Assembly: GCA_902801485.1 (NCBI GenBank)
Contig: CADCIP010000020.1
Span: 1-53,842, forward strand
Length of the DNA: 53,842 nt
Direction of reading: 5' to 3'
DNA from: an uncultured Bacteroidales bacterium
GTDB taxonomy: Bacteria; Bacteroidota; Bacteroidia; Bacteroidales; Bacteroidaceae
Shown here: piece after piece, positions 1 through 53,842 of the stretch
How positions within the stretch are numbered: position 1 is the stretch's first letter
How the letters are laid out: each line of letters begins with the position of its first letter
Notes under the pieces: model-generated
What the model was told of the DNA's origin: nothing
What the model saw: the letters and a program-made list of their open reading frames with translations, nothing else
Database searches by the model: none
Program-made: the position numbers and the translations under genes

Positions 1-126
1 ATGGCAAAGAAAAAATCAGCAAGCGTCCAAAGAGGACAAGTTAAGCTTCGCGAAAAGAAGCTTAAAGATGGAAGTTCAAGCCTGTACCTTGACATCAATC
101 CATCGCTCTACTTGCTTATTTCATAG
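1..126 (+). pseudogene. 5' fragment of a tyrosine recombinase (integrase)
   Basis: The reading frame codes for 41 residues. The first 32 (MAKKKSASVQRGQ, then VKLREKKLKDGSSSLYLDI) match the start of the arm-type DNA-binding domain of Bacteroidetes tyrosine recombinases, which normally run to about 400 residues. After residue 32 the similarity stops and nine unrelated codons lead to a TAG. The core-binding and catalytic domains are absent, so the fragment cannot recombine DNA. It lies at the window edge and ends two bases before the stop codon of the opposite-strand flavin reductase gene. I read it as the scar of a lost integrative element. The family call rests on recognition of the N-terminus only. 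Confidence 0.6.
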
Positions 127-128
127 TT

Positions 129-692
129 CTACTTCAATATCTTTCCGTCTGAGAACGCATTGCCAACGTTCTTGCCAAGCTGGATGTAGGTGTGATGAAC
201 AGGGTCAAAGGTAATAAGTTCCATCTTCTCAACATCTGGTTTGCCATCTTCAGCCAGGAACTTCTCGTCACAAAGAATATTGATAATCTCTGCAACGAGA
301 TAGTAGCCAGTCTCACTCTCGTCAATCTTCTGTTTCACACGACATTCCAGTGTCATAGGAAACTCTTTGAACACAGGAGCATTGACGTTAGGAGCTTTCT
401 CGATTGTCCAACTAGTCTTTTCAATCTTGTCAGGTGTATTCCTTCCGCTTACGATACCCACATAGTCAGAGGCAACCATTGTTTCTGCCGTAGCAAATGT
501 TACCGTGAAGTATGGATTGTCTTTGAGATTGTCGGTTGTCTGATGAGAACCGAGAGAGATAAAAATCTCGTGCATATCCCACTGGCCGCCCCATGCAGCA
601 TTCATGGCATTGGGCTTACCATCTTTGTCATAAGTGCCGATTATCAGCACAGGTTGTGGCAATAGCCACGCTGTTGATTTGAAACTCTTCAT
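129..692 (-). CDS. Flavin reductase-like (FMN-binding) protein
   Basis: This 187-residue protein fits the flavin reductase-like fold that binds FMN in a split beta-barrel. The opening (PQPVLIIGTYDKDGKPNAM followed by NAAWGG) is the typical first strand and flavin-contacting loop. It is a single-domain cytoplasmic protein of normal family length with no signal peptide. Its physiological substrate cannot be read from the sequence; relatives reduce flavins or act as small flavoenzymes. Its ATG overlaps the stop of the DUF1294 gene in an ATGA, so it is the last gene of a three-gene, translationally coupled unit. Family call is firm, exact role unknown. Confidence 0.85.
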   Translation of the reverse strand: MKSFKSTAWLLPQPVLIIGTYDKDGKPNAMNAAWGGQWDMHEIFISLGSHQTTDNLKDNPYFTVTFATAETMVASDYVGIVSGRNTPDKIEKTSWTIEKAPNVNAPVFKEFPMTLECRVKQKIDESETGYYLVAEIINILCDEKFLAEDGKPDVEKMELITFDPVHHTYIQLGKNVGNAFSDGKILK

Positions 693-982
693 AATATTCC
701 TTTTACGATTAAATAACCAGAGATTGCCAATTGTATGATAATGGTGGCTGGTACGCCATATATAAACTTCCTATGCATTGTCTTATGATGCCAAACTTTC
801 ATACCCAACCATGCTCCCACACTTCCGCCAAGCACAGCCAGCCCTAAGAGTGCTGCCTCTCTGATTCGCCATTTGGAGCGTTTTGATTTCCACTTGTCGA
901 TCCCGTACATGAAGAAAGTGACCACATTGATGATGACGAGGTAAATCACTATTATATGCATGAATGACAGTTCTTTCATCAT
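689..982 (-). CDS. DUF1294 small membrane protein
   Basis: This 97-residue protein has a hydrophobic N-terminal helix (about residues 9-27), a basic loop (YGIDKWKSKRSKWRI), a glycine-rich hydrophobic segment (LLGLAVLGGSVGAWLGM), an HK motif (WHHKTMHRKF) and a second clear helix at the C-terminus. This is the signature of DUF1294, a small inner-membrane family of unknown function. The start at 982 overlaps the stop of the upstream hydrolase gene (ATGA) and its own stop overlaps the start of the flavin reductase gene, so all three are probably co-translated. An alternative Met one codon downstream and another at residue 8 would change little. Confidence 0.85.
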   Translation of the reverse strand: MMKELSFMHIIVIYLVIINVVTFFMYGIDKWKSKRSKWRIREAALLGLAVLGGSVGAWLGMKVWHHKTMHRKFIYGVPATIIIQLAISGYLIVKGIL

Positions 983-1794
983 TTTTTATCTATCTCTGTA
1001 AACCTTGGAAATCTTCGTCCATCACGTTCAATCGTCTCAAAGAACATCTTCTCAGGTCTTACCCAGTACTGTCCTTCTCCGTAGAGTGCCTGATAAATGA
1101 CCATCCTCTCTTTGGTTTCGGAGTCGAAAGCTGTGCGGATATAACGGTAATGGCCTCCCTTGAAATGTTGAAAGTATCTGTTGCCATTTTCGGGTAAGGG
1201 ATACTCCATCAACATTTTCTCTATAAGAGGTATATACCATGTACGTACTTCATCAGCAGTTGGCGTATGACCTCCGGGGAAGTGGAAAGTCTTATTGTAA
1301 TGTTCCAAAAACAGTGGCTCAAAGTGTGCCAACGTATCCTGTTCGCCAAACACTCCCCACACACGGTCTTTATAATAGGAGTTGCAATAGTTGAACTGAA
1401 TAGACTCCATTTCTGCAAACTCTTTTATCAAGGCTTCATCGATGACAAATATCCGTTTGCCATCAGTTCGAGGTGACTTGTATTCATGCTTTCCGATACG
1501 CTGCTTCAGGAATTCAGTCATTCGGAAATGGGGGTTGCCCAACAAGGCTGGCACACCGACAATGGGTGTAAGTATTTGTGCATAGAAGGAGCCGCAACTG
1601 TTGCCAACCAGTAAATCTGGATGTTCCTTGTCACAAATCGACCTTATCAGTTCCAGTGCCTTCTTGGGATGCTGAGGAATGTCAGGTGTTAGCACCTGGA
1701 TCTTGTTTGCAAAACTATCACGCAAGGTCACTGCAGGAATACACTGACCGCTGGCATAGAAGCCGTGAAGGAATAATATCTTTTTCATACCCAA
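979..1794 (-). CDS. YqiA/YcfP-like alpha/beta hydrolase fused to DUF1653
   Basis: Two domains lie in 271 residues. Residues 4-195 are a small alpha/beta hydrolase of the YqiA/YcfP type: the HGF oxyanion motif at 10-12, a nucleophile Ser66 in GNSCGS, an acidic residue near 153 (EQDT) and a His at 176 (PGGHT) form a plausible catalytic triad. Residues 205-268 are a DUF1653 domain (HFKGGHYRYI, then VIYQALYGEGQYWVRP), normally a free-standing protein of about 70 residues. The protein has no signal peptide, so it is cytoplasmic. It is the first gene of the coupled trio reading towards position 129. The esterase substrate is unknown. The join is a single continuous frame, so a natural fusion rather than a frameshift. 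Confidence 0.85.
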   Translation of the reverse strand: MGMKKILFLHGFYASGQCIPAVTLRDSFANKIQVLTPDIPQHPKKALELIRSICDKEHPDLLVGNSCGSFYAQILTPIVGVPALLGNPHFRMTEFLKQRIGKHEYKSPRTDGKRIFVIDEALIKEFAEMESIQFNYCNSYYKDRVWGVFGEQDTLAHFEPLFLEHYNKTFHFPGGHTPTADEVRTWYIPLIEKMLMEYPLPENGNRYFQHFKGGHYRYIRTAFDSETKERMVIYQALYGEGQYWVRPEKMFFETIERDGRRFPRFTEIDKK

Positions 1795-2498
1795 TCAATG
1801 TTTTCTTTAGCTGCACCTACTTCAAAATGATACTTGACAATTCCCTAATCCATTTGCGTATAGCCGATGAACTTCCAATGATTCACCCTAGCCTTCACTT
1901 CATCGATGATTCGTCCTGCCTTATTTGCTCACCGATAGTCTGCATCTTCTGTTTCAATTTCCAGGGTAACTTATTACCCATTATTGTCTTACTCATTAAG
2001 ATATTTAATTATATATTAAGAGTACAAAGATGTAACTTTTTCTCCATTTTATGTTTTATTATAGCAAAAAAATATAATATCTCTGGGCATTTTTAACTAT
2101 TATAGTTATCTTTTGGAACAAAAAGCATACTTCTGAAACATAATACCGCATCACATTCCATGAAATCCACGGCAATATCTGTTCGCAAATTGGGCAATAA
2201 CCATCCCCAAATTAAGATTTTCATCGTTTTAGCTAAAAATAACTATTGTCTTATACTGAATTCGGGTGCAAATATTTAAAGTAATATCCATATATACCTC
2301 ATTTTCAGACCAAAAATCACGAAAACGTTCCAAGCAGCATAAGTATAAAGCAAACAGTGTCAGGAAAATTCACCCCACATGTTTCTTCAGCAAAAAAAGC
2401 TTTATTTTTAGCGGAAACATGAAGAAAAACTGAACTTTTCGCTGATTATAAGAATTTTTTTATCATATTTGCAGCAAGTTTAAGTTTTAACAAGGAAT
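1795..2498. other. Gene-poor stretch with small degraded frames and an inverted repeat
   Basis: No convincing gene is present. On the minus strand 1895-1996 is a 33-codon frame (starts MSKTIMGNKLPW) whose likely continuation lies in another frame down to about 1845 (IIDEVKARVNHWKF), which looks like one gene remnant broken by a frameshift; I cannot name its family with confidence. A 43-codon minus frame at 2093-2224 is unrecognised. A perfect 8-bp inverted repeat, CATGTTTC at 2378-2385 and GAAACATG at 2414-2421, encloses an A/T-rich loop about 80 nt ahead of the 4Fe-4S gene and could be regulatory. A poor -7-like CATATTTG sits at 2464-2471. Confidence 0.4.
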
Positions 2499-3203
2499 AT
2501 GAATCAGAAAAAGAAAAATTTCCACCGACACTTTCCGACACCAGGATTTAACCTCTATTGGATCATCATCGCGTATATCATCGTCGGATGGTTCTATCCT
2601 GTAGTGGGGCTTATCGCACTCATCTGTATGATTGGTCCCGTGATGACCAGCATCTGGAAGGGGCGCTGGTGGTGCGGTCATGTATGTCCTCGCGGCAATA
2701 TGTACGACCGCCTGCTGTCGAAATACTCACCCCACAAGCCAATACCGGCATTCGTGGGTACTTTCGGCTTCCGCCTGTTTATGGTGTTCTTTATCTTCGG
2801 CATGTTCGGCATCCAGCTGACATTAACTGTTCCTTGGAACGAGGGTGGATTGACTATGTGGAGTGGCATTGGCCGCGTTTTTTGGACTATTATTGTGGTT
2901 ACTACCATTGTCGGCATTACGCTGAGTTTCATCTATGCGCCACGCACTTGGTGCACGTTCTGCCCGATGGGTTCTATCTCTCGCTGGGTGGCTCCGAAGA
3001 AGGAACCGTTCCCCAGGGCCTTCACGAACATCCACGTATCTAGTACATGTCAGATGAAATGTAAGAGTTGCGCCCGTGTATGTCCGATGCAACTCACGCC
3101 CTACGACAGCCGCGGGCAGGAAATAGGCTTTCTTAATCCCGACTGTCTGAAATGTGGTAAGTGTATGCTGGCATGCCCTTCGAAGATTATGACATTGAAG
3201 TAG
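2499..3203 (+). CDS. Membrane-anchored 4Fe-4S ferredoxin-type protein (NapH/CcoG-like)
   Basis: This 234-residue inner-membrane electron-transfer protein has hydrophobic segments at about 18-50, 86-110 and 126-145. Between them are two cysteine pairs of the membrane polyferredoxin type, C59/C63 in CGHVCP and C152/C155 in CTFCP. The C-terminus carries a ferredoxin domain with cysteines at 184, 188, 191, 195 (CKSCARVCP) and 216, 219, 222, 226 (CLKCGKCMLACP), enough for two 4Fe-4S clusters. Related proteins (NapH, CcoG/RdxA, YccM) pass electrons at the membrane, but the partner here is not visible because the neighbours are unrelated. It stands alone and ends at a hairpin terminator shared with the convergent gene. 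Confidence 0.85.
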   Translation: MNQKKKNFHRHFPTPGFNLYWIIIAYIIVGWFYPVVGLIALICMIGPVMTSIWKGRWWCGHVCPRGNMYDRLLSKYSPHKPIPAFVGTFGFRLFMVFFIFGMFGIQLTLTVPWNEGGLTMWSGIGRVFWTIIVVTTIVGITLSFIYAPRTWCTFCPMGSISRWVAPKKEPFPRAFTNIHVSSTCQMKCKSCARVCPMQLTPYDSRGQEIGFLNPDCLKCGKCMLACPSKIMTLK

Positions 3204-3230
3204 ATATGGCATATAGTTTTTGAACGAAAA

Positions 3231-3252
3231 AAAAGGGGCAAAAGCCCCTTTT
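3231..3252. terminator. Bidirectional intrinsic terminator
   Basis: A perfect 9-bp stem, AAAAGGGGC (3231-3239) and GCCCCTTTT (3244-3252), closes on an AAAA loop. The T run on one strand and A run on the other suit termination in both directions, and the hairpin sits between two convergent genes. Confidence 0.85.
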
Positions 3253-3278
3253 CTTATACATATATGAATCTCAATCAT

Positions 3279-3851
3279 TTAAAAGCCGCCTCCAAAGCCG
3301 CCACCGAAGCCGCCACGACCGCCTCCAAAGCCGCCAGGACCACGCTGACCATCACCTTGACCGCGCTGACCATTACCCTGTCCGCGCTGACCATTACCCT
3401 GTCCGCGCTGACCATTACGTTGGGGAGTCAGCACCTTAAGCACCTGTTGGGGAGTCAATATCTTGGCAAATTCTGCACTATACTTTTTCTGGATTTCCAA
3501 ACGCTTCTGCATGGTTGCGATCTGCTCTTCCTGACGGGTAAACTGCTCCTGAATCTTTGCATTTGCCTCTTCATCTGTAAGTTCTTTCTTTTCGTCGGCT
3601 TCCTGTCCACGCTGACGCATCCCACCCATATTCGTCTGGAACATTTCTGTCTGATAGGCAGTGAAAGTTGTTAGGAATGCTTCTTTCGCATCACCCTTTA
3701 GGTCGAAATCCTTGGCAGACCGATCTGCAACACGCTTAATCATCTCGGCTCGCATCTGAGCACGTTCTTCTTCAGTGCGCTGTCCCTGTTGTGCATATAC
3801 ATTTCCCATAAAAAGGAATGTTAAAGCGGAAACGATAAATAACTTTTTCAT
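3279..3851 (-). CDS. Secreted DUF4890-like protein with Gly/Arg/Gln-rich repeat tail
   Basis: This 190-residue protein starts with a clear signal peptide (MKKLFIVSALTFLFMGNVYA, cleavage before QQG). The middle, about residues 25-140, is charged and helical, with many Glu, Gln and Lys and an LTPQQ motif near residue 134, resembling the small periplasmic DUF4890 or Spy/CpxP-like helical proteins. The tail from about 145 is made of seven-residue units GQRGQGN repeated about three and a half times, followed by GFGGG repeats. The repeats are also exact at DNA level. The tail is probably unstructured and may bind surface or nucleic acid, but no function is established. It lies downstream of, and in the same direction as, the DUF5715 gene. 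Confidence 0.7.
   Translation of the reverse strand: MKKLFIVSALTFLFMGNVYAQQGQRTEEERAQMRAEMIKRVADRSAKDFDLKGDAKEAFLTTFTAYQTEMFQTNMGGMRQRGQEADEKKELTDEEANAKIQEQFTRQEEQIATMQKRLEIQKKYSAEFAKILTPQQVLKVLTPQRNGQRGQGNGQRGQGNGQRGQGDGQRGPGGFGGGRGGFGGGFGGGF
3341..3418 (-). repeat. 21-bp in-frame tandem repeat
   Basis: Three full 21-bp units (3341-3361 diverged, 3362-3382 and 3383-3403 identical) and a partial fourth encode seven-residue GQRGQGN repeats in the secreted protein. The unit length is a multiple of three, so copy number can change without a frameshift. Confidence 0.85.
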
Positions 3852-3931
3852 TTTAATTGGTTTTAAAAGATTTACGTATAAACATTTTTGTTTGTCTCAC
3901 TACTTCTTTGACCGCAAAAAGAGAAAAAGGT

Positions 3932-4672
3932 TTAACGGACAGTAATATGAAAACACGACTGCTTACGCTCATGCTTGACATAGCACAACCCCTGCTGACG
4001 CAAATCACGCAGCACTTCTGCTAATACGGGTTTTAATATTGCATCTGAAACATAGACACAGGAAGAACCGTCGGAAGGAGAAACCGGATCGTAAAAAACA
4101 TATTTAATATCAAAAGTGGTGCCAAACCGGTGACAACTCTGCTCGTTGGCATTTCCATTAAACTGACGGAGACGAGCAACATCGTCCTCGGTACGCAAAA
4201 CACTGGACACGATGATGCGATGTAGAGGTATGTTCTTTACATACAAACTGTCAATAAAATTCCTCCCTATTTTCTGCAGCAAACCAGAAGCCCGAGGAAC
4301 CAAATAGGGTATGCTTTGAGACATTGACCTGTCAATATGATAATAGGGATTGGCACCAACGTACACCAAGTCCTGTTTTCGATGTTCTGCTGCTTGCCTG
4401 TTTTGAACAGGTCTTACACCCCAGCGACGGGCTGCCACAATCTGGACGTCCTGAACATCAGGAAAACATTCTTCGTATGAATAAACGCCACGGACACGAT
4501 GATGTGAACCGCGTGTCAAGGCTACAGGTTTTTCAGCAACATCAGCTATACTGTCCGAAACACACTCTGCATAAGGCTTCACAACATCGGGATTACAGAA
4601 CCGAACCACCCCAAGTACTGCTACAGTACCTCCACAAAGGCCATAAAATATCTTTTTCTTTAGTCTTCTCAT
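3932..4672 (-). CDS. DUF5715 family exported protein
   Basis: I place the start at the ATG at 4672 (MRRLKKKIFYGLCGG), giving 246 residues with a basic N-terminus and one hydrophobic export or anchor segment. A longer frame begins at 4765 but would add 31 residues that run across the upstream gene's promoter and start. The C-terminal half has the conserved blocks of DUF5715, which resemble peptidase M15-like folds: SSVLRTEDDVARL, then HRFGTTFDIKY, and finally CYVKHERKQSCFHITVR. His, Asp and His in these blocks could hold a zinc ion as in M15 enzymes, so a cell-wall amidase or peptidase role is possible but not shown. It is divergent from phoH. Confidence 0.75.
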   Translation of the reverse strand: MRRLKKKIFYGLCGGTVAVLGVVRFCNPDVVKPYAECVSDSIADVAEKPVALTRGSHHRVRGVYSYEECFPDVQDVQIVAARRWGVRPVQNRQAAEHRKQDLVYVGANPYYHIDRSMSQSIPYLVPRASGLLQKIGRNFIDSLYVKNIPLHRIIVSSVLRTEDDVARLRQFNGNANEQSCHRFGTTFDIKYVFYDPVSPSDGSSCVYVSDAILKPVLAEVLRDLRQQGLCYVKHERKQSCFHITVR

Positions 4673-4684
4673 ATTTTTCGCGAA

Positions 4685-4715
4685 CAAAATTACACAAAAA
4701 AGCGGAAATGTCAAA
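4685..4715 (-). promoter_or_regulatory. Candidate promoter for the DUF5715 gene
   Basis: On the minus strand TTTG (4712-4715) is followed after exactly 19 nt by TAATTTTG (4685-4692), a perfect Bacteroidetes -33/-7 pair. It lies so close to the ATG at 4672 that the transcript would have almost no leader. Confidence 0.6.
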
Positions 4716-4724
4716 ATAGATATG

Positions 4725-4732
4725 TAATTTTG
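4725..4732 (+). promoter_or_regulatory. Candidate -7 element for phoH
   Basis: TAATTTTG matches the TAnnTTTG consensus and lies 18 nt before the phoH ATG. No good -33 TTTG is seen at the right distance, so the promoter is less certain than its divergent partner. Confidence 0.45.
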
Positions 4733-4750
4733 CAGCAAATTATAAAATAG

Positions 4751-5728
4751 ATGATAGAAAAACATATTGTAATAGAGGATATAGACCCGGTAATTCTATA
4801 TGGTGTAGGCAATTCTAACCTGCAAATGGTTAAGGCGCTTTATCCTAAACTACGCATTGTGGCAAGAGGAAATGTGGTACATGTGATGGGCGACGAATTG
4901 GAGATGTGCGCCTTTGAGGAAAATCTGGACAAGCTGCAGAAGCACATTCTGAAATACAACAGCCTGACGGAAGAAGAAATTCTTCAAATCCTGAAAGGCG
5001 AAAAGACCAACAAGGAGGGCGTGGAAGGCGTTATCGTATATAGCGTAACAGGCAGGCCCATTACCGCCAGAAGCATCAACCAGCAGGAACTGGTGAAAGC
5101 CTATCAGGAAAACGACATGATTTTTGCCGTTGGACCTGCAGGTTCCGGTAAGACATACACCAGCATAGCGCTGGCGGTAAGAGCGCTGAAGAACAAAGAG
5201 GTGAGAAAGATCATCCTTTCGCGTCCAGCTGTGGAAGCAGGAGAAAAGTTAGGTTTCCTGCCTGGCGACATGAAGGAGAAGATAGACCCCTATCTGCAAC
5301 CGCTGTATGATGCATTGGAAGACATGATTCCCACGCAGAAACTACGCGAGATGATGGAGCAGAACATTATTCAAATTGCCCCACTGGCCTTTATGCGAGG
5401 CAGGACACTGAGCGATGCCGTGGTGATTCTAGATGAAGCGCAGAATACCACCAATGCACAGATTAAGATGTTCCTGACCCGTATGGGCACAAACACCAAG
5501 ATGATTATTACGGGTGATATGACACAAATAGACCTTCCCCATGGTGTCAGGAGCGGTCTGCGCGAAGCCAGTAAGATTCTGAAAGGGATAAACGGCATCA
5601 GCTTTATAGAGATGAACGAGAAGGACATTGTAAGACACAAACTGGTAACTCGCATTGTTAATGCCTACAACAAATATGAGGCTGAGATAGAGCGAGGAAA
5701 ACAATACATAGAGGATAATAACAAATAA
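4751..5728 (+). CDS. phoH: PhoH family ATPase
   Basis: This 325-residue cytoplasmic P-loop NTPase of the PhoH/PhoL type has an N-terminal region (about 1-90) resembling the small domain of this family. Walker A is GPAGSGKT at 128-135 and Walker B is VVILDEAQ at 224-231, followed by a sensor-like [10 protein letters not shown]. Length and motif order are normal. PhoH proteins are linked to RNA metabolism and to phosphate-starvation regulation in Escherichia coli; the exact role in Bacteroidales is not settled. purC follows after 16 nt on the same strand, so the two are probably co-transcribed. Divergent from the DUF5715 gene. Confidence 0.93.
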
Positions 5729-5744
5729 AATTAATAATAGGAAT

Positions 5745-6692
5745 ATGAAAGCTTTAACAAGAACTGACTTCAACCTGCCCGGACAGGTAAGTGTTTATCA
5801 TGGTAAGGTACGCGACGTATATAACATCAACGATGACCTGATGGTTATGGTTGCAACAGACCGTATCTCCGCCTTCGACGTAATATTGCCTAAGGGAATC
5901 CCCTTCAAAGGACAAGTGTTGAACCAGATAGCTGCCAGTTTCCTGGATGCCACAGCAGACATTGTACCCAACTGGAAACTTGCTACTCCCGACCCTATGG
6001 TTACCGTTGGACTGAAAGCTGAAGGATTCCGCGTGGAGATGATTATCCGCGGCTATCTGACAGGTTCGGCTTGGCGCGAATACAAGAACGGATGTCGTGA
6101 ACTGTGCGGTGTAAAACTGCCCGAAGGAATGCGTGAGAACGAGAAGTTCCCCGAGCCCATTATTACCCCCACCACAAAGGCTGAGGAAGGACACGATGAA
6201 AACATCTCTGCCGAGGAAATCATCAAGCAGGGCTTGGTAAGCAAGGAGGATTGGGAGACGATGGTGAAGTACACTCGCGCTCTGTTCAAGCGTGGTAGCG
6301 AGATAGCTGCCAGCAAGGGTCTAATATTGGTTGATACCAAGTATGAATTTGGCAAGCGCGACGGAAAGGTCATCCTGATTGATGAGATTCATACCCCCGA
6401 CAGTAGCCGCTACTTCTATGCCGACGGCTACGAAGAGAAGTTTGCCAAGGGCGAGCCTCAGAAGCAGTTGAGCAAGGAGTTTGTACGCCAGTGGCTGATT
6501 GAGCACAACTTTATGAACCAGCCCGGTCAGGTGATGCCTGTGATTACTGATGAATATGCTCAGAGCGTTGCTGATCGTTACATCGAACTTTACGAGCACA
6601 TTGTAGGCGAGAAGTTCACACCTGCAGAGGCAGAAGGCGACATTGCTGCACGCATTGAGAAAAACGTAACCACTTGGTTGCAAAACAGATAA
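5745..6692 (+). CDS. purC: Phosphoribosylaminoimidazole-succinocarboxamide synthase
   Basis: PurC joins CAIR and aspartate, with ATP, to make SAICAR in purine synthesis. The 315-residue protein is of the longer PurC class (like yeast Ade1) rather than the 240-residue E. coli class. Family blocks are evident: [13 protein letters not shown] near the start (nucleotide-binding loop), [17 protein letters not shown], the [13 protein letters not shown] block and [15 protein letters not shown] near the C-terminus. It is complete. Its TAA overlaps the ATG of ubiE (TAATG), indicating co-translation with the next gene. Confidence 0.96.
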
Positions 6693-7423
6693 TGTATAAG
6701 CAGGAGACAATAAATCCCTATCACGAAGGGGAAAAGGGTGAGCAAGTGGAGAAAATGTTTGACCACATTGCTCACTCTTACGATCTCCTGAACCACGCCC
6801 TTTCGCTGGGTATAGACCGAGGGTGGAGACGCAAGGCCATCGACGCCCTGAAGGTTCACCACCCCAAACGCATACTGGATATTGCCACAGGAACTGGAGA
6901 CTTTGCCATCCTAAGTGCCAAACGCATTCAACCCCAACAGATTATAGGAGCAGATATCAGCGAAGGAATGATGGCCGTAGGACGTGAAAAAGTCAAGAAA
7001 AAAAACATGCTGGATATTATCTCGTTTCAGAGAGAAGACTGCATGCACCTTTCCTTTCCAGACGATAGCTTCGATGCCGTGACATCTGCATACGGCGTAC
7101 GTAATTTTCAAAATTTGGATGCCGGACTTTCCGAAATGTACCGTGTACTGCGAACAGGTGGACATCTGCTGATAGTGGAACTCAGTACCCCGCCCCATTT
7201 TCCTATGAAACAGCTTTTCTGGGTATATGCTCATGTCGTGATGCCTGTTATCGGAAAGCTTATCAGTCACGATGCCAGCGCATACACATACCTGCCCTCT
7301 TCGATGGAAGCCTTTCCGCAAGGAGAAGTGATGGAAGGAATACTGAAGAAAGCCGGTTTTCAACAAATAAAATGGAAACGTTTTACTTTTGGCCTCTGCA
7401 CCATGTATCTGGCTTCAAAGTGA
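6692..7423 (+). CDS. ubiE: Demethylmenaquinone/ubiquinone methyltransferase
   Basis: The enzyme transfers a methyl group from S-adenosylmethionine to demethylmenaquinone, the last step of menaquinone synthesis (also named MenG). I choose the ATG at 6692 ([10 protein letters not shown]), which overlaps the purC stop in TAATG; an upstream in-frame Met at 6674 would lie inside purC. The 243-residue product shows SAM motif I at 61-70 ([10 protein letters not shown]), the [13 protein letters not shown] block near residue 20 and [10 protein letters not shown] further on, all typical of UbiE/COQ5. Menaquinone is the expected respiratory quinone of Bacteroidales, so demethylmenaquinone is the likely substrate. 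Confidence 0.93.
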
Positions 7424-7498
7424 AGAATGAAGAATGAAGAGTGAAGAATTTGCTACCGCGGTGTTCGCTAACCACTAACCCCTAACCGCCAAAAAGAA
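7424..7498. repeat. Low-complexity GAAGAATGAA repeat spacer
   Basis: The spacer after ubiE starts with degenerate tandem units (GAAGAATGAAGAATGAAGAG, 7424 onward) and ends with CTAACC-type units (about 7468-7488). It belongs to the low-complexity repeat class seen at several other places in the window. Confidence 0.6.
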
Positions 7499-8227
7499 AT
7501 GGATAAATACGGAATTATAGGCAACCCCTTGGGACATAGTTTTAGTAAAGGTTTTTTTACCGAAAAATTTGCCAAGGAAGGCATCGATGCCCAGTATCTT
7601 AACTTTCAGATTCCCAACATAAACAAACTTCCGGAAATCCTGAAAGAAAACCCGGAACTGAGAGGCCTGAATGTAACACTGCCCTACAAGACCGAAGTCA
7701 TTCCATTCCTTAACGAACTGAGCGATGAAGCACAAGAAATCGGTGCAGTAAACGTCGTTCAAATCCGCGATGGTCATCTGAAGGGTTTCAACAGCGACAT
7801 CATTGGATTTACACGAAGCATACAGCCATTACTGAAGCCTCATCACAGAAAAGCCTTAATTTTGGGAACCGGTGGTGCCAGCAGAGCCATACGTGTGGGT
7901 CTCACACGCTTAGGATTGGAATGGAAGTATGTTAGTCGCTCCCCACATGAAGGTATGTTTACCTATAACGATATTACAGAGCGAACCTTAAAGGAATATG
8001 AGGTAATTGTCAACTGTAGCCCTGTTGGCATGTTTCCCAAAACCGACGAATGCCCGGCAATACCTTATAATTATTTGTCGTCAGACAACCTGCTCTATGA
8101 TTTGGTATATAATCCCGAATCCACTCTCTTTATGAAAAAAGGAGCGCTCCAAGGCGCTGTTGTCAAGAACGGTTTGGAGATGCTTCACCTACAGGCTATT
8201 GCCAGCTGGGAATTCTGGAACGAATGA
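7499..8227 (+). CDS. aroE: Shikimate dehydrogenase
   Basis: AroE reduces 3-dehydroshikimate to shikimate with NADPH in aromatic amino acid synthesis. The 242-residue protein opens with the shikimate-binding GNPLGHSFSK at 8-17, has the catalytic-lysine block LNVTLPYKTEV near 60, the nucleotide-binding GTGGASRAIRVG near 120, and NCSPVGMFP further on. It is slightly shorter than the E. coli enzyme, which is common in Bacteroidetes. It begins 75 nt after ubiE, across a repeat-rich spacer, and ends 8 nt from the stop of the convergent TonB-dependent receptor gene without an evident terminator. Confidence 0.94.
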   Translation: MDKYGIIGNPLGHSFSKGFFTEKFAKEGIDAQYLNFQIPNINKLPEILKENPELRGLNVTLPYKTEVIPFLNELSDEAQEIGAVNVVQIRDGHLKGFNSDIIGFTRSIQPLLKPHHRKALILGTGGASRAIRVGLTRLGLEWKYVSRSPHEGMFTYNDITERTLKEYEVIVNCSPVGMFPKTDECPAIPYNYLSSDNLLYDLVYNPESTLFMKKGALQGAVVKNGLEMLHLQAIASWEFWNE

Positions 8228-8235
8228 TTATACCG

Positions 8236-10194
8236 TTAGAAGTTAAGCTTTAATTCGAATCCACATTGGAAGGGCTTGTTCATCTGATAATAGCCCCTGT
8301 TCATACTTTGGAAATAGAATGTCCTGCAACGACTGTTGTAAATGTTTGCCGCCCACACTCCAAATTCCACGTGCTTACGGTAAAACGAAATTTTTGCATC
8401 AAGAGCTGTATAGAACGGCTCACTGACCTGATTATCTTCCGTCCAATAGATTTTTCCCAATCCATGCCAGTTGGCCCTTACCACCATATGGTCTAAAAGT
8501 TGTCGGTCAAGTATCTTAGGCAAGGATATAGTATAGTTGGCGCCTAAATCGACCGCATGCTGAGGGATAAAAGGAACGCGATTGCCTTCGCATGAAACAC
8601 CCGAAGAAAGAACGTTCTCCGTAAACGATGAATGTGTATAGCCATAGCTGGCATGTGCCTGTAAACGGTCTGTAAGTTGAGCACGCATAGAAAGTTCGCC
8701 TCCGAAAGATCTGCTTCGCCCCGCATTACTGATTATTTCACCCAACCCGAAAGGATCTATCTGACCTGTCTGCAAATCCGATACGTTTGTCAAGAAAACA
8801 GACGCATCTATAAACAGCTTATTCTTTATGGGATTGAGGTGCGTTCCCAACTCGTAATTCCAAGCATATTCCGGTTTGTACAGAGCCAAAGAAGGTACAT
8901 CCGAGACATTACTGTTATACCCTCCACTTCTATAACCTCTTGATATGGTTCCGTACACATCTCCCTTGGCAAAAGAGTACTGCATCGAGAAACAGGGCAT
9001 CAGCTGCCACCAGTCGTTGCTTTCACCGGAAAAACTCGCATGATCATATTCCAACCGAAGTCCCAAGGTAACATCCAACCCCATTGCATTAAAAATGTCG
9101 CAAAACTTACTTTGATGGTATAGTGCGGCACTATTGGTTGGGGTGTCAAAAAAACGGAGCGAATCTGCCCCCGGCAAAAATTGCTGAAGCAACCACTGAT
9201 AGGAAAAACTGGCTCCCGTGCTCCATTCCCAATGACGCCAAACACCCGGTCTGCTTTTAACCGTTATCTCATCGGTTAGTGTACGACTGTGTTGCGTTTG
9301 CTGAACCTTAAAGATACTAAGATGCGTGAAATCACCGTCCATCTTCAGCTCATCATTCAACAATTGGAATCCGAGCACATTGCCGAGTATCACGTTAGGC
9401 CAGTTATACTCGGTTTTAAGACCGATGTTCAGTAAGTGGCGCAGATAAGTATTATCATCGTTGCTTGTTATACGTCCGATATCCTGAGTCAGCTGATCTT
9501 TGAAATTATCATTATCAGAAACACTCTCCAAATAAAACGGAAAAGCATCTTGTGAACAAAGTTCATAGTTGGCAAAGAAATCTATTTTCGACGCTTCGTC
9601 GGGACGGTACAATAACCTTGCGTGTGCTCGCAGCGACCGGTCTGCATCCACCTTCAAACCAGAAATACTATGGTTAAAGAACTGCCCCCCAGAACGATAT
9701 GCCACGCCAGCCGAAAGACCCAACTTCTCAGAAAAACGCTGATAATGAGAGACATTGGTATAATGAGCATAATGATTGGCCATGGAACGTTCTATTACCG
9801 TCCCTTGGTAATCTATGGGATTCTTGGTCGTAACACAGATAAGTCCCCCCATCGCGTTTCTGCCATACAGTGTACTTTGCGGTCCTCGTAAAATCTCAAT
9901 CTGCTCAATCTCGCTAATCTTGGAATTAAAAGAACTGTTATTCAACCAAGGAACATCATCTACATACAGACTTACAGCTGGTGAATTTCCACAACTTCCC
10001 ACGCCTCTCATATACACAGCTGTCGAATGAGCACTACCTAATGACGAGACAAAAAGTCCTGGAACGACAGTCGTCAGGTCTCGGATATCAAAGATGCCAC
10101 GCTCCCTTATTTCGTCAGCATTAAAAAGCATAGCATTTTGAGAGAAAATGCCCTGAGTCAGGAAAAAAACTATAACAAAATGAGCTATTCTCAT
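8236..10194 (-). CDS. TonB-dependent outer-membrane receptor
   Basis: This 652-residue receptor has a signal peptide (first ~18 residues), a plug domain at about 25-135 (LTTVVPGLFVSSLG, VYMRGVG, EQIEILRGPQSTLYGRN, then GGLICVTTKNP) and a beta-barrel to the C-terminal Phe (FELKLNF). It lacks the N-terminal carboxypeptidase-D-like domain of SusC proteins and has no SusD partner, so it belongs to the classic siderophore, vitamin or metal receptor class; the ligand is unknown. It stands alone and opposite to the flanking aroE and purM genes, with its own promoter, and looks inserted in an otherwise housekeeping cluster. Confidence 0.9.
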   Translation of the reverse strand: MRIAHFVIVFFLTQGIFSQNAMLFNADEIRERGIFDIRDLTTVVPGLFVSSLGSAHSTAVYMRGVGSCGNSPAVSLYVDDVPWLNNSSFNSKISEIEQIEILRGPQSTLYGRNAMGGLICVTTKNPIDYQGTVIERSMANHYAHYTNVSHYQRFSEKLGLSAGVAYRSGGQFFNHSISGLKVDADRSLRAHARLLYRPDEASKIDFFANYELCSQDAFPFYLESVSDNDNFKDQLTQDIGRITSNDDNTYLRHLLNIGLKTEYNWPNVILGNVLGFQLLNDELKMDGDFTHLSIFKVQQTQHSRTLTDEITVKSRPGVWRHWEWSTGASFSYQWLLQQFLPGADSLRFFDTPTNSAALYHQSKFCDIFNAMGLDVTLGLRLEYDHASFSGESNDWWQLMPCFSMQYSFAKGDVYGTISRGYRSGGYNSNVSDVPSLALYKPEYAWNYELGTHLNPIKNKLFIDASVFLTNVSDLQTGQIDPFGLGEIISNAGRSRSFGGELSMRAQLTDRLQAHASYGYTHSSFTENVLSSGVSCEGNRVPFIPQHAVDLGANYTISLPKILDRQLLDHMVVRANWHGLGKIYWTEDNQVSEPFYTALDAKISFYRKHVEFGVWAANIYNSRCRTFYFQSMNRGYYQMNKPFQCGFELKLNF

Positions 10195-10219
10195 TCTTCT
10201 CCAAATTGTTTTGCGTCTG

Positions 10220-10251
10220 CAAAGATAGAAACTTTTTTTCTAAAAAACAAT
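10220..10251 (-). promoter_or_regulatory. Promoter of the TonB-dependent receptor gene
   Basis: On the minus strand ATTG (10248-10251) is followed after 20 nt by TATCTTTG (10220-10227). A short leader with a GGAGAAG ribosome site leads to the ATG at 10194. Confidence 0.65.
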
Positions 10252-10278
10252 AATTATTGGATGTACATGCATGGGGAA

Positions 10279-10310
10279 TTTGCGTATATAAGATAATTGT
10301 ATTATCTTTG
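10279..10310 (+). promoter_or_regulatory. Promoter of purM
   Basis: TTTG (10279-10282), 20 nt, then TATCTTTG (10303-10310), a full Bacteroidetes promoter match. It places transcription start after 10310 and therefore rules out the upstream alternative start of purM at 10257. Confidence 0.7.
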
Positions 10311-10334
10311 CACGGCAATTACAAACATATTATA

Positions 10335-11501
10335 ATGAGCAACCAAAGATATATGATGCGCGGCGTCAGTGCTGCCAAGGAAGACGTCCACAATGCAATC
10401 AAGAACATAGACAAAGGAATATACCCTCAAGCATTCTGCAAAATCATTCCAGACATATTAGGAGGCGACCCTGAATATTGCAATATCATGCATGCCGACG
10501 GAGCCGGAACGAAATCGAGCCTGGCTTATATGTACTGGAAAGAAACTGGCGACCTAAGCGTATGGAAAGGCATTGCCCAGGATGCACTTATCATGAATAC
10601 AGACGACCTGCTCTGCGTAGGCGCTGTGGATAACATTCTGGTAAGCAGTACCATCGGACGAAACAAGATGCTGATTCCCGGAGAAGTCATCTCAGCCATC
10701 ATCAACGGAACCGATGAGCTCCTACAGCAGATGCGTGATATGGGTATCGGCATTTATGCCACTGGCGGCGAGACAGCCGATGTTGGCGATTTGGTTCGCA
10801 CCATCATTGTAGATAGCACTGTTACCTGCCGTATGAAACGCAGCGATGTGATTAACAATGCTAACATCCGCCCCGGTGATGTTATCGTAGGTCTTTCTTC
10901 TTGCGGACAAGCCACCTACGAGACAGCATACAACGGTGGTATGGGCAGCAATGGTCTGACCAGCGCCCGCCATGATGTATTCAGCAAATACTTGGCTGAG
11001 AAATATCCCGAGAGTTACGACAAGGCCGTGCCTGAAGAACTTGTCTATAGCGGTTCCTACAAACTGACAGACGAGGTAGAAGGCTCTCCTATCAATGCAG
11101 GCAAACTGGTCCTCTCCCCCACCCGTACCTATGCTCCTGTGGTAAAGAGACTGCTGGATGAACTTCGCCCCAAGATTCATGGTATGGTGCACTGCACAGG
11201 TGGAGCACAGACCAAGGTGCTACATTTCGTGGGTGACAACTGCAGGGTTATCAAGGACAACATGTTCCCCGTTCCTCCCCTCTTCAAGGCTATCATCAAG
11301 GAGAGTGGAACAGACTATGCCGAGGCTTACAAGGTATTCAATATGGGCCACCGCCTGGAGGTTTATCTGTCTCCCGAAGATGCCGAGAAGGTGATAGAAA
11401 TCAGCAAGAGTTTCAACATTGATGCTCAAGTGATCGGCCGCATCGAGGAGGGACAGAAGAGTTTGCTCATCAAGAGCGAGTACGGCGAATTTGAATATTA
11501 A
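10335..11501 (+). CDS. purM: Phosphoribosylformylglycinamidine cyclo-ligase
   Basis: PurM closes the imidazole ring to make AIR, the fifth step of purine synthesis. I use the ATG at 10335 (MSNQRYMMRGVSAAKED), giving 388 residues; the frame extends 26 codons further up, but those lie across the promoter. Family blocks include HADGAGTKSSLAY, MNTDDLLCVGA, the glycine-rich YATGGETADVGDL and VHCTGGAQTK. It is longer than the E. coli enzyme (about 345), as usual for Bacteroidetes. A small membrane protein gene and prfA follow closely on the same strand. Confidence 0.94.
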   Translation: MSNQRYMMRGVSAAKEDVHNAIKNIDKGIYPQAFCKIIPDILGGDPEYCNIMHADGAGTKSSLAYMYWKETGDLSVWKGIAQDALIMNTDDLLCVGAVDNILVSSTIGRNKMLIPGEVISAIINGTDELLQQMRDMGIGIYATGGETADVGDLVRTIIVDSTVTCRMKRSDVINNANIRPGDVIVGLSSCGQATYETAYNGGMGSNGLTSARHDVFSKYLAEKYPESYDKAVPEELVYSGSYKLTDEVEGSPINAGKLVLSPTRTYAPVVKRLLDELRPKIHGMVHCTGGAQTKVLHFVGDNCRVIKDNMFPVPPLFKAIIKESGTDYAEAYKVFNMGHRLEVYLSPEDAEKVIEISKSFNIDAQVIGRIEEGQKSLLIKSEYGEFEY

Positions 11502-11507
11502 GATGCA

Positions 11508-11726
11508 ATGAAACATAGAAAGATTGTCAATTACACCACTAAGGACTGGTTGAAAGGAATGGGTGTTTGGTTCTGTTTAACCGGATTAGGGATGTATGCC
11601 TTTCACTCCTGTTTTACAAACAAGGATTATGTCAGCACATTTATGTGTGTCGTCGGTTTAGTCGGATGGGCTATCGTATATTTTATTTTACAGAAAGATA
11701 TAGACAAGAGGAATCCTCTGGATTAA
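11508..11726 (+). CDS. Small two-helix membrane protein, unknown
   Basis: A 72-residue protein with a basic N-terminus (MKHRKIVNYTTKDW), two hydrophobic helices at about 18-32 and 42-61, and a charged end (DIDKRNPLD). It starts 6 nt after purM and ends 7 nt before prfA, so it is very likely translated from the same transcript. I do not recognise a family. Its tight position between two housekeeping genes and its sensible membrane topology argue that it is real. Confidence 0.65.
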   Translation: MKHRKIVNYTTKDWLKGMGVWFCLTGLGMYAFHSCFTNKDYVSTFMCVVGLVGWAIVYFILQKDIDKRNPLD

Positions 11727-11733
11727 TAGTAAC

Positions 11734-12843
11734 ATGGCCGAAAATAATCTTTTAAACAGACTGGAAGGACTTGTTTCCCGATACGAGGAAGTAAGCACGC
11801 TTATCACGGACCCTTCCGTAATTGCCGACCAAAAGCGTTACGTAAAACTGACCAAGGAATATAAGGACCTGGGTAAAATTGTTGCTGCCCGGAAGGAATA
11901 CGTAGGTTGTCTGCAGAATATCGAGGATGCCAAGGAGATGCTTGCCATAGAGGAAGATGCCGACACGAAGGAGATGTTGCGCGAGGAAATGGCAGAAAGT
12001 GAGAAACGAATCCCTGCACTGGAAGAGGAAATAAAACTGCTGCTCATCCCTGCCGACCCCGAAGACGACAAGAACGTCATCATGGAAATCCGAGGCGGTA
12101 CAGGTGGTGATGAGGCTGCCCTGTTTGCCGGCGACCTGTTCCGTATGTACAGCAAGTACATAGAACTGAAAGGCTGGAAGATGGCTGTGAGCAGTTTCTC
12201 GGAAGGTGCCGTTGGCGGATTCAAGGAAATCATCTTCAGCGTAACAGGCGAAGGCGTTTATGGAATTCTGAAATACGAATCCGGCGTTCACCGTGTACAA
12301 CGTGTTCCTGCCACAGAAACCCAGGGACGTGTTCATACCAGTGCTGCTACCGTAGCTGTATTGCCCGAAGCTGAAGAGTTTGACGTGGAGATTAACGAAG
12401 GTGCCATCAAATGGGATACTTTCCGAAGCAGTGGAGCGGGCGGTCAGAATGTGAACAAGGTAGAATCCGGTGTTCGTGCCCGATACATGTGGCGCAACCC
12501 CTTCACCAACGAAGATGAAGAGATTCTTGTAGAATGTACAGAAACGCGTGACCAGCCCAAAAACAAGGAACGGGCCCTCGCGCGCCTGCGCACATTCATA
12601 TATGATAAGGAACACCAGAAATACCTGGACGATATTGCATCAAAGCGAAAAACCATGGTTTCAACAGGCGACAGATCTGCCAAAATACGCACCTACAACT
12701 ATCCTCAGGGGCGTATCACAGACCACCGCATTGGCTATACCATATATAATTTGAACGCTTTCATGGACGGACAGATACAAGACTGCATAGATCACCTGAT
12801 TGTGGCAGAAAATGCAGAAAGAATGAAAGAAGCAGCGTTGTAA
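11734..12843 (+). CDS. prfA: Peptide chain release factor 1
   Basis: RF1 reads UAA and UAG in the ribosomal A site and triggers release of the finished peptide. The 369-residue protein has the stop-codon-reading PAT tripeptide at 192-194, typical of RF1, and the universal GGQ at 236-238 in SSGAGGQNVNKVES, which reaches the peptidyl-transferase centre. An N-terminal coiled region (1-100) and normal length indicate a complete factor. A 24-nt low-complexity spacer separates it from pyrF. Confidence 0.96.
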   Translation: MAENNLLNRLEGLVSRYEEVSTLITDPSVIADQKRYVKLTKEYKDLGKIVAARKEYVGCLQNIEDAKEMLAIEEDADTKEMLREEMAESEKRIPALEEEIKLLLIPADPEDDKNVIMEIRGGTGGDEAALFAGDLFRMYSKYIELKGWKMAVSSFSEGAVGGFKEIIFSVTGEGVYGILKYESGVHRVQRVPATETQGRVHTSAATVAVLPEAEEFDVEINEGAIKWDTFRSSGAGGQNVNKVESGVRARYMWRNPFTNEDEEILVECTETRDQPKNKERALARLRTFIYDKEHQKYLDDIASKRKTMVSTGDRSAKIRTYNYPQGRITDHRIGYTIYNLNAFMDGQIQDCIDHLIVAENAERMKEAAL

Positions 12844-12867
12844 GTTGAAAGTTTAGAGTTTAGAGTT
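12844..12867 (+). repeat. TTTAGAG low-complexity spacer
   Basis: The whole prfA-pyrF spacer consists of GTTGAAAGTTTAGAGTTTAG-like units. It is the same low-complexity class as the repeats at 13709, 43203, 44780 and 52175. Confidence 0.6.
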
Positions 12868-13737
12868 ATGACAAGAAAAGAGTTATTTGAAAACATAAAA
12901 AAGAAGCAGAGTTTCCTCTGCGTAGGTTTGGACACGGACTTAAAGAAGATTCCTGAGCACTTGCTAAAAGAGGAAGATCCAATCTTCACCTTTAACAAGG
13001 CCATCATTGATGCCACTGCCCCCTACTGCGTAGCATACAAGCCCAATCTGGCTTTCTATGAGGCTTTTGGCGTAAAGGGAATGATAGCCTTTGAGAAAAC
13101 AGTCAAATACCTGAAGGAGAACTACCCCGATCAGTTTATCATAGCGGATGCCAAACGTGGGGATATCGGTAACACCAGCAAGATGTATGCCCGCACTTTC
13201 TTTGGCGAATATGATGTGGATGCTCTGACGGTTGCCCCTTACATGGGAGAGGATAGCGTTACGCCCTTCCTAGAAAGCCTCACCCCAGCCCTCTCCAAAG
13301 GCGAGGGAGCCACAAAGAACCACTGGGTAATTCTGCTGGCCCTGACCAGCAACAAGGGTTCCTTTGATTTCCAGCTTACAGAGGACAAAGACGGAGAGCG
13401 TCTGTTTGAGAAAGTAATCCGCAAGAGCCAGGAGTGGGGAAATGACGAGAACATGATGTTTGTTGTGGGCGCTACACGCGGCGAAATGTTCAAGGACATC
13501 CGCAAGGTTGCCCCCAAAGCGTTCCTCCTTGTTCCCGGTATAGGTGCACAAGGTGGTAGTCTTGAAGAAGTATGCAAATACGGAATGATAGATGACTGTG
13601 GTCTGATTGTAAACAGCAGCAGAGCCATTATCTATGCAGACAATACAGAAAACTTTGCCACGGTTGCTGGCGAAAAAGCCAAAGAGGTTCAGCAACAGAT
13701 GGCTCTTTTAGTTGAGAGATTAGAGATTAGAGATTAG
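12868..13737 (+). CDS. pyrF: Orotidine 5'-phosphate decarboxylase (type 2)
   Basis: PyrF decarboxylates OMP to UMP, the last step of pyrimidine synthesis. At 289 residues it is of the longer type 2 class. The catalytic block is [14 protein letters not shown] (91-104), where the Asp/Lys pair sits, and substrate-binding segments are [12 protein letters not shown] near 20 and [10 protein letters not shown] near 125. Two oddities are visible: residues about 136-148 ([12 protein letters not shown]) are encoded by a GC-rich palindromic repeat inserted in frame, and the final residues ([10 protein letters not shown]) are encoded by GAGATTA-type repeat DNA. Both lie outside the core motifs, so the enzyme is probably active. 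Confidence 0.94.
13277..13311 (+). repeat. In-frame palindromic repeat insertion in pyrF
   Basis: The segment CTCACCCCAGCCC-TCTCC-AAA-GGCGAGGGAGC can fold on a CCCTC/GAGGG stem. It encodes [10 protein letters not shown], where related enzymes have only a short loop, and matches the repeat at the end of the symporter gene (44758). Confidence 0.65.
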
Positions 13738-13745
13738 AGATTAGA
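13709..13745 (+). repeat. GAGATTA tandem microsatellite
   Basis: About four units of AGATTAG/GAGATTAGA run across the pyrF stop codon, supplying the last few codons and the stop itself. Confidence 0.7.
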
Positions 13746-13760
13746 CAAATTTATATTAAG

Positions 13761-14810
13761 GTGGAATTCAGTGCAGAAATGATAGCAGGCCTTATTGGTG
13801 GCACCATCGTTGGTGACCCAAAGGCAATAGTCAATAACTTTGCAAAAATCGAGGAGGGAAAACCTGGATGTATCAGTTTCCTTGCCAATGACAAATACGA
13901 GCAATACATCTACCAGACTGAAAGCAGTATCGTACTTGTCAATAATAATTTTGAGCCCAAACAAGAGATAAAGGCTACGCTGATAAAAGTTGCCAACGCC
14001 AGAGAAGCTGTTGCAAAGCTGCTTCAGATTTACGAAGGCATGAAACCAAAAAGACAAGGCATCAGTGAACTGGCATTCATCGATTCAACAGCCAAAATTG
14101 GTAAGGATTGTTACATCGGTCCCTTTGTTGCCATTGAAGAAGGAGTGGAAATTGGTGACGGATGTGTATTCCATCCACATGTGACCATCGGCAGAAACGC
14201 CAAAATCGGCAACAACACAGAAATCTATAGCAACGCTGTAGTCTATCATGATTGTAAAGTGGGAAATAACTGCATCCTTCACGCAGGTTGTGTAATTGGA
14301 GCAGACGGATTTGGTTTTCAACAGACAGAAACCGGATATGTGAAGATACCACAGATTGGCATTGCCATTATTGAGGATGACGTCGAAATAGGTGCCAACA
14401 CCTGTATTGACCGCGCTGTTATGGGTGAGACAATTGTTCACAAAGGTGTTAAACTGGACAATCTGGTACAGATAGCACATAACAACGAAATTGGAAGCCA
14501 CACGGTTATGTCAGCCCAAGTTGGTATTGCAGGCAGTACCAAAGTTGGAGAATGGTGTATGTTTGGCGGACAAGTTGGTGTTGCCGGACATGCCACGATA
14601 GCGGACAAGACCATGGCAGGAGCACAGGCTGGCATCCCAAACAGTATAAAGAAACCGGGAACAGGCGTACAAGGTACGCCCGCTATCGACGCCAAGACTT
14701 TCTGGAAGTCCAGTGCCCTGTTCAAGAATCTATATCAGATGTGGGTAGATATGAACGATATGAAAAAAGAGATTAAAGTTCTGAAGGAAGAACTTGCATC
14801 AAAGAAATAA
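13761..14810 (+). CDS. lpxD: UDP-3-O-(3-hydroxyacyl)glucosamine N-acyltransferase
   Basis: LpxD adds the N-linked hydroxyacyl chain in lipid A synthesis. The start is a GTG at 13761, because [14 protein letters not shown] matches the normal LpxD N-terminus and the next ATG (13779) would cut into it. The 349-residue protein has the N-terminal uridine-binding domain (1-100), a left-handed beta-helix of hexapeptide repeats (about 105-320) and the catalytic His at 240 in [15 protein letters not shown] short helical tail follows. It begins the lpxD, lpxC-fabZ, lpxA run; the next gene starts 2 nt after its stop. Confidence 0.95.
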
Positions 14811-14812
14811 TC

Positions 14813-16198
14813 ATGCTGAAACAAAAAACATTAAACAATAGCTTTTCACTAAGCGGAAAAGGACTGCATACAGGACTGAACCTGACTGTTACCTTTTTGC
14901 CTGCGCCTAAGGACCACGGTTATAAAATCCAGCGTGTTGACATGGAAGGGCAACCCATTTTGGATGCAATTGCAGAAAATGTGATAGACACCAAACGAGG
15001 AACGGTGCTGGGGAAAGGTAATATCAAATGCAGCACCATCGAACATGCCATGGCTGCATTATATGCCCTGGGAGTTGACAATGTTTTAATTCAAGTTAAC
15101 GGTCCCGAGTTTCCTATCCTTGATGGTAGCGCCGAACAATATGTAAAAGAAATTCTGCGTGTAGGCACAGTTGAGCAAGACGCAGAAAAGGACTTCTATT
15201 ACATTACAAAGAAAATGGAGTTTAAGGATGAGGAAACTGGTGCCTGCATCACTCTCCTACCCGACGAAGAATTCTCCATTACCAGCATGATATCCTTTAA
15301 CGGTCAATTCCTGAGCAGTCAGTTTGCCACACTTGACAACATGGATGACTTCGCAACAGAGATAGCAGCTGCCAGAACATTTGTTTTCGTCAGGGAAATT
15401 GAGCCCCTCCTCACAGCAGGACTTATCAAAGGCGGCGACCTGAACAATGCTATCGTTATTTATGAGGAAGAAACCAGTCAGGAAAATCTGGATAAGCTTT
15501 GCAAACTTACAGGTGCAGAACATCACGACGCAACAGAATTAGGATATCTGCAGCACAAGAAACTGGTGTGGGACAACGAACCTGCCAGACACAAGCTTTT
15601 GGACATCATCGGTGATATGGCGTTGATAGGCAAGCCCATTAGGGGACGCATCATTGCTACTAAACCCGGGCACACCATCAACAACAAATTTGCTCGTATG
15701 ATGCGAAAAGAAATTCGCAAGCACGAGATTCAGGCCCCCAAATACGACCCCAACAAACCAGCAATAATGGACACGAACCAGATTCGTCAGTTATTGCCGC
15801 ACAGGTTCCCTATGCTGCTTGTTGACAAAGTAATCGAGATGAAGCCCGACAGCATTGTTGCCATCAAAAATATAACAAGTGACGAGCCATTCTTCCAAGG
15901 TCATTTCCCTGCAGAACCCGTCATGCCGGGTGTGCTGATTATCGAGGCCATGGCACAGGCTGGAGGAATCTTGGTGATTAACAACCTGGAAGACGGCTCC
16001 GAGTACAGCACCTACTTTATAAAGATAGACAACGTTAAGTTCAAACAGAAAGTAGTCCCCGGTGACACATTGATTTTTAAAGTAGAAACACTGGGGCCAT
16101 TACGTCATAATATCGGAAGTATGCAAGGATATGCTTTCATTGGTGAGAATTGTGTTGCCGAGGCAACCTTTACTGCCCAAGTAATTAAAAACAAATAA
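14813..16198 (+). CDS. lpxC-fabZ: Bifunctional LpxC deacetylase / FabZ dehydratase
   Basis: One 461-residue chain joins two enzymes. Residues 1-305 are LpxC, the zinc deacetylase committing to lipid A synthesis: predicted metal ligands are H78 (STIEHAMAAL), H260 and D264 (RHKLLDIIGD), with H287 in KPGHTINNK. Residues 315-461 are FabZ, the 3-hydroxyacyl-ACP dehydratase: LLPHRFPMLLVDKV, catalytic H364 in GHFPAEPVMPG and E378 in IIEAMAQAG. The fusion is a known feature of Bacteroidetes and ties hydroxyacyl-ACP use to fatty-acid elongation. It is flanked by lpxD and lpxA with very short gaps. Confidence 0.96.
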   Translation: MLKQKTLNNSFSLSGKGLHTGLNLTVTFLPAPKDHGYKIQRVDMEGQPILDAIAENVIDTKRGTVLGKGNIKCSTIEHAMAALYALGVDNVLIQVNGPEFPILDGSAEQYVKEILRVGTVEQDAEKDFYYITKKMEFKDEETGACITLLPDEEFSITSMISFNGQFLSSQFATLDNMDDFATEIAAARTFVFVREIEPLLTAGLIKGGDLNNAIVIYEEETSQENLDKLCKLTGAEHHDATELGYLQHKKLVWDNEPARHKLLDIIGDMALIGKPIRGRIIATKPGHTINNKFARMMRKEIRKHEIQAPKYDPNKPAIMDTNQIRQLLPHRFPMLLVDKVIEMKPDSIVAIKNITSDEPFFQGHFPAEPVMPGVLIIEAMAQAGGILVINNLEDGSEYSTYFIKIDNVKFKQKVVPGDTLIFKVETLGPLRHNIGSMQGYAFIGENCVAEATFTAQVIKNK

Positions 16199-16208
16199 GA
16201 ATATTGAT

Positions 16209-16982
16209 ATGAGCAAAATCAGTCCCCTCGCTTACATTCATCCAGAAGCCATTATTGGAGAAAACTGCGAAATCGGAGCCTTCTGCTATATAGATAAAGG
16301 AGTGATTATTGGAGACAACAACACTCTGATGAACAGTGTTACCATGCTTTATGGTGCACGTGTGGGCAATGGAAACATATTCTTTCCAGGAGCTGTAATC
16401 AGCGCGATTCCCCAGGACTTGAAATTCAGAGGCGAAGAAACAACGGCAGAAATTGGAAACGACAATAAAATTCGCGAGAATGTAACCATCAACAGAGGAA
16501 CGGCAGCCAAAGGAAAAACAATTGTCGGCAACAACAACCTACTAATGGAAGGAGCACATGTTGCTCATGATGCCCTTGTAGGTAACGGTTGTATTATCGG
16601 CAACAGTACAAAGCTTGCCGGAGAAATAGTAATAGATGACAATGCCATCCTGAGTGCAGGAGTTCTGATGCACCAATTCTGCAGAGTAGGCAGCTATACT
16701 ATGGTGGGAGGCGGCACCAGATTCAGCCAAAACGTATTACCTTTCAGCCTGTGTGCAAGAGACCCGGCATCATTCTGCGGATTAAACACAATCGGTCTGA
16801 GAAGAAGAAACTTTGACAGAGAAATCATTGATAACATCCACATGGCATACCAGATTATCCTCCAGGGGACCGGCAAACTAAACGAGTTGCTGGCTCGAGT
16901 TGAAGAGGAGATTCCCATGTCGGACGAAATCAGATACATTCTTGATTTTATCAGATCAAGCAACAGAGGATTCATCAGATAA
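16209..16982 (+). CDS. lpxA: Acyl-ACP:UDP-N-acetylglucosamine O-acyltransferase
   Basis: LpxA transfers a hydroxyacyl chain to UDP-GlcNAc, the first step of lipid A synthesis. The 257-residue protein is of standard length: a left-handed beta-helix of hexapeptide repeats at about 5-190 (for example IIGENCEIGAFCYI) and a C-terminal helical region that binds ACP. The catalytic base is His120 in GAHVAHDALVGN. It lies 10 nt after lpxC-fabZ and 12 nt before the pRiA4b ORF-3-like gene, consistent with one operon. Confidence 0.95.
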   Translation: MSKISPLAYIHPEAIIGENCEIGAFCYIDKGVIIGDNNTLMNSVTMLYGARVGNGNIFFPGAVISAIPQDLKFRGEETTAEIGNDNKIRENVTINRGTAAKGKTIVGNNNLLMEGAHVAHDALVGNGCIIGNSTKLAGEIVIDDNAILSAGVLMHQFCRVGSYTMVGGGTRFSQNVLPFSLCARDPASFCGLNTIGLRRRNFDREIIDNIHMAYQIILQGTGKLNELLARVEEEIPMSDEIRYILDFIRSSNRGFIR

Positions 16983-16994
16983 AAAACATACCAG

Positions 16995-17528
16995 ATGACA
17001 TTTAGAATTACGATATTCAGTCAAGAAGTGGAAGACTTTGTAATGGAAGCCAAGATAGACGCTGAAGCAAAATTCTCAGAGCTCCACAACCTTATACTAA
17101 AAACCTGCAACTATCAGGACATGGGAAGCCACGGATTCCTCATCTGTGACGATGGATGGCATGTAAAGAACCACATACGCCAGACATGTCCCCAGGATTT
17201 CGATGCAGAGGAAGACATCAACCTTATGCAAAACACCTCCCTAAGGGACTTCCTTGATGAAGAAGGACAACGGATAGCGTACATTTTTGATCCCGAAGGT
17301 AAAAGATTTTTCTTAATGGAAATCAGTGAATTGCTATTCGGACAACCCGAGAAAGAAGGGAGAATAAGCAGGAAGCACGGATTACCACCCGAACAACAGT
17401 TAGCAGATGATTCCACTGTCCAACCCATTCCAGAATCGACAAATGCAGATACCGAGGAAGATTTTTATGGGGAAGATGATTTTGAAGAAGGTGAATTAGA
17501 CATGGAAGGATTCGAAATTGACGAATGA
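16995..17528 (+). CDS. pRiA4b ORF-3-like protein with acidic tail
   Basis: The first 120 residues or so ([44 protein letters not shown]) fit the pRiA4b ORF-3-like / TnpR-passenger domain, found beside transposons and plasmids but also in chromosomal genes. The last 45 residues are strongly acidic ([14 protein letters not shown]). Total length is 177 residues, cytoplasmic, function unknown. Its stop overlaps the ATG of miaA, so the two are co-translated. No transposase or inverted repeat is next to it, so I see no sign of recent transfer. Confidence 0.75.
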
Positions 17529-18418
17529 AACTCTTTGTCCTTTTAGGTCCGACAGCAGTAGGCAAGACAGCCTTATCGCTAAAGGTTGCAAAATTATTAG
17601 GCAGCCCCATTATCAACTGCGATAGCCGTCAGATTTACAAAGGCATGGAAATTGGAACCGCAGCCCCGACAAAAGAGCAGCTCGAAGAAGTTAAGCATTA
17701 TTTTGTAAAGATTTTAGAGCTCCAAGAATACTATAGTGCAGCACAATACGAGACTGATGTTATCCAACTTACCAACCAGCTTCAACACTCAAGTGACAAC
17801 CTGCTTCTTTCAGGGGGAAGCATGATGTACATAGACGCTGTTTGCAATGGCATTGATGACATACCAAACATAGATGCTGAAATACGAAATGATCTGAAGG
17901 AACGGCTTCAGAAAGAAGGGTTGGACTCATTAAGGCATGAACTGAAGTTGCTCGATCCAGACTATTATGACATTGTTGACCTTAAAAATCCCAAAAGAAT
18001 CGTTCACGCTTTGGAAATATGTTATACCTCAGGAAAGGCCTATTCATCCTTCCGCATTCATAAAAAGAAAGAAAGGCCTTTTCAAATAATAAAGATTGGA
18101 CTGAAAAGGGAAAGAAGCGAACTCTTCGACAGAATCAACAAAAGGGTGGATAATATGATAGAAGAAGGACTGTTGGAAGAAGCCAGAAGACTTTATCCAT
18201 ATCGACACTTGAACGCCTTAAACACAGTTGGCTACAAAGAGATTTTCCAATATTTCGACGGAGCATGGGATTTGACTTATGCAACTGAAAAAATCAAGAA
18301 GAACACCAGAGACTATGCCAAGAAACAGATGACATGGTTCGCCCACGACAACGATATACATTGGTTTTCTCCTGACAACGGGAAAGAAATAACAGACTTT
18401 ATAACAGCACATATATAA
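17525..18418 (+). CDS. miaA: tRNA dimethylallyltransferase
   Basis: MiaA adds a dimethylallyl group to A37 of tRNAs reading codons that begin with U. The 297-residue protein has a P-loop at 8-15 (GPTAVGKT), the family block [17 protein letters not shown] near 36, and the later motifs [13 protein letters not shown] and [13 protein letters not shown]. The start overlaps the preceding gene in an ATGA. It ends 8 nt before the penicillin-binding protein gene. Complete and normal in length. Confidence 0.95.
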
Positions 18419-18426
18419 TCAACGCT

Positions 18427-20844
18427 ATGGAACCGAAGCTCACAGCCATTTGGAACAGATTCAAGGTCATCGTAAAAAGAATTTACACTGGACCATGGTA
18501 CAAAAAGATAGCCGTATGGATATGTACGTTATTTTTTTCTGTATTGGCATTCTTTTTCGCCATAGACAGCAATTTATTCTATCTGTTTGGCAGTACACCT
18601 GATTTTGACGAAATAAAGGATCCCACCGTCAGTGAAGCATCCGAAGTATATAGCGCAGACGGGAAACTGATAGGAAGATTCTATAACGAAGACAGGACAC
18701 CAGTAGAATACAATGAAATTTCCCCTATCTTAATACGAACCCTGATTGACACAGAAGATGAAAGGTTCTACCATCATCACGGGGTTGATTACCAAGGACT
18801 TTTTTCTGCCATGAAAGATATTTTCTCAGGACATGCCCGAGGAGCCAGCACCATAACACAGCAGCTGGCAAAAAACATGTTCCGCGTTCGCACAAAGCAC
18901 AAGAATGGACTCTTGGGAAATGTTCCGGGATTGAGAATACTGATTATGAAGGCTAAAGAATGGATTGTAGCTACAAAATTGGAAATGATCTTCGATAAGG
19001 AAGATATCCTGAACATGTATCTCAACACAGTTGATTTTGGCTACAATTCATTTGGAATCAAAACAGCCTCTTCCAGGTATTTCAACACCACCCCCGACCG
19101 ACTCACATACGAACAGGCTGCAGTTTTGGTTGGCTTACTAAAAGCAACCAGTATATACAATCCGTTAAAGAATCCCAAAAACAGTCTCGAAAGACGTAAT
19201 ACAGTACTGGATATAGTGTACAGTCATCACCACATTGTAATCAACGGTGCTCCTGCAAGTGCCGCACAACTGGATTCGCTAAAATCGATTCCAATTGAAC
19301 TGGCACCCAAAAGCAACGGTCAATCTCCCAACGAATTTGCGCCATATTTCCGCGACGAATTGGTAGAATACATTGATATACTTTGCGAGATGGGTGAAGT
19401 ACCTGGGTATGATGCAACAAATAAACTAGACCTCTATTCCGACGGATTAAAGATTCACACCACATTGGACACAAGGTTGCAAAAATATGCCGAAGAAGCG
19501 GTAATGAAGAAAATGAAGTCCCTCCAGAAGCAATTCTATGCCCACTGGGGAAACACCCCGCCGTGGCAAGACAGCAAACACAGGGAAATTCCCGATTTTA
19601 TTGAAAACATCGCTAAGAAAACGTCAGAATACCAAAGATTAAAGAAAAAATATTCCGACAATACAGACTCCATCGACTACTACATGAACCTACCTCATCC
19701 CGTAAAAGTTTTTTCTTATGACGGCCACACCGTCAAAGAATTAAGCACCATGGACTCCATACGCTATATGGTCAGATTCATGCACTGCGGTTTCATCGCA
19801 ATAGAGCCGGACACCAGAGAGGTTAAAGCGTGGATAGGAAACATTGACTACGACACATGGAATTTTGACAACATAACAGCCAAGCACCAGCCCGGATCCA
19901 CATTCAAACTTTTCGTTTATACAGAAGCTATGAATCAAGGTATGACCCCTTGTACCAGGAAACTGGACAGTTGGGCTTCCTACAAAGAACCTGGAGACGA
20001 TAAAGCATGGACGCCTCACAATGCAAACGGAACATTCTCCGACACGGAGATGACACTCAAGAGAGCCTTCGCCAGCAGCATAAACAGTGTAGCTGTAAAA
20101 GTAGGACTGGAAGTCGGTGTAAAGAACATCATAAACACAGCCCATGAGATGGGCATCCAGACGCCATTAAAAGAAGCGAAATCCATTTGCTTGGGGAGCA
20201 GTGTCGTTGACCTTCTGGAACTCACAAACAGCTATTGTACCATTGCCAATGACGGGAAATACAATATGCCGATAATGATTACCAGCATTGAAGATCGGGA
20301 CGGAAATATTATTTACAAATCCAAGAAAAACGAAAAGCAGGCAGTTCCATATAAATCAGCCTACCTGATGCAAATATTATTAAGAGGCGGACTGCACGGA
20401 ACCTCTGCTGCCATGTGGGAATACATTGGAGGCTTAACCCAGACAACTGACTTTGGAGGTAAAACCGGGACAAGCAACAATCATGCAGACGCATGGTACA
20501 TAGGCGTTACGCCAAAATTGGTTGGCGGAGTATGGGTTGGCGGAGAGTTCCCAAGCATTCATTTCAGAACAGGAGCGCTGGGGCAAGGAGGCAGAGCTGC
20601 CTTACCCATTTTCGGAGATTTTATCAAGAATGTTTTGCGAGACGAGAGATTCAGCAAATACAAAGCCAAGTTCCCTGAGCCAAAAGGCCTCGATCCTAAC
20701 TTATGGCAATGCAGCGACTATGTCGAGGAACCAGACAGCACCTTGTCCGACGAAAATGAATCGTCGGATTATTCAGATGGTGAAATAACATCAAACAACA
20801 GCACAATTGAACCGCAAAACGAGTTCCCGACCTCCGAAGAATGA
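18427..20844 (+). CDS. Class A penicillin-binding protein (PBP1A type)
   Basis: This bifunctional peptidoglycan synthase has 805 residues. One transmembrane helix (about 28-48) anchors it in the inner membrane. The glycosyltransferase domain (70-240) has catalytic Glu110 in DTEDERFY and the RGASTITQQLAKN block. The transpeptidase domain has Ser491 in GSTFK (SxxK), Ser551-Ile-Asn553 (SxN) and Lys679-Thr-Gly (KTG). The C-terminal 50 residues are acidic and low-complexity. Placed after miaA by 8 nt, it likely ends the envelope operon; no hairpin terminator is obvious after it. Confidence 0.93.
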   Translation: MEPKLTAIWNRFKVIVKRIYTGPWYKKIAVWICTLFFSVLAFFFAIDSNLFYLFGSTPDFDEIKDPTVSEASEVYSADGKLIGRFYNEDRTPVEYNEISPILIRTLIDTEDERFYHHHGVDYQGLFSAMKDIFSGHARGASTITQQLAKNMFRVRTKHKNGLLGNVPGLRILIMKAKEWIVATKLEMIFDKEDILNMYLNTVDFGYNSFGIKTASSRYFNTTPDRLTYEQAAVLVGLLKATSIYNPLKNPKNSLERRNTVLDIVYSHHHIVINGAPASAAQLDSLKSIPIELAPKSNGQSPNEFAPYFRDELVEYIDILCEMGEVPGYDATNKLDLYSDGLKIHTTLDTRLQKYAEEAVMKKMKSLQKQFYAHWGNTPPWQDSKHREIPDFIENIAKKTSEYQRLKKKYSDNTDSIDYYMNLPHPVKVFSYDGHTVKELSTMDSIRYMVRFMHCGFIAIEPDTREVKAWIGNIDYDTWNFDNITAKHQPGSTFKLFVYTEAMNQGMTPCTRKLDSWASYKEPGDDKAWTPHNANGTFSDTEMTLKRAFASSINSVAVKVGLEVGVKNIINTAHEMGIQTPLKEAKSICLGSSVVDLLELTNSYCTIANDGKYNMPIMITSIEDRDGNIIYKSKKNEKQAVPYKSAYLMQILLRGGLHGTSAAMWEYIGGLTQTTDFGGKTGTSNNHADAWYIGVTPKLVGGVWVGGEFPSIHFRTGALGQGGRAALPIFGDFIKNVLRDERFSKYKAKFPEPKGLDPNLWQCSDYVEEPDSTLSDENESSDYSDGEITSNNSTIEPQNEFPTSEE

Positions 20845-20926
20845 AAAAGAGGCACCCGATTTGTTAATTAGTCTTAAATTTAGGCACGAAAAACGACTTC
20901 CCTAGCGGGGTTTCAGTAAAAAAACG

Positions 20927-20934
20927 TAAATTTG
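20927..20934 (+). promoter_or_regulatory. Candidate -7 element of the FAS1/Sus operon
   Basis: TAAATTTG matches TAnnTTTG and lies 75 nt before the first gene. No clear -33 TTTG is seen at 19-21 nt upstream, so an activator or an alternative sigma factor may be needed. A short hairpin, GCACAT-AAA-ATGTGC, follows in the leader at 20944-20958. Confidence 0.5.
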
Positions 20935-21009
20935 CTCTGTTAAGCACATAAAATGTGCAAAAAAGTGATAAGAAACATAAATAATTTAAACTAAAATAAC
21001 ACAAAAAAA

Positions 21010-24000
21010 ATGCGTATGACAAACCCTTTAAGCAAATGGAGTAGGCAATCATCACGAATGATTTGCCTAATGGCAGCTTGCGGGCTAACGTATGCTTGTT
21101 CCGATCAGTTTATTTATGACGACCAAAAGCCGGACTGGTTGAACACGAGCATTTACGAAAGTCTGGAAAAGTCTGGCAATTTCACTACGTATCTGAGATT
21201 GCTTGCAGACGAGGACGTTAATCCCAAGAACGACGCATCGCGTAATTTAACAGACGAGTTGAAGAAAACGGGTTCTAAGACCGTCTTTGTTGCTGATGAT
21301 GCTGCATGGGAAGCGTTCTTCAAGAAAAATGCAACGCTGCCAGAAAGTAATCCTTGGCATTATGCCACATCGTACGAGAACCTGAGTGTAGCACAGAAAA
21401 AACTGATGATTCACACCAGTATGCTCAACAATGCCATCGTTATGGAAAATTTGGCAAGTAGCGAGGCTAGCGGTGATAACTCACCCACACGTGGTGAGTA
21501 CATGCGTCGTTTTACCGATGTAGCAAAAACCGACACCATCTCTTATGTTGCTTCACAGGATTTACCATACACCATGAGTCCTGTTGACAAGGACTATTGG
21601 GCACGTTTCCGTCAGGAAAACGGAGGAAATGGTATTTATTTGGTTGCTGACTCAAGCCTTACCATGATGCTCCACTTTACACAGGAGCACATGTCAAGGA
21701 ACAACATCGACAGTGATTTCGACTTCCCCAAATTTATGGGCCGCGAGCGTATTACCAGCGATGTTCACATCTATGACGCACATCTTGACAGCACTGATAT
21801 CGTTTGTCAGAACGGTTACGTAAACATGACAGAGAAGCCCCTCTGTCCATTGCCAAGTATGGCTGAAGTAATACGTACCAACGGACAGACCAACATTTTC
21901 AGCCACATGCTGGACCGTTACAGTGCTCCATACTTCAATCGTCGAATTACCGAGGATTACAAGGTACTTCACCCGGATTTCCAGGATTCTATTTTTACAA
22001 AGCGTTATATCTCAGATATGAGTGCAGGAGGTAGAGCCCTGAATTCTGAGCCAGGTCCCAGAGGTACATATACTAAGTACTATCCTTATAAATGGGCTTC
22101 CGACCAGATGCCCAAAGAATACAAGGACTACGCAGGTTCTGGAGAAGCCAGCTTAAAGTATGACCCTGCTTGGAACGAATATTACGAAGACCCACAGCAC
22201 CCCGAAAATCGCGAGAAAGACATGGCAGCCATGTTCGTGCCCAACGATTCAACCCTGTGGGACTATTTCACACGCGCCGGTGGTATGCAGTTGGTTAAAA
22301 CATATTATGTACGCGAGAAAACCGAATATCAGATTCCAAACGGTATCGTAGGCGGTAGAGGCAACGTTCACGACAGGCCCTATACCGTTCCTACCACTTA
22401 CGAGGAATTGTACGAGCAGATCGACTGTATTCCTTTGACCGTTCTGCAGAAGCTTATTAATATAATAATGTTACGCTCATTTGTCGGCTCAGTTCCCAGC
22501 AAGATGACAAAGCAGAAAGACGATGCCCTGGAGCAGTTGTTCTATCCCGAGGATATCGACAAGATTGACACATGTATCATGGCAAGCAATGGTGCTGTAT
22601 ATCTGATGAACCAGATTTACGGTCCTGCCGACTTTACTTCTGTTACAGCCCCTGCATTCATCAGTACAACCAACAAGATTATGAGTTGGGCTATTTACGA
22701 CCAGAACAAGATGGGACTTAACTACTATGCTTACCTGAAGGCTATGCAGAGTAGATTTACCTTCTTTATGCCCAGCGACGAAGGTCTTGCATGGTATTAC
22801 GACCCCACCAGCATTAAGAGTAAGACACCTCGTGTAATCGAAATGAAGTACAAGAACGTGCCATCTGGTGAAGTTGCTGTACAGGCTAACTGCTGGAAAT
22901 ACTGCGATCCCTATAAGATTAATCCTGGAGAAATCGGTTCTAGAGGACAACAGCTTGTAGGAGCTGCCGGTAAGATTGATGCAGCCGATATCACCAACCG
23001 TCTGAAGGATATTCTGGAGAGCCACACCATCGTACACGACGGAACCAACCCCATTGACGGAGAAGACGAATACTTCCTTTCTAAGAATGGTAACGCCATC
23101 AAGGTGATTCGCGACGAGGAAAACAACATCATTGGCGCCAAGGGCGGTTTCCAGATCGAGAACGAGAGAAATGGTATAACGGTTGAGAACCCTGGTGTTA
23201 CCAGTTGTAAAGTAACCGACCCATTCCCCAACCTGAAGAACGGTAGTACCTATGTATTAGGAGCCCCACTGGTTCCCACATACCGTAGTGTCTGGAGTAT
23301 TTTCACAGATGACATGAAGGAAGATGCCGCTTACAATCCTAAGGGCTATTCTGATGCTGCCTGGGAAGCAAATCCCTACAGCGCCTTCTACGACCTCTGC
23401 TCGGCAGATGCATACGAAAACGAGATTATCGGTTGCGGTCTGGTTGATGTCAAGTTGACTGACTCTGAGAAAAAGGCTGCCAAGAAGAAGTTCCTGGTCT
23501 TCACAAAGGACAATGGTCTCGACTACAACATTCAGTTCTTTAATAACTACCGCTACACCATCTTTGTTCCCACAAACGATGCTATTCGTGAAGCTATCGC
23601 AAATGGTCTGCCCACATGGGAAGATATTTACGAGGACTATCATTCACACTGTAAGCACAGAGTTAACGCTGAAACAGGAGAATGGGAAAAAGACGCTGAT
23701 GGCGAATATGAATATACCGACGAGTTGGAAACATACGAAGACAGCGTACGCATCCAAGCCAAGATTACCTATCTTACCAACTTCATCCGCTATCACTTCG
23801 CTGATAACTCTGTATTTGCAGACAAGTCGGAACTTACCGATGCTAACGGAGAAATGGTAACCTCAAGTTACGACCACGAAACAGGCCTGTTCTGCAAGAT
23901 TCACGTTGACCGTATCAAGCAGGGAGACGGTGCAGTTCTCCGTGTCTGCGACGATGTCACATACAAGCAGGATCGAAGCAACAAGATGCCTACTGTAGGA

Positions 24001-24222
24001 GAGAAGAACGTCCTGGCACGTGATATTTCATGTAACAAGGCTCCTAAAGGTATAGCCATGACTGGTGTTGTACTTGATGCATCCAGCGCTGCAGTAATTC
24101 ACCAGATCGACGGTGTACTGAATCACACAGCATTGGAAGGCGGTCGTCACGACAGCACTTGGAGCACAACGGCTAATGCAAGGAAATACATTAAGAGATA
24201 CGCCATTGTAGCAAACAAATAA
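21010..24222 (+). CDS. Large fasciclin (FAS1) domain lipoprotein, module 1
   Basis: The 1070-residue protein has a lipoprotein signal with lipobox LTYAC (lipidated Cys30), followed by SDQ, compatible with surface export. Fasciclin-like segments follow: residues about 43-150 (IYESLEKSGNFTTYLRLL, then TVFVADDAAWEAFF), one near 405 (MFVPNDSTLWDYF), one near 557-600 (FTFFMPSDEGLAWYY) and one near 840-990 (YTIFVPTNDAIREAI). These repeat the FAS1 pattern of a hydrophobic strand, an F-x-P-x-D/N turn and a helix. FAS1 domains bind proteins or glycans at cell surfaces; the ligand here is unknown. It is the first gene of the six-gene operon, 12 nt before SusC. Confidence 0.85.
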   Translation: MRMTNPLSKWSRQSSRMICLMAACGLTYACSDQFIYDDQKPDWLNTSIYESLEKSGNFTTYLRLLADEDVNPKNDASRNLTDELKKTGSKTVFVADDAAWEAFFKKNATLPESNPWHYATSYENLSVAQKKLMIHTSMLNNAIVMENLASSEASGDNSPTRGEYMRRFTDVAKTDTISYVASQDLPYTMSPVDKDYWARFRQENGGNGIYLVADSSLTMMLHFTQEHMSRNNIDSDFDFPKFMGRERITSDVHIYDAHLDSTDIVCQNGYVNMTEKPLCPLPSMAEVIRTNGQTNIFSHMLDRYSAPYFNRRITEDYKVLHPDFQDSIFTKRYISDMSAGGRALNSEPGPRGTYTKYYPYKWASDQMPKEYKDYAGSGEASLKYDPAWNEYYEDPQHPENREKDMAAMFVPNDSTLWDYFTRAGGMQLVKTYYVREKTEYQIPNGIVGGRGNVHDRPYTVPTTYEELYEQIDCIPLTVLQKLINIIMLRSFVGSVPSKMTKQKDDALEQLFYPEDIDKIDTCIMASNGAVYLMNQIYGPADFTSVTAPAFISTTNKIMSWAIYDQNKMGLNYYAYLKAMQSRFTFFMPSDEGLAWYYDPTSIKSKTPRVIEMKYKNVPSGEVAVQANCWKYCDPYKINPGEIGSRGQQLVGAAGKIDAADITNRLKDILESHTIVHDGTNPIDGEDEYFLSKNGNAIKVIRDEENNIIGAKGGFQIENERNGITVENPGVTSCKVTDPFPNLKNGSTYVLGAPLVPTYRSVWSIFTDDMKEDAAYNPKGYSDAAWEANPYSAFYDLCSADAYENEIIGCGLVDVKLTDSEKKAAKKKFLVFTKDNGLDYNIQFFNNYRYTIFVPTNDAIREAIANGLPTWEDIYEDYHSHCKHRVNAETGEWEKDADGEYEYTDELETYEDSVRIQAKITYLTNFIRYHFADNSVFADKSELTDANGEMVTSSYDHETGLFCKIHVDRIKQGDGAVLRVCDDVTYKQDRSNKMPTVGEKNVLARDISCNKAPKGIAMTGVVLDASSAAVIHQIDGVLNHTALEGGRHDSTWSTTANARKYIKRYAIVANK

Positions 24223-24234
24223 TTTACTATCACT

Positions 24235-27200
24235 ATGAATAAAATAACAAAGCTTATATTGCTATGGGTGATAGCCCTGATGGCTTTGCCCGCAAGCGCA
24301 CAGCAACGGCGTATCTCCGGTACTGTATCTGATGATATCGATGTCATCATCGGAGCCAACGTCGCAGAGTATGACAAGAACAACCGTATTGTTAGTCAGA
24401 CCGTAACTGATATGAACGGTAACTTTACCATGAATATCAAGGATCCTAACAACACCATTAAGATTTCTTATATCGGCTACCATCCGCACACGGAAAAAAT
24501 TGGTAGCAAGACCAAATTTACCGTAACACTTAAAGATGCCACTAAGACTTTAACGACCCTTGATGTTGTTGCCAAGGCAAAGGCTCCCACCACAGGTTTG
24601 GAAATCCCCGCACGTGAATATTCAGGAGCTGTACAGAAATTCAGCATGGAGGATATGGAAGGTCTCCCCTTCGAGTCTGTTGACCAGGCACTACAAGGTC
24701 AGATCGCAGGTTTGGATATCGTACCCAACTCTGGTAACCTGGGTTCCGGTACTACCATGCGTCTGCGTGGTATTACCACCATCAATGGTAACAAACAGCC
24801 TCTGATTGTCTTGAATGACCATATCTTCGAGATTCCCGACGAATACAAGGAAGAGAATTTCGAGGATTACGACAACGAGGAGCAGTTCTCTACCCTCTTG
24901 AGTGTGAACCCCGAGGATATTGAAAGTATCACCGTTCTGAAGGATGCCGCTTCAACAGCCAAGTGGGGTATGAAGGGTGCTGCCGGTGTTATCGAAATTA
25001 AGACCAAACGTGGTAAGAAAGGTAAGACACGTGTAAACTTCAGCTATAAGTTTACCGGTACTTGGCAGCCCCAAGGCTACAAGATGCTGGATGGCGACGG
25101 TTATACAATGTATATGAAGGAGTCTTACTATAACCCCTATCAGAGACCAACATCTGAATACGGACTCTTTGAATTAGACTATGACCGCTCAAAGCCAAAC
25201 ATTTACAACAACTACAACAAGAACACCGATTGGGTGAAAGAGGTAAAGCGTTTCGGACAGGAACACAGATTCTCTATTAACCTCAATGGTGGTGGCGAGA
25301 AGGCACTCTTCCGTATCAGTGCCAACTATGACAAGAGTACCGGTACTATTATTGGCCAGACCATGGACCGTTTCACTACCAATACCGCTTTGGACTATTG
25401 GGTTAGTGACCGTATCAAGTTCAGTTCTACCATCGACTTAGGTTTCTATAACAACAACAAGAACTATGGTAACGATATTCTGGACCGTGCCTATAAGGCC
25501 ATGCCTAACATGAGTGTTATGGAGTACGACTCTCAGGGTTACCTCACCGGCAACTACTTTAACATGTTGCCTCTGGCAGCCCAATACTCTACAAGTAGTA
25601 TCGGTGAAGTTCCTAATGACGGTTATCACACCTCTTATTATTTGCGTGATATGTTCAGAAACGGAAACCCCGTAGCACGTGCACGATTGGCATGGTGGAA
25701 GATGAAGCAGTACAATTTGAAGCCCCAGTTCAGCATCGAGTACAAGTTGCTGGGCAAAGATTCAGAGCACCACCGTTTGGACTATGTAGGTGACGTTGAG
25801 TTGCAGGTATTCAACACCAGTAACGACAACTACTGCCCCAGTGTGTTGAGAACCATGGATTGGGTCTGGGGTGGAGACCATGCAGCTTATTTCGCACCCA
25901 ACGACCCCATGCCCAACGAACGAAACTACGTAAGCAACGACGAGGCCAAGACCTTACAGTTCTCTACCCGTCACGACTTGCGCTACTACTCTGCTTTTGC
26001 CAACAAGGACCACAGTCTTTCTGCATTGGCCCGCTTTGAATTGGTAACAGGTAGCGGAAGTTCTCAGGCTATGGGTCTGTGGAACGTGCCCGACGGTATT
26101 ACCGATCCTTCCGTTGAAGGTTTGCTTCGCTCTGCAAGTGCAAACACAAGCGAATGGCGCAGTCAGTCTTTCTTCTTTAACACGCACTATTCCTACAAGA
26201 GCAAATATAACCTGGATGCCTCTGTACGTATAGACGGTAGCACAGGTTTCGGTTCCGGCCATAAGTACGGTACATTCCCCTCTGTTGCCGGACGTTGGAA
26301 TATCAGCGACGAGAAATTTATGGACTGGAGTGATAAATGGCTCCAAATGCTGGCTGTACGTTTCAGCTGGGGTCTCGTAGGAAATACTGGCGGTAGCGGC
26401 AGTGACCAGTACAACAAGTACAGAACAGACGGTTACTACAATGGTCACCAGGTAATTATTCCTGAAAACCTTTCTCTTACAGAACTCCGTTGGGAAAAAG
26501 TTCAGAAGTTCAACGTCGGTTTCAATTTGGAACTCTTTAATGGTCTGCTCAATTTCGATGCAGAAATCTACAACCACAAGACTACCGACCTTATCATGAA
26601 AGATCTTCGTATCTCCAGTGCCAACGGTTTCAGTACTTTAGGTCTGGTAAACGGTGGTACCATGCGTAACAAGGGTTGGGAAATCAACTTCAACACCGGT
26701 AAGATATGTAAGATTGGTAAGTTCTCCATGAAATTACGTGGAAACTTAGCACAGAACTTCAACGAGGTAGAAGAGATGAATCCTATCCTTCTTGAAAATC
26801 TGAATGGTTCCGATACCTATCAGCCAGGAAACATGGGATGGAACAGACGTGTACAGATTGGCAATGCTCTGGGTTCATTCTATGGTCTTCACTACTTAGG
26901 TGTTTACAAGTACGACTATGACCATAACGGTTACACCACCAAGTCAATTGCCGACTATGGCTATGCCGAGTACAACAACAGTGGTTACGACCGCAAGGGT
27001 AACCCCATCAATACCGCTGCTGCTGCAGCCCGTCGTGGTGATATTGCTACCTGTCCTATTGCATACGATGCAGACGGTAACATGCTTACCAATGCCAAGG
27101 GTGAGCCTCTGCCCATGTATTACTGCTACAACGAGGGATACCGCAAGAAGTTCTCCGGTGGTGATGCCATCTATGAGGATATCAACCACGATGGTCAGAT

Positions 27201-27741
27201 TGACCGTTATGATATGGTTTACCTTGGCAACTCTAACCCCAAGTGTAATGGTGGTTTCGGTATCCAGCTTTATTATGGTAAGTTCTCTATTAACGCAGGT
27301 TTCAACTTCCGTCTGGGTAACATGATTTTCAACTACGCCCGTATGGAATACGAGAGCATGTACAACAACAACAACCAGAGCTATGCAAGCACATGGCGTT
27401 GGCGTAAGAACGGCGACGAGACCGTCATTCCACGTGCCCTCAACAACTACGGAACCGGTTACAAGAGCTACAACTCTCTGATGAGCGACCGCTATATCGA
27501 AAAAGGAGACTACCTGCGTTTGCAGTATATTCAGATTAGCTACGATTTCGATGCGAAGAAGTTGAAGAAGTTCGGTATCAACAACCTCAAGTTGTTTGCC
27601 TCAGTTCAAAACCCATTCGTTTGGTCAAGGTACACGGGTGTTGATCCTGACGTATCTCCTACAGGCTATGATTGTGCAGTCGATAGAAGTAAGACTCCAC
27701 GTAACAAGTCATTCACATGCAGTTTAAACATCGGATTCTAA
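24235..27741 (+). CDS. SusC/RagA TonB-linked outer-membrane transporter, module 1
   Basis: The 1168-residue protein has a signal peptide (cleavage about SAQQ), a carboxypeptidase-D-like domain at about 25-100, a TonB plug at about 118-260 (LQGQIAGLDIVPNSGNLG, LRGITTINGNKQPLIVL, then VLKDAASTAKWGMKG) and a C-terminal barrel ending in SCSLNIGF-like aromatic sequence. The plug motif reads KWGMKGAAGVIEIKTKRG where most SusC proteins have IYGSRGANGVI. SusC forms the gated channel that SusD covers. Both neighbours are 12 nt away, so it is translated as part of the operon. Substrate not predictable. Confidence 0.94.
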   Translation: MNKITKLILLWVIALMALPASAQQRRISGTVSDDIDVIIGANVAEYDKNNRIVSQTVTDMNGNFTMNIKDPNNTIKISYIGYHPHTEKIGSKTKFTVTLKDATKTLTTLDVVAKAKAPTTGLEIPAREYSGAVQKFSMEDMEGLPFESVDQALQGQIAGLDIVPNSGNLGSGTTMRLRGITTINGNKQPLIVLNDHIFEIPDEYKEENFEDYDNEEQFSTLLSVNPEDIESITVLKDAASTAKWGMKGAAGVIEIKTKRGKKGKTRVNFSYKFTGTWQPQGYKMLDGDGYTMYMKESYYNPYQRPTSEYGLFELDYDRSKPNIYNNYNKNTDWVKEVKRFGQEHRFSINLNGGGEKALFRISANYDKSTGTIIGQTMDRFTTNTALDYWVSDRIKFSSTIDLGFYNNNKNYGNDILDRAYKAMPNMSVMEYDSQGYLTGNYFNMLPLAAQYSTSSIGEVPNDGYHTSYYLRDMFRNGNPVARARLAWWKMKQYNLKPQFSIEYKLLGKDSEHHRLDYVGDVELQVFNTSNDNYCPSVLRTMDWVWGGDHAAYFAPNDPMPNERNYVSNDEAKTLQFSTRHDLRYYSAFANKDHSLSALARFELVTGSGSSQAMGLWNVPDGITDPSVEGLLRSASANTSEWRSQSFFFNTHYSYKSKYNLDASVRIDGSTGFGSGHKYGTFPSVAGRWNISDEKFMDWSDKWLQMLAVRFSWGLVGNTGGSGSDQYNKYRTDGYYNGHQVIIPENLSLTELRWEKVQKFNVGFNLELFNGLLNFDAEIYNHKTTDLIMKDLRISSANGFSTLGLVNGGTMRNKGWEINFNTGKICKIGKFSMKLRGNLAQNFNEVEEMNPILLENLNGSDTYQPGNMGWNRRVQIGNALGSFYGLHYLGVYKYDYDHNGYTTKSIADYGYAEYNNSGYDRKGNPINTAAAAARRGDIATCPIAYDADGNMLTNAKGEPLPMYYCYNEGYRKKFSGGDAIYEDINHDGQIDRYDMVYLGNSNPKCNGGFGIQLYYGKFSINAGFNFRLGNMIFNYARMEYESMYNNNNQSYASTWRWRKNGDETVIPRALNNYGTGYKSYNSLMSDRYIEKGDYLRLQYIQISYDFDAKKLKKFGINNLKLFASVQNPFVWSRYTGVDPDVSPTGYDCAVDRSKTPRNKSFTCSLNIGF

Positions 27742-27753
27742 AATTTCAAACAG

Positions 27754-29697
27754 ATGAAAAAGATAAATCATATATACAAATCTGCCTGCTTGTTTGGATT
27801 GCTGGCTGTAGGATTAGCATCTTGCGAAGACTACCTGACAATCTATCCTACAGACCGTGTTGTTGAGGAAGACTTCTGGGAAGACTTGAATGACCTCAAT
27901 GGCGTTCGTTACGGTGCCTACAAGCAAATGGCAAGCACAGTCGAAAATATGTTCTATTGGGGCGATCTCCGTTCAGACTCCTATAAGTTGAACACTGAAA
28001 CACATTCAGAACAGGATAGCCACGATCGGTTAAGTAACATCCTGATTGGTATGCCCGACTCCAGTATGAATTGCTATGACTGGGGTGGCGTTTACAAGAC
28101 CATCAACTTTTGTAACAAGGTATTGAAGCATGGTCCTGAAGTATTGGAGAGAGACAAGCAGTTTACTACCACAGAGTGGTACTACATGCGTGCTGAGATG
28201 ACGGCACTCCGCGCTCTTAATTACTTCTACCTGATTCGTGCCTTTAAGGACGTTCCCTACACCACAAAGATTATCAACAGCGATAAAGAAGTAATAGATA
28301 CATTCCGCCTCACCAACCAGTTGGTGGTTCTGGATTCTATTATTCTGGATTGTGAGAGAGTGGCAGGTCAGGCACGTAACCGTTTTGCCAACAATGCAGA
28401 TACCAAGGGTATGATTACCAATGCTGCCATCTATGCAATGTTGGCTGATATGTACCTTTGGCGTGGTTCACTACACGAAGGCCGTGGTATAAAGAACGAT
28501 ACCGTAAAAGTGGTGAAGCCCGATGGAACTGTTGATTCTGTAGCCCATACCCCAGTAGGCGACTACGACCTGGCTGTCCAGTGGGCCGACAAAGCTTTGG
28601 AATCACACCATCGTCAGGTAGAGGATTACTTTGCATCTATGACGTTTGGCGGCTCCAGAACGGAAATCGTTTCTTATGGTTTACCCAATGTTGACCTGAT
28701 AAAGAACAATTTCACGGGTGTACACCAGAGTACCATTCCCATCCTTAGATCCCAGGACGATATATTCTATGAAGGAAACAGTATAGAAAGTATCTTTGAG
28801 TTACAGTACAGAGTGTCCGACGGTTTAAAGAACGAAATTGTCAACAACTTCTATGGTTATTCTACAAGAGCAAACCTGATGGTTGCTGAGGATGCCATGA
28901 AAGAAGCCTGCGAGAAAGACGAAAAATTACAGAAGTTCGATACCCGTCTGTGGGTCGGCTGTCAGGTTTATGTCAATGACCCCCAGGCAAAATCCGGCTA
29001 CTACTGCTTAAAGTATCAGAATCCCACATTTGTACTGGAAGGTCAGGGAGCCAATCGCAAGATTAGATACGCTTTAACCGAAGGTAACGAGAGTTACAAT
29101 AACTGGATTATCTACCGAACAACAGATGTCATGCTGATGAAGGCTGAGGCTTTGGCTTGTGCCAAGAAGGAGACGAATACAGTTAAAAGCATCCTGAATG
29201 CCATCAACCGTCGTTCTTACTGCGACATCGAGGAAGGAAAACAGCCCGCCGAAGACGGTTCAGGTACGATAGGAGACATTAAGGTGGCTTCAGACTGGTC
29301 TGGTAAGAAGGCAACGACTCCTAAGATTAACGGTTTACAGAAGACCGTTATGAACCAGCGTCAGATAGAACTCTTAGCCGAGGGAAAACGTTGGTTCGAC
29401 CTTGTTCGTCTCGCTGAGCGAATATGTAACAACAATGCCGATTCTCCCGATGAGCGCGAGAATCCTGAAGGTGTAGAAAAGGGTGAACCCGGATACGTTG
29501 GCAATGGAATGTCTGGTATGAGCGCCGTAGTAGAGTGCTTCATGCAGAACTCTGTTAGCAATTCCTATAGTACCCTGATAAACAGGTTCAAGAATCGCTG
29601 GGGTCTTTACTCTCCTATTTATGAGCAGGAAGTAAAGTCAAGCCGCGGTTATATTCTTCAGAATCCTGTATGGAACAAATCAAGATATGAACAGTAA
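27754..29697 (+). CDS. SusD/RagB nutrient-binding lipoprotein, module 1
   Basis: The 647-residue protein has a lipobox LASC (lipidated Cys24) followed by EDYLTIYPTDRV, the usual start of SusD proteins. The TPR-like helices and the C-terminal block (MNQRQIELLAEGKRWFDL) are family hallmarks: the RWFDLVR segment is near-universal in SusD/RagB. It binds substrate at the outer-membrane surface as the lid of SusC. It follows SusC by 12 nt and precedes the second fasciclin gene by 35 nt, the widest gap in the operon. Confidence 0.94.
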   Translation: MKKINHIYKSACLFGLLAVGLASCEDYLTIYPTDRVVEEDFWEDLNDLNGVRYGAYKQMASTVENMFYWGDLRSDSYKLNTETHSEQDSHDRLSNILIGMPDSSMNCYDWGGVYKTINFCNKVLKHGPEVLERDKQFTTTEWYYMRAEMTALRALNYFYLIRAFKDVPYTTKIINSDKEVIDTFRLTNQLVVLDSIILDCERVAGQARNRFANNADTKGMITNAAIYAMLADMYLWRGSLHEGRGIKNDTVKVVKPDGTVDSVAHTPVGDYDLAVQWADKALESHHRQVEDYFASMTFGGSRTEIVSYGLPNVDLIKNNFTGVHQSTIPILRSQDDIFYEGNSIESIFELQYRVSDGLKNEIVNNFYGYSTRANLMVAEDAMKEACEKDEKLQKFDTRLWVGCQVYVNDPQAKSGYYCLKYQNPTFVLEGQGANRKIRYALTEGNESYNNWIIYRTTDVMLMKAEALACAKKETNTVKSILNAINRRSYCDIEEGKQPAEDGSGTIGDIKVASDWSGKKATTPKINGLQKTVMNQRQIELLAEGKRWFDLVRLAERICNNNADSPDERENPEGVEKGEPGYVGNGMSGMSAVVECFMQNSVSNSYSTLINRFKNRWGLYSPIYEQEVKSSRGYILQNPVWNKSRYEQ

Positions 29698-29732
29698 GTT
29701 GGTATAAACAGGAATTTAAAGAAATATCAAAT

Positions 29733-31760
29733 ATGGCTAACAATAAAATCAAAAAATACATTGGAGCAGTTGCTTTGGGAACTGTCATTCTGGCAGTGCC
29801 CAGTTGCTCTGATGATCACTTCGACGTTAACTACGGAGGTGACAACAATTCTCCTATTGCTACTAAGACACTGTGGGAGCTCATTAACGAGAACCCCAAT
29901 CTGAGTAGATTCAAGACGATAGCAGAAACGGCAAAGTATTGGAAAGACGAAAACCATCCCGTTCAGAACTGGACATTTGCCGATGTACTGAAGAGCGGAC
30001 AGTTGGCTACTGTATGGGCTCCGGAAAATGATTCTTTCACAGAAGCAGAGTACCAGAATCTTTTACAGAGATGCGAGACTGACGGCTACAATTTACAGCA
30101 GCAGTTCATCAACAACCACATGGCTCTCTGGCGCAAGAATATCTCTGACCCAGGTATTGATACCATCAAGATGATGAACGGAAAGAATCTGATCTTCGAT
30201 AAGGCAGATACCGCCAAATGCACAATTCAGGGTGTTACGATTAACAAGAAGAACATTGCCGCCCTGAACGGTACGTTGCATACTATCAAAGGGACTACCC
30301 CCTTCCACTACAATTTCTATGAATATCTGAAGTTCAGTCCGTCGCTACCACTGATGTCTGCATACGTTGTATCCAAGGACACTACAGAGTTCTTCAAAGA
30401 AGCCAGTATAGAAGGACTACCCGACAAAGATGGTAACCCCTCATACGTGGACAGTGTGTACAGGACCACAAACATCCTGTTTGAAAGACACTCATACACA
30501 CCCAATTCAGGTGCTGAGACATGGGATATGCCTCAGGAGTGTTTCGATGCACGTATCAACCAAGAAGACTCTGCCTTCATCATGGTTATGCCTACAGATG
30601 CAGCCTGGACTGCTGCAAAACAAAAGATCGGAAGTCTTTACAAGTATCCCGAGAAGTATGAAGACAAGATAAAGGGAAACGACGGTACTTCCTCGATTCG
30701 TACCATCGCAGATCCCGACTCCCTGGCAAATATGAGTATCAACATGGATCTTACCACCCCATTGGTATTTAATGTAAACAAGCAGCCCAAGGTTGGCAGC
30801 AAGCTCTGGACACTGGAAGATTTCATAGCTAATAAGGGAGCTACTGCAGAATACCTGCTGAATACATACGGAGATACACTGCGTAATATCACCGACTCTA
30901 CATATACCTGGGACAAGACCAGCATCTTTAATGGTAAATTGGTTGAAATGAGTAACGGTTATGCTTACGAGGCAAACGAGTGGGCCTTCCCAAGAGCTCT
31001 GTATAATCCCGATGTTGAAGTTGAAATAGACGGTACAAATGCATTCTATTATACCACCAGTCCTTCTTACTACAAGTTGGGCTCTGATGCAAGAACCATC
31101 AGTTTCAACAACACCCTCTATTCAGAAATTGCCGACAAGTACGGACACGTAAGTCGTAACAACTTCTACTATTTGGCAGCTCCTGGCCCAACAGCCAACC
31201 CACATGTAGAGATTAAGTTGTTGGGCAACCTTGCCAGCACCTCTCCAGTAGTAACATACGGACAGCAAGCACAGGTGATGAGTGGAAAGTACGATATCTA
31301 TGTCGTATGCGTTCCTTACTGGTATCGTTTAATTTCTGATAATGGAGGTATTGGCGATGACTTTTACACATGGGAGATAGTAGAGGAAGGAGAAGATGAA
31401 ATCAAAACGGTAAAAGGCATAAACCAGCAATACATCGACTCTATTTCCGCTATTACAAAACAGACCTTCTGGGGTCAGATTCGCTACAACAACAATGCTG
31501 CCAACGGCAAGGATATTACCAGCAAGAAGTCATCTAATATAGAATATGACGGTACAAAGGTTGATACCCTCCTGGTGTTCGAAGACTTTGAGTTCCCATA
31601 CTCTTACAAGAACCTGACCTATAGCTATCCTACCCTGATTCTTGAAGGAGCTACTAAGAGTGCTACCGCAAAGAAGGGATTCATTTACCACATGTTTATA
31701 GACCGCGTAATTCTGAAAAGTAAGGAAACCGGTGAAGAAACAATTCTCGACCCTCAGTAA
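29733..31760 (+). CDS. Fasciclin (FAS1) domain lipoprotein, module 2
   Basis: The 675-residue protein has lipobox VPSC (lipidated Cys25) followed by SDDHFD, close to the S-D-D type surface-export signal of Bacteroidetes lipoproteins. A FAS1-like region at about 48-190 (LWELINENPNLSRFKTI, VWAPENDSFTEAEY, then AALNGTLHTIKG) is clear, and another follows at about 195-400 (FIMVMPTDAAWTAAK). The C-terminal part, with conserved aromatics, is unassigned. It holds the same place before a SusC gene as the 1070-residue protein, but is shorter, so the modules are homologous yet diverged. Likely a surface binding protein; ligand unknown. Confidence 0.83.
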   Translation: MANNKIKKYIGAVALGTVILAVPSCSDDHFDVNYGGDNNSPIATKTLWELINENPNLSRFKTIAETAKYWKDENHPVQNWTFADVLKSGQLATVWAPENDSFTEAEYQNLLQRCETDGYNLQQQFINNHMALWRKNISDPGIDTIKMMNGKNLIFDKADTAKCTIQGVTINKKNIAALNGTLHTIKGTTPFHYNFYEYLKFSPSLPLMSAYVVSKDTTEFFKEASIEGLPDKDGNPSYVDSVYRTTNILFERHSYTPNSGAETWDMPQECFDARINQEDSAFIMVMPTDAAWTAAKQKIGSLYKYPEKYEDKIKGNDGTSSIRTIADPDSLANMSINMDLTTPLVFNVNKQPKVGSKLWTLEDFIANKGATAEYLLNTYGDTLRNITDSTYTWDKTSIFNGKLVEMSNGYAYEANEWAFPRALYNPDVEVEIDGTNAFYYTTSPSYYKLGSDARTISFNNTLYSEIADKYGHVSRNNFYYLAAPGPTANPHVEIKLLGNLASTSPVVTYGQQAQVMSGKYDIYVVCVPYWYRLISDNGGIGDDFYTWEIVEEGEDEIKTVKGINQQYIDSISAITKQTFWGQIRYNNNAANGKDITSKKSSNIEYDGTKVDTLLVFEDFEFPYSYKNLTYSYPTLILEGATKSATAKKGFIYHMFIDRVILKSKETGEETILDPQ

Positions 31761-31769
31761 ACCATTACA

Positions 31770-34700
31770 ATGATGAAAAAGATATTAAGTGATACATTCA
31801 TGCACAAGACACTGAAAACAGGTCTGTGTTTCCTGTTGCTTTCCGGTTTGAGCATTCCCAGCGTTTATGCGCAGGATGAAGTGGAAAGTACCGAAGGAGA
31901 AGAAGAAGAGGTTGTCGTACGGAAGGCTCCCAAAAAGCCAGAGAAAGTGTACGAGACAAGAACGGTGAAGGGTGTTGTCACCGATGAGGCAACCGGTGAG
32001 CCAATGGGTGGTGTACGTATTCAGGCCTTAGGTCTGGCAAGATACTCTACACTGACTGAGGATGATGGTTCCTATACCCTCGACATCCCCGTTTTCTCTG
32101 ATGCTGTTTATGCTTACGCTGAAGGTTATAATCCCGTTCAGTGTGCAGTTAAAAACGGTGAAGCAAATATAAAACTTATTGATACCAGTTTCAACGTGTT
32201 CTACACAGAAGGTACTACCATTACCGCACAGAAGACAATCAAATTGGACGAGACCAGCAGTATCAGTGTCGATGAAGACATTGAAAAGAAACTGGCAGGT
32301 GATATCCATACCGTTCTGCGTAATGGTACACCCGGTATCGGTAACTTCATGACAATCCGTGGTGTTAACTCAATCAATGCCAATGTGCAGCCCCTGATTA
32401 TCCTGGACGGCAATATTCTGGATGCCCAGTATGACAGAATGGCTACGCACGAAGGTTTCTTCAACAACCTGCTTGCCGGTATAGACCCAGAGAACATCGA
32501 GTCTGTCCAAGTGCTGAAGAACGGAACGGCACTGTATGGTGCCAAGGGTGGTAACGGTGTTATCCTCATCAATACCAAGCGTGGAAAGAGTATGGCAACC
32601 AAGATTAATCTCCGTATCTACGGCGGTGTTGAACTTATGCCTTCTACTCTGCCCGTACTGAATGGAGACCAGTACTCAACTTATCTGAGTGACGTTATCA
32701 GCAGTCTGGACAATATCAGAGTTAATAATCTTACCAATGTTCCCTTCTTGGATAAGAGTCCATCGAACTACTACCGTAAGATATACAGCAATAACGAAAA
32801 CTGGCAGGACGGCCTTTACCGGACAGCCGCTACCCAGAATTACAAACTGAGTGTAGAAGGTGGAGATGATGTCGGTATGTATGCCCTCTCTTTGGGTTAT
32901 GCATCCAGCAAAGCCAATGCCAAGGGTACAGGAATGAACCGCCTGAACCTGCGTTTCAACACGGACATTGAGATATTCCCGAAACTGAAAACAGGTTTGG
33001 ATATTGCATACAACCAGGTAAGTTACGATTTATTGGATCAGGGTTGGAGCGAGGACTACTCTATGCAGAACATCGGTTCTCCCAACGTGCTGGGCGTAGT
33101 GCAGGCTCCATTCATCAGCAGGTACGCCTACTATTATGACGAGAACTCAACAGATCCCATTCCATCCAATCGTCTGAAGCTCTCTAATGAATATGCAGGT
33201 AAGTATGCTTCCGAGGGTGGTAACTATGTGGTGAACCCCTTCCAGTTTAACGACTATATTGGTAACACACGTTTGAACGAGTCACTGCGTAACCCTTACT
33301 GGATTCTTCGGAATGGTGACGGTAAGACAAAGAACTACGCTCAGAATACAGTTATCGATATCAACGTTAGTCCTAAGTGGCAGGTTACAAGAACCTTCAG
33401 CATCAGTGACCGTTTCAACTTCCAGATGAACCGTAACAACGAGAAGTACTTCCTTCCTGTCAACGGTACGACACCTTACTTCCTGCAGGATTTAGGTTAC
33501 ATCGACAGTATGCAGAAGACACTCTTCTCCAAGGAGACCACTCTTAACAACGATCTGCGTCTGGAGTGGGCCAAGAACTACGGAGCACATACTGTAGATA
33601 TATTTGGAGGCTGGCGCTATAACAAATTCTCGTTCAGTTACAACTACATGAGCGGTTATAACAACGAGAACGATAAACTGCCCATCATCAACAAGAACAT
33701 GGACTACATCAACTACGGTGGCACCAACGACGAATGGTCTGATATGACCTACTACCTGAATGCAGGCTATAACTTCAAGAACCGTTACTTTGCAGAGTTT
33801 GCTTTAAGTGCTCAGTCTGCAAGCCGCTTCGGAGAAAATACCAAGTCTGGTATCAAGGCATTTGGCGTTAGCTGGGGTATCTTCCCATCACTGCAATTAG
33901 GCTGGCTCATCAGCAACGAGAAATGGTTCAAAGCCAAAGCCGTTAACTACCTGAAACTGACAGCCGGTGTGGATATGAGCGGTAACGATGACCTCGACTA
34001 CTATGCTGCACGTACCTACTGGGAAAGCCAGCGAGTTACCCACACAACAGTAGGTCTCTACCTCAAGAATATTGCCAACAGCGGTATTCAGTGGGAGACA
34101 ACCACAAAGTGGAACATTGGTTTGCAGGGAAGCTTCCTGAACAACCGTTTGCAGGCAGGCATCGACATCTACTGGCATAAGACAGACAACCTGCTAACCC
34201 AAAAGGAGCTTAGCTATGTATCTGGTATGACTCAGTACTGGACCAATGAGGGTCAGCTTAAAAACAAGGGTGTTGAATTTAACATCAATGCTGCTATTAT
34301 TAACAAGAAGGACTGGAAGTGGGAATTGGGCGCTACCCTTGGACATTACAGAAACAAGATTACCGACTTACCCGTCAGTCTGAGCAACATCATGACACTT
34401 TCGGATGTTAATGGCAACAACGTACAGGTCATCCACGGCTATACCAATAGCGTTTATGGCAAGGATAATATCCTTACCGCTGTTGGCGAGGCTGTAGGCA
34501 GCTTCTATGGATGGCAGACAGCCGGCGTATTCTCTAAAGATGAAGAAGCAAGTCAGGCAGGTAAACTGGGCTACCTGAAATATCCTACCGGCATTGCTGA
34601 TGAAAACAAGAAATATGCCAACTTCCAGGCCGGTGACGTTCACTTTATTGACCAGAACGGTGACGGAGTCATCGACGATGCCGACAAGGTTGTCCTTGGC

Positions 34701-35207
34701 AACCCCCACCCCGATATCTACGGTAACATCTTCACCAGTCTATCCTGGAAGAACCTCCGTTTGGATATGAACTTCAAGTACAGCATTGGTAACGATATTT
34801 ACAACTACCAGCGCTCAAGAATTGAAGGTATGAATACCACCTACAACCAGAGCACAGCCGTATTACGCCGCTGGACATACGAAGGTCAGAATACCGATAT
34901 GCCTCGTGCTAGCTTTGCTAATACAGAAGACTGGCGCAACAATGAACGTATGTCTGACCGTTGGATTGAAAACGGCAGCTACCTGAAGTTGAAGAACGTT
35001 CGCCTTACCTATAAGATACCCTATTCTAACAGCTGGCTGTTAGGTCTGAAGGTATGGGGTGAAGCCAACAACCTATTCACTTTAACCAAGTATTTGGGAA
35101 CAGATCCCGAGATGAGCAGCCACAATGGTATTCTCTATCAGGGTATCGACACAGGCCTGATTCCAAGAGGCCGCAGTTTCAACTTTGGTGTAACCATCAA
35201 CCTGTAA
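31770..35207 (+). CDS. SusC/RagA TonB-linked outer-membrane transporter, module 2
   Basis: The 1145-residue protein has a signal peptide ending near VYAQDE. Between it and the carboxypeptidase-D-like domain (about 70-145) lies an unusual linker of roughly 30 residues, first acidic (ESTEGEEEEVVV) and then basic (RKAPKKPEKV). The plug spans about 165-275 (LRNGTPGIGNFMTIRGVN, QVLKNGTALYGAKGGNGVI) and the barrel ends in FNFGVTINL. It is a SusC paralogue of module 1 with low visible similarity outside the motifs. The start MMKK has two adjacent Met codons. It is 9 nt after the fasciclin gene and 18 nt before SusD. Confidence 0.94.
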   Translation: MMKKILSDTFMHKTLKTGLCFLLLSGLSIPSVYAQDEVESTEGEEEEVVVRKAPKKPEKVYETRTVKGVVTDEATGEPMGGVRIQALGLARYSTLTEDDGSYTLDIPVFSDAVYAYAEGYNPVQCAVKNGEANIKLIDTSFNVFYTEGTTITAQKTIKLDETSSISVDEDIEKKLAGDIHTVLRNGTPGIGNFMTIRGVNSINANVQPLIILDGNILDAQYDRMATHEGFFNNLLAGIDPENIESVQVLKNGTALYGAKGGNGVILINTKRGKSMATKINLRIYGGVELMPSTLPVLNGDQYSTYLSDVISSLDNIRVNNLTNVPFLDKSPSNYYRKIYSNNENWQDGLYRTAATQNYKLSVEGGDDVGMYALSLGYASSKANAKGTGMNRLNLRFNTDIEIFPKLKTGLDIAYNQVSYDLLDQGWSEDYSMQNIGSPNVLGVVQAPFISRYAYYYDENSTDPIPSNRLKLSNEYAGKYASEGGNYVVNPFQFNDYIGNTRLNESLRNPYWILRNGDGKTKNYAQNTVIDINVSPKWQVTRTFSISDRFNFQMNRNNEKYFLPVNGTTPYFLQDLGYIDSMQKTLFSKETTLNNDLRLEWAKNYGAHTVDIFGGWRYNKFSFSYNYMSGYNNENDKLPIINKNMDYINYGGTNDEWSDMTYYLNAGYNFKNRYFAEFALSAQSASRFGENTKSGIKAFGVSWGIFPSLQLGWLISNEKWFKAKAVNYLKLTAGVDMSGNDDLDYYAARTYWESQRVTHTTVGLYLKNIANSGIQWETTTKWNIGLQGSFLNNRLQAGIDIYWHKTDNLLTQKELSYVSGMTQYWTNEGQLKNKGVEFNINAAIINKKDWKWELGATLGHYRNKITDLPVSLSNIMTLSDVNGNNVQVIHGYTNSVYGKDNILTAVGEAVGSFYGWQTAGVFSKDEEASQAGKLGYLKYPTGIADENKKYANFQAGDVHFIDQNGDGVIDDADKVVLGNPHPDIYGNIFTSLSWKNLRLDMNFKYSIGNDIYNYQRSRIEGMNTTYNQSTAVLRRWTYEGQNTDMPRASFANTEDWRNNERMSDRWIENGSYLKLKNVRLTYKIPYSNSWLLGLKVWGEANNLFTLTKYLGTDPEMSSHNGILYQGIDTGLIPRGRSFNFGVTINL

Positions 35208-35225
35208 TCAGAAGAATATAAGATT

Positions 35226-37676
35226 ATGAAAAGGAAATCAATTATAAGCTTGCTTATCTGCAGCATGACACTGGGTATGATGAATACATCATGCAAGGAC
35301 ATGCTGACACCAGATAGTGAACGCCACTCATACGAAGTGGCTCAGGATACCCTGTATTCCTATTGGGGTATTCTAAAGTCTTTGCAGAATATTGCAGAGC
35401 GTTATGTGATTCTCAACGAGTGTCGCGGTGACCTGATAGAAGGAACCTCTTATGTAAGTGACACCATTGCTGCCATCATCAACTTTGGTAAGGGCTACGA
35501 AGACAAGTACAAAGACGGTGCTTGCGCATACCTGAAGGTTAGCGATTACTATCACGTGATTAACAGCTGTAATGCCTATATTGCCCAATGCGATACAGCC
35601 AGAATGATTTCAACCGGCCAGCAGAAAAGATACATGCTGCAAGAGTGCGCCCAGATTCACGCCATTCGTGCTTGGGTTTATATGCAGCTCATATATGCTT
35701 ACGGCAAAGTTCCCTTCTACAAGAATCCTTTGCTTACCACGGATGACATCAACAAATTCATCACTGATCCCAACCACGAGACAGCTGATGCCAAGACACT
35801 GGCAGACAAACTGGGTCCCGACTTGGAGGAAATATATGCCAAGCTTGATCCCGAGGATATGTTCCCACAATACGACGAATACGAAGGCGTTTGCCATAGT
35901 ATGCGTGTAATGTTCCCCTTGGACGTTGTTATTGGTGATGTATATCTGATGCAGGGCGACGAAGCAGCATGCAAAAAAGCTGCCAGCTATTATTACAAGT
36001 TCCTGAATTCTAAGTTCTGCGGTCCTCTGGAAACAACCAATTATATTAGTTTAGGTGACCGTGTAGCAAACATCGATGATCCCCAGTACGGTTTCTATGG
36101 AGGTGTTCCCTTCAACGAGACAACACATTCTTTAACAGGCGGACGTTACCGTCATGAAGCCATCACCTGTATCCCCAGTAATAAAGGACGTTTGGATGGC
36201 CACGTATTTACCGACATCAACCGCTTGTTCGGTTTCGAAGCAACCCTGAGATCATCTGGTAGCGGTATTGCCGATGAAGATGCCAAGGCAACTACTTCAT
36301 CTGTTACGCTGAATTACCGCGATAACGGTTATCGCCGTGAGCTCGTCCCCAGCAGGGGCTATGAGGCTTTGTGCGACAGCCAGAAGTACGAGTGCTATAT
36401 CGGCTCCAGCTCAAGTGGTACTGAAGCATATCAGGAACTCGCCGTACTGCCCGATGTTGGCGATGCACGCCGAGTATGGATTTACAATACATCAAGCAGT
36501 CTAAGAGGTGCTGTTTTACTCACGCCTCATAGCGAGCAGTATCGCCTGCCTGTCGGTGACAATACACAGTATGGTAAGCTCATCAGCAAACAAAATCCGA
36601 ATGGTGCATTCAGCACTGTATTCCCAATGGTATATCGCAAGTCAACCATCTGGTTGCGTTTTGCAGAGGCAATCAACCGTGCCGGCTTCCCCAGCTATGC
36701 ATTTGCCATCCTAAAGAACGGTCTGGTCAGCAACCATAATATGTGGTTCCCCGCCAATGTAGAAGAAGAGGACTATCAGAATAGGCCATTTAGCTATCTT
36801 ACCGGTGCCAGTGGTTTGGACTATGGCGTAAAGGATTCTGTCTTCGTTTATTTAGAAGAAGATAATGACACATCTTTAGTATGGGGCTTGCCAGGATATG
36901 ACCCGGACGTTAAAGATTACATAACCTCATTTAGCGACCTGAAGACATACGTCGAAGCCAAATATCAGGCAATAGCAGATGCCATTAACGACACTATTAC
37001 AACAGGAGAAACAGTTGAACCAAAGGCATTTAACTTTGCTTCGGCAGGCTTCTTTGCAAAGACATTCAACAACTATCCTTCAGAAGCCTGCCAGAAGGCA
37101 CTCTGGTACTTGGATCGCCGTGAGGTAAGAAAGGCTGCTTCTACAGAATTCCTGAACTTCAATAACCGCCCCTATCTGCGTGGTTACACAGGATCTATAA
37201 ATCCTCTCTACAAAAGGAATATATACGATATCTCAGGATATCATCTGGCAGAAGCTTATAACCTGAACAACACATCTTCTGAATCCGATTTCTTAACCAT
37301 CGGTGTTCACGCACGTGGCTGCGGTATCCTTAAGCCAGACGATCCTGAACGTTGGAGTTCTTATGACTACGTGAAACTGGTTACCAAGAAGATCAAGGAG
37401 AACCATGGCATAACCGTAACTCAAGAGCAGATTTATGACGGTTCATACGATGAGTGGGTAAAAGAAGCTGTTGAAGACCTTATTATCGATGAGGATGCTC
37501 TGGAGCTCGCCTTCGAGGGTTGCCGTTTCTCAGACTTGGCTCGTGTTGCTATCCGTCGCGGTGACAACAGTTTCCTGGCAAAACACGTTGCAAAGCGTAA
37601 GGGGACTATAGATATGGAGATGTACAATATGCTTCTGAACCAGGATAGCTGGTACCTCCCCTTCCCTTCTGAATAA
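35226..37676 (+). CDS. SusD/RagB-like lipoprotein, module 2 (long)
   Basis: The 816-residue protein has lipobox NTSC (lipidated Cys23), then KDMLTPDS. The SusD pattern is visible in the N-terminal helical region (ECAQIHAIRAWVYMQLIYAYGKVPF) and in the C-terminal LELAFEGCRFSDLARVA block, which corresponds to the E-G-x-R-W-F-D-L motif of SusD with Cys-Arg-Phe-Ser in place of the usual residues. It is about 200 residues longer than a typical SusD, the extra length lying mainly in the middle. It is the last gene of the operon and is followed by a strong terminator. Confidence 0.9.
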   Translation: MKRKSIISLLICSMTLGMMNTSCKDMLTPDSERHSYEVAQDTLYSYWGILKSLQNIAERYVILNECRGDLIEGTSYVSDTIAAIINFGKGYEDKYKDGACAYLKVSDYYHVINSCNAYIAQCDTARMISTGQQKRYMLQECAQIHAIRAWVYMQLIYAYGKVPFYKNPLLTTDDINKFITDPNHETADAKTLADKLGPDLEEIYAKLDPEDMFPQYDEYEGVCHSMRVMFPLDVVIGDVYLMQGDEAACKKAASYYYKFLNSKFCGPLETTNYISLGDRVANIDDPQYGFYGGVPFNETTHSLTGGRYRHEAITCIPSNKGRLDGHVFTDINRLFGFEATLRSSGSGIADEDAKATTSSVTLNYRDNGYRRELVPSRGYEALCDSQKYECYIGSSSSGTEAYQELAVLPDVGDARRVWIYNTSSSLRGAVLLTPHSEQYRLPVGDNTQYGKLISKQNPNGAFSTVFPMVYRKSTIWLRFAEAINRAGFPSYAFAILKNGLVSNHNMWFPANVEEEDYQNRPFSYLTGASGLDYGVKDSVFVYLEEDNDTSLVWGLPGYDPDVKDYITSFSDLKTYVEAKYQAIADAINDTITTGETVEPKAFNFASAGFFAKTFNNYPSEACQKALWYLDRREVRKAASTEFLNFNNRPYLRGYTGSINPLYKRNIYDISGYHLAEAYNLNNTSSESDFLTIGVHARGCGILKPDDPERWSSYDYVKLVTKKIKENHGITVTQEQIYDGSYDEWVKEAVEDLIIDEDALELAFEGCRFSDLARVAIRRGDNSFLAKHVAKRKGTIDMEMYNMLLNQDSWYLPFPSE

Positions 37677-37695
37677 AATCCATATTGATAATAGG

Positions 37696-37729
37696 AAGAG
37701 CGCCCGGAGCAATCCGAGCGCTCTTTTTT
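37696..37729 (+). terminator. Intrinsic terminator of the FAS1/Sus operon
   Basis: AAGAGCGC-C-CGGA pairs with TCCG-A-GCGCTCTT across a GCAA loop, with one C/A mismatch, then a T run to 37729. It sits 20 nt after the last SusD stop. Confidence 0.88.
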
Positions 37730-37750
37730 GGATAATCAAAAAAATCAACT

Positions 37751-37876
37751 TAGAAAAGTTCCGTTTCTAACATAGAAAAAAAATTATCTAACTTAACTTT
37801 TTTTTTCCTTAACATAGAAAATATTTTTTCTACACGTAGGAAAAAGTTTTTCCTAACGTAGGAGCAAAAACTCCTT
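37751..37876. repeat. Array of six palindrome-like units, 21-22 bp period
   Basis: Units of 18-19 bp begin at 37751, 37773, 37794, 37815, 37837 and 37859. Four are clear inverted repeats, such as TAGGAAAAAGTTTTTCCTA (37837-37855) and TAGAAAATATTTTTTCTA; the second is imperfect and the third is degenerate. Units are joined by ACA, ACT or ACG spacers (one is CACG). The period equals two turns of the helix. The array fills the gap between the Sus terminator and the comF-like gene; no protein is encoded there. Confidence 0.8.
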
Positions 37877-37908
37877 GGTTAAGGCATTTTCGGTACACAC
37901 AACAGAAG

Positions 37909-38601
37909 ATGAAAATCCTAAAAGACTTATACAACATCCTCATGCCTCGCAAATGTGTGGTATGTCAAGGGATATTGGAACCTCACGAGCAATATATCTG
38001 TACCTCCTGCTCCATGCTATTGCCACGCTATCCACTTAAAAGCATTGAGGATAACGAACCGCTGAGAAAGGTTTGGAATTTTGCTCCTATACAATACGGT
38101 GCAACCTTATTATATTATAGACACCTGTCAGACTACCACAATATCATCATAAAGATTAAGTACAAAGGAGGGCAACAACTGGGAATAAAGATGGGAGAAT
38201 GGGCAGCTACCGAAATAGCGCACCTGAAACTTGCAGAAAAAACAGATATTATCATACCTGTTCCAACCGACAGCGAGAGAAAAAGAAGAAGAGGGTATAA
38301 TCAAGCCGAACTGATAGCAAAAGGAATGGGGAAAGTCATGGACCTACCTGTTATGAACCTGATTGTAAAAAAAGGAACTGGAGTATCACAGACAAAACTA
38401 AGCCAAAGTGCCAGAAAAGAAAACGCCATAGGAAGTTATAAAGCCGTAATCCCTGTTGAACATAGGGGGAAACATATTCTTCTGGTAGATGATGTGCTCA
38501 CAACAGGAGCAACCATAGGTAACTGCGCACAAGCTATACTTGCAAACGATCCACAGGCAATAATAAGCATTTTTACCCTCGCTTACAATGCAAATAAATA
38601 A
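37909..38601 (+). CDS. comF: ComF family phosphoribosyltransferase-like protein
   Basis: The 230-residue protein has an N-terminal zinc ribbon (C16-x2-C19 and C31-x2-C34) and a type I phosphoribosyltransferase domain with the PRPP-binding LLVDDVLTTGAT near 190. The RRRGYNQAELIA and VSQTKLSQSARKEN blocks are typical of ComF/GntX. ComF is a competence-associated cytoplasmic protein in Bacillus and Haemophilus; its role in Bacteroidetes is not settled. It stands alone between the palindrome array and the gdhA promoter. Confidence 0.9.
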   Translation: MKILKDLYNILMPRKCVVCQGILEPHEQYICTSCSMLLPRYPLKSIEDNEPLRKVWNFAPIQYGATLLYYRHLSDYHNIIIKIKYKGGQQLGIKMGEWAATEIAHLKLAEKTDIIIPVPTDSERKRRRGYNQAELIAKGMGKVMDLPVMNLIVKKGTGVSQTKLSQSARKENAIGSYKAVIPVEHRGKHILLVDDVLTTGATIGNCAQAILANDPQAIISIFTLAYNANK

Positions 38602-38639
38602 CTATTTGAAAATATTTCTACAAATTTTCTTACAAATAG

Positions 38640-38670
38640 TTTGCAGATTCCAAAGTTTTGTGTAATTTTG
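38640..38670 (+). promoter_or_regulatory. Promoter of gdhA
   Basis: TTTG (38640-38643), 19 nt, then TAATTTTG (38663-38670): a full match to the Bacteroidetes promoter pattern, 50 nt before the gdhA ATG. Confidence 0.75.
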
Positions 38671-38720
38671 CACTCGAAAAGAAAACAAACAACAAGAGTA
38701 TTAGTTAAAACCAAATCAGA

Positions 38721-40061
38721 ATGGACGCAAAAAAAGTATTGGAAGACCTGAAAAGACGCTTCCCAAATGAGCCCGAGTATCATCAGGCAGTAGAAGAGGT
38801 TCTTGGAACCATTGAAGAGGAGTACAACAAACACCCCGAATTTGACAAGGTTAATTTGATTGAGCGCCTCTGCATCCCCGACAGAGTTTACCAGTTCCGT
38901 GTTACATGGATGGACGATAAAGGCCAGATTCAGACCAACATGGGTTACCGTATCCAGCACAACAATGCCATCGGTCCTTACAAGGGCGGTATCCGTTTCC
39001 ATAAGAGTGTAAATCTGGGAATCCTGAAGTTCCTTGCTTTCGAGCAGACTTTCAAGAACTCGCTGACCACACTGCCCATGGGTGGTGGCAAGGGTGGTTC
39101 CGATTTCTCTCCCCGTGGCAAGAGCAATGCCGAGGTAATGCGTTTCTGTCAGGCATTCATGCTGGAGTTGACTCGCCATATCGGACCCGATGTTGACGTT
39201 CCCGCAGGCGACATTGGCGTAGGCGGTCGTGAGGTAGGCTACATGTTTGGTATGTACAAGAAGCTCACACGTGAGTACAGTGGTGTATTAACAGGTAAAG
39301 GTATCGAGTTCGGTGGTTCACTGATTCGTCCCGAGGCTACCGGTTATGGTACCGTATATTTCCTGCGTGCCATGCTGAAGACCAAGGGTGATACCATCGA
39401 AGGCAAGAAAGTACTGATTTCCGGAGCCGGAAACGTTGCACAATATGCCGCCGAAAAGGTATTGCAGTTGGGTGGTAAGGTAATGACCATGTCAGACTCT
39501 GACGGTTATATCTATGATCCAGATGGCATCGACCGCGAGAAGCTGGATTATATCATGGAGTTGAAGCAGGTTTACCGTGGCCGTATCAAGGAATATGCTG
39601 ACAAATATCCCACAGCCAAGTATGTAGGCGACGGTGCTAAGCCTTGGTTCGAAAAGGCCGACATCGCTCTGCCCTGCGCTACTCAGAACGAGTTGAACGA
39701 GGAGCAGGCTAAGGCTCTGGTTGCCAATGGTGTTATTGCCGTTGCCGAAGGTGCTAACATGCCTACTACCCCCGAAGCTATCAAGGTATTCCAACAGGCT
39801 AAGATTCTGTACTCTCCAGGTAAGGCAAGCAACGCCGGTGGTGTATCTGTATCAGGTCTGGAAATGTCTCAGAACTCAGAGCGTCTCAGCTGGTCAGCAG
39901 AAGAAGTTGATGCCAAGTTGCTCTGGATTATGGAGAACATCCACGAGAACTGCGTGAAGTATGGTACTGAGGCCGATGGTTACGTTAACTACGTAAAGGG
40001 TGCCAACGTAGCTGGCTTCATGAAAGTTGCGAAAGCAATGATGGCTCAGGGCATTGTGTAA
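38721..40061 (+). CDS. gdhA: Glutamate dehydrogenase, NADP-type
   Basis: GdhA makes glutamate from 2-oxoglutarate and ammonium. The 446-residue protein has the substrate-binding block GPYKGGIRFH (85-94), the catalytic Lys124 in PMGGGKGGSDF, and a nucleotide-binding fold with GAGNVAQYAAEKV followed by SDSDG, matching the NADP-dependent E. coli-type hexameric enzymes. It is complete, with its own promoter upstream and a hairpin terminator downstream, so it is a single-gene unit. The coenzyme choice is inferred from the overall family match. Confidence 0.95.
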   Translation: MDAKKVLEDLKRRFPNEPEYHQAVEEVLGTIEEEYNKHPEFDKVNLIERLCIPDRVYQFRVTWMDDKGQIQTNMGYRIQHNNAIGPYKGGIRFHKSVNLGILKFLAFEQTFKNSLTTLPMGGGKGGSDFSPRGKSNAEVMRFCQAFMLELTRHIGPDVDVPAGDIGVGGREVGYMFGMYKKLTREYSGVLTGKGIEFGGSLIRPEATGYGTVYFLRAMLKTKGDTIEGKKVLISGAGNVAQYAAEKVLQLGGKVMTMSDSDGYIYDPDGIDREKLDYIMELKQVYRGRIKEYADKYPTAKYVGDGAKPWFEKADIALPCATQNELNEEQAKALVANGVIAVAEGANMPTTPEAIKVFQQAKILYSPGKASNAGGVSVSGLEMSQNSERLSWSAEEVDAKLLWIMENIHENCVKYGTEADGYVNYVKGANVAGFMKVAKAMMAQGIV

Positions 40062-40112
40062 GTTCGACTATATTAAAGTATATAGACTATCTACCATAGC
40101 AAACATATATGT

Positions 40113-40155
40113 AGAGTCTCAGTTCGGCGAAACGCTAAACTGAGGCTCTTTTTTT
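40113..40155 (+). terminator. Intrinsic terminator of gdhA
   Basis: AGAG-T-CTCAGTT (40113-40124) pairs with AACTGAG-G-CTCT, with an inner GCG-AAA-CGC hairpin, followed by a run of eight to nine T residues. Confidence 0.85.
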
Positions 40156-40189
40156 ACTTTTCATTCATTCATTTTTTCATTTTTTTTCG

Positions 40190-40197
40190 TACTTTTG
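40190..40197 (+). promoter_or_regulatory. Candidate -7 element for the PEP/pyruvate-binding gene
   Basis: TACTTTTG fits TAnnTTTG and lies 21 nt before the ATG at 40219. It overlaps the alternative TTG start at 40195, which argues against that start. The -33 region is only T-rich. Confidence 0.5.
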
Positions 40198-40218
40198 CAT
40201 AAAATTACGAAAAAGGAC

Positions 40219-43200
40219 ATGCAACTGAAAGATACCTCATTTGTTGATTTGATGCTGAACCGCATCTGCAACGTTTTGCTGATAGCCAATCCTTATGATG
40301 CTTTTATGCTGGAAGACGATGGACGAGTGGATGAGAAAATCTTCTCTGAATATGCACGTTTGGGACTTCGCTTTCCGCCCCGATTTATTCAGGTAGCCAA
40401 CAAGGAAGAAGCAGAAAGACAGATGGCGGCAGGTAACATAGACCTTGTAATCTGTATGCCAGCAGCTGAGGACAACAGCGTTTTCGATATTGCCCGATCC
40501 ATAAAGCAGTTATATGTCAACATCCCCATTGTAGTGCTGACCCCGTTCAGCCACGGCATCACCAAACGTATGCAAAACGAAGACCTGTCGGTCTTTGAAT
40601 ATGTATTCTGCTGGCTTGGTAACACAGAACTTTTGTTATCCATCATCAAGTTGATGGAAGACCGCATGAACCTGGAGCACGACATCAGGAGTGCCGGCGT
40701 GCAGATGATTCTGGTGGTGGAAGACAGCATCCGCTTCTACAGCAGTATCCTGCCCAGCCTTTACAACTTTGTCTTGCAACAGAGTCTTGAGTTTGCAACA
40801 GAGGCCCTGAACACCTCCCTTGAGACATTACGTATGCGAGGTCGTCCAAAGATTGTGCTCGCCCGCAACTATGAAGAGGCATGGCTCCTCTATAGCAGAT
40901 TTGCCAACAACACATTAGGCGTTATCAGCGACTGCCGTTTCCCTCTGATGCCAGATGCGGAAAAAGACGAAGATGCCGGTTACAAATTGCTTAGTGCCAT
41001 CAGAGCCAACGACCCCTATATACCACTTATTCTGAACTCCTCCGAGTCGGAGAAAGCGAAGCTGGCTGATAAATGTCATGCACACTTTATCGACAAGAAC
41101 TCGAAGAAAATGGCCGTTGACTTGCGTGCTCTTGTCCAACGTTTTTTTGGCTTTGGCGACTTTGTCTTCCGCAATCCGGACACCATGGAAGAAGTGGTCC
41201 GCATCCATAACCTGAAGGACTTGCAGAATAACATCATGACCGTTCCGGCCCGCAGTCTGCTCTATCATATCAGTCATAACAACGTAAGCCGTTGGCTGGC
41301 CAGTCGCGCCCTCTTCCCCATCTCAGAGTTCCTGAAGAACATCACATGGGAGAGTCTGCAGGACGTGGATGCACACCGACAGATTATTCTGGATGCCATT
41401 GTGGCTTACCGAAGGATGAAGAATCAGGGAGTGGTAGCTGTATTCCAGCGCGAGCGTTTCGACCAGTATTCCAACTTTGCCCGAATCGGCGACGGCAGCT
41501 TGGGCGGTAAAGGCCGTGGTTTAGCCTTTATTGACCACATCCTCATGCGGCACACCGACCTTAACGAGTACCCCGGTGTTCAGGTACGCATTCCCAAGAC
41601 TGTTGTTCTCTGTACCGACATTTTCGATGAGTTCATGGATACCAATGAGCTTTACCAGATAGCACTGAGCGACCTTCCCGACGAGACCATCCTGCAGCAT
41701 TTTCTTCGTGCTCGCCTTCCCATGCGACTGTTGGGCGACCTGGAAGCCTTCCTGTCTGTAGTAAGTACGCCTATTGCCATCCGTAGCAGCAGTTTGCTGG
41801 AAGACTCGCACTATCAGCCCTTTGCCGGAGTATATACCACCTATATGATTCCATATACAACCGACAAATACGATCGTCTTTCTATGCTGGCAGGAGCCAT
41901 AAAAGCCGTTTATGCCAGTGTCTTCTATCAGGGGAGCAAGGATTACATGACCGCCACCAGCAACGTCATAGACCAGGAAAAGATGGCCGTAATTTTGCAA
42001 GAAGTTGTGGGTGAACAGCATGGAGAACGGTTTTATCCAGTAATAAGCGGTGTGGCACGTAGTATCAACTACTATCCCATTGGCGACGAAAAAGCCGAAG
42101 AAGGAACCGTTTCCTTAGCCATGGGACTTGGAAAATATATTGTGGATGGCGGTGTAAGCCTGCGCGTCAGTCCCTATCACCCGCATCAGGTACTTCAGAT
42201 GAGTGAGATGGAAATAGCGCTCCGAGATACACAAACCAGTTTCCTTGCCCTCAGAACCAAGGAAGAGGAAAGCGACAAGGAATTCAAAGTGGACGACGGT
42301 TTTAATCTGATTAAGGTTCCTGTTCGCGAAGCGGAGCAGGATGGTACCCTCCAATGGATTACCTCTACCTTCGATCCCTATGATCAATGTATCTATGACG
42401 GATACTACGAAGGCAAGAACCGCAAGATTATCTCTTTTGCCGGTGTATTGAAACACGATGTATTCCCTTTGCCGGAAATTATGCAGAAAGTACTCAAATA
42501 CGGACAGGACGAGATGAAGCGACCTGTAGAAATTGAGTTTGCGGTAAATCTGCATGCCGACAAGACTGGCGAATTCTATATGCTGCAGATTCGTCCCATG
42601 GTGGACAACCGCATGGAACTGAACGAGGATATTACCCAGATTCCCGACGAGGAATGTCTGCTGCGTTCCCACAATGCTATCGGCCAGGGAGTTTACACCG
42701 AGATAAGGGATGTGGTGTACGTGAAGACAGAAGGCTACATGCCTAGTCATAATCAAGAGATAGCAGAGGAGATAGAGCGCATTAACCGTTCTTTCCTACG
42801 TCCTTCTTCTAACTCCCCCGAGGGGGAGAAAATAAAAGCCTCCACTCAGGGAGACATAGAGGCGGGCACCTCTTATATGCTCATAGGTCCCGGCCGCTGG
42901 GGAAGCAGCGACCCTTGGCTAGGCATACCCGTGAAATGGCCCCACATCAGTGCCTCTCAGATTATTATCGAGGCAGGATTGGATAACTATCAGGTAGATC
43001 CCAGTCAGGGTACCCACTTCTTCCAGAACCTAACATCTTTAGGCGTATGCTACCTTACCATAGATGCCTTCCGTGGCGATGGTATTTACAGGCAGGAAAT
43101 CCTTAACCAGCTTCCAGCCGTTGAGGAAACCAAGCACGTGCGCCACGTTCGCTTCCCCCAACCGCTGACCATTAAAGTAGATGGATTCAAAAAAGAAGCA

Positions 43201-43224
43201 GTGGTAATGAAAGTCGATAGTTGA
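40219..43224 (+). CDS. Receiver-like domains fused to PEP/pyruvate-binding ATP-grasp protein
   Basis: This is a 1001-residue cytoplasmic protein from the ATG at 40219 (MQLKDTSFVD). Residues about 15-145 look like a degenerate response-regulator receiver without a good acceptor Asp (DLVICMP). Residues about 160-310 look like an intact receiver: acidic pair E168/D169 (LVVEDS), candidate acceptor Asp238 (GVISDCRFP), Ser near 274 and Lys293. From about 440 comes a PPDK/PEP-synthase N-terminal ATP-grasp region (DGSLGGKGRGLAF, IAIRSSSLLEDS, EFYMLQIRPMVD). The phosphohistidine swivel domain and PEP-binding barrel of real PEP synthase are absent, so that activity is unlikely. Residues about 863-885 come from a repeat insertion. 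I infer a phosphorylation-controlled nucleotide-using enzyme; no function is established. Confidence 0.75.
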   Translation: MQLKDTSFVDLMLNRICNVLLIANPYDAFMLEDDGRVDEKIFSEYARLGLRFPPRFIQVANKEEAERQMAAGNIDLVICMPAAEDNSVFDIARSIKQLYVNIPIVVLTPFSHGITKRMQNEDLSVFEYVFCWLGNTELLLSIIKLMEDRMNLEHDIRSAGVQMILVVEDSIRFYSSILPSLYNFVLQQSLEFATEALNTSLETLRMRGRPKIVLARNYEEAWLLYSRFANNTLGVISDCRFPLMPDAEKDEDAGYKLLSAIRANDPYIPLILNSSESEKAKLADKCHAHFIDKNSKKMAVDLRALVQRFFGFGDFVFRNPDTMEEVVRIHNLKDLQNNIMTVPARSLLYHISHNNVSRWLASRALFPISEFLKNITWESLQDVDAHRQIILDAIVAYRRMKNQGVVAVFQRERFDQYSNFARIGDGSLGGKGRGLAFIDHILMRHTDLNEYPGVQVRIPKTVVLCTDIFDEFMDTNELYQIALSDLPDETILQHFLRARLPMRLLGDLEAFLSVVSTPIAIRSSSLLEDSHYQPFAGVYTTYMIPYTTDKYDRLSMLAGAIKAVYASVFYQGSKDYMTATSNVIDQEKMAVILQEVVGEQHGERFYPVISGVARSINYYPIGDEKAEEGTVSLAMGLGKYIVDGGVSLRVSPYHPHQVLQMSEMEIALRDTQTSFLALRTKEEESDKEFKVDDGFNLIKVPVREAEQDGTLQWITSTFDPYDQCIYDGYYEGKNRKIISFAGVLKHDVFPLPEIMQKVLKYGQDEMKRPVEIEFAVNLHADKTGEFYMLQIRPMVDNRMELNEDITQIPDEECLLRSHNAIGQGVYTEIRDVVYVKTEGYMPSHNQEIAEEIERINRSFLRPSSNSPEGEKIKASTQGDIEAGTSYMLIGPGRWGSSDPWLGIPVKWPHISASQIIIEAGLDNYQVDPSQGTHFFQNLTSLGVCYLTIDAFRGDGIYRQEILNQLPAVEETKHVRHVRFPQPLTIKVDGFKKEAVVMKVDS
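42808..42865 (+). repeat. In-frame palindromic repeat insertion in the PEP-binding gene
   Basis: The centre CTCCCCCGAGGGGGAG (42813-42828) is an almost perfect palindrome and the flank reads GCCTCCACTCAGGGAGAC. It encodes NSPEGEKIKASTQGD ahead of the conserved LIGPGRWGSSDP block and preserves the frame. Confidence 0.6.
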
Positions 43225-43345
43225 TAGTGTAGAGTTGAAAGTCAGTTGAAATAGTAGATAGTTGCAAGTATAAAGTAATAAACAGGTTAAACTCTAAGCT
43301 AAATAACTGTCTCTAAACTCTAAACACTAAACTCTAAACTAAATA
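43203..43345. repeat. TTGATAG / CTCTAAA low-complexity spacer
   Basis: The stretch from the end of the PEP-binding gene to the symporter start is made of degenerate units (GTTGATAG, GTTGAAAG, then AACTCTAAAC repeated). It contains no gene or recognisable promoter. Confidence 0.65.
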
Positions 43346-43355
43346 GACTATAATT

Positions 43356-44789
43356 ATGAACTACGATTTATTAAATGCCATAAATGACACCATTTGGACA
43401 TACTTGGTAATAACCATGCTGATTGGTTGTGCCCTGTATTTCACCTGGAATCTCAGGGCTGTGCAGTTCACCATGCTGCCAACCATGATACGCGACCTTT
43501 TCAAGCCAAATAGCGAAAACTTCGAAAAAATCGGTAAAAAGAAAGTTTCTTCATTCCAGGCTTTCGCCATCAGTCTTTCCAGCCGTGTTGGAACAGGCAA
43601 TCTGGCAGGTGTGGCAAGTGCCATCTTTGTAGGAGGTCCCGGTGCCGTTTTCTGGATGTGGGTAATGGCACTCTTAGGTGCCAGTACAGCCTTTATGGAA
43701 GCAACCTTGGCCCAGCTTTTCAAGCGTAAGGGCAAAGAAACTTTCTACGGCGGACCTGCCTACTATATGAAGTACGGTCTGAAACGTCCCTGGATGGGTA
43801 TTCTTTTTGCCATTCTCATCATCCTCGGTTTCGGTATGGCAAACCAACTTGTACAAAGCAACACCCTTTGCGATGCCATCAGCAACGCGTTCCATATTCC
43901 CATGGATTACGCAGCAGCTGGGCTGGCCCTGCTAACATTGCTTATCATCTTTGGCGGCATACATCGCATAGCACGTTTCTGTGCATGGATCGTACCTTTC
44001 ATGGCCTTAGGATATATCTTACTGGCACTCTATATATTAGTTGTCAACATCACGGAGATTCCAGCCATGCTAAGCCTCATCATTCGGAGTGCTTTCGGAT
44101 GGGAACAGGCTGCCGGTGGAGCCGTTGGCATAGCCATCATGCAAGGCGTAAGACGAGGGCTTTTCAGCAACGAAGCAGGCGAAGGAAGCGCTCCCAATGC
44201 AGCGGCGACTGCTACAATAGCTCATCCCGTTACACAAGGCCTTTTGCAAAGCCTCGGTGTATTTACCGATACGCTCGTTATCTGCACCTGTACCGCTTTT
44301 ATCATCTTACTGAGCGGACTTTATTCACCAGAACATGGCTATGACGGTATCATCCTCACCGGCCATGCCATGGAGCACCATCTGGGTAGCTTCGGCGGCT
44401 GGTTCCTGCTGGCAGCTATCTTCCTATTTGCATACAGCACCATCATAGCCAACTACTTTTACGGCGAGACAAATATCCGTTACATCTGTAATAAGCCTTG
44501 GGCAGTCTTTATCTTCCGTCTCATTAGCGGCGTAGTCGTCTTGTTGGGCGGTTTCATGACCTTAAAGCAAGCATGGAGCATTGTGGACCTCGCAATGGCA
44601 TTCATGACCATCCTCAACCTTATCGCCGTAGTTCTGCTCAGCAAATATTCCTTCCGTCTGCTACAGGATTACCGGAAACAGCGAAAGGAAGGAAAAGAAC
44701 CGGTATTCCATAAAGACCTGTTCCCCGATGCTGATTTGGAGGCGTGGGAGAAGAGCCTCACCCCCAACCCTTCTCCGAGAGAGAGTTGA
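43356..44789 (+). CDS. Alanine/glycine:cation symporter (AGCS family)
   Basis: The 477-residue inner-membrane protein has about ten hydrophobic helices. The AGCS family signature QGVRRGLFSNEAGEGSAPNA is present near residue 265, as is SSRVGTGNLAGVA near 75. It imports alanine or glycine with sodium or protons; which one is not readable. The last residues (EKSLTPNPSPRES) are encoded by a palindromic repeat followed by GTTGAGAG repeat DNA, which supplies the stop codon. The native C-terminus has thus been replaced or extended, but the transport core is intact. Confidence 0.92.
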   Translation: MNYDLLNAINDTIWTYLVITMLIGCALYFTWNLRAVQFTMLPTMIRDLFKPNSENFEKIGKKKVSSFQAFAISLSSRVGTGNLAGVASAIFVGGPGAVFWMWVMALLGASTAFMEATLAQLFKRKGKETFYGGPAYYMKYGLKRPWMGILFAILIILGFGMANQLVQSNTLCDAISNAFHIPMDYAAAGLALLTLLIIFGGIHRIARFCAWIVPFMALGYILLALYILVVNITEIPAMLSLIIRSAFGWEQAAGGAVGIAIMQGVRRGLFSNEAGEGSAPNAAATATIAHPVTQGLLQSLGVFTDTLVICTCTAFIILLSGLYSPEHGYDGIILTGHAMEHHLGSFGGWFLLAAIFLFAYSTIIANYFYGETNIRYICNKPWAVFIFRLISGVVVLLGGFMTLKQAWSIVDLAMAFMTILNLIAVVLLSKYSFRLLQDYRKQRKEGKEPVFHKDLFPDADLEAWEKSLTPNPSPRES

Positions 44790-44913
44790 GAGTTGAGAGT
44801 TGAGAGTCAGTTTATAGAGTTGAGAGTTAACAAGTTGGTTGTTTGTTCCGATAACCGATAACAGTTGAGAGTTTAAGGGTTAAAAAGTTTAAAAGTTTAA
44901 AAGTTTAAAAGTT
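44758..44913 (+). repeat. Palindromic repeat plus TTGAGAG and AAGTTTAA tandem repeats
   Basis: CCTCACCCCCAACCC-TTCTCC (44758 on) forms the tail of the symporter gene and continues into repeated GAGAGTTGAGAGTTGAGAG units (about 44780-44830) and then AAAAGTTTAAAAGTTTAA units (about 44882-44913). Confidence 0.75.
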
Positions 44914-44950
44914 TCCTCCCCTTAGAGGGGGAGGGTTATGGAGAGGGTCT
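44914..44950 (+). repeat. Intergenic copy of the GC-rich palindromic repeat
   Basis: CCTCCCCTTAGAGGGGGAGG (44915-44934) is a near-perfect palindrome followed by GTTATGGAGAGGGTC. It is 23 nt before the thiD start and resembles the copies inside pyrF and the PEP-binding gene. Confidence 0.7.
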
Positions 44951-44956
44951 TTAAAT

Positions 44957-45730
44957 ATGAATTATGAATCAACCAATACCGGAAAGGTATTCCTTATAGC
45001 TGGCAGTGAGCCATTGGGCAGCGCTGGCGTCCAGGCCGACATAAAGGCCATAACACGCTGTGGCGGATGGGCTGCCGCAGCCCTCACCTGTATAGTAGAT
45101 GAGGATGTAAACCGCATAAAAGGCATTCACCACTTACCCACCGACCTTATTATTTCACAGGCAGAATCGTTCCTCAGTACCGTAGGAGCAGACTGTATCA
45201 AGACAGGCGTGCTGCCCAGTGCAGAAATTATAAACGGCGTGGCAGGTGTGCTTCGCAGGTACAACCAGCAACCTATCCTAATCGACCCAGTAATTGTTAA
45301 CTTTGCTGGAGAACAACTGGTAAGCGATGAAGCCATTCAAGCCTACAAGGATCAGCTATTCCCTTTGGCAACTATCATCACGCCTAACTTCCGCGAGGCA
45401 GAATTCCTGCTGGGGCATAAACTGCAAGACATTGAGGCCGACCTGCGATGGCTCAGTCATTGGGGCGGTTCTGTTATTGTGAAGAGTGTTGACGAGGGCA
45501 AATACCTGGTTGATTACCTTTACGACAGAGAATCCGATGCAGTTATCCCCCACCCCAAGAAAAAACTCATGCTTACCGACCGCAATGGCACAGGCGACAC
45601 CCTTGCATCAGCCATTGCAACCCATCTGGCCAAAGGCGAAGACCTGCAGACTGCCGTTTCACGGGCTGAGGCATATATGAATTATTTCCTGGCCGGTCCC
45701 CGCTACTACATCAGTATAGTCCCATCATAG
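44957..45730 (+). CDS. thiD: Hydroxymethylpyrimidine/phosphomethylpyrimidine kinase
   Basis: ThiD phosphorylates HMP and HMP-P in thiamine synthesis. The 257-residue protein of the ribokinase fold shows the N-terminal GSEPLGSAGVQADIKAI block (GSDPSGGAGIQAD in most ThiD proteins, so a slightly altered version), the central IDPVIV, the TPNFREAE segment and the catalytic NGTGDTLASAIA. No other thi genes are nearby. It is bracketed by repeat-rich spacers and followed after 28 nt by the GH89 gene. The altered first motif leaves some room for a related pyrimidine or pyridoxal kinase activity. Confidence 0.88.
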   Translation: MNYESTNTGKVFLIAGSEPLGSAGVQADIKAITRCGGWAAAALTCIVDEDVNRIKGIHHLPTDLIISQAESFLSTVGADCIKTGVLPSAEIINGVAGVLRRYNQQPILIDPVIVNFAGEQLVSDEAIQAYKDQLFPLATIITPNFREAEFLLGHKLQDIEADLRWLSHWGGSVIVKSVDEGKYLVDYLYDRESDAVIPHPKKKLMLTDRNGTGDTLASAIATHLAKGEDLQTAVSRAEAYMNYFLAGPRYYISIVPS

Positions 45731-45758
45731 ATTATTATCAACCATAAAATAAATCATT

Positions 45759-47918
45759 ATGACAAAACACAAACAACTCTTCAAATCAGCATTGCTTTTG
45801 GTGGTATCGTTAGTACTTATGTCGTTCAAGACCGCCGATGAGCGCGCTGCCGAAGCACTGGCACGCAGAGTGATGGGAGGCAAGGCTAAAGCCGTAGTTT
45901 TTGAACAGACCAACGCTACGACTGATTTCTACGAACTGGAACAGAAGGGCAAGAAAGTCCTTATCCGCGGAAACAATGCCAACTCTATGGCCGTCGGTTT
46001 GAACCGCTACATCCAGCAGTATTGTCTGGCAAATGTGAGCTGGTACGACTACAATCCTGTAGAGCTGCCAAGAACGATGCCAAAGGTGCCCGCGAAGGTG
46101 TCGGGCAAAGTGGAGCTTCCTATCCGATTCTTCCTCAACTATTGTACTTTCGGCTATACCATGCCCTGGTGGAAGTGGCAGCAATGGGAGCGTTTCATCG
46201 ACTGGATGGCGCTGAACGGTGTAAATATGCCGCTTGCCATTACCGGTCAGGAAGCCGTTTGGCAAAAAGTTTGGCGCAAGTACGGTATGACAGACGAGCA
46301 AATCCGCGCCTACTTTACCGGCCCTGCCCATCTGCCTTGGCAACGTATGATAAACATCGACCGCTGGCAGGGACCACTACCCCAGAGCTGGATTGACGGA
46401 CAGGCTGAGTTACAGAAACAAATCCTGAAACGTGAGCGCGAACTGAACATGACACCCGTTCTCCCAGCCTTCGCGGGACATGTTCCTGCCGATTTGGAAC
46501 AGACCGTTCCGGGCATCAGGACCTCAAAAGTGAACCGTTGGTGCAACTTCGACGAGAAATATCGCTGTACCTACCTGAATCCCTCAGACCCCGTCTTTGC
46601 CCGCATCCAAAAGGACTTCCTGGAAGAGCAGACCCGGATGTACGGCACCAATCATATTTATGGTGTTGACCTGTTCAACGAAGTATCACCTCCATCCTGG
46701 GAGCCCGATTCGCTGGCCAAGATTTCAGCTGGAGTATATGAATCACTGGCAAATGTTGATTCCGAAGCCATTTGGCTGCAGATGGCATGGCTCTTCATCA
46801 GCAATAAGAAAGCCTGGACACCAGAGAGAATAAAAGCCTACCTCACTGCCGTTCCTCAGGGCAAAATGATTATGCTCGACTACGAGTGCGACTATACCGA
46901 GATATGGCGACTCACCGAGCATTTCTACGGTCACAAGTTCATCTGGTGCTACTTAGGTAACTTCGGAGGCATGACAGAGATTGAGGGCGACTACAAACAT
47001 AACGCCAAGCTGATTGCCGGCACAAAGGCTGAGGGCGGCAAAGAATTTGTGGGAATCGGTTCCACGTTGGAAGGCTTCGGACTCAACGAACCCGTATATG
47101 AGCACATGCTGACTCAGGCTTGGGACACAGGTGTAGGATTCGATGAATATATCGACAATATTGCCGACCGCCATCTGGGACGCGTAGATGCCAACTACAG
47201 GGCTTTCTGGCACACAATGGTGGATAAGGTTTGTACCACCCACACCAGTACCGGTGCAGCCGGCATCATCAATGCACATCCCAACCTGGAGGGCGAATGG
47301 AACTGGACAACAGAGCTCCGTAAAGGCTACGACATCAATAATCTGGAAGAGGCGCTGACTCTCTTAGAGAAGGTAGAGGGTTCATCCAACTATCTGAAGT
47401 TCGACCAGGCCAACACACGCCGTCAGTCTATCCGCAATAAGGCTTTGGCCGTAAGAAAACGTTTCTCGGATGCTTATAAAGTTGGCGACAGAGTCGGCAT
47501 GGTAGCTGCTTCGCAGGAGTTCCTGGGAATGTGCGACCAGATGGTATCGGAGTTGAAGAAATGCAAAGAGTTCTCGTTCGACGACTGGATTCGCGATGCC
47601 CGTGCCTGGGGTAAGACCGAAGCAGAGAAGGACTATTTCGAGATGAACGCCCGCACCATTATCACCGTATGGGGCGACTCTTATCGGCTTACAGACTATG
47701 CCAACCGCGACTGGGACGGATTGGTCGAAACCTTCTACAAGGTTCGCTGGAAGATGTTCTTCGATGCAGTTCTGGCAGCCTATGATGCCGGTGAACCTTT
47801 TATCAACATGAAAGGTCCGCGCATACCCAAGGGACACACAAAGGAGGAATGTGAACGGGCCCTGAAGTTTGATGCCGACATCTGGGACTTCGAATGTAAA
47901 TGGGCACATCTGAAGTAA
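45759..47918 (+). CDS. GH89 alpha-N-acetylglucosaminidase (NAGLU-like)
   Basis: This 719-residue exported enzyme of glycoside hydrolase family 89 removes terminal alpha-linked GlcNAc, as found in mucin and heparan sulfate. A signal peptide occupies about 1-22. Then come an N-terminal beta domain (about 30-115), the catalytic barrel starting at LPIRFFLNYCTFGYTMPWW, the FNEVSPPSW segment with Glu308 as one catalytic candidate, and the GSTLEGFGLNEPVYEHM block (about 435-450) carrying the second Glu, followed by the helical C-terminal domain. It lies 28 nt after thiD. Mucin or host-glycan use would suit a gut member, but this single gene is not in a polysaccharide locus. Confidence 0.93.
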   Translation: MTKHKQLFKSALLLVVSLVLMSFKTADERAAEALARRVMGGKAKAVVFEQTNATTDFYELEQKGKKVLIRGNNANSMAVGLNRYIQQYCLANVSWYDYNPVELPRTMPKVPAKVSGKVELPIRFFLNYCTFGYTMPWWKWQQWERFIDWMALNGVNMPLAITGQEAVWQKVWRKYGMTDEQIRAYFTGPAHLPWQRMINIDRWQGPLPQSWIDGQAELQKQILKRERELNMTPVLPAFAGHVPADLEQTVPGIRTSKVNRWCNFDEKYRCTYLNPSDPVFARIQKDFLEEQTRMYGTNHIYGVDLFNEVSPPSWEPDSLAKISAGVYESLANVDSEAIWLQMAWLFISNKKAWTPERIKAYLTAVPQGKMIMLDYECDYTEIWRLTEHFYGHKFIWCYLGNFGGMTEIEGDYKHNAKLIAGTKAEGGKEFVGIGSTLEGFGLNEPVYEHMLTQAWDTGVGFDEYIDNIADRHLGRVDANYRAFWHTMVDKVCTTHTSTGAAGIINAHPNLEGEWNWTTELRKGYDINNLEEALTLLEKVEGSSNYLKFDQANTRRQSIRNKALAVRKRFSDAYKVGDRVGMVAASQEFLGMCDQMVSELKKCKEFSFDDWIRDARAWGKTEAEKDYFEMNARTIITVWGDSYRLTDYANRDWDGLVETFYKVRWKMFFDAVLAAYDAGEPFINMKGPRIPKGHTKEECERALKFDADIWDFECKWAHLK

Positions 47919-47942
47919 GGAACAAAAAGAACTAATAACAAG

Positions 47943-47976
47943 AAAGGGCTGATTCTCATACAAGAGTCAGCCCTTT
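47943..47976 (+). terminator. Intrinsic terminator of the GH89 gene
   Basis: AAAGGGCTGA (47943-47952) pairs perfectly with TCAGCCCTTT (47967-47976). It lies 24 nt after the stop and can also serve the minus-strand small gene that ends at 47996. Confidence 0.85.
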
Positions 47977-47995
47977 ACTTATTCATGCAGATTCT

Positions 47996-48142
47996 TTACT
48001 CTTCCCAAATCTGCCAATCGTTATTTTCCCGGGTCATTACTTCTGAGTCGTCCGCATCAACGCCGTCAATAACGGAAACGGCCACTATCTGTACGCATTC
48101 AGCCTCCAGAATCTCAATGCTTGGCTTAATATATTCTTTCAT
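47996..48142 (-). CDS. Small acidic 48-residue protein, unannotated type
   Basis: The sequence begins MKEYIKPSIEILEAECVQI, continues with a hydrophobic VAVSVIDGVDADD segment and ends in NDWQIWEE. The N-terminal MK-x-Y-x-x-P-x-x-E pattern and the acidic, Trp-containing tail recall a widespread kind of tiny Prevotella/Bacteroides proteins with no known role; I recall this by pattern only. It has no signal peptide. It reads in the same direction as the large leucine-rich-repeat phosphatase gene and starts 64 nt after that gene's stop, across a palindromic repeat; its own stop falls 20 nt before the shared terminator. The frame is short but its position and composition support a real gene. Confidence 0.55.
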   Translation of the reverse strand: MKEYIKPSIEILEAECVQIVAVSVIDGVDADDSEVMTRENNDWQIWEE

Positions 48143-48150
48143 ATTTTTTA

Positions 48151-48201
48151 GCCCCTCCCATCCTCCCCACAAGGGGGAGGTGACAAATGGGGGTATGGGT
48201 C
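48151..48201 (-). repeat. Intergenic GC-rich palindromic repeat
   Basis: CCTCCCCACAAGGGGGAGG (48162-48180) is a palindrome with flanking GCCCCTCCCAT and GGGGGTATGGGTC. It sits between the small 48-residue gene and the large leucine-rich-repeat gene. Confidence 0.7.
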
Positions 48202-48206
48202 ATTGG

Positions 48207-51200
48207 TTACTTTAATGTTTTTTTACCATTCACAATATTTACGCCCTTCTGCATCTTACTCAAGCGCTGACCGGAGAGATTGAAGATAACGACGTTAGAA
48301 TCCTTAAGGTCATTAAGGCCCTTAATACCTGTTGCCTCTTCTTCGAAGAAATAAGCCTTAATACCAGAAACAGGAACATTCAGGTAAGCACGGAAGGCTC
48401 CTATGGTTGGTTTAACTTCTCCAACATGGTAGAAACCTACAACGTTATTCTGGTTCTGAAGTACGTACGAACCCTCTGCAGCAGGAGCTGACTGATATAC
48501 TCCACGAAGAATGCCATTGCCAAGCTTGCCCTCACTGGTTATAGCAACATCTGTAGCTGTCAGAACCAGCATGCCATTGCCACTTACCAATACAGGCTTG
48601 TTGGCACTAATGCTGGTAACACTCTCCAACTTAACGGTTGTACCCTCGACTGAAGTGGCCTTATATGCTGTGAACTCAGCAGGAACAGCAGCCTCGAAGG
48701 GAAGAATCAGTGTCCTGTAAGTGTTTACCTGAGTCTGATAAGAAGCCTGAGTAGCTGTGAATTTATAGGGTGTACCAAAGTTTGCCCCATCCGTCAGGTA
48801 AAGGTTTTCGCATACCCCGTTGTTGATGATATTCGTACCGGTGATGCCAGACTCAGGCGAAACGACAACCAACAGATTAGAACCATCGGGCATACTGTTT
48901 GTAAGTACTTCAGGCTCGAATACATAACCGGACAGGTCAACAGATGTTTCCTTGTTGCTTAATGCCTCAGAAATCAAGCTCTCAATGTCGGCAGGATAAA
49001 CGACGCCTAACATCTTCATGCGGAAATCGGCAATCTCCTTGGCTGTCATACCAACCTCATTGTGGCAGTAGGTATAGAACTTGTCTGTCAGGGTTTCTCC
49101 TTCGAGTGTTTTAATGTAATCCAGAATACCGTCTATATTCTCCTTATAGCGGAGAGTCTCGTAGTAGGAGAAGCTTGTCAACTCATAGTCCCTGTACAAA
49201 TCGCTCTCACTTACACCCAGCAAGCCTTCCAGAATAACGCCCAGCGTACCGGTACGGTCAGCACCGATGTGGCAATGGAAGTAAACGGGCTTATCGTTCT
49301 TTACGCAATCGAAGATAAAATCCAGGTTTTGCTTATAGAGGTCCTTACGGTTCTGCATACCGCTCTCGTAGTAATCCTCGTTGGTAATGCGCTTATATAC
49401 GACATCATCGCCAAGAGGAGACTTTGTGATGTAAGCAGCCTCATAGTCTATACGGAGGTCGAGCTCAGCCTTCATACCAATGGCACGGAGGGCTGCAATG
49501 CCTGCAGGAGTCAGGTTATACTCACCGTTCCACTCTGCACCACGATAGATAAGACCATACTTAATAGGCTTACCGCTGGCAGTCTGCCAACCACCCAAGT
49601 CACGCATGTTTCCTGTTCCTTCAGCATAGATCTGACGAAGCTGACCAGTAGTAGTGAAACTGGAATTGATAATTTCCGTAGGGTTACCGTCAACCGTTTC
49701 CAATACCTTATAATAATAGGTCTGGTTGGGTAGCAGGTTATAAATCTCATAGTGGGTCTCGTCCTTTACTTCTGAAGTGAAGGCATCAGAGAAGTCCTCG
49801 TTAAGGCTCCATATTATCTGATAGGCAGTTGCAGAGGTATTCTGGTTCCAGAAAATTGTTGCGGGCTCGGGAACGTCACGACGTACAGGAGGAGCAATAT
49901 TGTACTCCTTAATCTTGGTATCCTCCTTACCTTCATAAGTAACATTGGCCAGATACTCTCTTACACGGATATTCTCGATATTGAAGTCCTGCTCGAACAT
50001 ACCGCTCTGTACAGGATGGAAGCGCCACCATGCACGGTTATTGTCGTCGGTATAGTCCTTAACATACACATAGCCGCTGGACTGACCATAAAGACCGCTT
50101 GGTTCCTCTCCATTCTGACATTGCATTGTGTAAACGCCGCCTTTAAGCCAGGTTATTATCTGCTCATATTCCGGTTCTGAGTTGGACAGAAGCCAGCCTT
50201 CTTCGTCGATAGTGCCGAAGTACAGCTTACCCTCATCGGCAGATTGAATATACCAGTTGCTGCCCTTATGGGTGAGTTTGAAGCAGAAGCGGGCATCCGA
50301 TTCGTCAAATGTCTTTACAGAGAGATAACCATCGGAACCGGTGCGAACGTACTTGTTGCTATACAAGTTCTCTATGTAGTAATAGCCTTCGTTCAGGGGA
50401 TTGATTGTAAGACCGTCAACAGCGATAATCATCTGCAGAAGTGCATCGTTACGCTGCTGGACTGTAGCATTCTCATCAAGGGCACTTGCCGCAGCCAAAG
50501 CTTCCTTGACAGCATTCACGCTTGTTGCAGTATAGCAACCGGGAGCCATGCCCACTTCCTCATCAGAAGGCAGCTTGGCACTATAAGACTGAATGGCATT
50601 CTGCAAGTCTTCATGACTCATATCCTGTACCAGGTCTGGTACGATGTTATAGCAGTTCCAATGGTAATCGGTCTTGTAATCAAGATAAAGAGAAGGATAG
50701 ATATGGATGGTAGAAGCAAAGTCGTTGTCGAAGGTATAGATATCGGGAACTTCAGGCTTCGTATCGCAAATCATATATACCTCGTATGCACCGGATGCAC
50801 GCCAGAATGCCCATTTTCCCCATTCCTTGGTGCCAGCCTGACTACCCACAGTAATCTTTTCCAACTTAGAGTTATATCCTATGGCGTATGTGCCTGTTGT
50901 CGTCAGGGTGTTGGGTAAAGAAATCTCGGTAATCTGAGTCTTATAAATAGCTTCCTCACCGATGGAAACAAGACCTTCGGGCAAAGTTATAGAGGTGATG
51001 GGAGCATAACGGAAGGCATAGTTACCAATACCTGTTACACTATAGGTCTTTCCCTCGTATGTAACCTGTGTCGGAACAACGAAGTCACCTGAATAGGTGC
51101 TTGGATTGCTGGAGCCCGGCTTGCTTTCGGTGGGATAGGTAATACTTACCTTGTCCTCCGCAGTCATCTTATACTTGATGCCGTCAACGGTGAAGTCTTT

Positions 51201-51857
51201 CAGTTCCAGTCCGCTGCCCATATCAGGCATAATGGTGTATTTGCCGCCCCAGTACGGATCGTTTGCATACTCCTCAAAAACATCAGGATAGACGTGTATT
51301 CTGGAAGCATAGCCATGATCGAAGGTGTACTTATCGGGAACCGTTGGCTTAGCGTGGCAATCCATGTAGATATCATACTCGGGAGATTCGCGATAAAGAA
51401 TCCATTCGCCCCAAGCCTCGCTGGCACAATCTCCGCTAAAAGTAACTTTCGTCAGATTGTCGTTATAGGCCATAGCATATTGTCCGAACTTCGTTGCAGT
51501 ACCGGGAACGGTCAATACGGAAATCTTTGTGTTGTAAATAGCTTTCTCACCAATGGAAACAAGGCCCTCGGGTAGAGTCAGAGAGGTAATGGCAGCACTT
51601 CGGAAGGCATATTTGCCAATGGCAGTTACATTATAGGTAATGCCTTCGTTGGAAACCTGAGCAGGGATAATGACATCACCCGTGTAAGGACTGCAGTTGT
51701 CGCTGTCGTTTGGTTTACTCTCGTTAGGATACGTGACAATAGCAGTCTTTGTTTCGTCATCAAGGTCATACTTGATGCCATCTACGGTCACACTCGTTTG
51801 GGCAGATGATACTATCGCAACCATCGCCACGGAAAAGAAAGTGAGTAGTTTTTTCAT
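48207..51857 (-). CDS. Secreted BspA-type LRR protein with tyrosine-phosphatase domain
   Basis: The 1216-residue exported protein has a signal peptide (about 1-19) and two similar blocks of BspA-type leucine-rich repeats at about 20-210 and 222-410 (IPAQVSNEGITYNVTAIGKYAF; SLTLPEGLVSIGE). A helical region (about 410-480), a lectin-like region with Trp/Tyr motifs (about 490-620) and a fibronectin III-like domain (about 660-740) follow. Residues about 741-960 are a tyrosine/lipid-phosphatase domain of the Y_phosphatase3 kind: GNMRDLGGW near 749 and the signature loop HCHIGADRTG at 861-870, with nucleophile Cys862 and Arg868. The C-terminus (IFNLSGQRLSKMQKG, then VNIVNGKKTLK) resembles the sorting tails of Bacteroidetes secreted proteins. 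Single gene, function unknown. Confidence 0.85.
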   Translation of the reverse strand: MKKLLTFFSVAMVAIVSSAQTSVTVDGIKYDLDDETKTAIVTYPNESKPNDSDNCSPYTGDVIIPAQVSNEGITYNVTAIGKYAFRSAAITSLTLPEGLVSIGEKAIYNTKISVLTVPGTATKFGQYAMAYNDNLTKVTFSGDCASEAWGEWILYRESPEYDIYMDCHAKPTVPDKYTFDHGYASRIHVYPDVFEEYANDPYWGGKYTIMPDMGSGLELKDFTVDGIKYKMTAEDKVSITYPTESKPGSSNPSTYSGDFVVPTQVTYEGKTYSVTGIGNYAFRYAPITSITLPEGLVSIGEEAIYKTQITEISLPNTLTTTGTYAIGYNSKLEKITVGSQAGTKEWGKWAFWRASGAYEVYMICDTKPEVPDIYTFDNDFASTIHIYPSLYLDYKTDYHWNCYNIVPDLVQDMSHEDLQNAIQSYSAKLPSDEEVGMAPGCYTATSVNAVKEALAAASALDENATVQQRNDALLQMIIAVDGLTINPLNEGYYYIENLYSNKYVRTGSDGYLSVKTFDESDARFCFKLTHKGSNWYIQSADEGKLYFGTIDEEGWLLSNSEPEYEQIITWLKGGVYTMQCQNGEEPSGLYGQSSGYVYVKDYTDDNNRAWWRFHPVQSGMFEQDFNIENIRVREYLANVTYEGKEDTKIKEYNIAPPVRRDVPEPATIFWNQNTSATAYQIIWSLNEDFSDAFTSEVKDETHYEIYNLLPNQTYYYKVLETVDGNPTEIINSSFTTTGQLRQIYAEGTGNMRDLGGWQTASGKPIKYGLIYRGAEWNGEYNLTPAGIAALRAIGMKAELDLRIDYEAAYITKSPLGDDVVYKRITNEDYYESGMQNRKDLYKQNLDFIFDCVKNDKPVYFHCHIGADRTGTLGVILEGLLGVSESDLYRDYELTSFSYYETLRYKENIDGILDYIKTLEGETLTDKFYTYCHNEVGMTAKEIADFRMKMLGVVYPADIESLISEALSNKETSVDLSGYVFEPEVLTNSMPDGSNLLVVVSPESGITGTNIINNGVCENLYLTDGANFGTPYKFTATQASYQTQVNTYRTLILPFEAAVPAEFTAYKATSVEGTTVKLESVTSISANKPVLVSGNGMLVLTATDVAITSEGKLGNGILRGVYQSAPAAEGSYVLQNQNNVVGFYHVGEVKPTIGAFRAYLNVPVSGIKAYFFEEEATGIKGLNDLKDSNVVIFNLSGQRLSKMQKGVNIVNGKKTLK

Positions 51858-51933
51858 GAACTCAAATAGTTTTTGTTATTTAAAAATTTGTGTGTTGTTA
51901 TTATCTGTTTCTTATAAGACAAAATTTTGACCT

Positions 51934-51975
51934 AAAAAAAATCCCATATCCTCATTTTTTTTGATGAATATGGGA
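51934..51975 (-). terminator. Minus-strand terminator or attenuator before the LRR gene
   Basis: TCCCATAT (51942-51949) pairs with ATATGGGA (51968-51975), extended by TCAT/ATGA after a CC bulge. Read on the minus strand the hairpin is followed by eight T residues. It lies 76 nt before the ATG at 51857, so it ends upstream transcription or acts in the gene's own leader. Confidence 0.6.
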
Positions 51976-52433
51976 AATTTGTTCTTTCACAGGATAAAAA
52001 CGGAGTTATGGAAGACCCCCAATCAACCTGGTAAAGAACCTCAATGTAATAAGGAATCACCAAGGGAGTAACTCATATTCATGTCCGGACATATAGCGGA
52101 CAACAATAGGAGGAACATAAGAGTTGCGTTGGAACAATAGTATAGATGCGAGAATACCTAAACCGCTACCCTTCCTATCTACTGTTTAAACTGTCTCTCA
52201 ACTTTAAACTATCAACTCTCAACTTTCTCTCCTGGAGAGAGGACCGATAACAGTTTAGCGGTTAGCGGCTGACTGTAGAATCAAAAAAAATGTTTTTTTT
52301 TCCAGCGAACTTATTCACTTATTCACTTTGGACATTTAGTTTTTGCAATCCCGGAAACTGGCAAAAACAACGAAGAAAGGAATAGGTTTTAAGGACGCGG
52401 AAAAATTTTTACACCCTTAAAATTTATTATTTT
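51976..52433. other. Gene-poor stretch with low-complexity repeats
   Basis: I see no supportable gene. Repeated CAACTTTAAACTATCAACTC units lie at about 52195-52230, with CTCTCCTGGAGAGAG at 52229-52243. The last 100 bases, with TAGTTTTTGCAATCC at about 52338, look like the leader and promoter of the truncated HU gene at 52434. Confidence 0.5.
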
Positions 52434-52616
52434 ATGGCACTTAAGGTAAAGGCAGTAGAAAGACTGCTGAAGTTTGACAAGGAATCTGCGGGCAAGTACC
52501 GCTATGTGATGAAGGCCGACCTGTACACCAGCCTGACTCAGGCTAGACAGCATAGACACCGTCCGAAAGTCATTGGTCAGCTTTCGGACGGTGTATGTTT
52601 TAATCAAAAACCATAG
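52434..52616 (+). pseudogene. Truncated HU-type DNA-binding protein gene
   Basis: The first 37 residues (MALKVKAVERLLKFDK, then ESAGKYRYVMKADLYTSL) match the start of Bacteroidetes HU/IHF-like DNA-binding proteins of about 150 residues. After TQAR the sequence changes into a hairpin region (RQHRHRPKVIGQLSDGV) and stops, at 60 residues in total. The DNA-binding beta-arms are missing. The sequence after the break is a perfect 14-bp hairpin with a T run, probably the gene's own terminator, so most of the gene appears deleted between codon 37 and the terminator. Confidence 0.6.
52556..52601 (+). terminator. Hairpin after the truncated HU gene
   Basis: ACACCGTCCGAAAG (52556-52569) and CTTTCGGACGGTGT (52581-52594) form a perfect 14-bp stem with an 11-nt loop; ATGTTTT follows. 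It lies between the HU fragment and the convergent carboxylesterase fragment. Confidence 0.8.
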
Positions 52617-53254
52617 TATTTGGTGAGGAAGTAGGTCCTCTCCCAATCAACAATTTTTCTCTGGGATTCTTTTTCGGGATGGATATCGGTTTCGTCAAGC
52701 ACCATTACGTGTTTGTCCTTCCGGTCGTAGAGCGGCCACACTTTTGCTTTGCCATCAGGAGCCTGCTCTGCCGTGAGCGACGGATTGCCGGTCTTGGCGA
52801 ACTGTACCCACATTCTGCGCATGGTCTTTGAGAAGGTTTCGTCGAATTGTCTTCCTGTGTCTTTGTCAAGATCAGGATGCTTGAATAAGGATGCCAGTTC
52901 TACGCCATGTCCGCTCTTCATCATCGGAACGGAGGATTCGACCGTAAAGTAATAGGTGTATGACTTGCCTCCTGCCATTGTTTGGTTTTCTGACAGCCTG
53001 ATGCACGGTGCGTTGAACATCAGCTGGCTGAGCAGGCGTGTATGCTGTTCCCAGTCTTCGCCCTTTACATCCTTGAAGTAGCTTTCAGCCAAGTCTTTCT
53101 CTTTGTCTGTCAGCGGGGCAAGTTTCTTTTCCTCGCGGTCGGTGGCCCACTCTATGAATGGCTCGGGTCCGCCCATTGCCACTAAGAAGAAGTTCATCTC
53201 GTCCTTGTTGCAGCCTGCAGGAAGGTTACATCCTTTGTTGCACCGTTGTTTTCT
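52604..53254 (-). pseudogene. 3' fragment of a type B carboxylesterase
   Basis: The open frame runs from a stop at 53255-53257 to 52604. The coded residues include GCNKDEMNFFLV, the SYTYYF segment and the catalytic-His region SGHGVELASLF, all C-terminal parts of carboxylesterase/para-nitrobenzyl esterase proteins of about 500 residues. The N-terminal part with the oxyanion hole and nucleophile Ser is absent. The first Met in frame is at 53197 (MNFFLVAMGG), but the family match continues upstream of it (NLPAGCNKDE), so that is not a natural start. Inactive as an esterase. Confidence 0.7.
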
Positions 53255-53297
53255 TTAGTTATTTATACATTTTTAGTGATCAGTCAACGATTCCTCT

Positions 53298-53825
53298 TCA
53301 ACTTCTGTTACGAAACAGGCCACCAGACCATAAGTGATGGTAGGTCAACAGATAATCGGTGTATGCTTCGGCGGGCTCAATATAAATGTCGTAGTTGTAA
53401 AGTGCGGCAATAACCACGTCCACTAAAAAGATCATCCACAGATCGCGCTTGGTGTAGGTCTTCCATTGCTTGCGGGCATAGAAATATGTCAGCATGAGGA
53501 GCAACATGACCGAGAGAAAGAGACAAGTCACGTGTAGGGCATAAATGGCCAGTGGCGGCGGAAAGAGAATGTCGCGCAGCAGAATTGTCATCCCCACACA
53601 TAGAGAGCATCTGTAGTTGAACTGATTGGGACTCAAATGGTTGAAGAAGTACAACCCTATCATGGTCAAAGAGGCCACGTAGAACATGTTGAGAATCAGC
53701 TCTTCCCCTGCATCTTGCAGTCCGAATTTGTAAACAGCATAGCACATGACGCCCACAGACAAAAAGCCCGCGATGGCTGTGAGACCAACATCTGCCATTT
53801 TGACTTTCTTTTTAAATCTTAGCAT
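53298..53825 (-). CDS. Unknown polytopic membrane protein
   Basis: The 175-residue protein has a basic N-terminus (MLRFKKKVKMADVG) and about five hydrophobic stretches (roughly 13-32, 44-60, 74-90, 92-113 and 128-140). I recognise no family. The frame is continuous and starts close to the window edge at 53825; the C-terminal end (HHLWSGGLFRNRS) has no obvious motif. It reads towards the carboxylesterase fragment and could be part of the same decaying region or a normal gene. Confidence 0.5.
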   Translation of the reverse strand: MLRFKKKVKMADVGLTAIAGFLSVGVMCYAVYKFGLQDAGEELILNMFYVASLTMIGLYFFNHLSPNQFNYRCSLCVGMTILLRDILFPPPLAIYALHVTCLFLSVMLLLMLTYFYARKQWKTYTKRDLWMIFLVDVVIAALYNYDIYIEPAEAYTDYLLTYHHLWSGGLFRNRS

Positions 53826-53842
53826 GTTTTATTTGAGTTTAT

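Follow-up and report, generated by a model that had tools for sequence, protein, structure and literature searches.

The window, the whole stretch of 53,842 nucleotides from an uncultured Bacteroidales bacterium that was analysed, carries a six-gene operon that probably encodes a twin SusCD import machine with FAS1 surface glycan-binding parts, for a glycan that would most likely be of plant-cell-wall type and would be cut by unlinked enzymes or arrive as fragments from others. For Bacteroidota of the gut and rumen, SusCD systems are a major means of living on fibre. An ORF check finds six intact reading frames on the plus strand where the first-pass annotation had put them, tightly spaced, with gaps from 5' to 3' of 12, 12, 35, 9 and 18 nt. 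The FAS1 lipoprotein F1 (21010..24222, 1070 aa), whose model resembles four-FAS1 proteins, is followed by the SusC-type TonB-dependent transporter C1 (24235..27741) and, 12 nt after that, by the SusD-type lipoprotein D1 (27754..29697). Then come the FAS1 lipoprotein F2 (29733..31760), with a predicted C-terminal CBM35/CBM6-like sandwich, a SusC-type TonB-dependent transporter of a second class, C2 (31770..35207), and, after 18 nt, a diverged SusD-type lipoprotein, D2 (35226..37676). The sequence thus bears out the earlier description of two FAS1-SusC-SusD sets with gaps of 9-35 nt, a promoter candidate before them and a strong terminator after them.

In the proposed machine, C1 and C2 would be two TonB-dependent outer-membrane barrels with D1 and D2 as their respective lids. 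F1 would be a long four-FAS1 scaffold on the cell surface and F2 a glycan-binding protein, with two FAS1 domains plus a CBM-like one; oligosaccharides of a complex, probably plant-cell-wall-type glycan would be bound by F2 together with the SusD lids and drawn inward via both barrels.

SusC and SusD pairs and their conservation

Both transporters exceed the TIGR04056 cut-off of 368, C1 with 638 bits and C2 with 559 bits, and against TIGR04057 (cut-off 46.2) C1 scores 47.6 bits, just above, and C2 38.7, below. C1 carries plug and carboxypeptidase-regulatory-like domains. Both proteins match solved SusC homologues including RagA, the best chain being 8aa4 at E = 4e-80 for C1 and 3e-75 for C2. 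D1 matches PF07980 at 71.8 bits, above cut-off, and PF14322, and has LASC at Cys24. D2, with NTSC at Cys23, scores 22.2 bits to PF07980, slightly under the Pfam cut-off of 23.1, and a profile built from 13 of its relatives matches solved SusD homologues at E = 5e-12.

C1 and C2 are 26% identical over 555 aa, and in the trees each forms a single clade, giving two separate classes. The divergence of the two copies noted at first pass therefore stands, but they are not fresh duplicates of one module: the old, separate C1 and C2 classes rule out a recent tandem duplication. When the gene trees of the two modules are compared, as had been proposed, the mirror-tree correlation is r = 0.90 over 34 module pairs, a value reached in 0 of 5000 permutations. 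Mirror-tree agreement can also come from co-inheritance without physical contact. As judged from the sequences, the separation of C1 from C2 is ancient, yet the two are inherited together.

The proposed search of many genomes for the order FAS1-SusC-SusD finds it kept and paired. An ancestral seven-gene order, F1-C1-D1-(FX)-F2-C2-D2, can be read across 14 families within the order to which the window belongs, and the six genes of the window are this unit minus FX, a third FAS1 lipoprotein lying between D1 and F2. Loci were chosen via F1 or F2 matches, and the order counts are conditional on the presence of those genes. The full order is found in 61 of 80 named-genome loci, the remaining 19 being mostly cut off at the locus end, and in all 80 the unit genes share a strand. 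The order is identical in all 8 divergent loci (two of them with one gene missed by BLAST or the ORF picker) and in 12/12 loci of large g3 genomes. That FAS1 genes might stand beside SusCD only in this strain, which the first-pass annotation had named as evidence against its own reading, is ruled out by the recurrence of the unit in many genomes. Between the window and its nearest relative, G152, dN/dS (NG86) is 0.09-0.17 at a dS of 0.93-1.71, near saturation; these values and the recurrence of the order in distant genomes make the operon more than a chance arrangement.

The two pairs could also be independent importers, C1-D1 and C2-D2 each working with a FAS1 partner of its own on its own kind of fragment, transcription being all that they share. 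The low identity and separate clades of C1 and C2 favor this, as does a review which, in the portion available, describes two SusCD pairs within single arabinan, homogalacturonan and rhamnogalacturonan-I loci. Against it, C1 is present in 76 of 80 F2-anchored loci, the other 4 apparently starting too late to show C1, and paralogous copies of the unit within one genome hold both classes. We regard independent importers as a serious possibility, if a somewhat doubtful one. Co-inheritance of the two classes fits joint action, and different substrates, as suggested at first pass, are possible as well.

Enzyme neighbors and substrate

No carbohydrate-active enzyme is encoded in or directly beside the window's operon, the nearest lying seven genes downstream, a NAGLU gene at 45759. 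A family scan of the operon proteins finds no hydrolase or regulator gene among the six; the operon and the scanned neighbors have no HTCS, SusR-like or ECF/anti-sigma regulator, the scanned window neighbors include no GH10, and the source genome, which is 85% complete, has no Reg_prop match (hybrid two-component sensor). The earlier statement that enzymes and a regulator are missing here is correct for this operon, but it does not hold for such modules by nature. Many homologous units adjoin xylan-type enzymes (GH10, GH115, GH30, GH43) or rhamnogalacturonan-type enzymes (PL11, PL9, GH105/88, GH106, GH28), and some also have hybrid two-component sensors nearby; enzymes and a regulator flanking homologues were the other finding named beforehand as contrary evidence. 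On present sequences, the absence is a trait of the window's lineage and not of the unit in general.

Because no enzyme or regulator is linked there, the window's unit offers no direct substrate clue. A single substrate name is also not derivable from its surroundings in the tree, since neighbors differ within the 17-row clade containing the window (Glyco_hydro_cc, GH43-like, GH51, GH28 or none). The sister clade has units beside GH10, GH115, GH30 and GH43, xylan-type in look, and a deeper clade has rhamnogalacturonan-type neighbors. A GH43-like gene is found upstream of the unit in 16 of 33 same-genus genomes. In the source genome, C3 carries a GH43-like homologue (70% identity) and C6 a Glyco_hydro_cc homologue (51% identity), both unlinked to the operon. 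These two genes are candidate partner enzymes, and they lend some support to the suggestion that the ligand is prepared by unlinked enzymes.

The ancestral unit would have included FX and operated with linked enzymes and, in many lineages, a hybrid two-component sensor. The window's lineage would have retained the importer under purifying selection, with FX and the enzymes gone from the operon, so that the present-day importer would rely on unlinked enzymes or on glycan fragments from others. This lineage would then be a natural test of uncoupling, with the importer kept and the local enzymes, the sensor and one subunit lost. A caution follows for annotation, as a single-genome view could mislabel such operons as orphan adhesion systems.

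Counting toward a twin glycan importer are the carbohydrate-active neighbors of homologues and the upstream enzymes in the genus, together with the kept order, the mirror-tree value, the CBM35/CBM6-like fold of F2, the low dN/dS and a layout like that of the rhamnogalacturonan-I locus as partially described. Against the glycan reading, peptides are possible cargo of SusC proteins, and proteins are frequent ligands of FAS1 domains. We consider it unlikely, all the same, that the operon is a RagAB-type importer of a peptide or glycoprotein with FAS1 domains that bind protein ligands. The solved relatives of both transporters include RagA, and glycan enzymes are not linked in the window, but the characterised flanking enzymes of homologues are carbohydrate-active, and no peptidase family occurs among the scanned flank proteins, which are a selected portion of the flanks. 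The accessible part of PMC7661554 reports SusC clades that serve polypeptides.

FAS1 lipoproteins and relation to known systems

F1 and F2 score 35.9 and 31.4 bits to PF02469 (FAS1; cut-off 22), with no individual stretch of F1 reaching the cut-off alone, and FAS1 membership of both agrees with the modelled folds. The F1 model resembles periostin and TGFBIp, which have four FAS1 domains. The F2 model has two FAS1 domains and, at about residues 425-666, the CBM35/CBM6-like sandwich, a region where model confidence is partly low and similar non-carbohydrate sandwich proteins score nearly as high. When the pectin-locus relative of F2 was searched against solved structures, there were 0 matches. 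FX-type genes are scattered in the window's genus, with up to 28 matches per genome; six further FAS1 genes elsewhere in the source genome are FX relatives, none adjoining SusC. F1 and FX swap positions in a few loci. The seventh gene, FX, is invisible from the window sequence alone.

The likeness of F1 to matrix proteins and the expansion of FX-type genes in the genus might indicate an adhesion or surface-matrix system with the FAS1 proteins as its active part. We give this little credence, as two full transporter pairs under strong purifying selection would be unneeded for adhesion. Periostin and TGFBIp are matrix proteins, whereas F1 and F2 are lipoproteins of a bacterium, encoded together with transporters in one operon, and F2 has an extra CBM-like domain.

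The B. thetaiotaomicron rhamnogalacturonan-I locus, in the excerpted account of PMC8002723, has two SusCD pairs (BT4164/65, BT4168/69) and the surface glycan-binding protein BT4167. F2 occupies the position in the unit that BT4167 has relative to those pairs, and this position and the predicted CBM-like domain make it plausible that FAS1 lipoproteins stand in place of surface-binding proteins, as first proposed. The order C-D-x-SGBP-C-D with PL9/PL11 is found in homologues; the window has C-D-SGBP-like-C-D without x, lyases, hybrid sensor or FX nearby. In relatives with 6.0-6.5 Mb genomes, the full FAS1 unit adjoins PL11, a BT_4170-like PL9 protein, GH28 and other pectin enzymes. Correspondence of the unit to the BT genes is suggested by layout, and the window's unit and the rhamnogalacturonan-type units lie in opposite halves of the tree. 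Tandem SusC/SusD pairs in one cluster are also shared with the xylan utilisation system xusA-xusB-xusC-xusD-xusE-xyn10C, a likeness by description and not by sequence; the portions of its description available place no FAS1 gene between the pairs. RagAB and other solved SusCD transporters include no twin systems with FAS1 lipoproteins, judging by chain names. The open-licence literature on fasciclin with SusC/SusD/TonB/Bacteroidetes, as partially accessible, gave no earlier description of a FAS1-containing SusCD unit, and we take the unit as a variant of known SusCD systems whose FAS1 version is apparently undescribed there.

Several family members hold the unit next to one shared envelope gene cluster, but a housekeeping outer-membrane assembly role, recalling the Bacteroidota BAM with its surface lipoproteins, was dropped as extremely improbable: the BAM in the available parts of two 2025 papers comprises, beside BamA, the FadL-like BamG and the lipoproteins BamH-K, with neither SusC nor FAS1, C1 and C2 are SusC proteins, and among 398 genomes of the window's family that are fairly complete the unit is detected in just 149.

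More tentatively, the seven genes might form one obligate hetero-twin machine in which two SusCD pairs are joined by three FAS1 lipoproteins replacing the SusE/F-type proteins. Such a machine would predate its carrier families and would have been redeployed as a unit with differing enzyme sets (pectin, xylan, others); the window's genus would have lost the enzymes and FX, and FX would now be a free-standing surface protein family. If two SusCD pairs and FAS1 scaffolds are one machine, complex plant glycans would be handled by a surface architecture that is new, and a large group of bacterial FAS1 proteins that now lack an explanation would gain a function.

Transcription signals

Upstream of F1, TAAATTTG (20927..20934, plus strand), which we take to be a Bacteroides-type promoter -7 motif (consensus TAnnTTTG), is kept in genus loci, lying 72-87 nt 5' of F1 in 6 of the 6 compared. 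The strict two-part Bacteroides pattern, with a TTTG partner upstream of the motif, has no match before F1, and a sigma-70 scan gives no plus-strand candidate in this region. Behind D2, an intrinsic terminator hairpin with a T run (37693..37728, plus strand) has a folding energy of -22.5 kcal/mol (z = -4.1), with 1 of 200 shuffles equally stable. We can only infer that the six genes share a single transcript start, because the upstream PBP gene, on the same strand, ends 165 nt before the operon. A perfect inverted repeat, GCACAT-AAA-ATGTGC (20944..20958), absent from the other 4 loci compared, is present in the window and G152 and is possibly an operator or a hairpin.

The six genes of the operon

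The first-pass annotation gave the operon at 21010..37676 on the forward strand the layout F1-C1-D1-F2-C2-D2, and this stands with coordinates and gaps rechecked, the intergenic gaps from F1 to D2 being 12, 12, 35, 9 and 18 nt. Family searches make each half a FAS1 protein (F), a SusC-type transporter (C) and a SusD-type protein (D). D2 gives the weakest family match of the six, slightly below the Pfam cut-off, but a profile of its family picks up SusD homologs of solved structure at E = 5 × 10−12. In F1, D1, F2 and D2 the signal sequence carries a cysteine near its end, in settings that we take, by lipobox rules, to be lipobox-like. The promoter motif TAAATTTG upstream of F1 is retained in 6/6 genus loci compared, and directly downstream of it (20944-20958) is a perfect inverted repeat, GCACAT-AAA-ATGTGC, found among these six loci only in the window and in the relative G152. 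A terminator hairpin follows D2. All six genes have dN/dS of 0.09-0.17 against the nearest relative.

Age and constancy of the unit

The operon is a real and ancient twin SusCD-FAS1 import unit, present in the window in stripped form. The surveys of its distribution selected all their loci via F1 or F2 matches. F2 relatives occur in 120 of 201 genomes of the window's family, with the same neighbor genes recurring around them, and F1 has a match in 149 of 398 fairly complete genomes of the family, so the unit is common yet far from universal. Reading of gene order within the genus found both halves complete in 8 loci besides the window (G110 ends at the edge of its stretch, and G180 is a short contig end only). 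The third FAS1 lipoprotein of the ancestral seven-gene unit, FX, lies between D1 and F2 in 4 of the genus loci read (G095, G138, G078 and G110), and there is none at that place in the window, G152, G194, G010, G166 or G060. Outside the genus, the order is retained in twenty loci of the family, bar two detection exceptions, one with F1 missing at a contig start and one with a reverse ORF masking F2. In the large genomes (3.4-7.0 Mb) of genus g3, all seven genes are present in 12 of 12 loci read, two of them from G637, a count that leaves out the matching genome G716.

Scanning the named genomes returned 142 relatives, and the best 80 of these were retained. They belong to Prevotella, Paraprevotella, Alloprevotella rava, Prevotellamassilia timonensis, and uncultured Bacteroidaceae and Prevotellaceae, along with two records labeled Clostridium and Roseburia that are probably mislabeled bins. 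Order and strand agree in 80/80 loci as far as the DNA extends; 61 are complete, 49 of these with FX, and 16 end at the locus edge. The other three are L093, where D2 is split over two ORFs and the locus edge is reached, L110, where the ORF picker left F2 uncalled, and L130, which has two FX genes.

Order-wide profile searches found F2 in 32 and F1 in 31 of 295 genomes. The lists share 25 genomes. In 20 of these, F1 and F2 have contig and strand in common, F1 lying 8-11 kb upstream, and in 5 they are on separate contigs. Gene order was read in 20 stretches and 8 more divergent ones, which together with the window's family make 14 numbered families. Wherever visible, the core C1-D1-...-F2-C2-D2 is invariant; F1 or FX is relocated in a small number of copies (G307 C7, twice; G310 C13; G488 C64), and G277 and G380 have an additional FX. 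The two complete units of G307 C7 (L194-L195), with F1 and FX positions shuffled, flank a single gene for a 1457-aa hybrid-sensor-like protein.

A tree of 80 SusC proteins resolves C1 and C2 as separate, fully supported clades, and four other SusCs of the window's genome (G000) and three module neighbors fall outside both. These separate clades and the recurrence of the same unit across the family argue against a fresh tandem duplication. Over 34 modules, the distances among C1 and among C2 are correlated (r = 0.90, a value reached in 0 of 5000 permutations), and genomes with several modules carry both SusC classes in every one. Tree, correlation and paired copies together indicate that C1 and C2 were inherited and duplicated as a unit, and the two SusCD pairs may be in physical contact.

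The genes upstream of the operon, at 13761-20844, which we presume to be lpxD, lpxC/fabZ, lpxA and miaA, together with a class A PBP found by family search, border the unit in several further genera too, on its upstream or its downstream side, indicating that its chromosomal place is old.

Enzymes, regulators and substrate

Pfam scanning covered a chosen set of 50 flank proteins (30 + 20), of which three were module FAS1 proteins, one was FX, and six matched no Pfam family at the threshold applied. It placed GH115, MFS_2 and GH10 beside the unit in G310 C54, GH10 in G022, GH30 with an esterase in G033, GH30 in G137, GH43 in G024 and G310 C33, PL11 also in G310 C33, GH51 in G417 and G131, GH106, GH39 and an alginate-lyase-like protein in G310 C13, GH28 in G155, and GH95 in G364. 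G417 also has a hybrid two-component sensor, whose relatives adjoin units in seven further contexts by BLAST, one being a two-component pair only. The first unit of G637 adjoins PL11, GH105/88, GH95, GH28, a GDSL esterase and GH106, and the second is near PL11, a PL9 protein with a BT_4170-like domain, two GH28 and a hybrid sensor. PL11 is immediately downstream of the unit in G608, and a pectate lyase is upstream in G177.

Within the window's genus, 33 genomes have an F2 match, and two recurring partners are encoded upstream of F1, a GH43-like protein in 16 and a Glyco_hydro_cc protein in 9. Neither is upstream of F1 in any of the 11 genus genomes whose F2 shares 50% identity or more with that of the window. 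In these counts the enzymes of G515 and G507 are on other contigs than F2, and G502 is represented by a fragment. In G000 the homologs are unlinked, the GH43-like one at C3:73108-74016 (70%) beside GH92 and the Glyco_hydro_cc one at C6:83681-85291 (51%) beside GH95 and GH36. Because the enzymes are unlinked here but linked in genus relatives, the simplest history is that a full locus was stripped, the window's lineage shedding enzymes and FX and keeping both transporters. G000, 85% complete, has 6 SusCs above cut-off, two of them C1 and C2, and no Reg_prop sensor at that completeness.

A joined C1 + C2 tree divides the units, with full support, into two halves; one contains the rhamnogalacturonan-type units of g3 and the other the window. 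The window's clade of 17 units has as sister group the xylan-type units and G310 C33 with its PL11, which leaves pectin and xylan both near. According to a review (PMC8002723), the rhamnogalacturonan-I locus of B. thetaiotaomicron contains the surface binding protein BT4167 along with two SusCD pairs; systems for arabinan, homogalacturonan and xylan likewise have two pairs (PMC8002723, PMC7848910). As laid out there (BT4164-65, 4167, 4168-69), the rhamnogalacturonan-I locus has one gene, 4166, at the place of FX, and its genes may be the same as those of the unit. No description of the FAS1 make-up, the seven-gene constancy or the enzyme-free version was found among the papers searched. The general purpose of the unit is ordinary; its architecture and degree of conservation are unusual.

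Related domains outside the operon

FX-type FAS1 proteins left the operon and multiplied in the window's genus. At least one FX-type match is present in each of 31 genomes searched, with 7 in G000, 22 in G060, 24 in G521 and 28 in G496. Six of the seven in G000 were examined (the seventh is on C56), and these dispersed relatives nest with the operon FX of the genus in a clade supported 100/100. The six copies (L008-L013, on C10, C53, C42, C11, C27 and C32) have as neighbors GH20, corrin-biosynthesis, alpha-2-macroglobulin, CotH and dockerin-bearing proteins.

An 807-aa BspA-type leucine-rich-repeat protein (L063:3445-5865, G000 C3) matches F2 residues 414-675 at 58% identity, and this recurrence of the C-terminal part of F2 suggests a CBM-like domain reused elsewhere. 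A second F2-like stretch (residues 243-670), interrupted by two in-frame TAA codons, is found in a 443-aa ORF with no Pfam family (L062:8930-10258, G000 C28). Within the window, 48207-51857 is a single 1216-aa ORF with BspA-type leucine-rich repeats and a tyrosine phosphatase domain.
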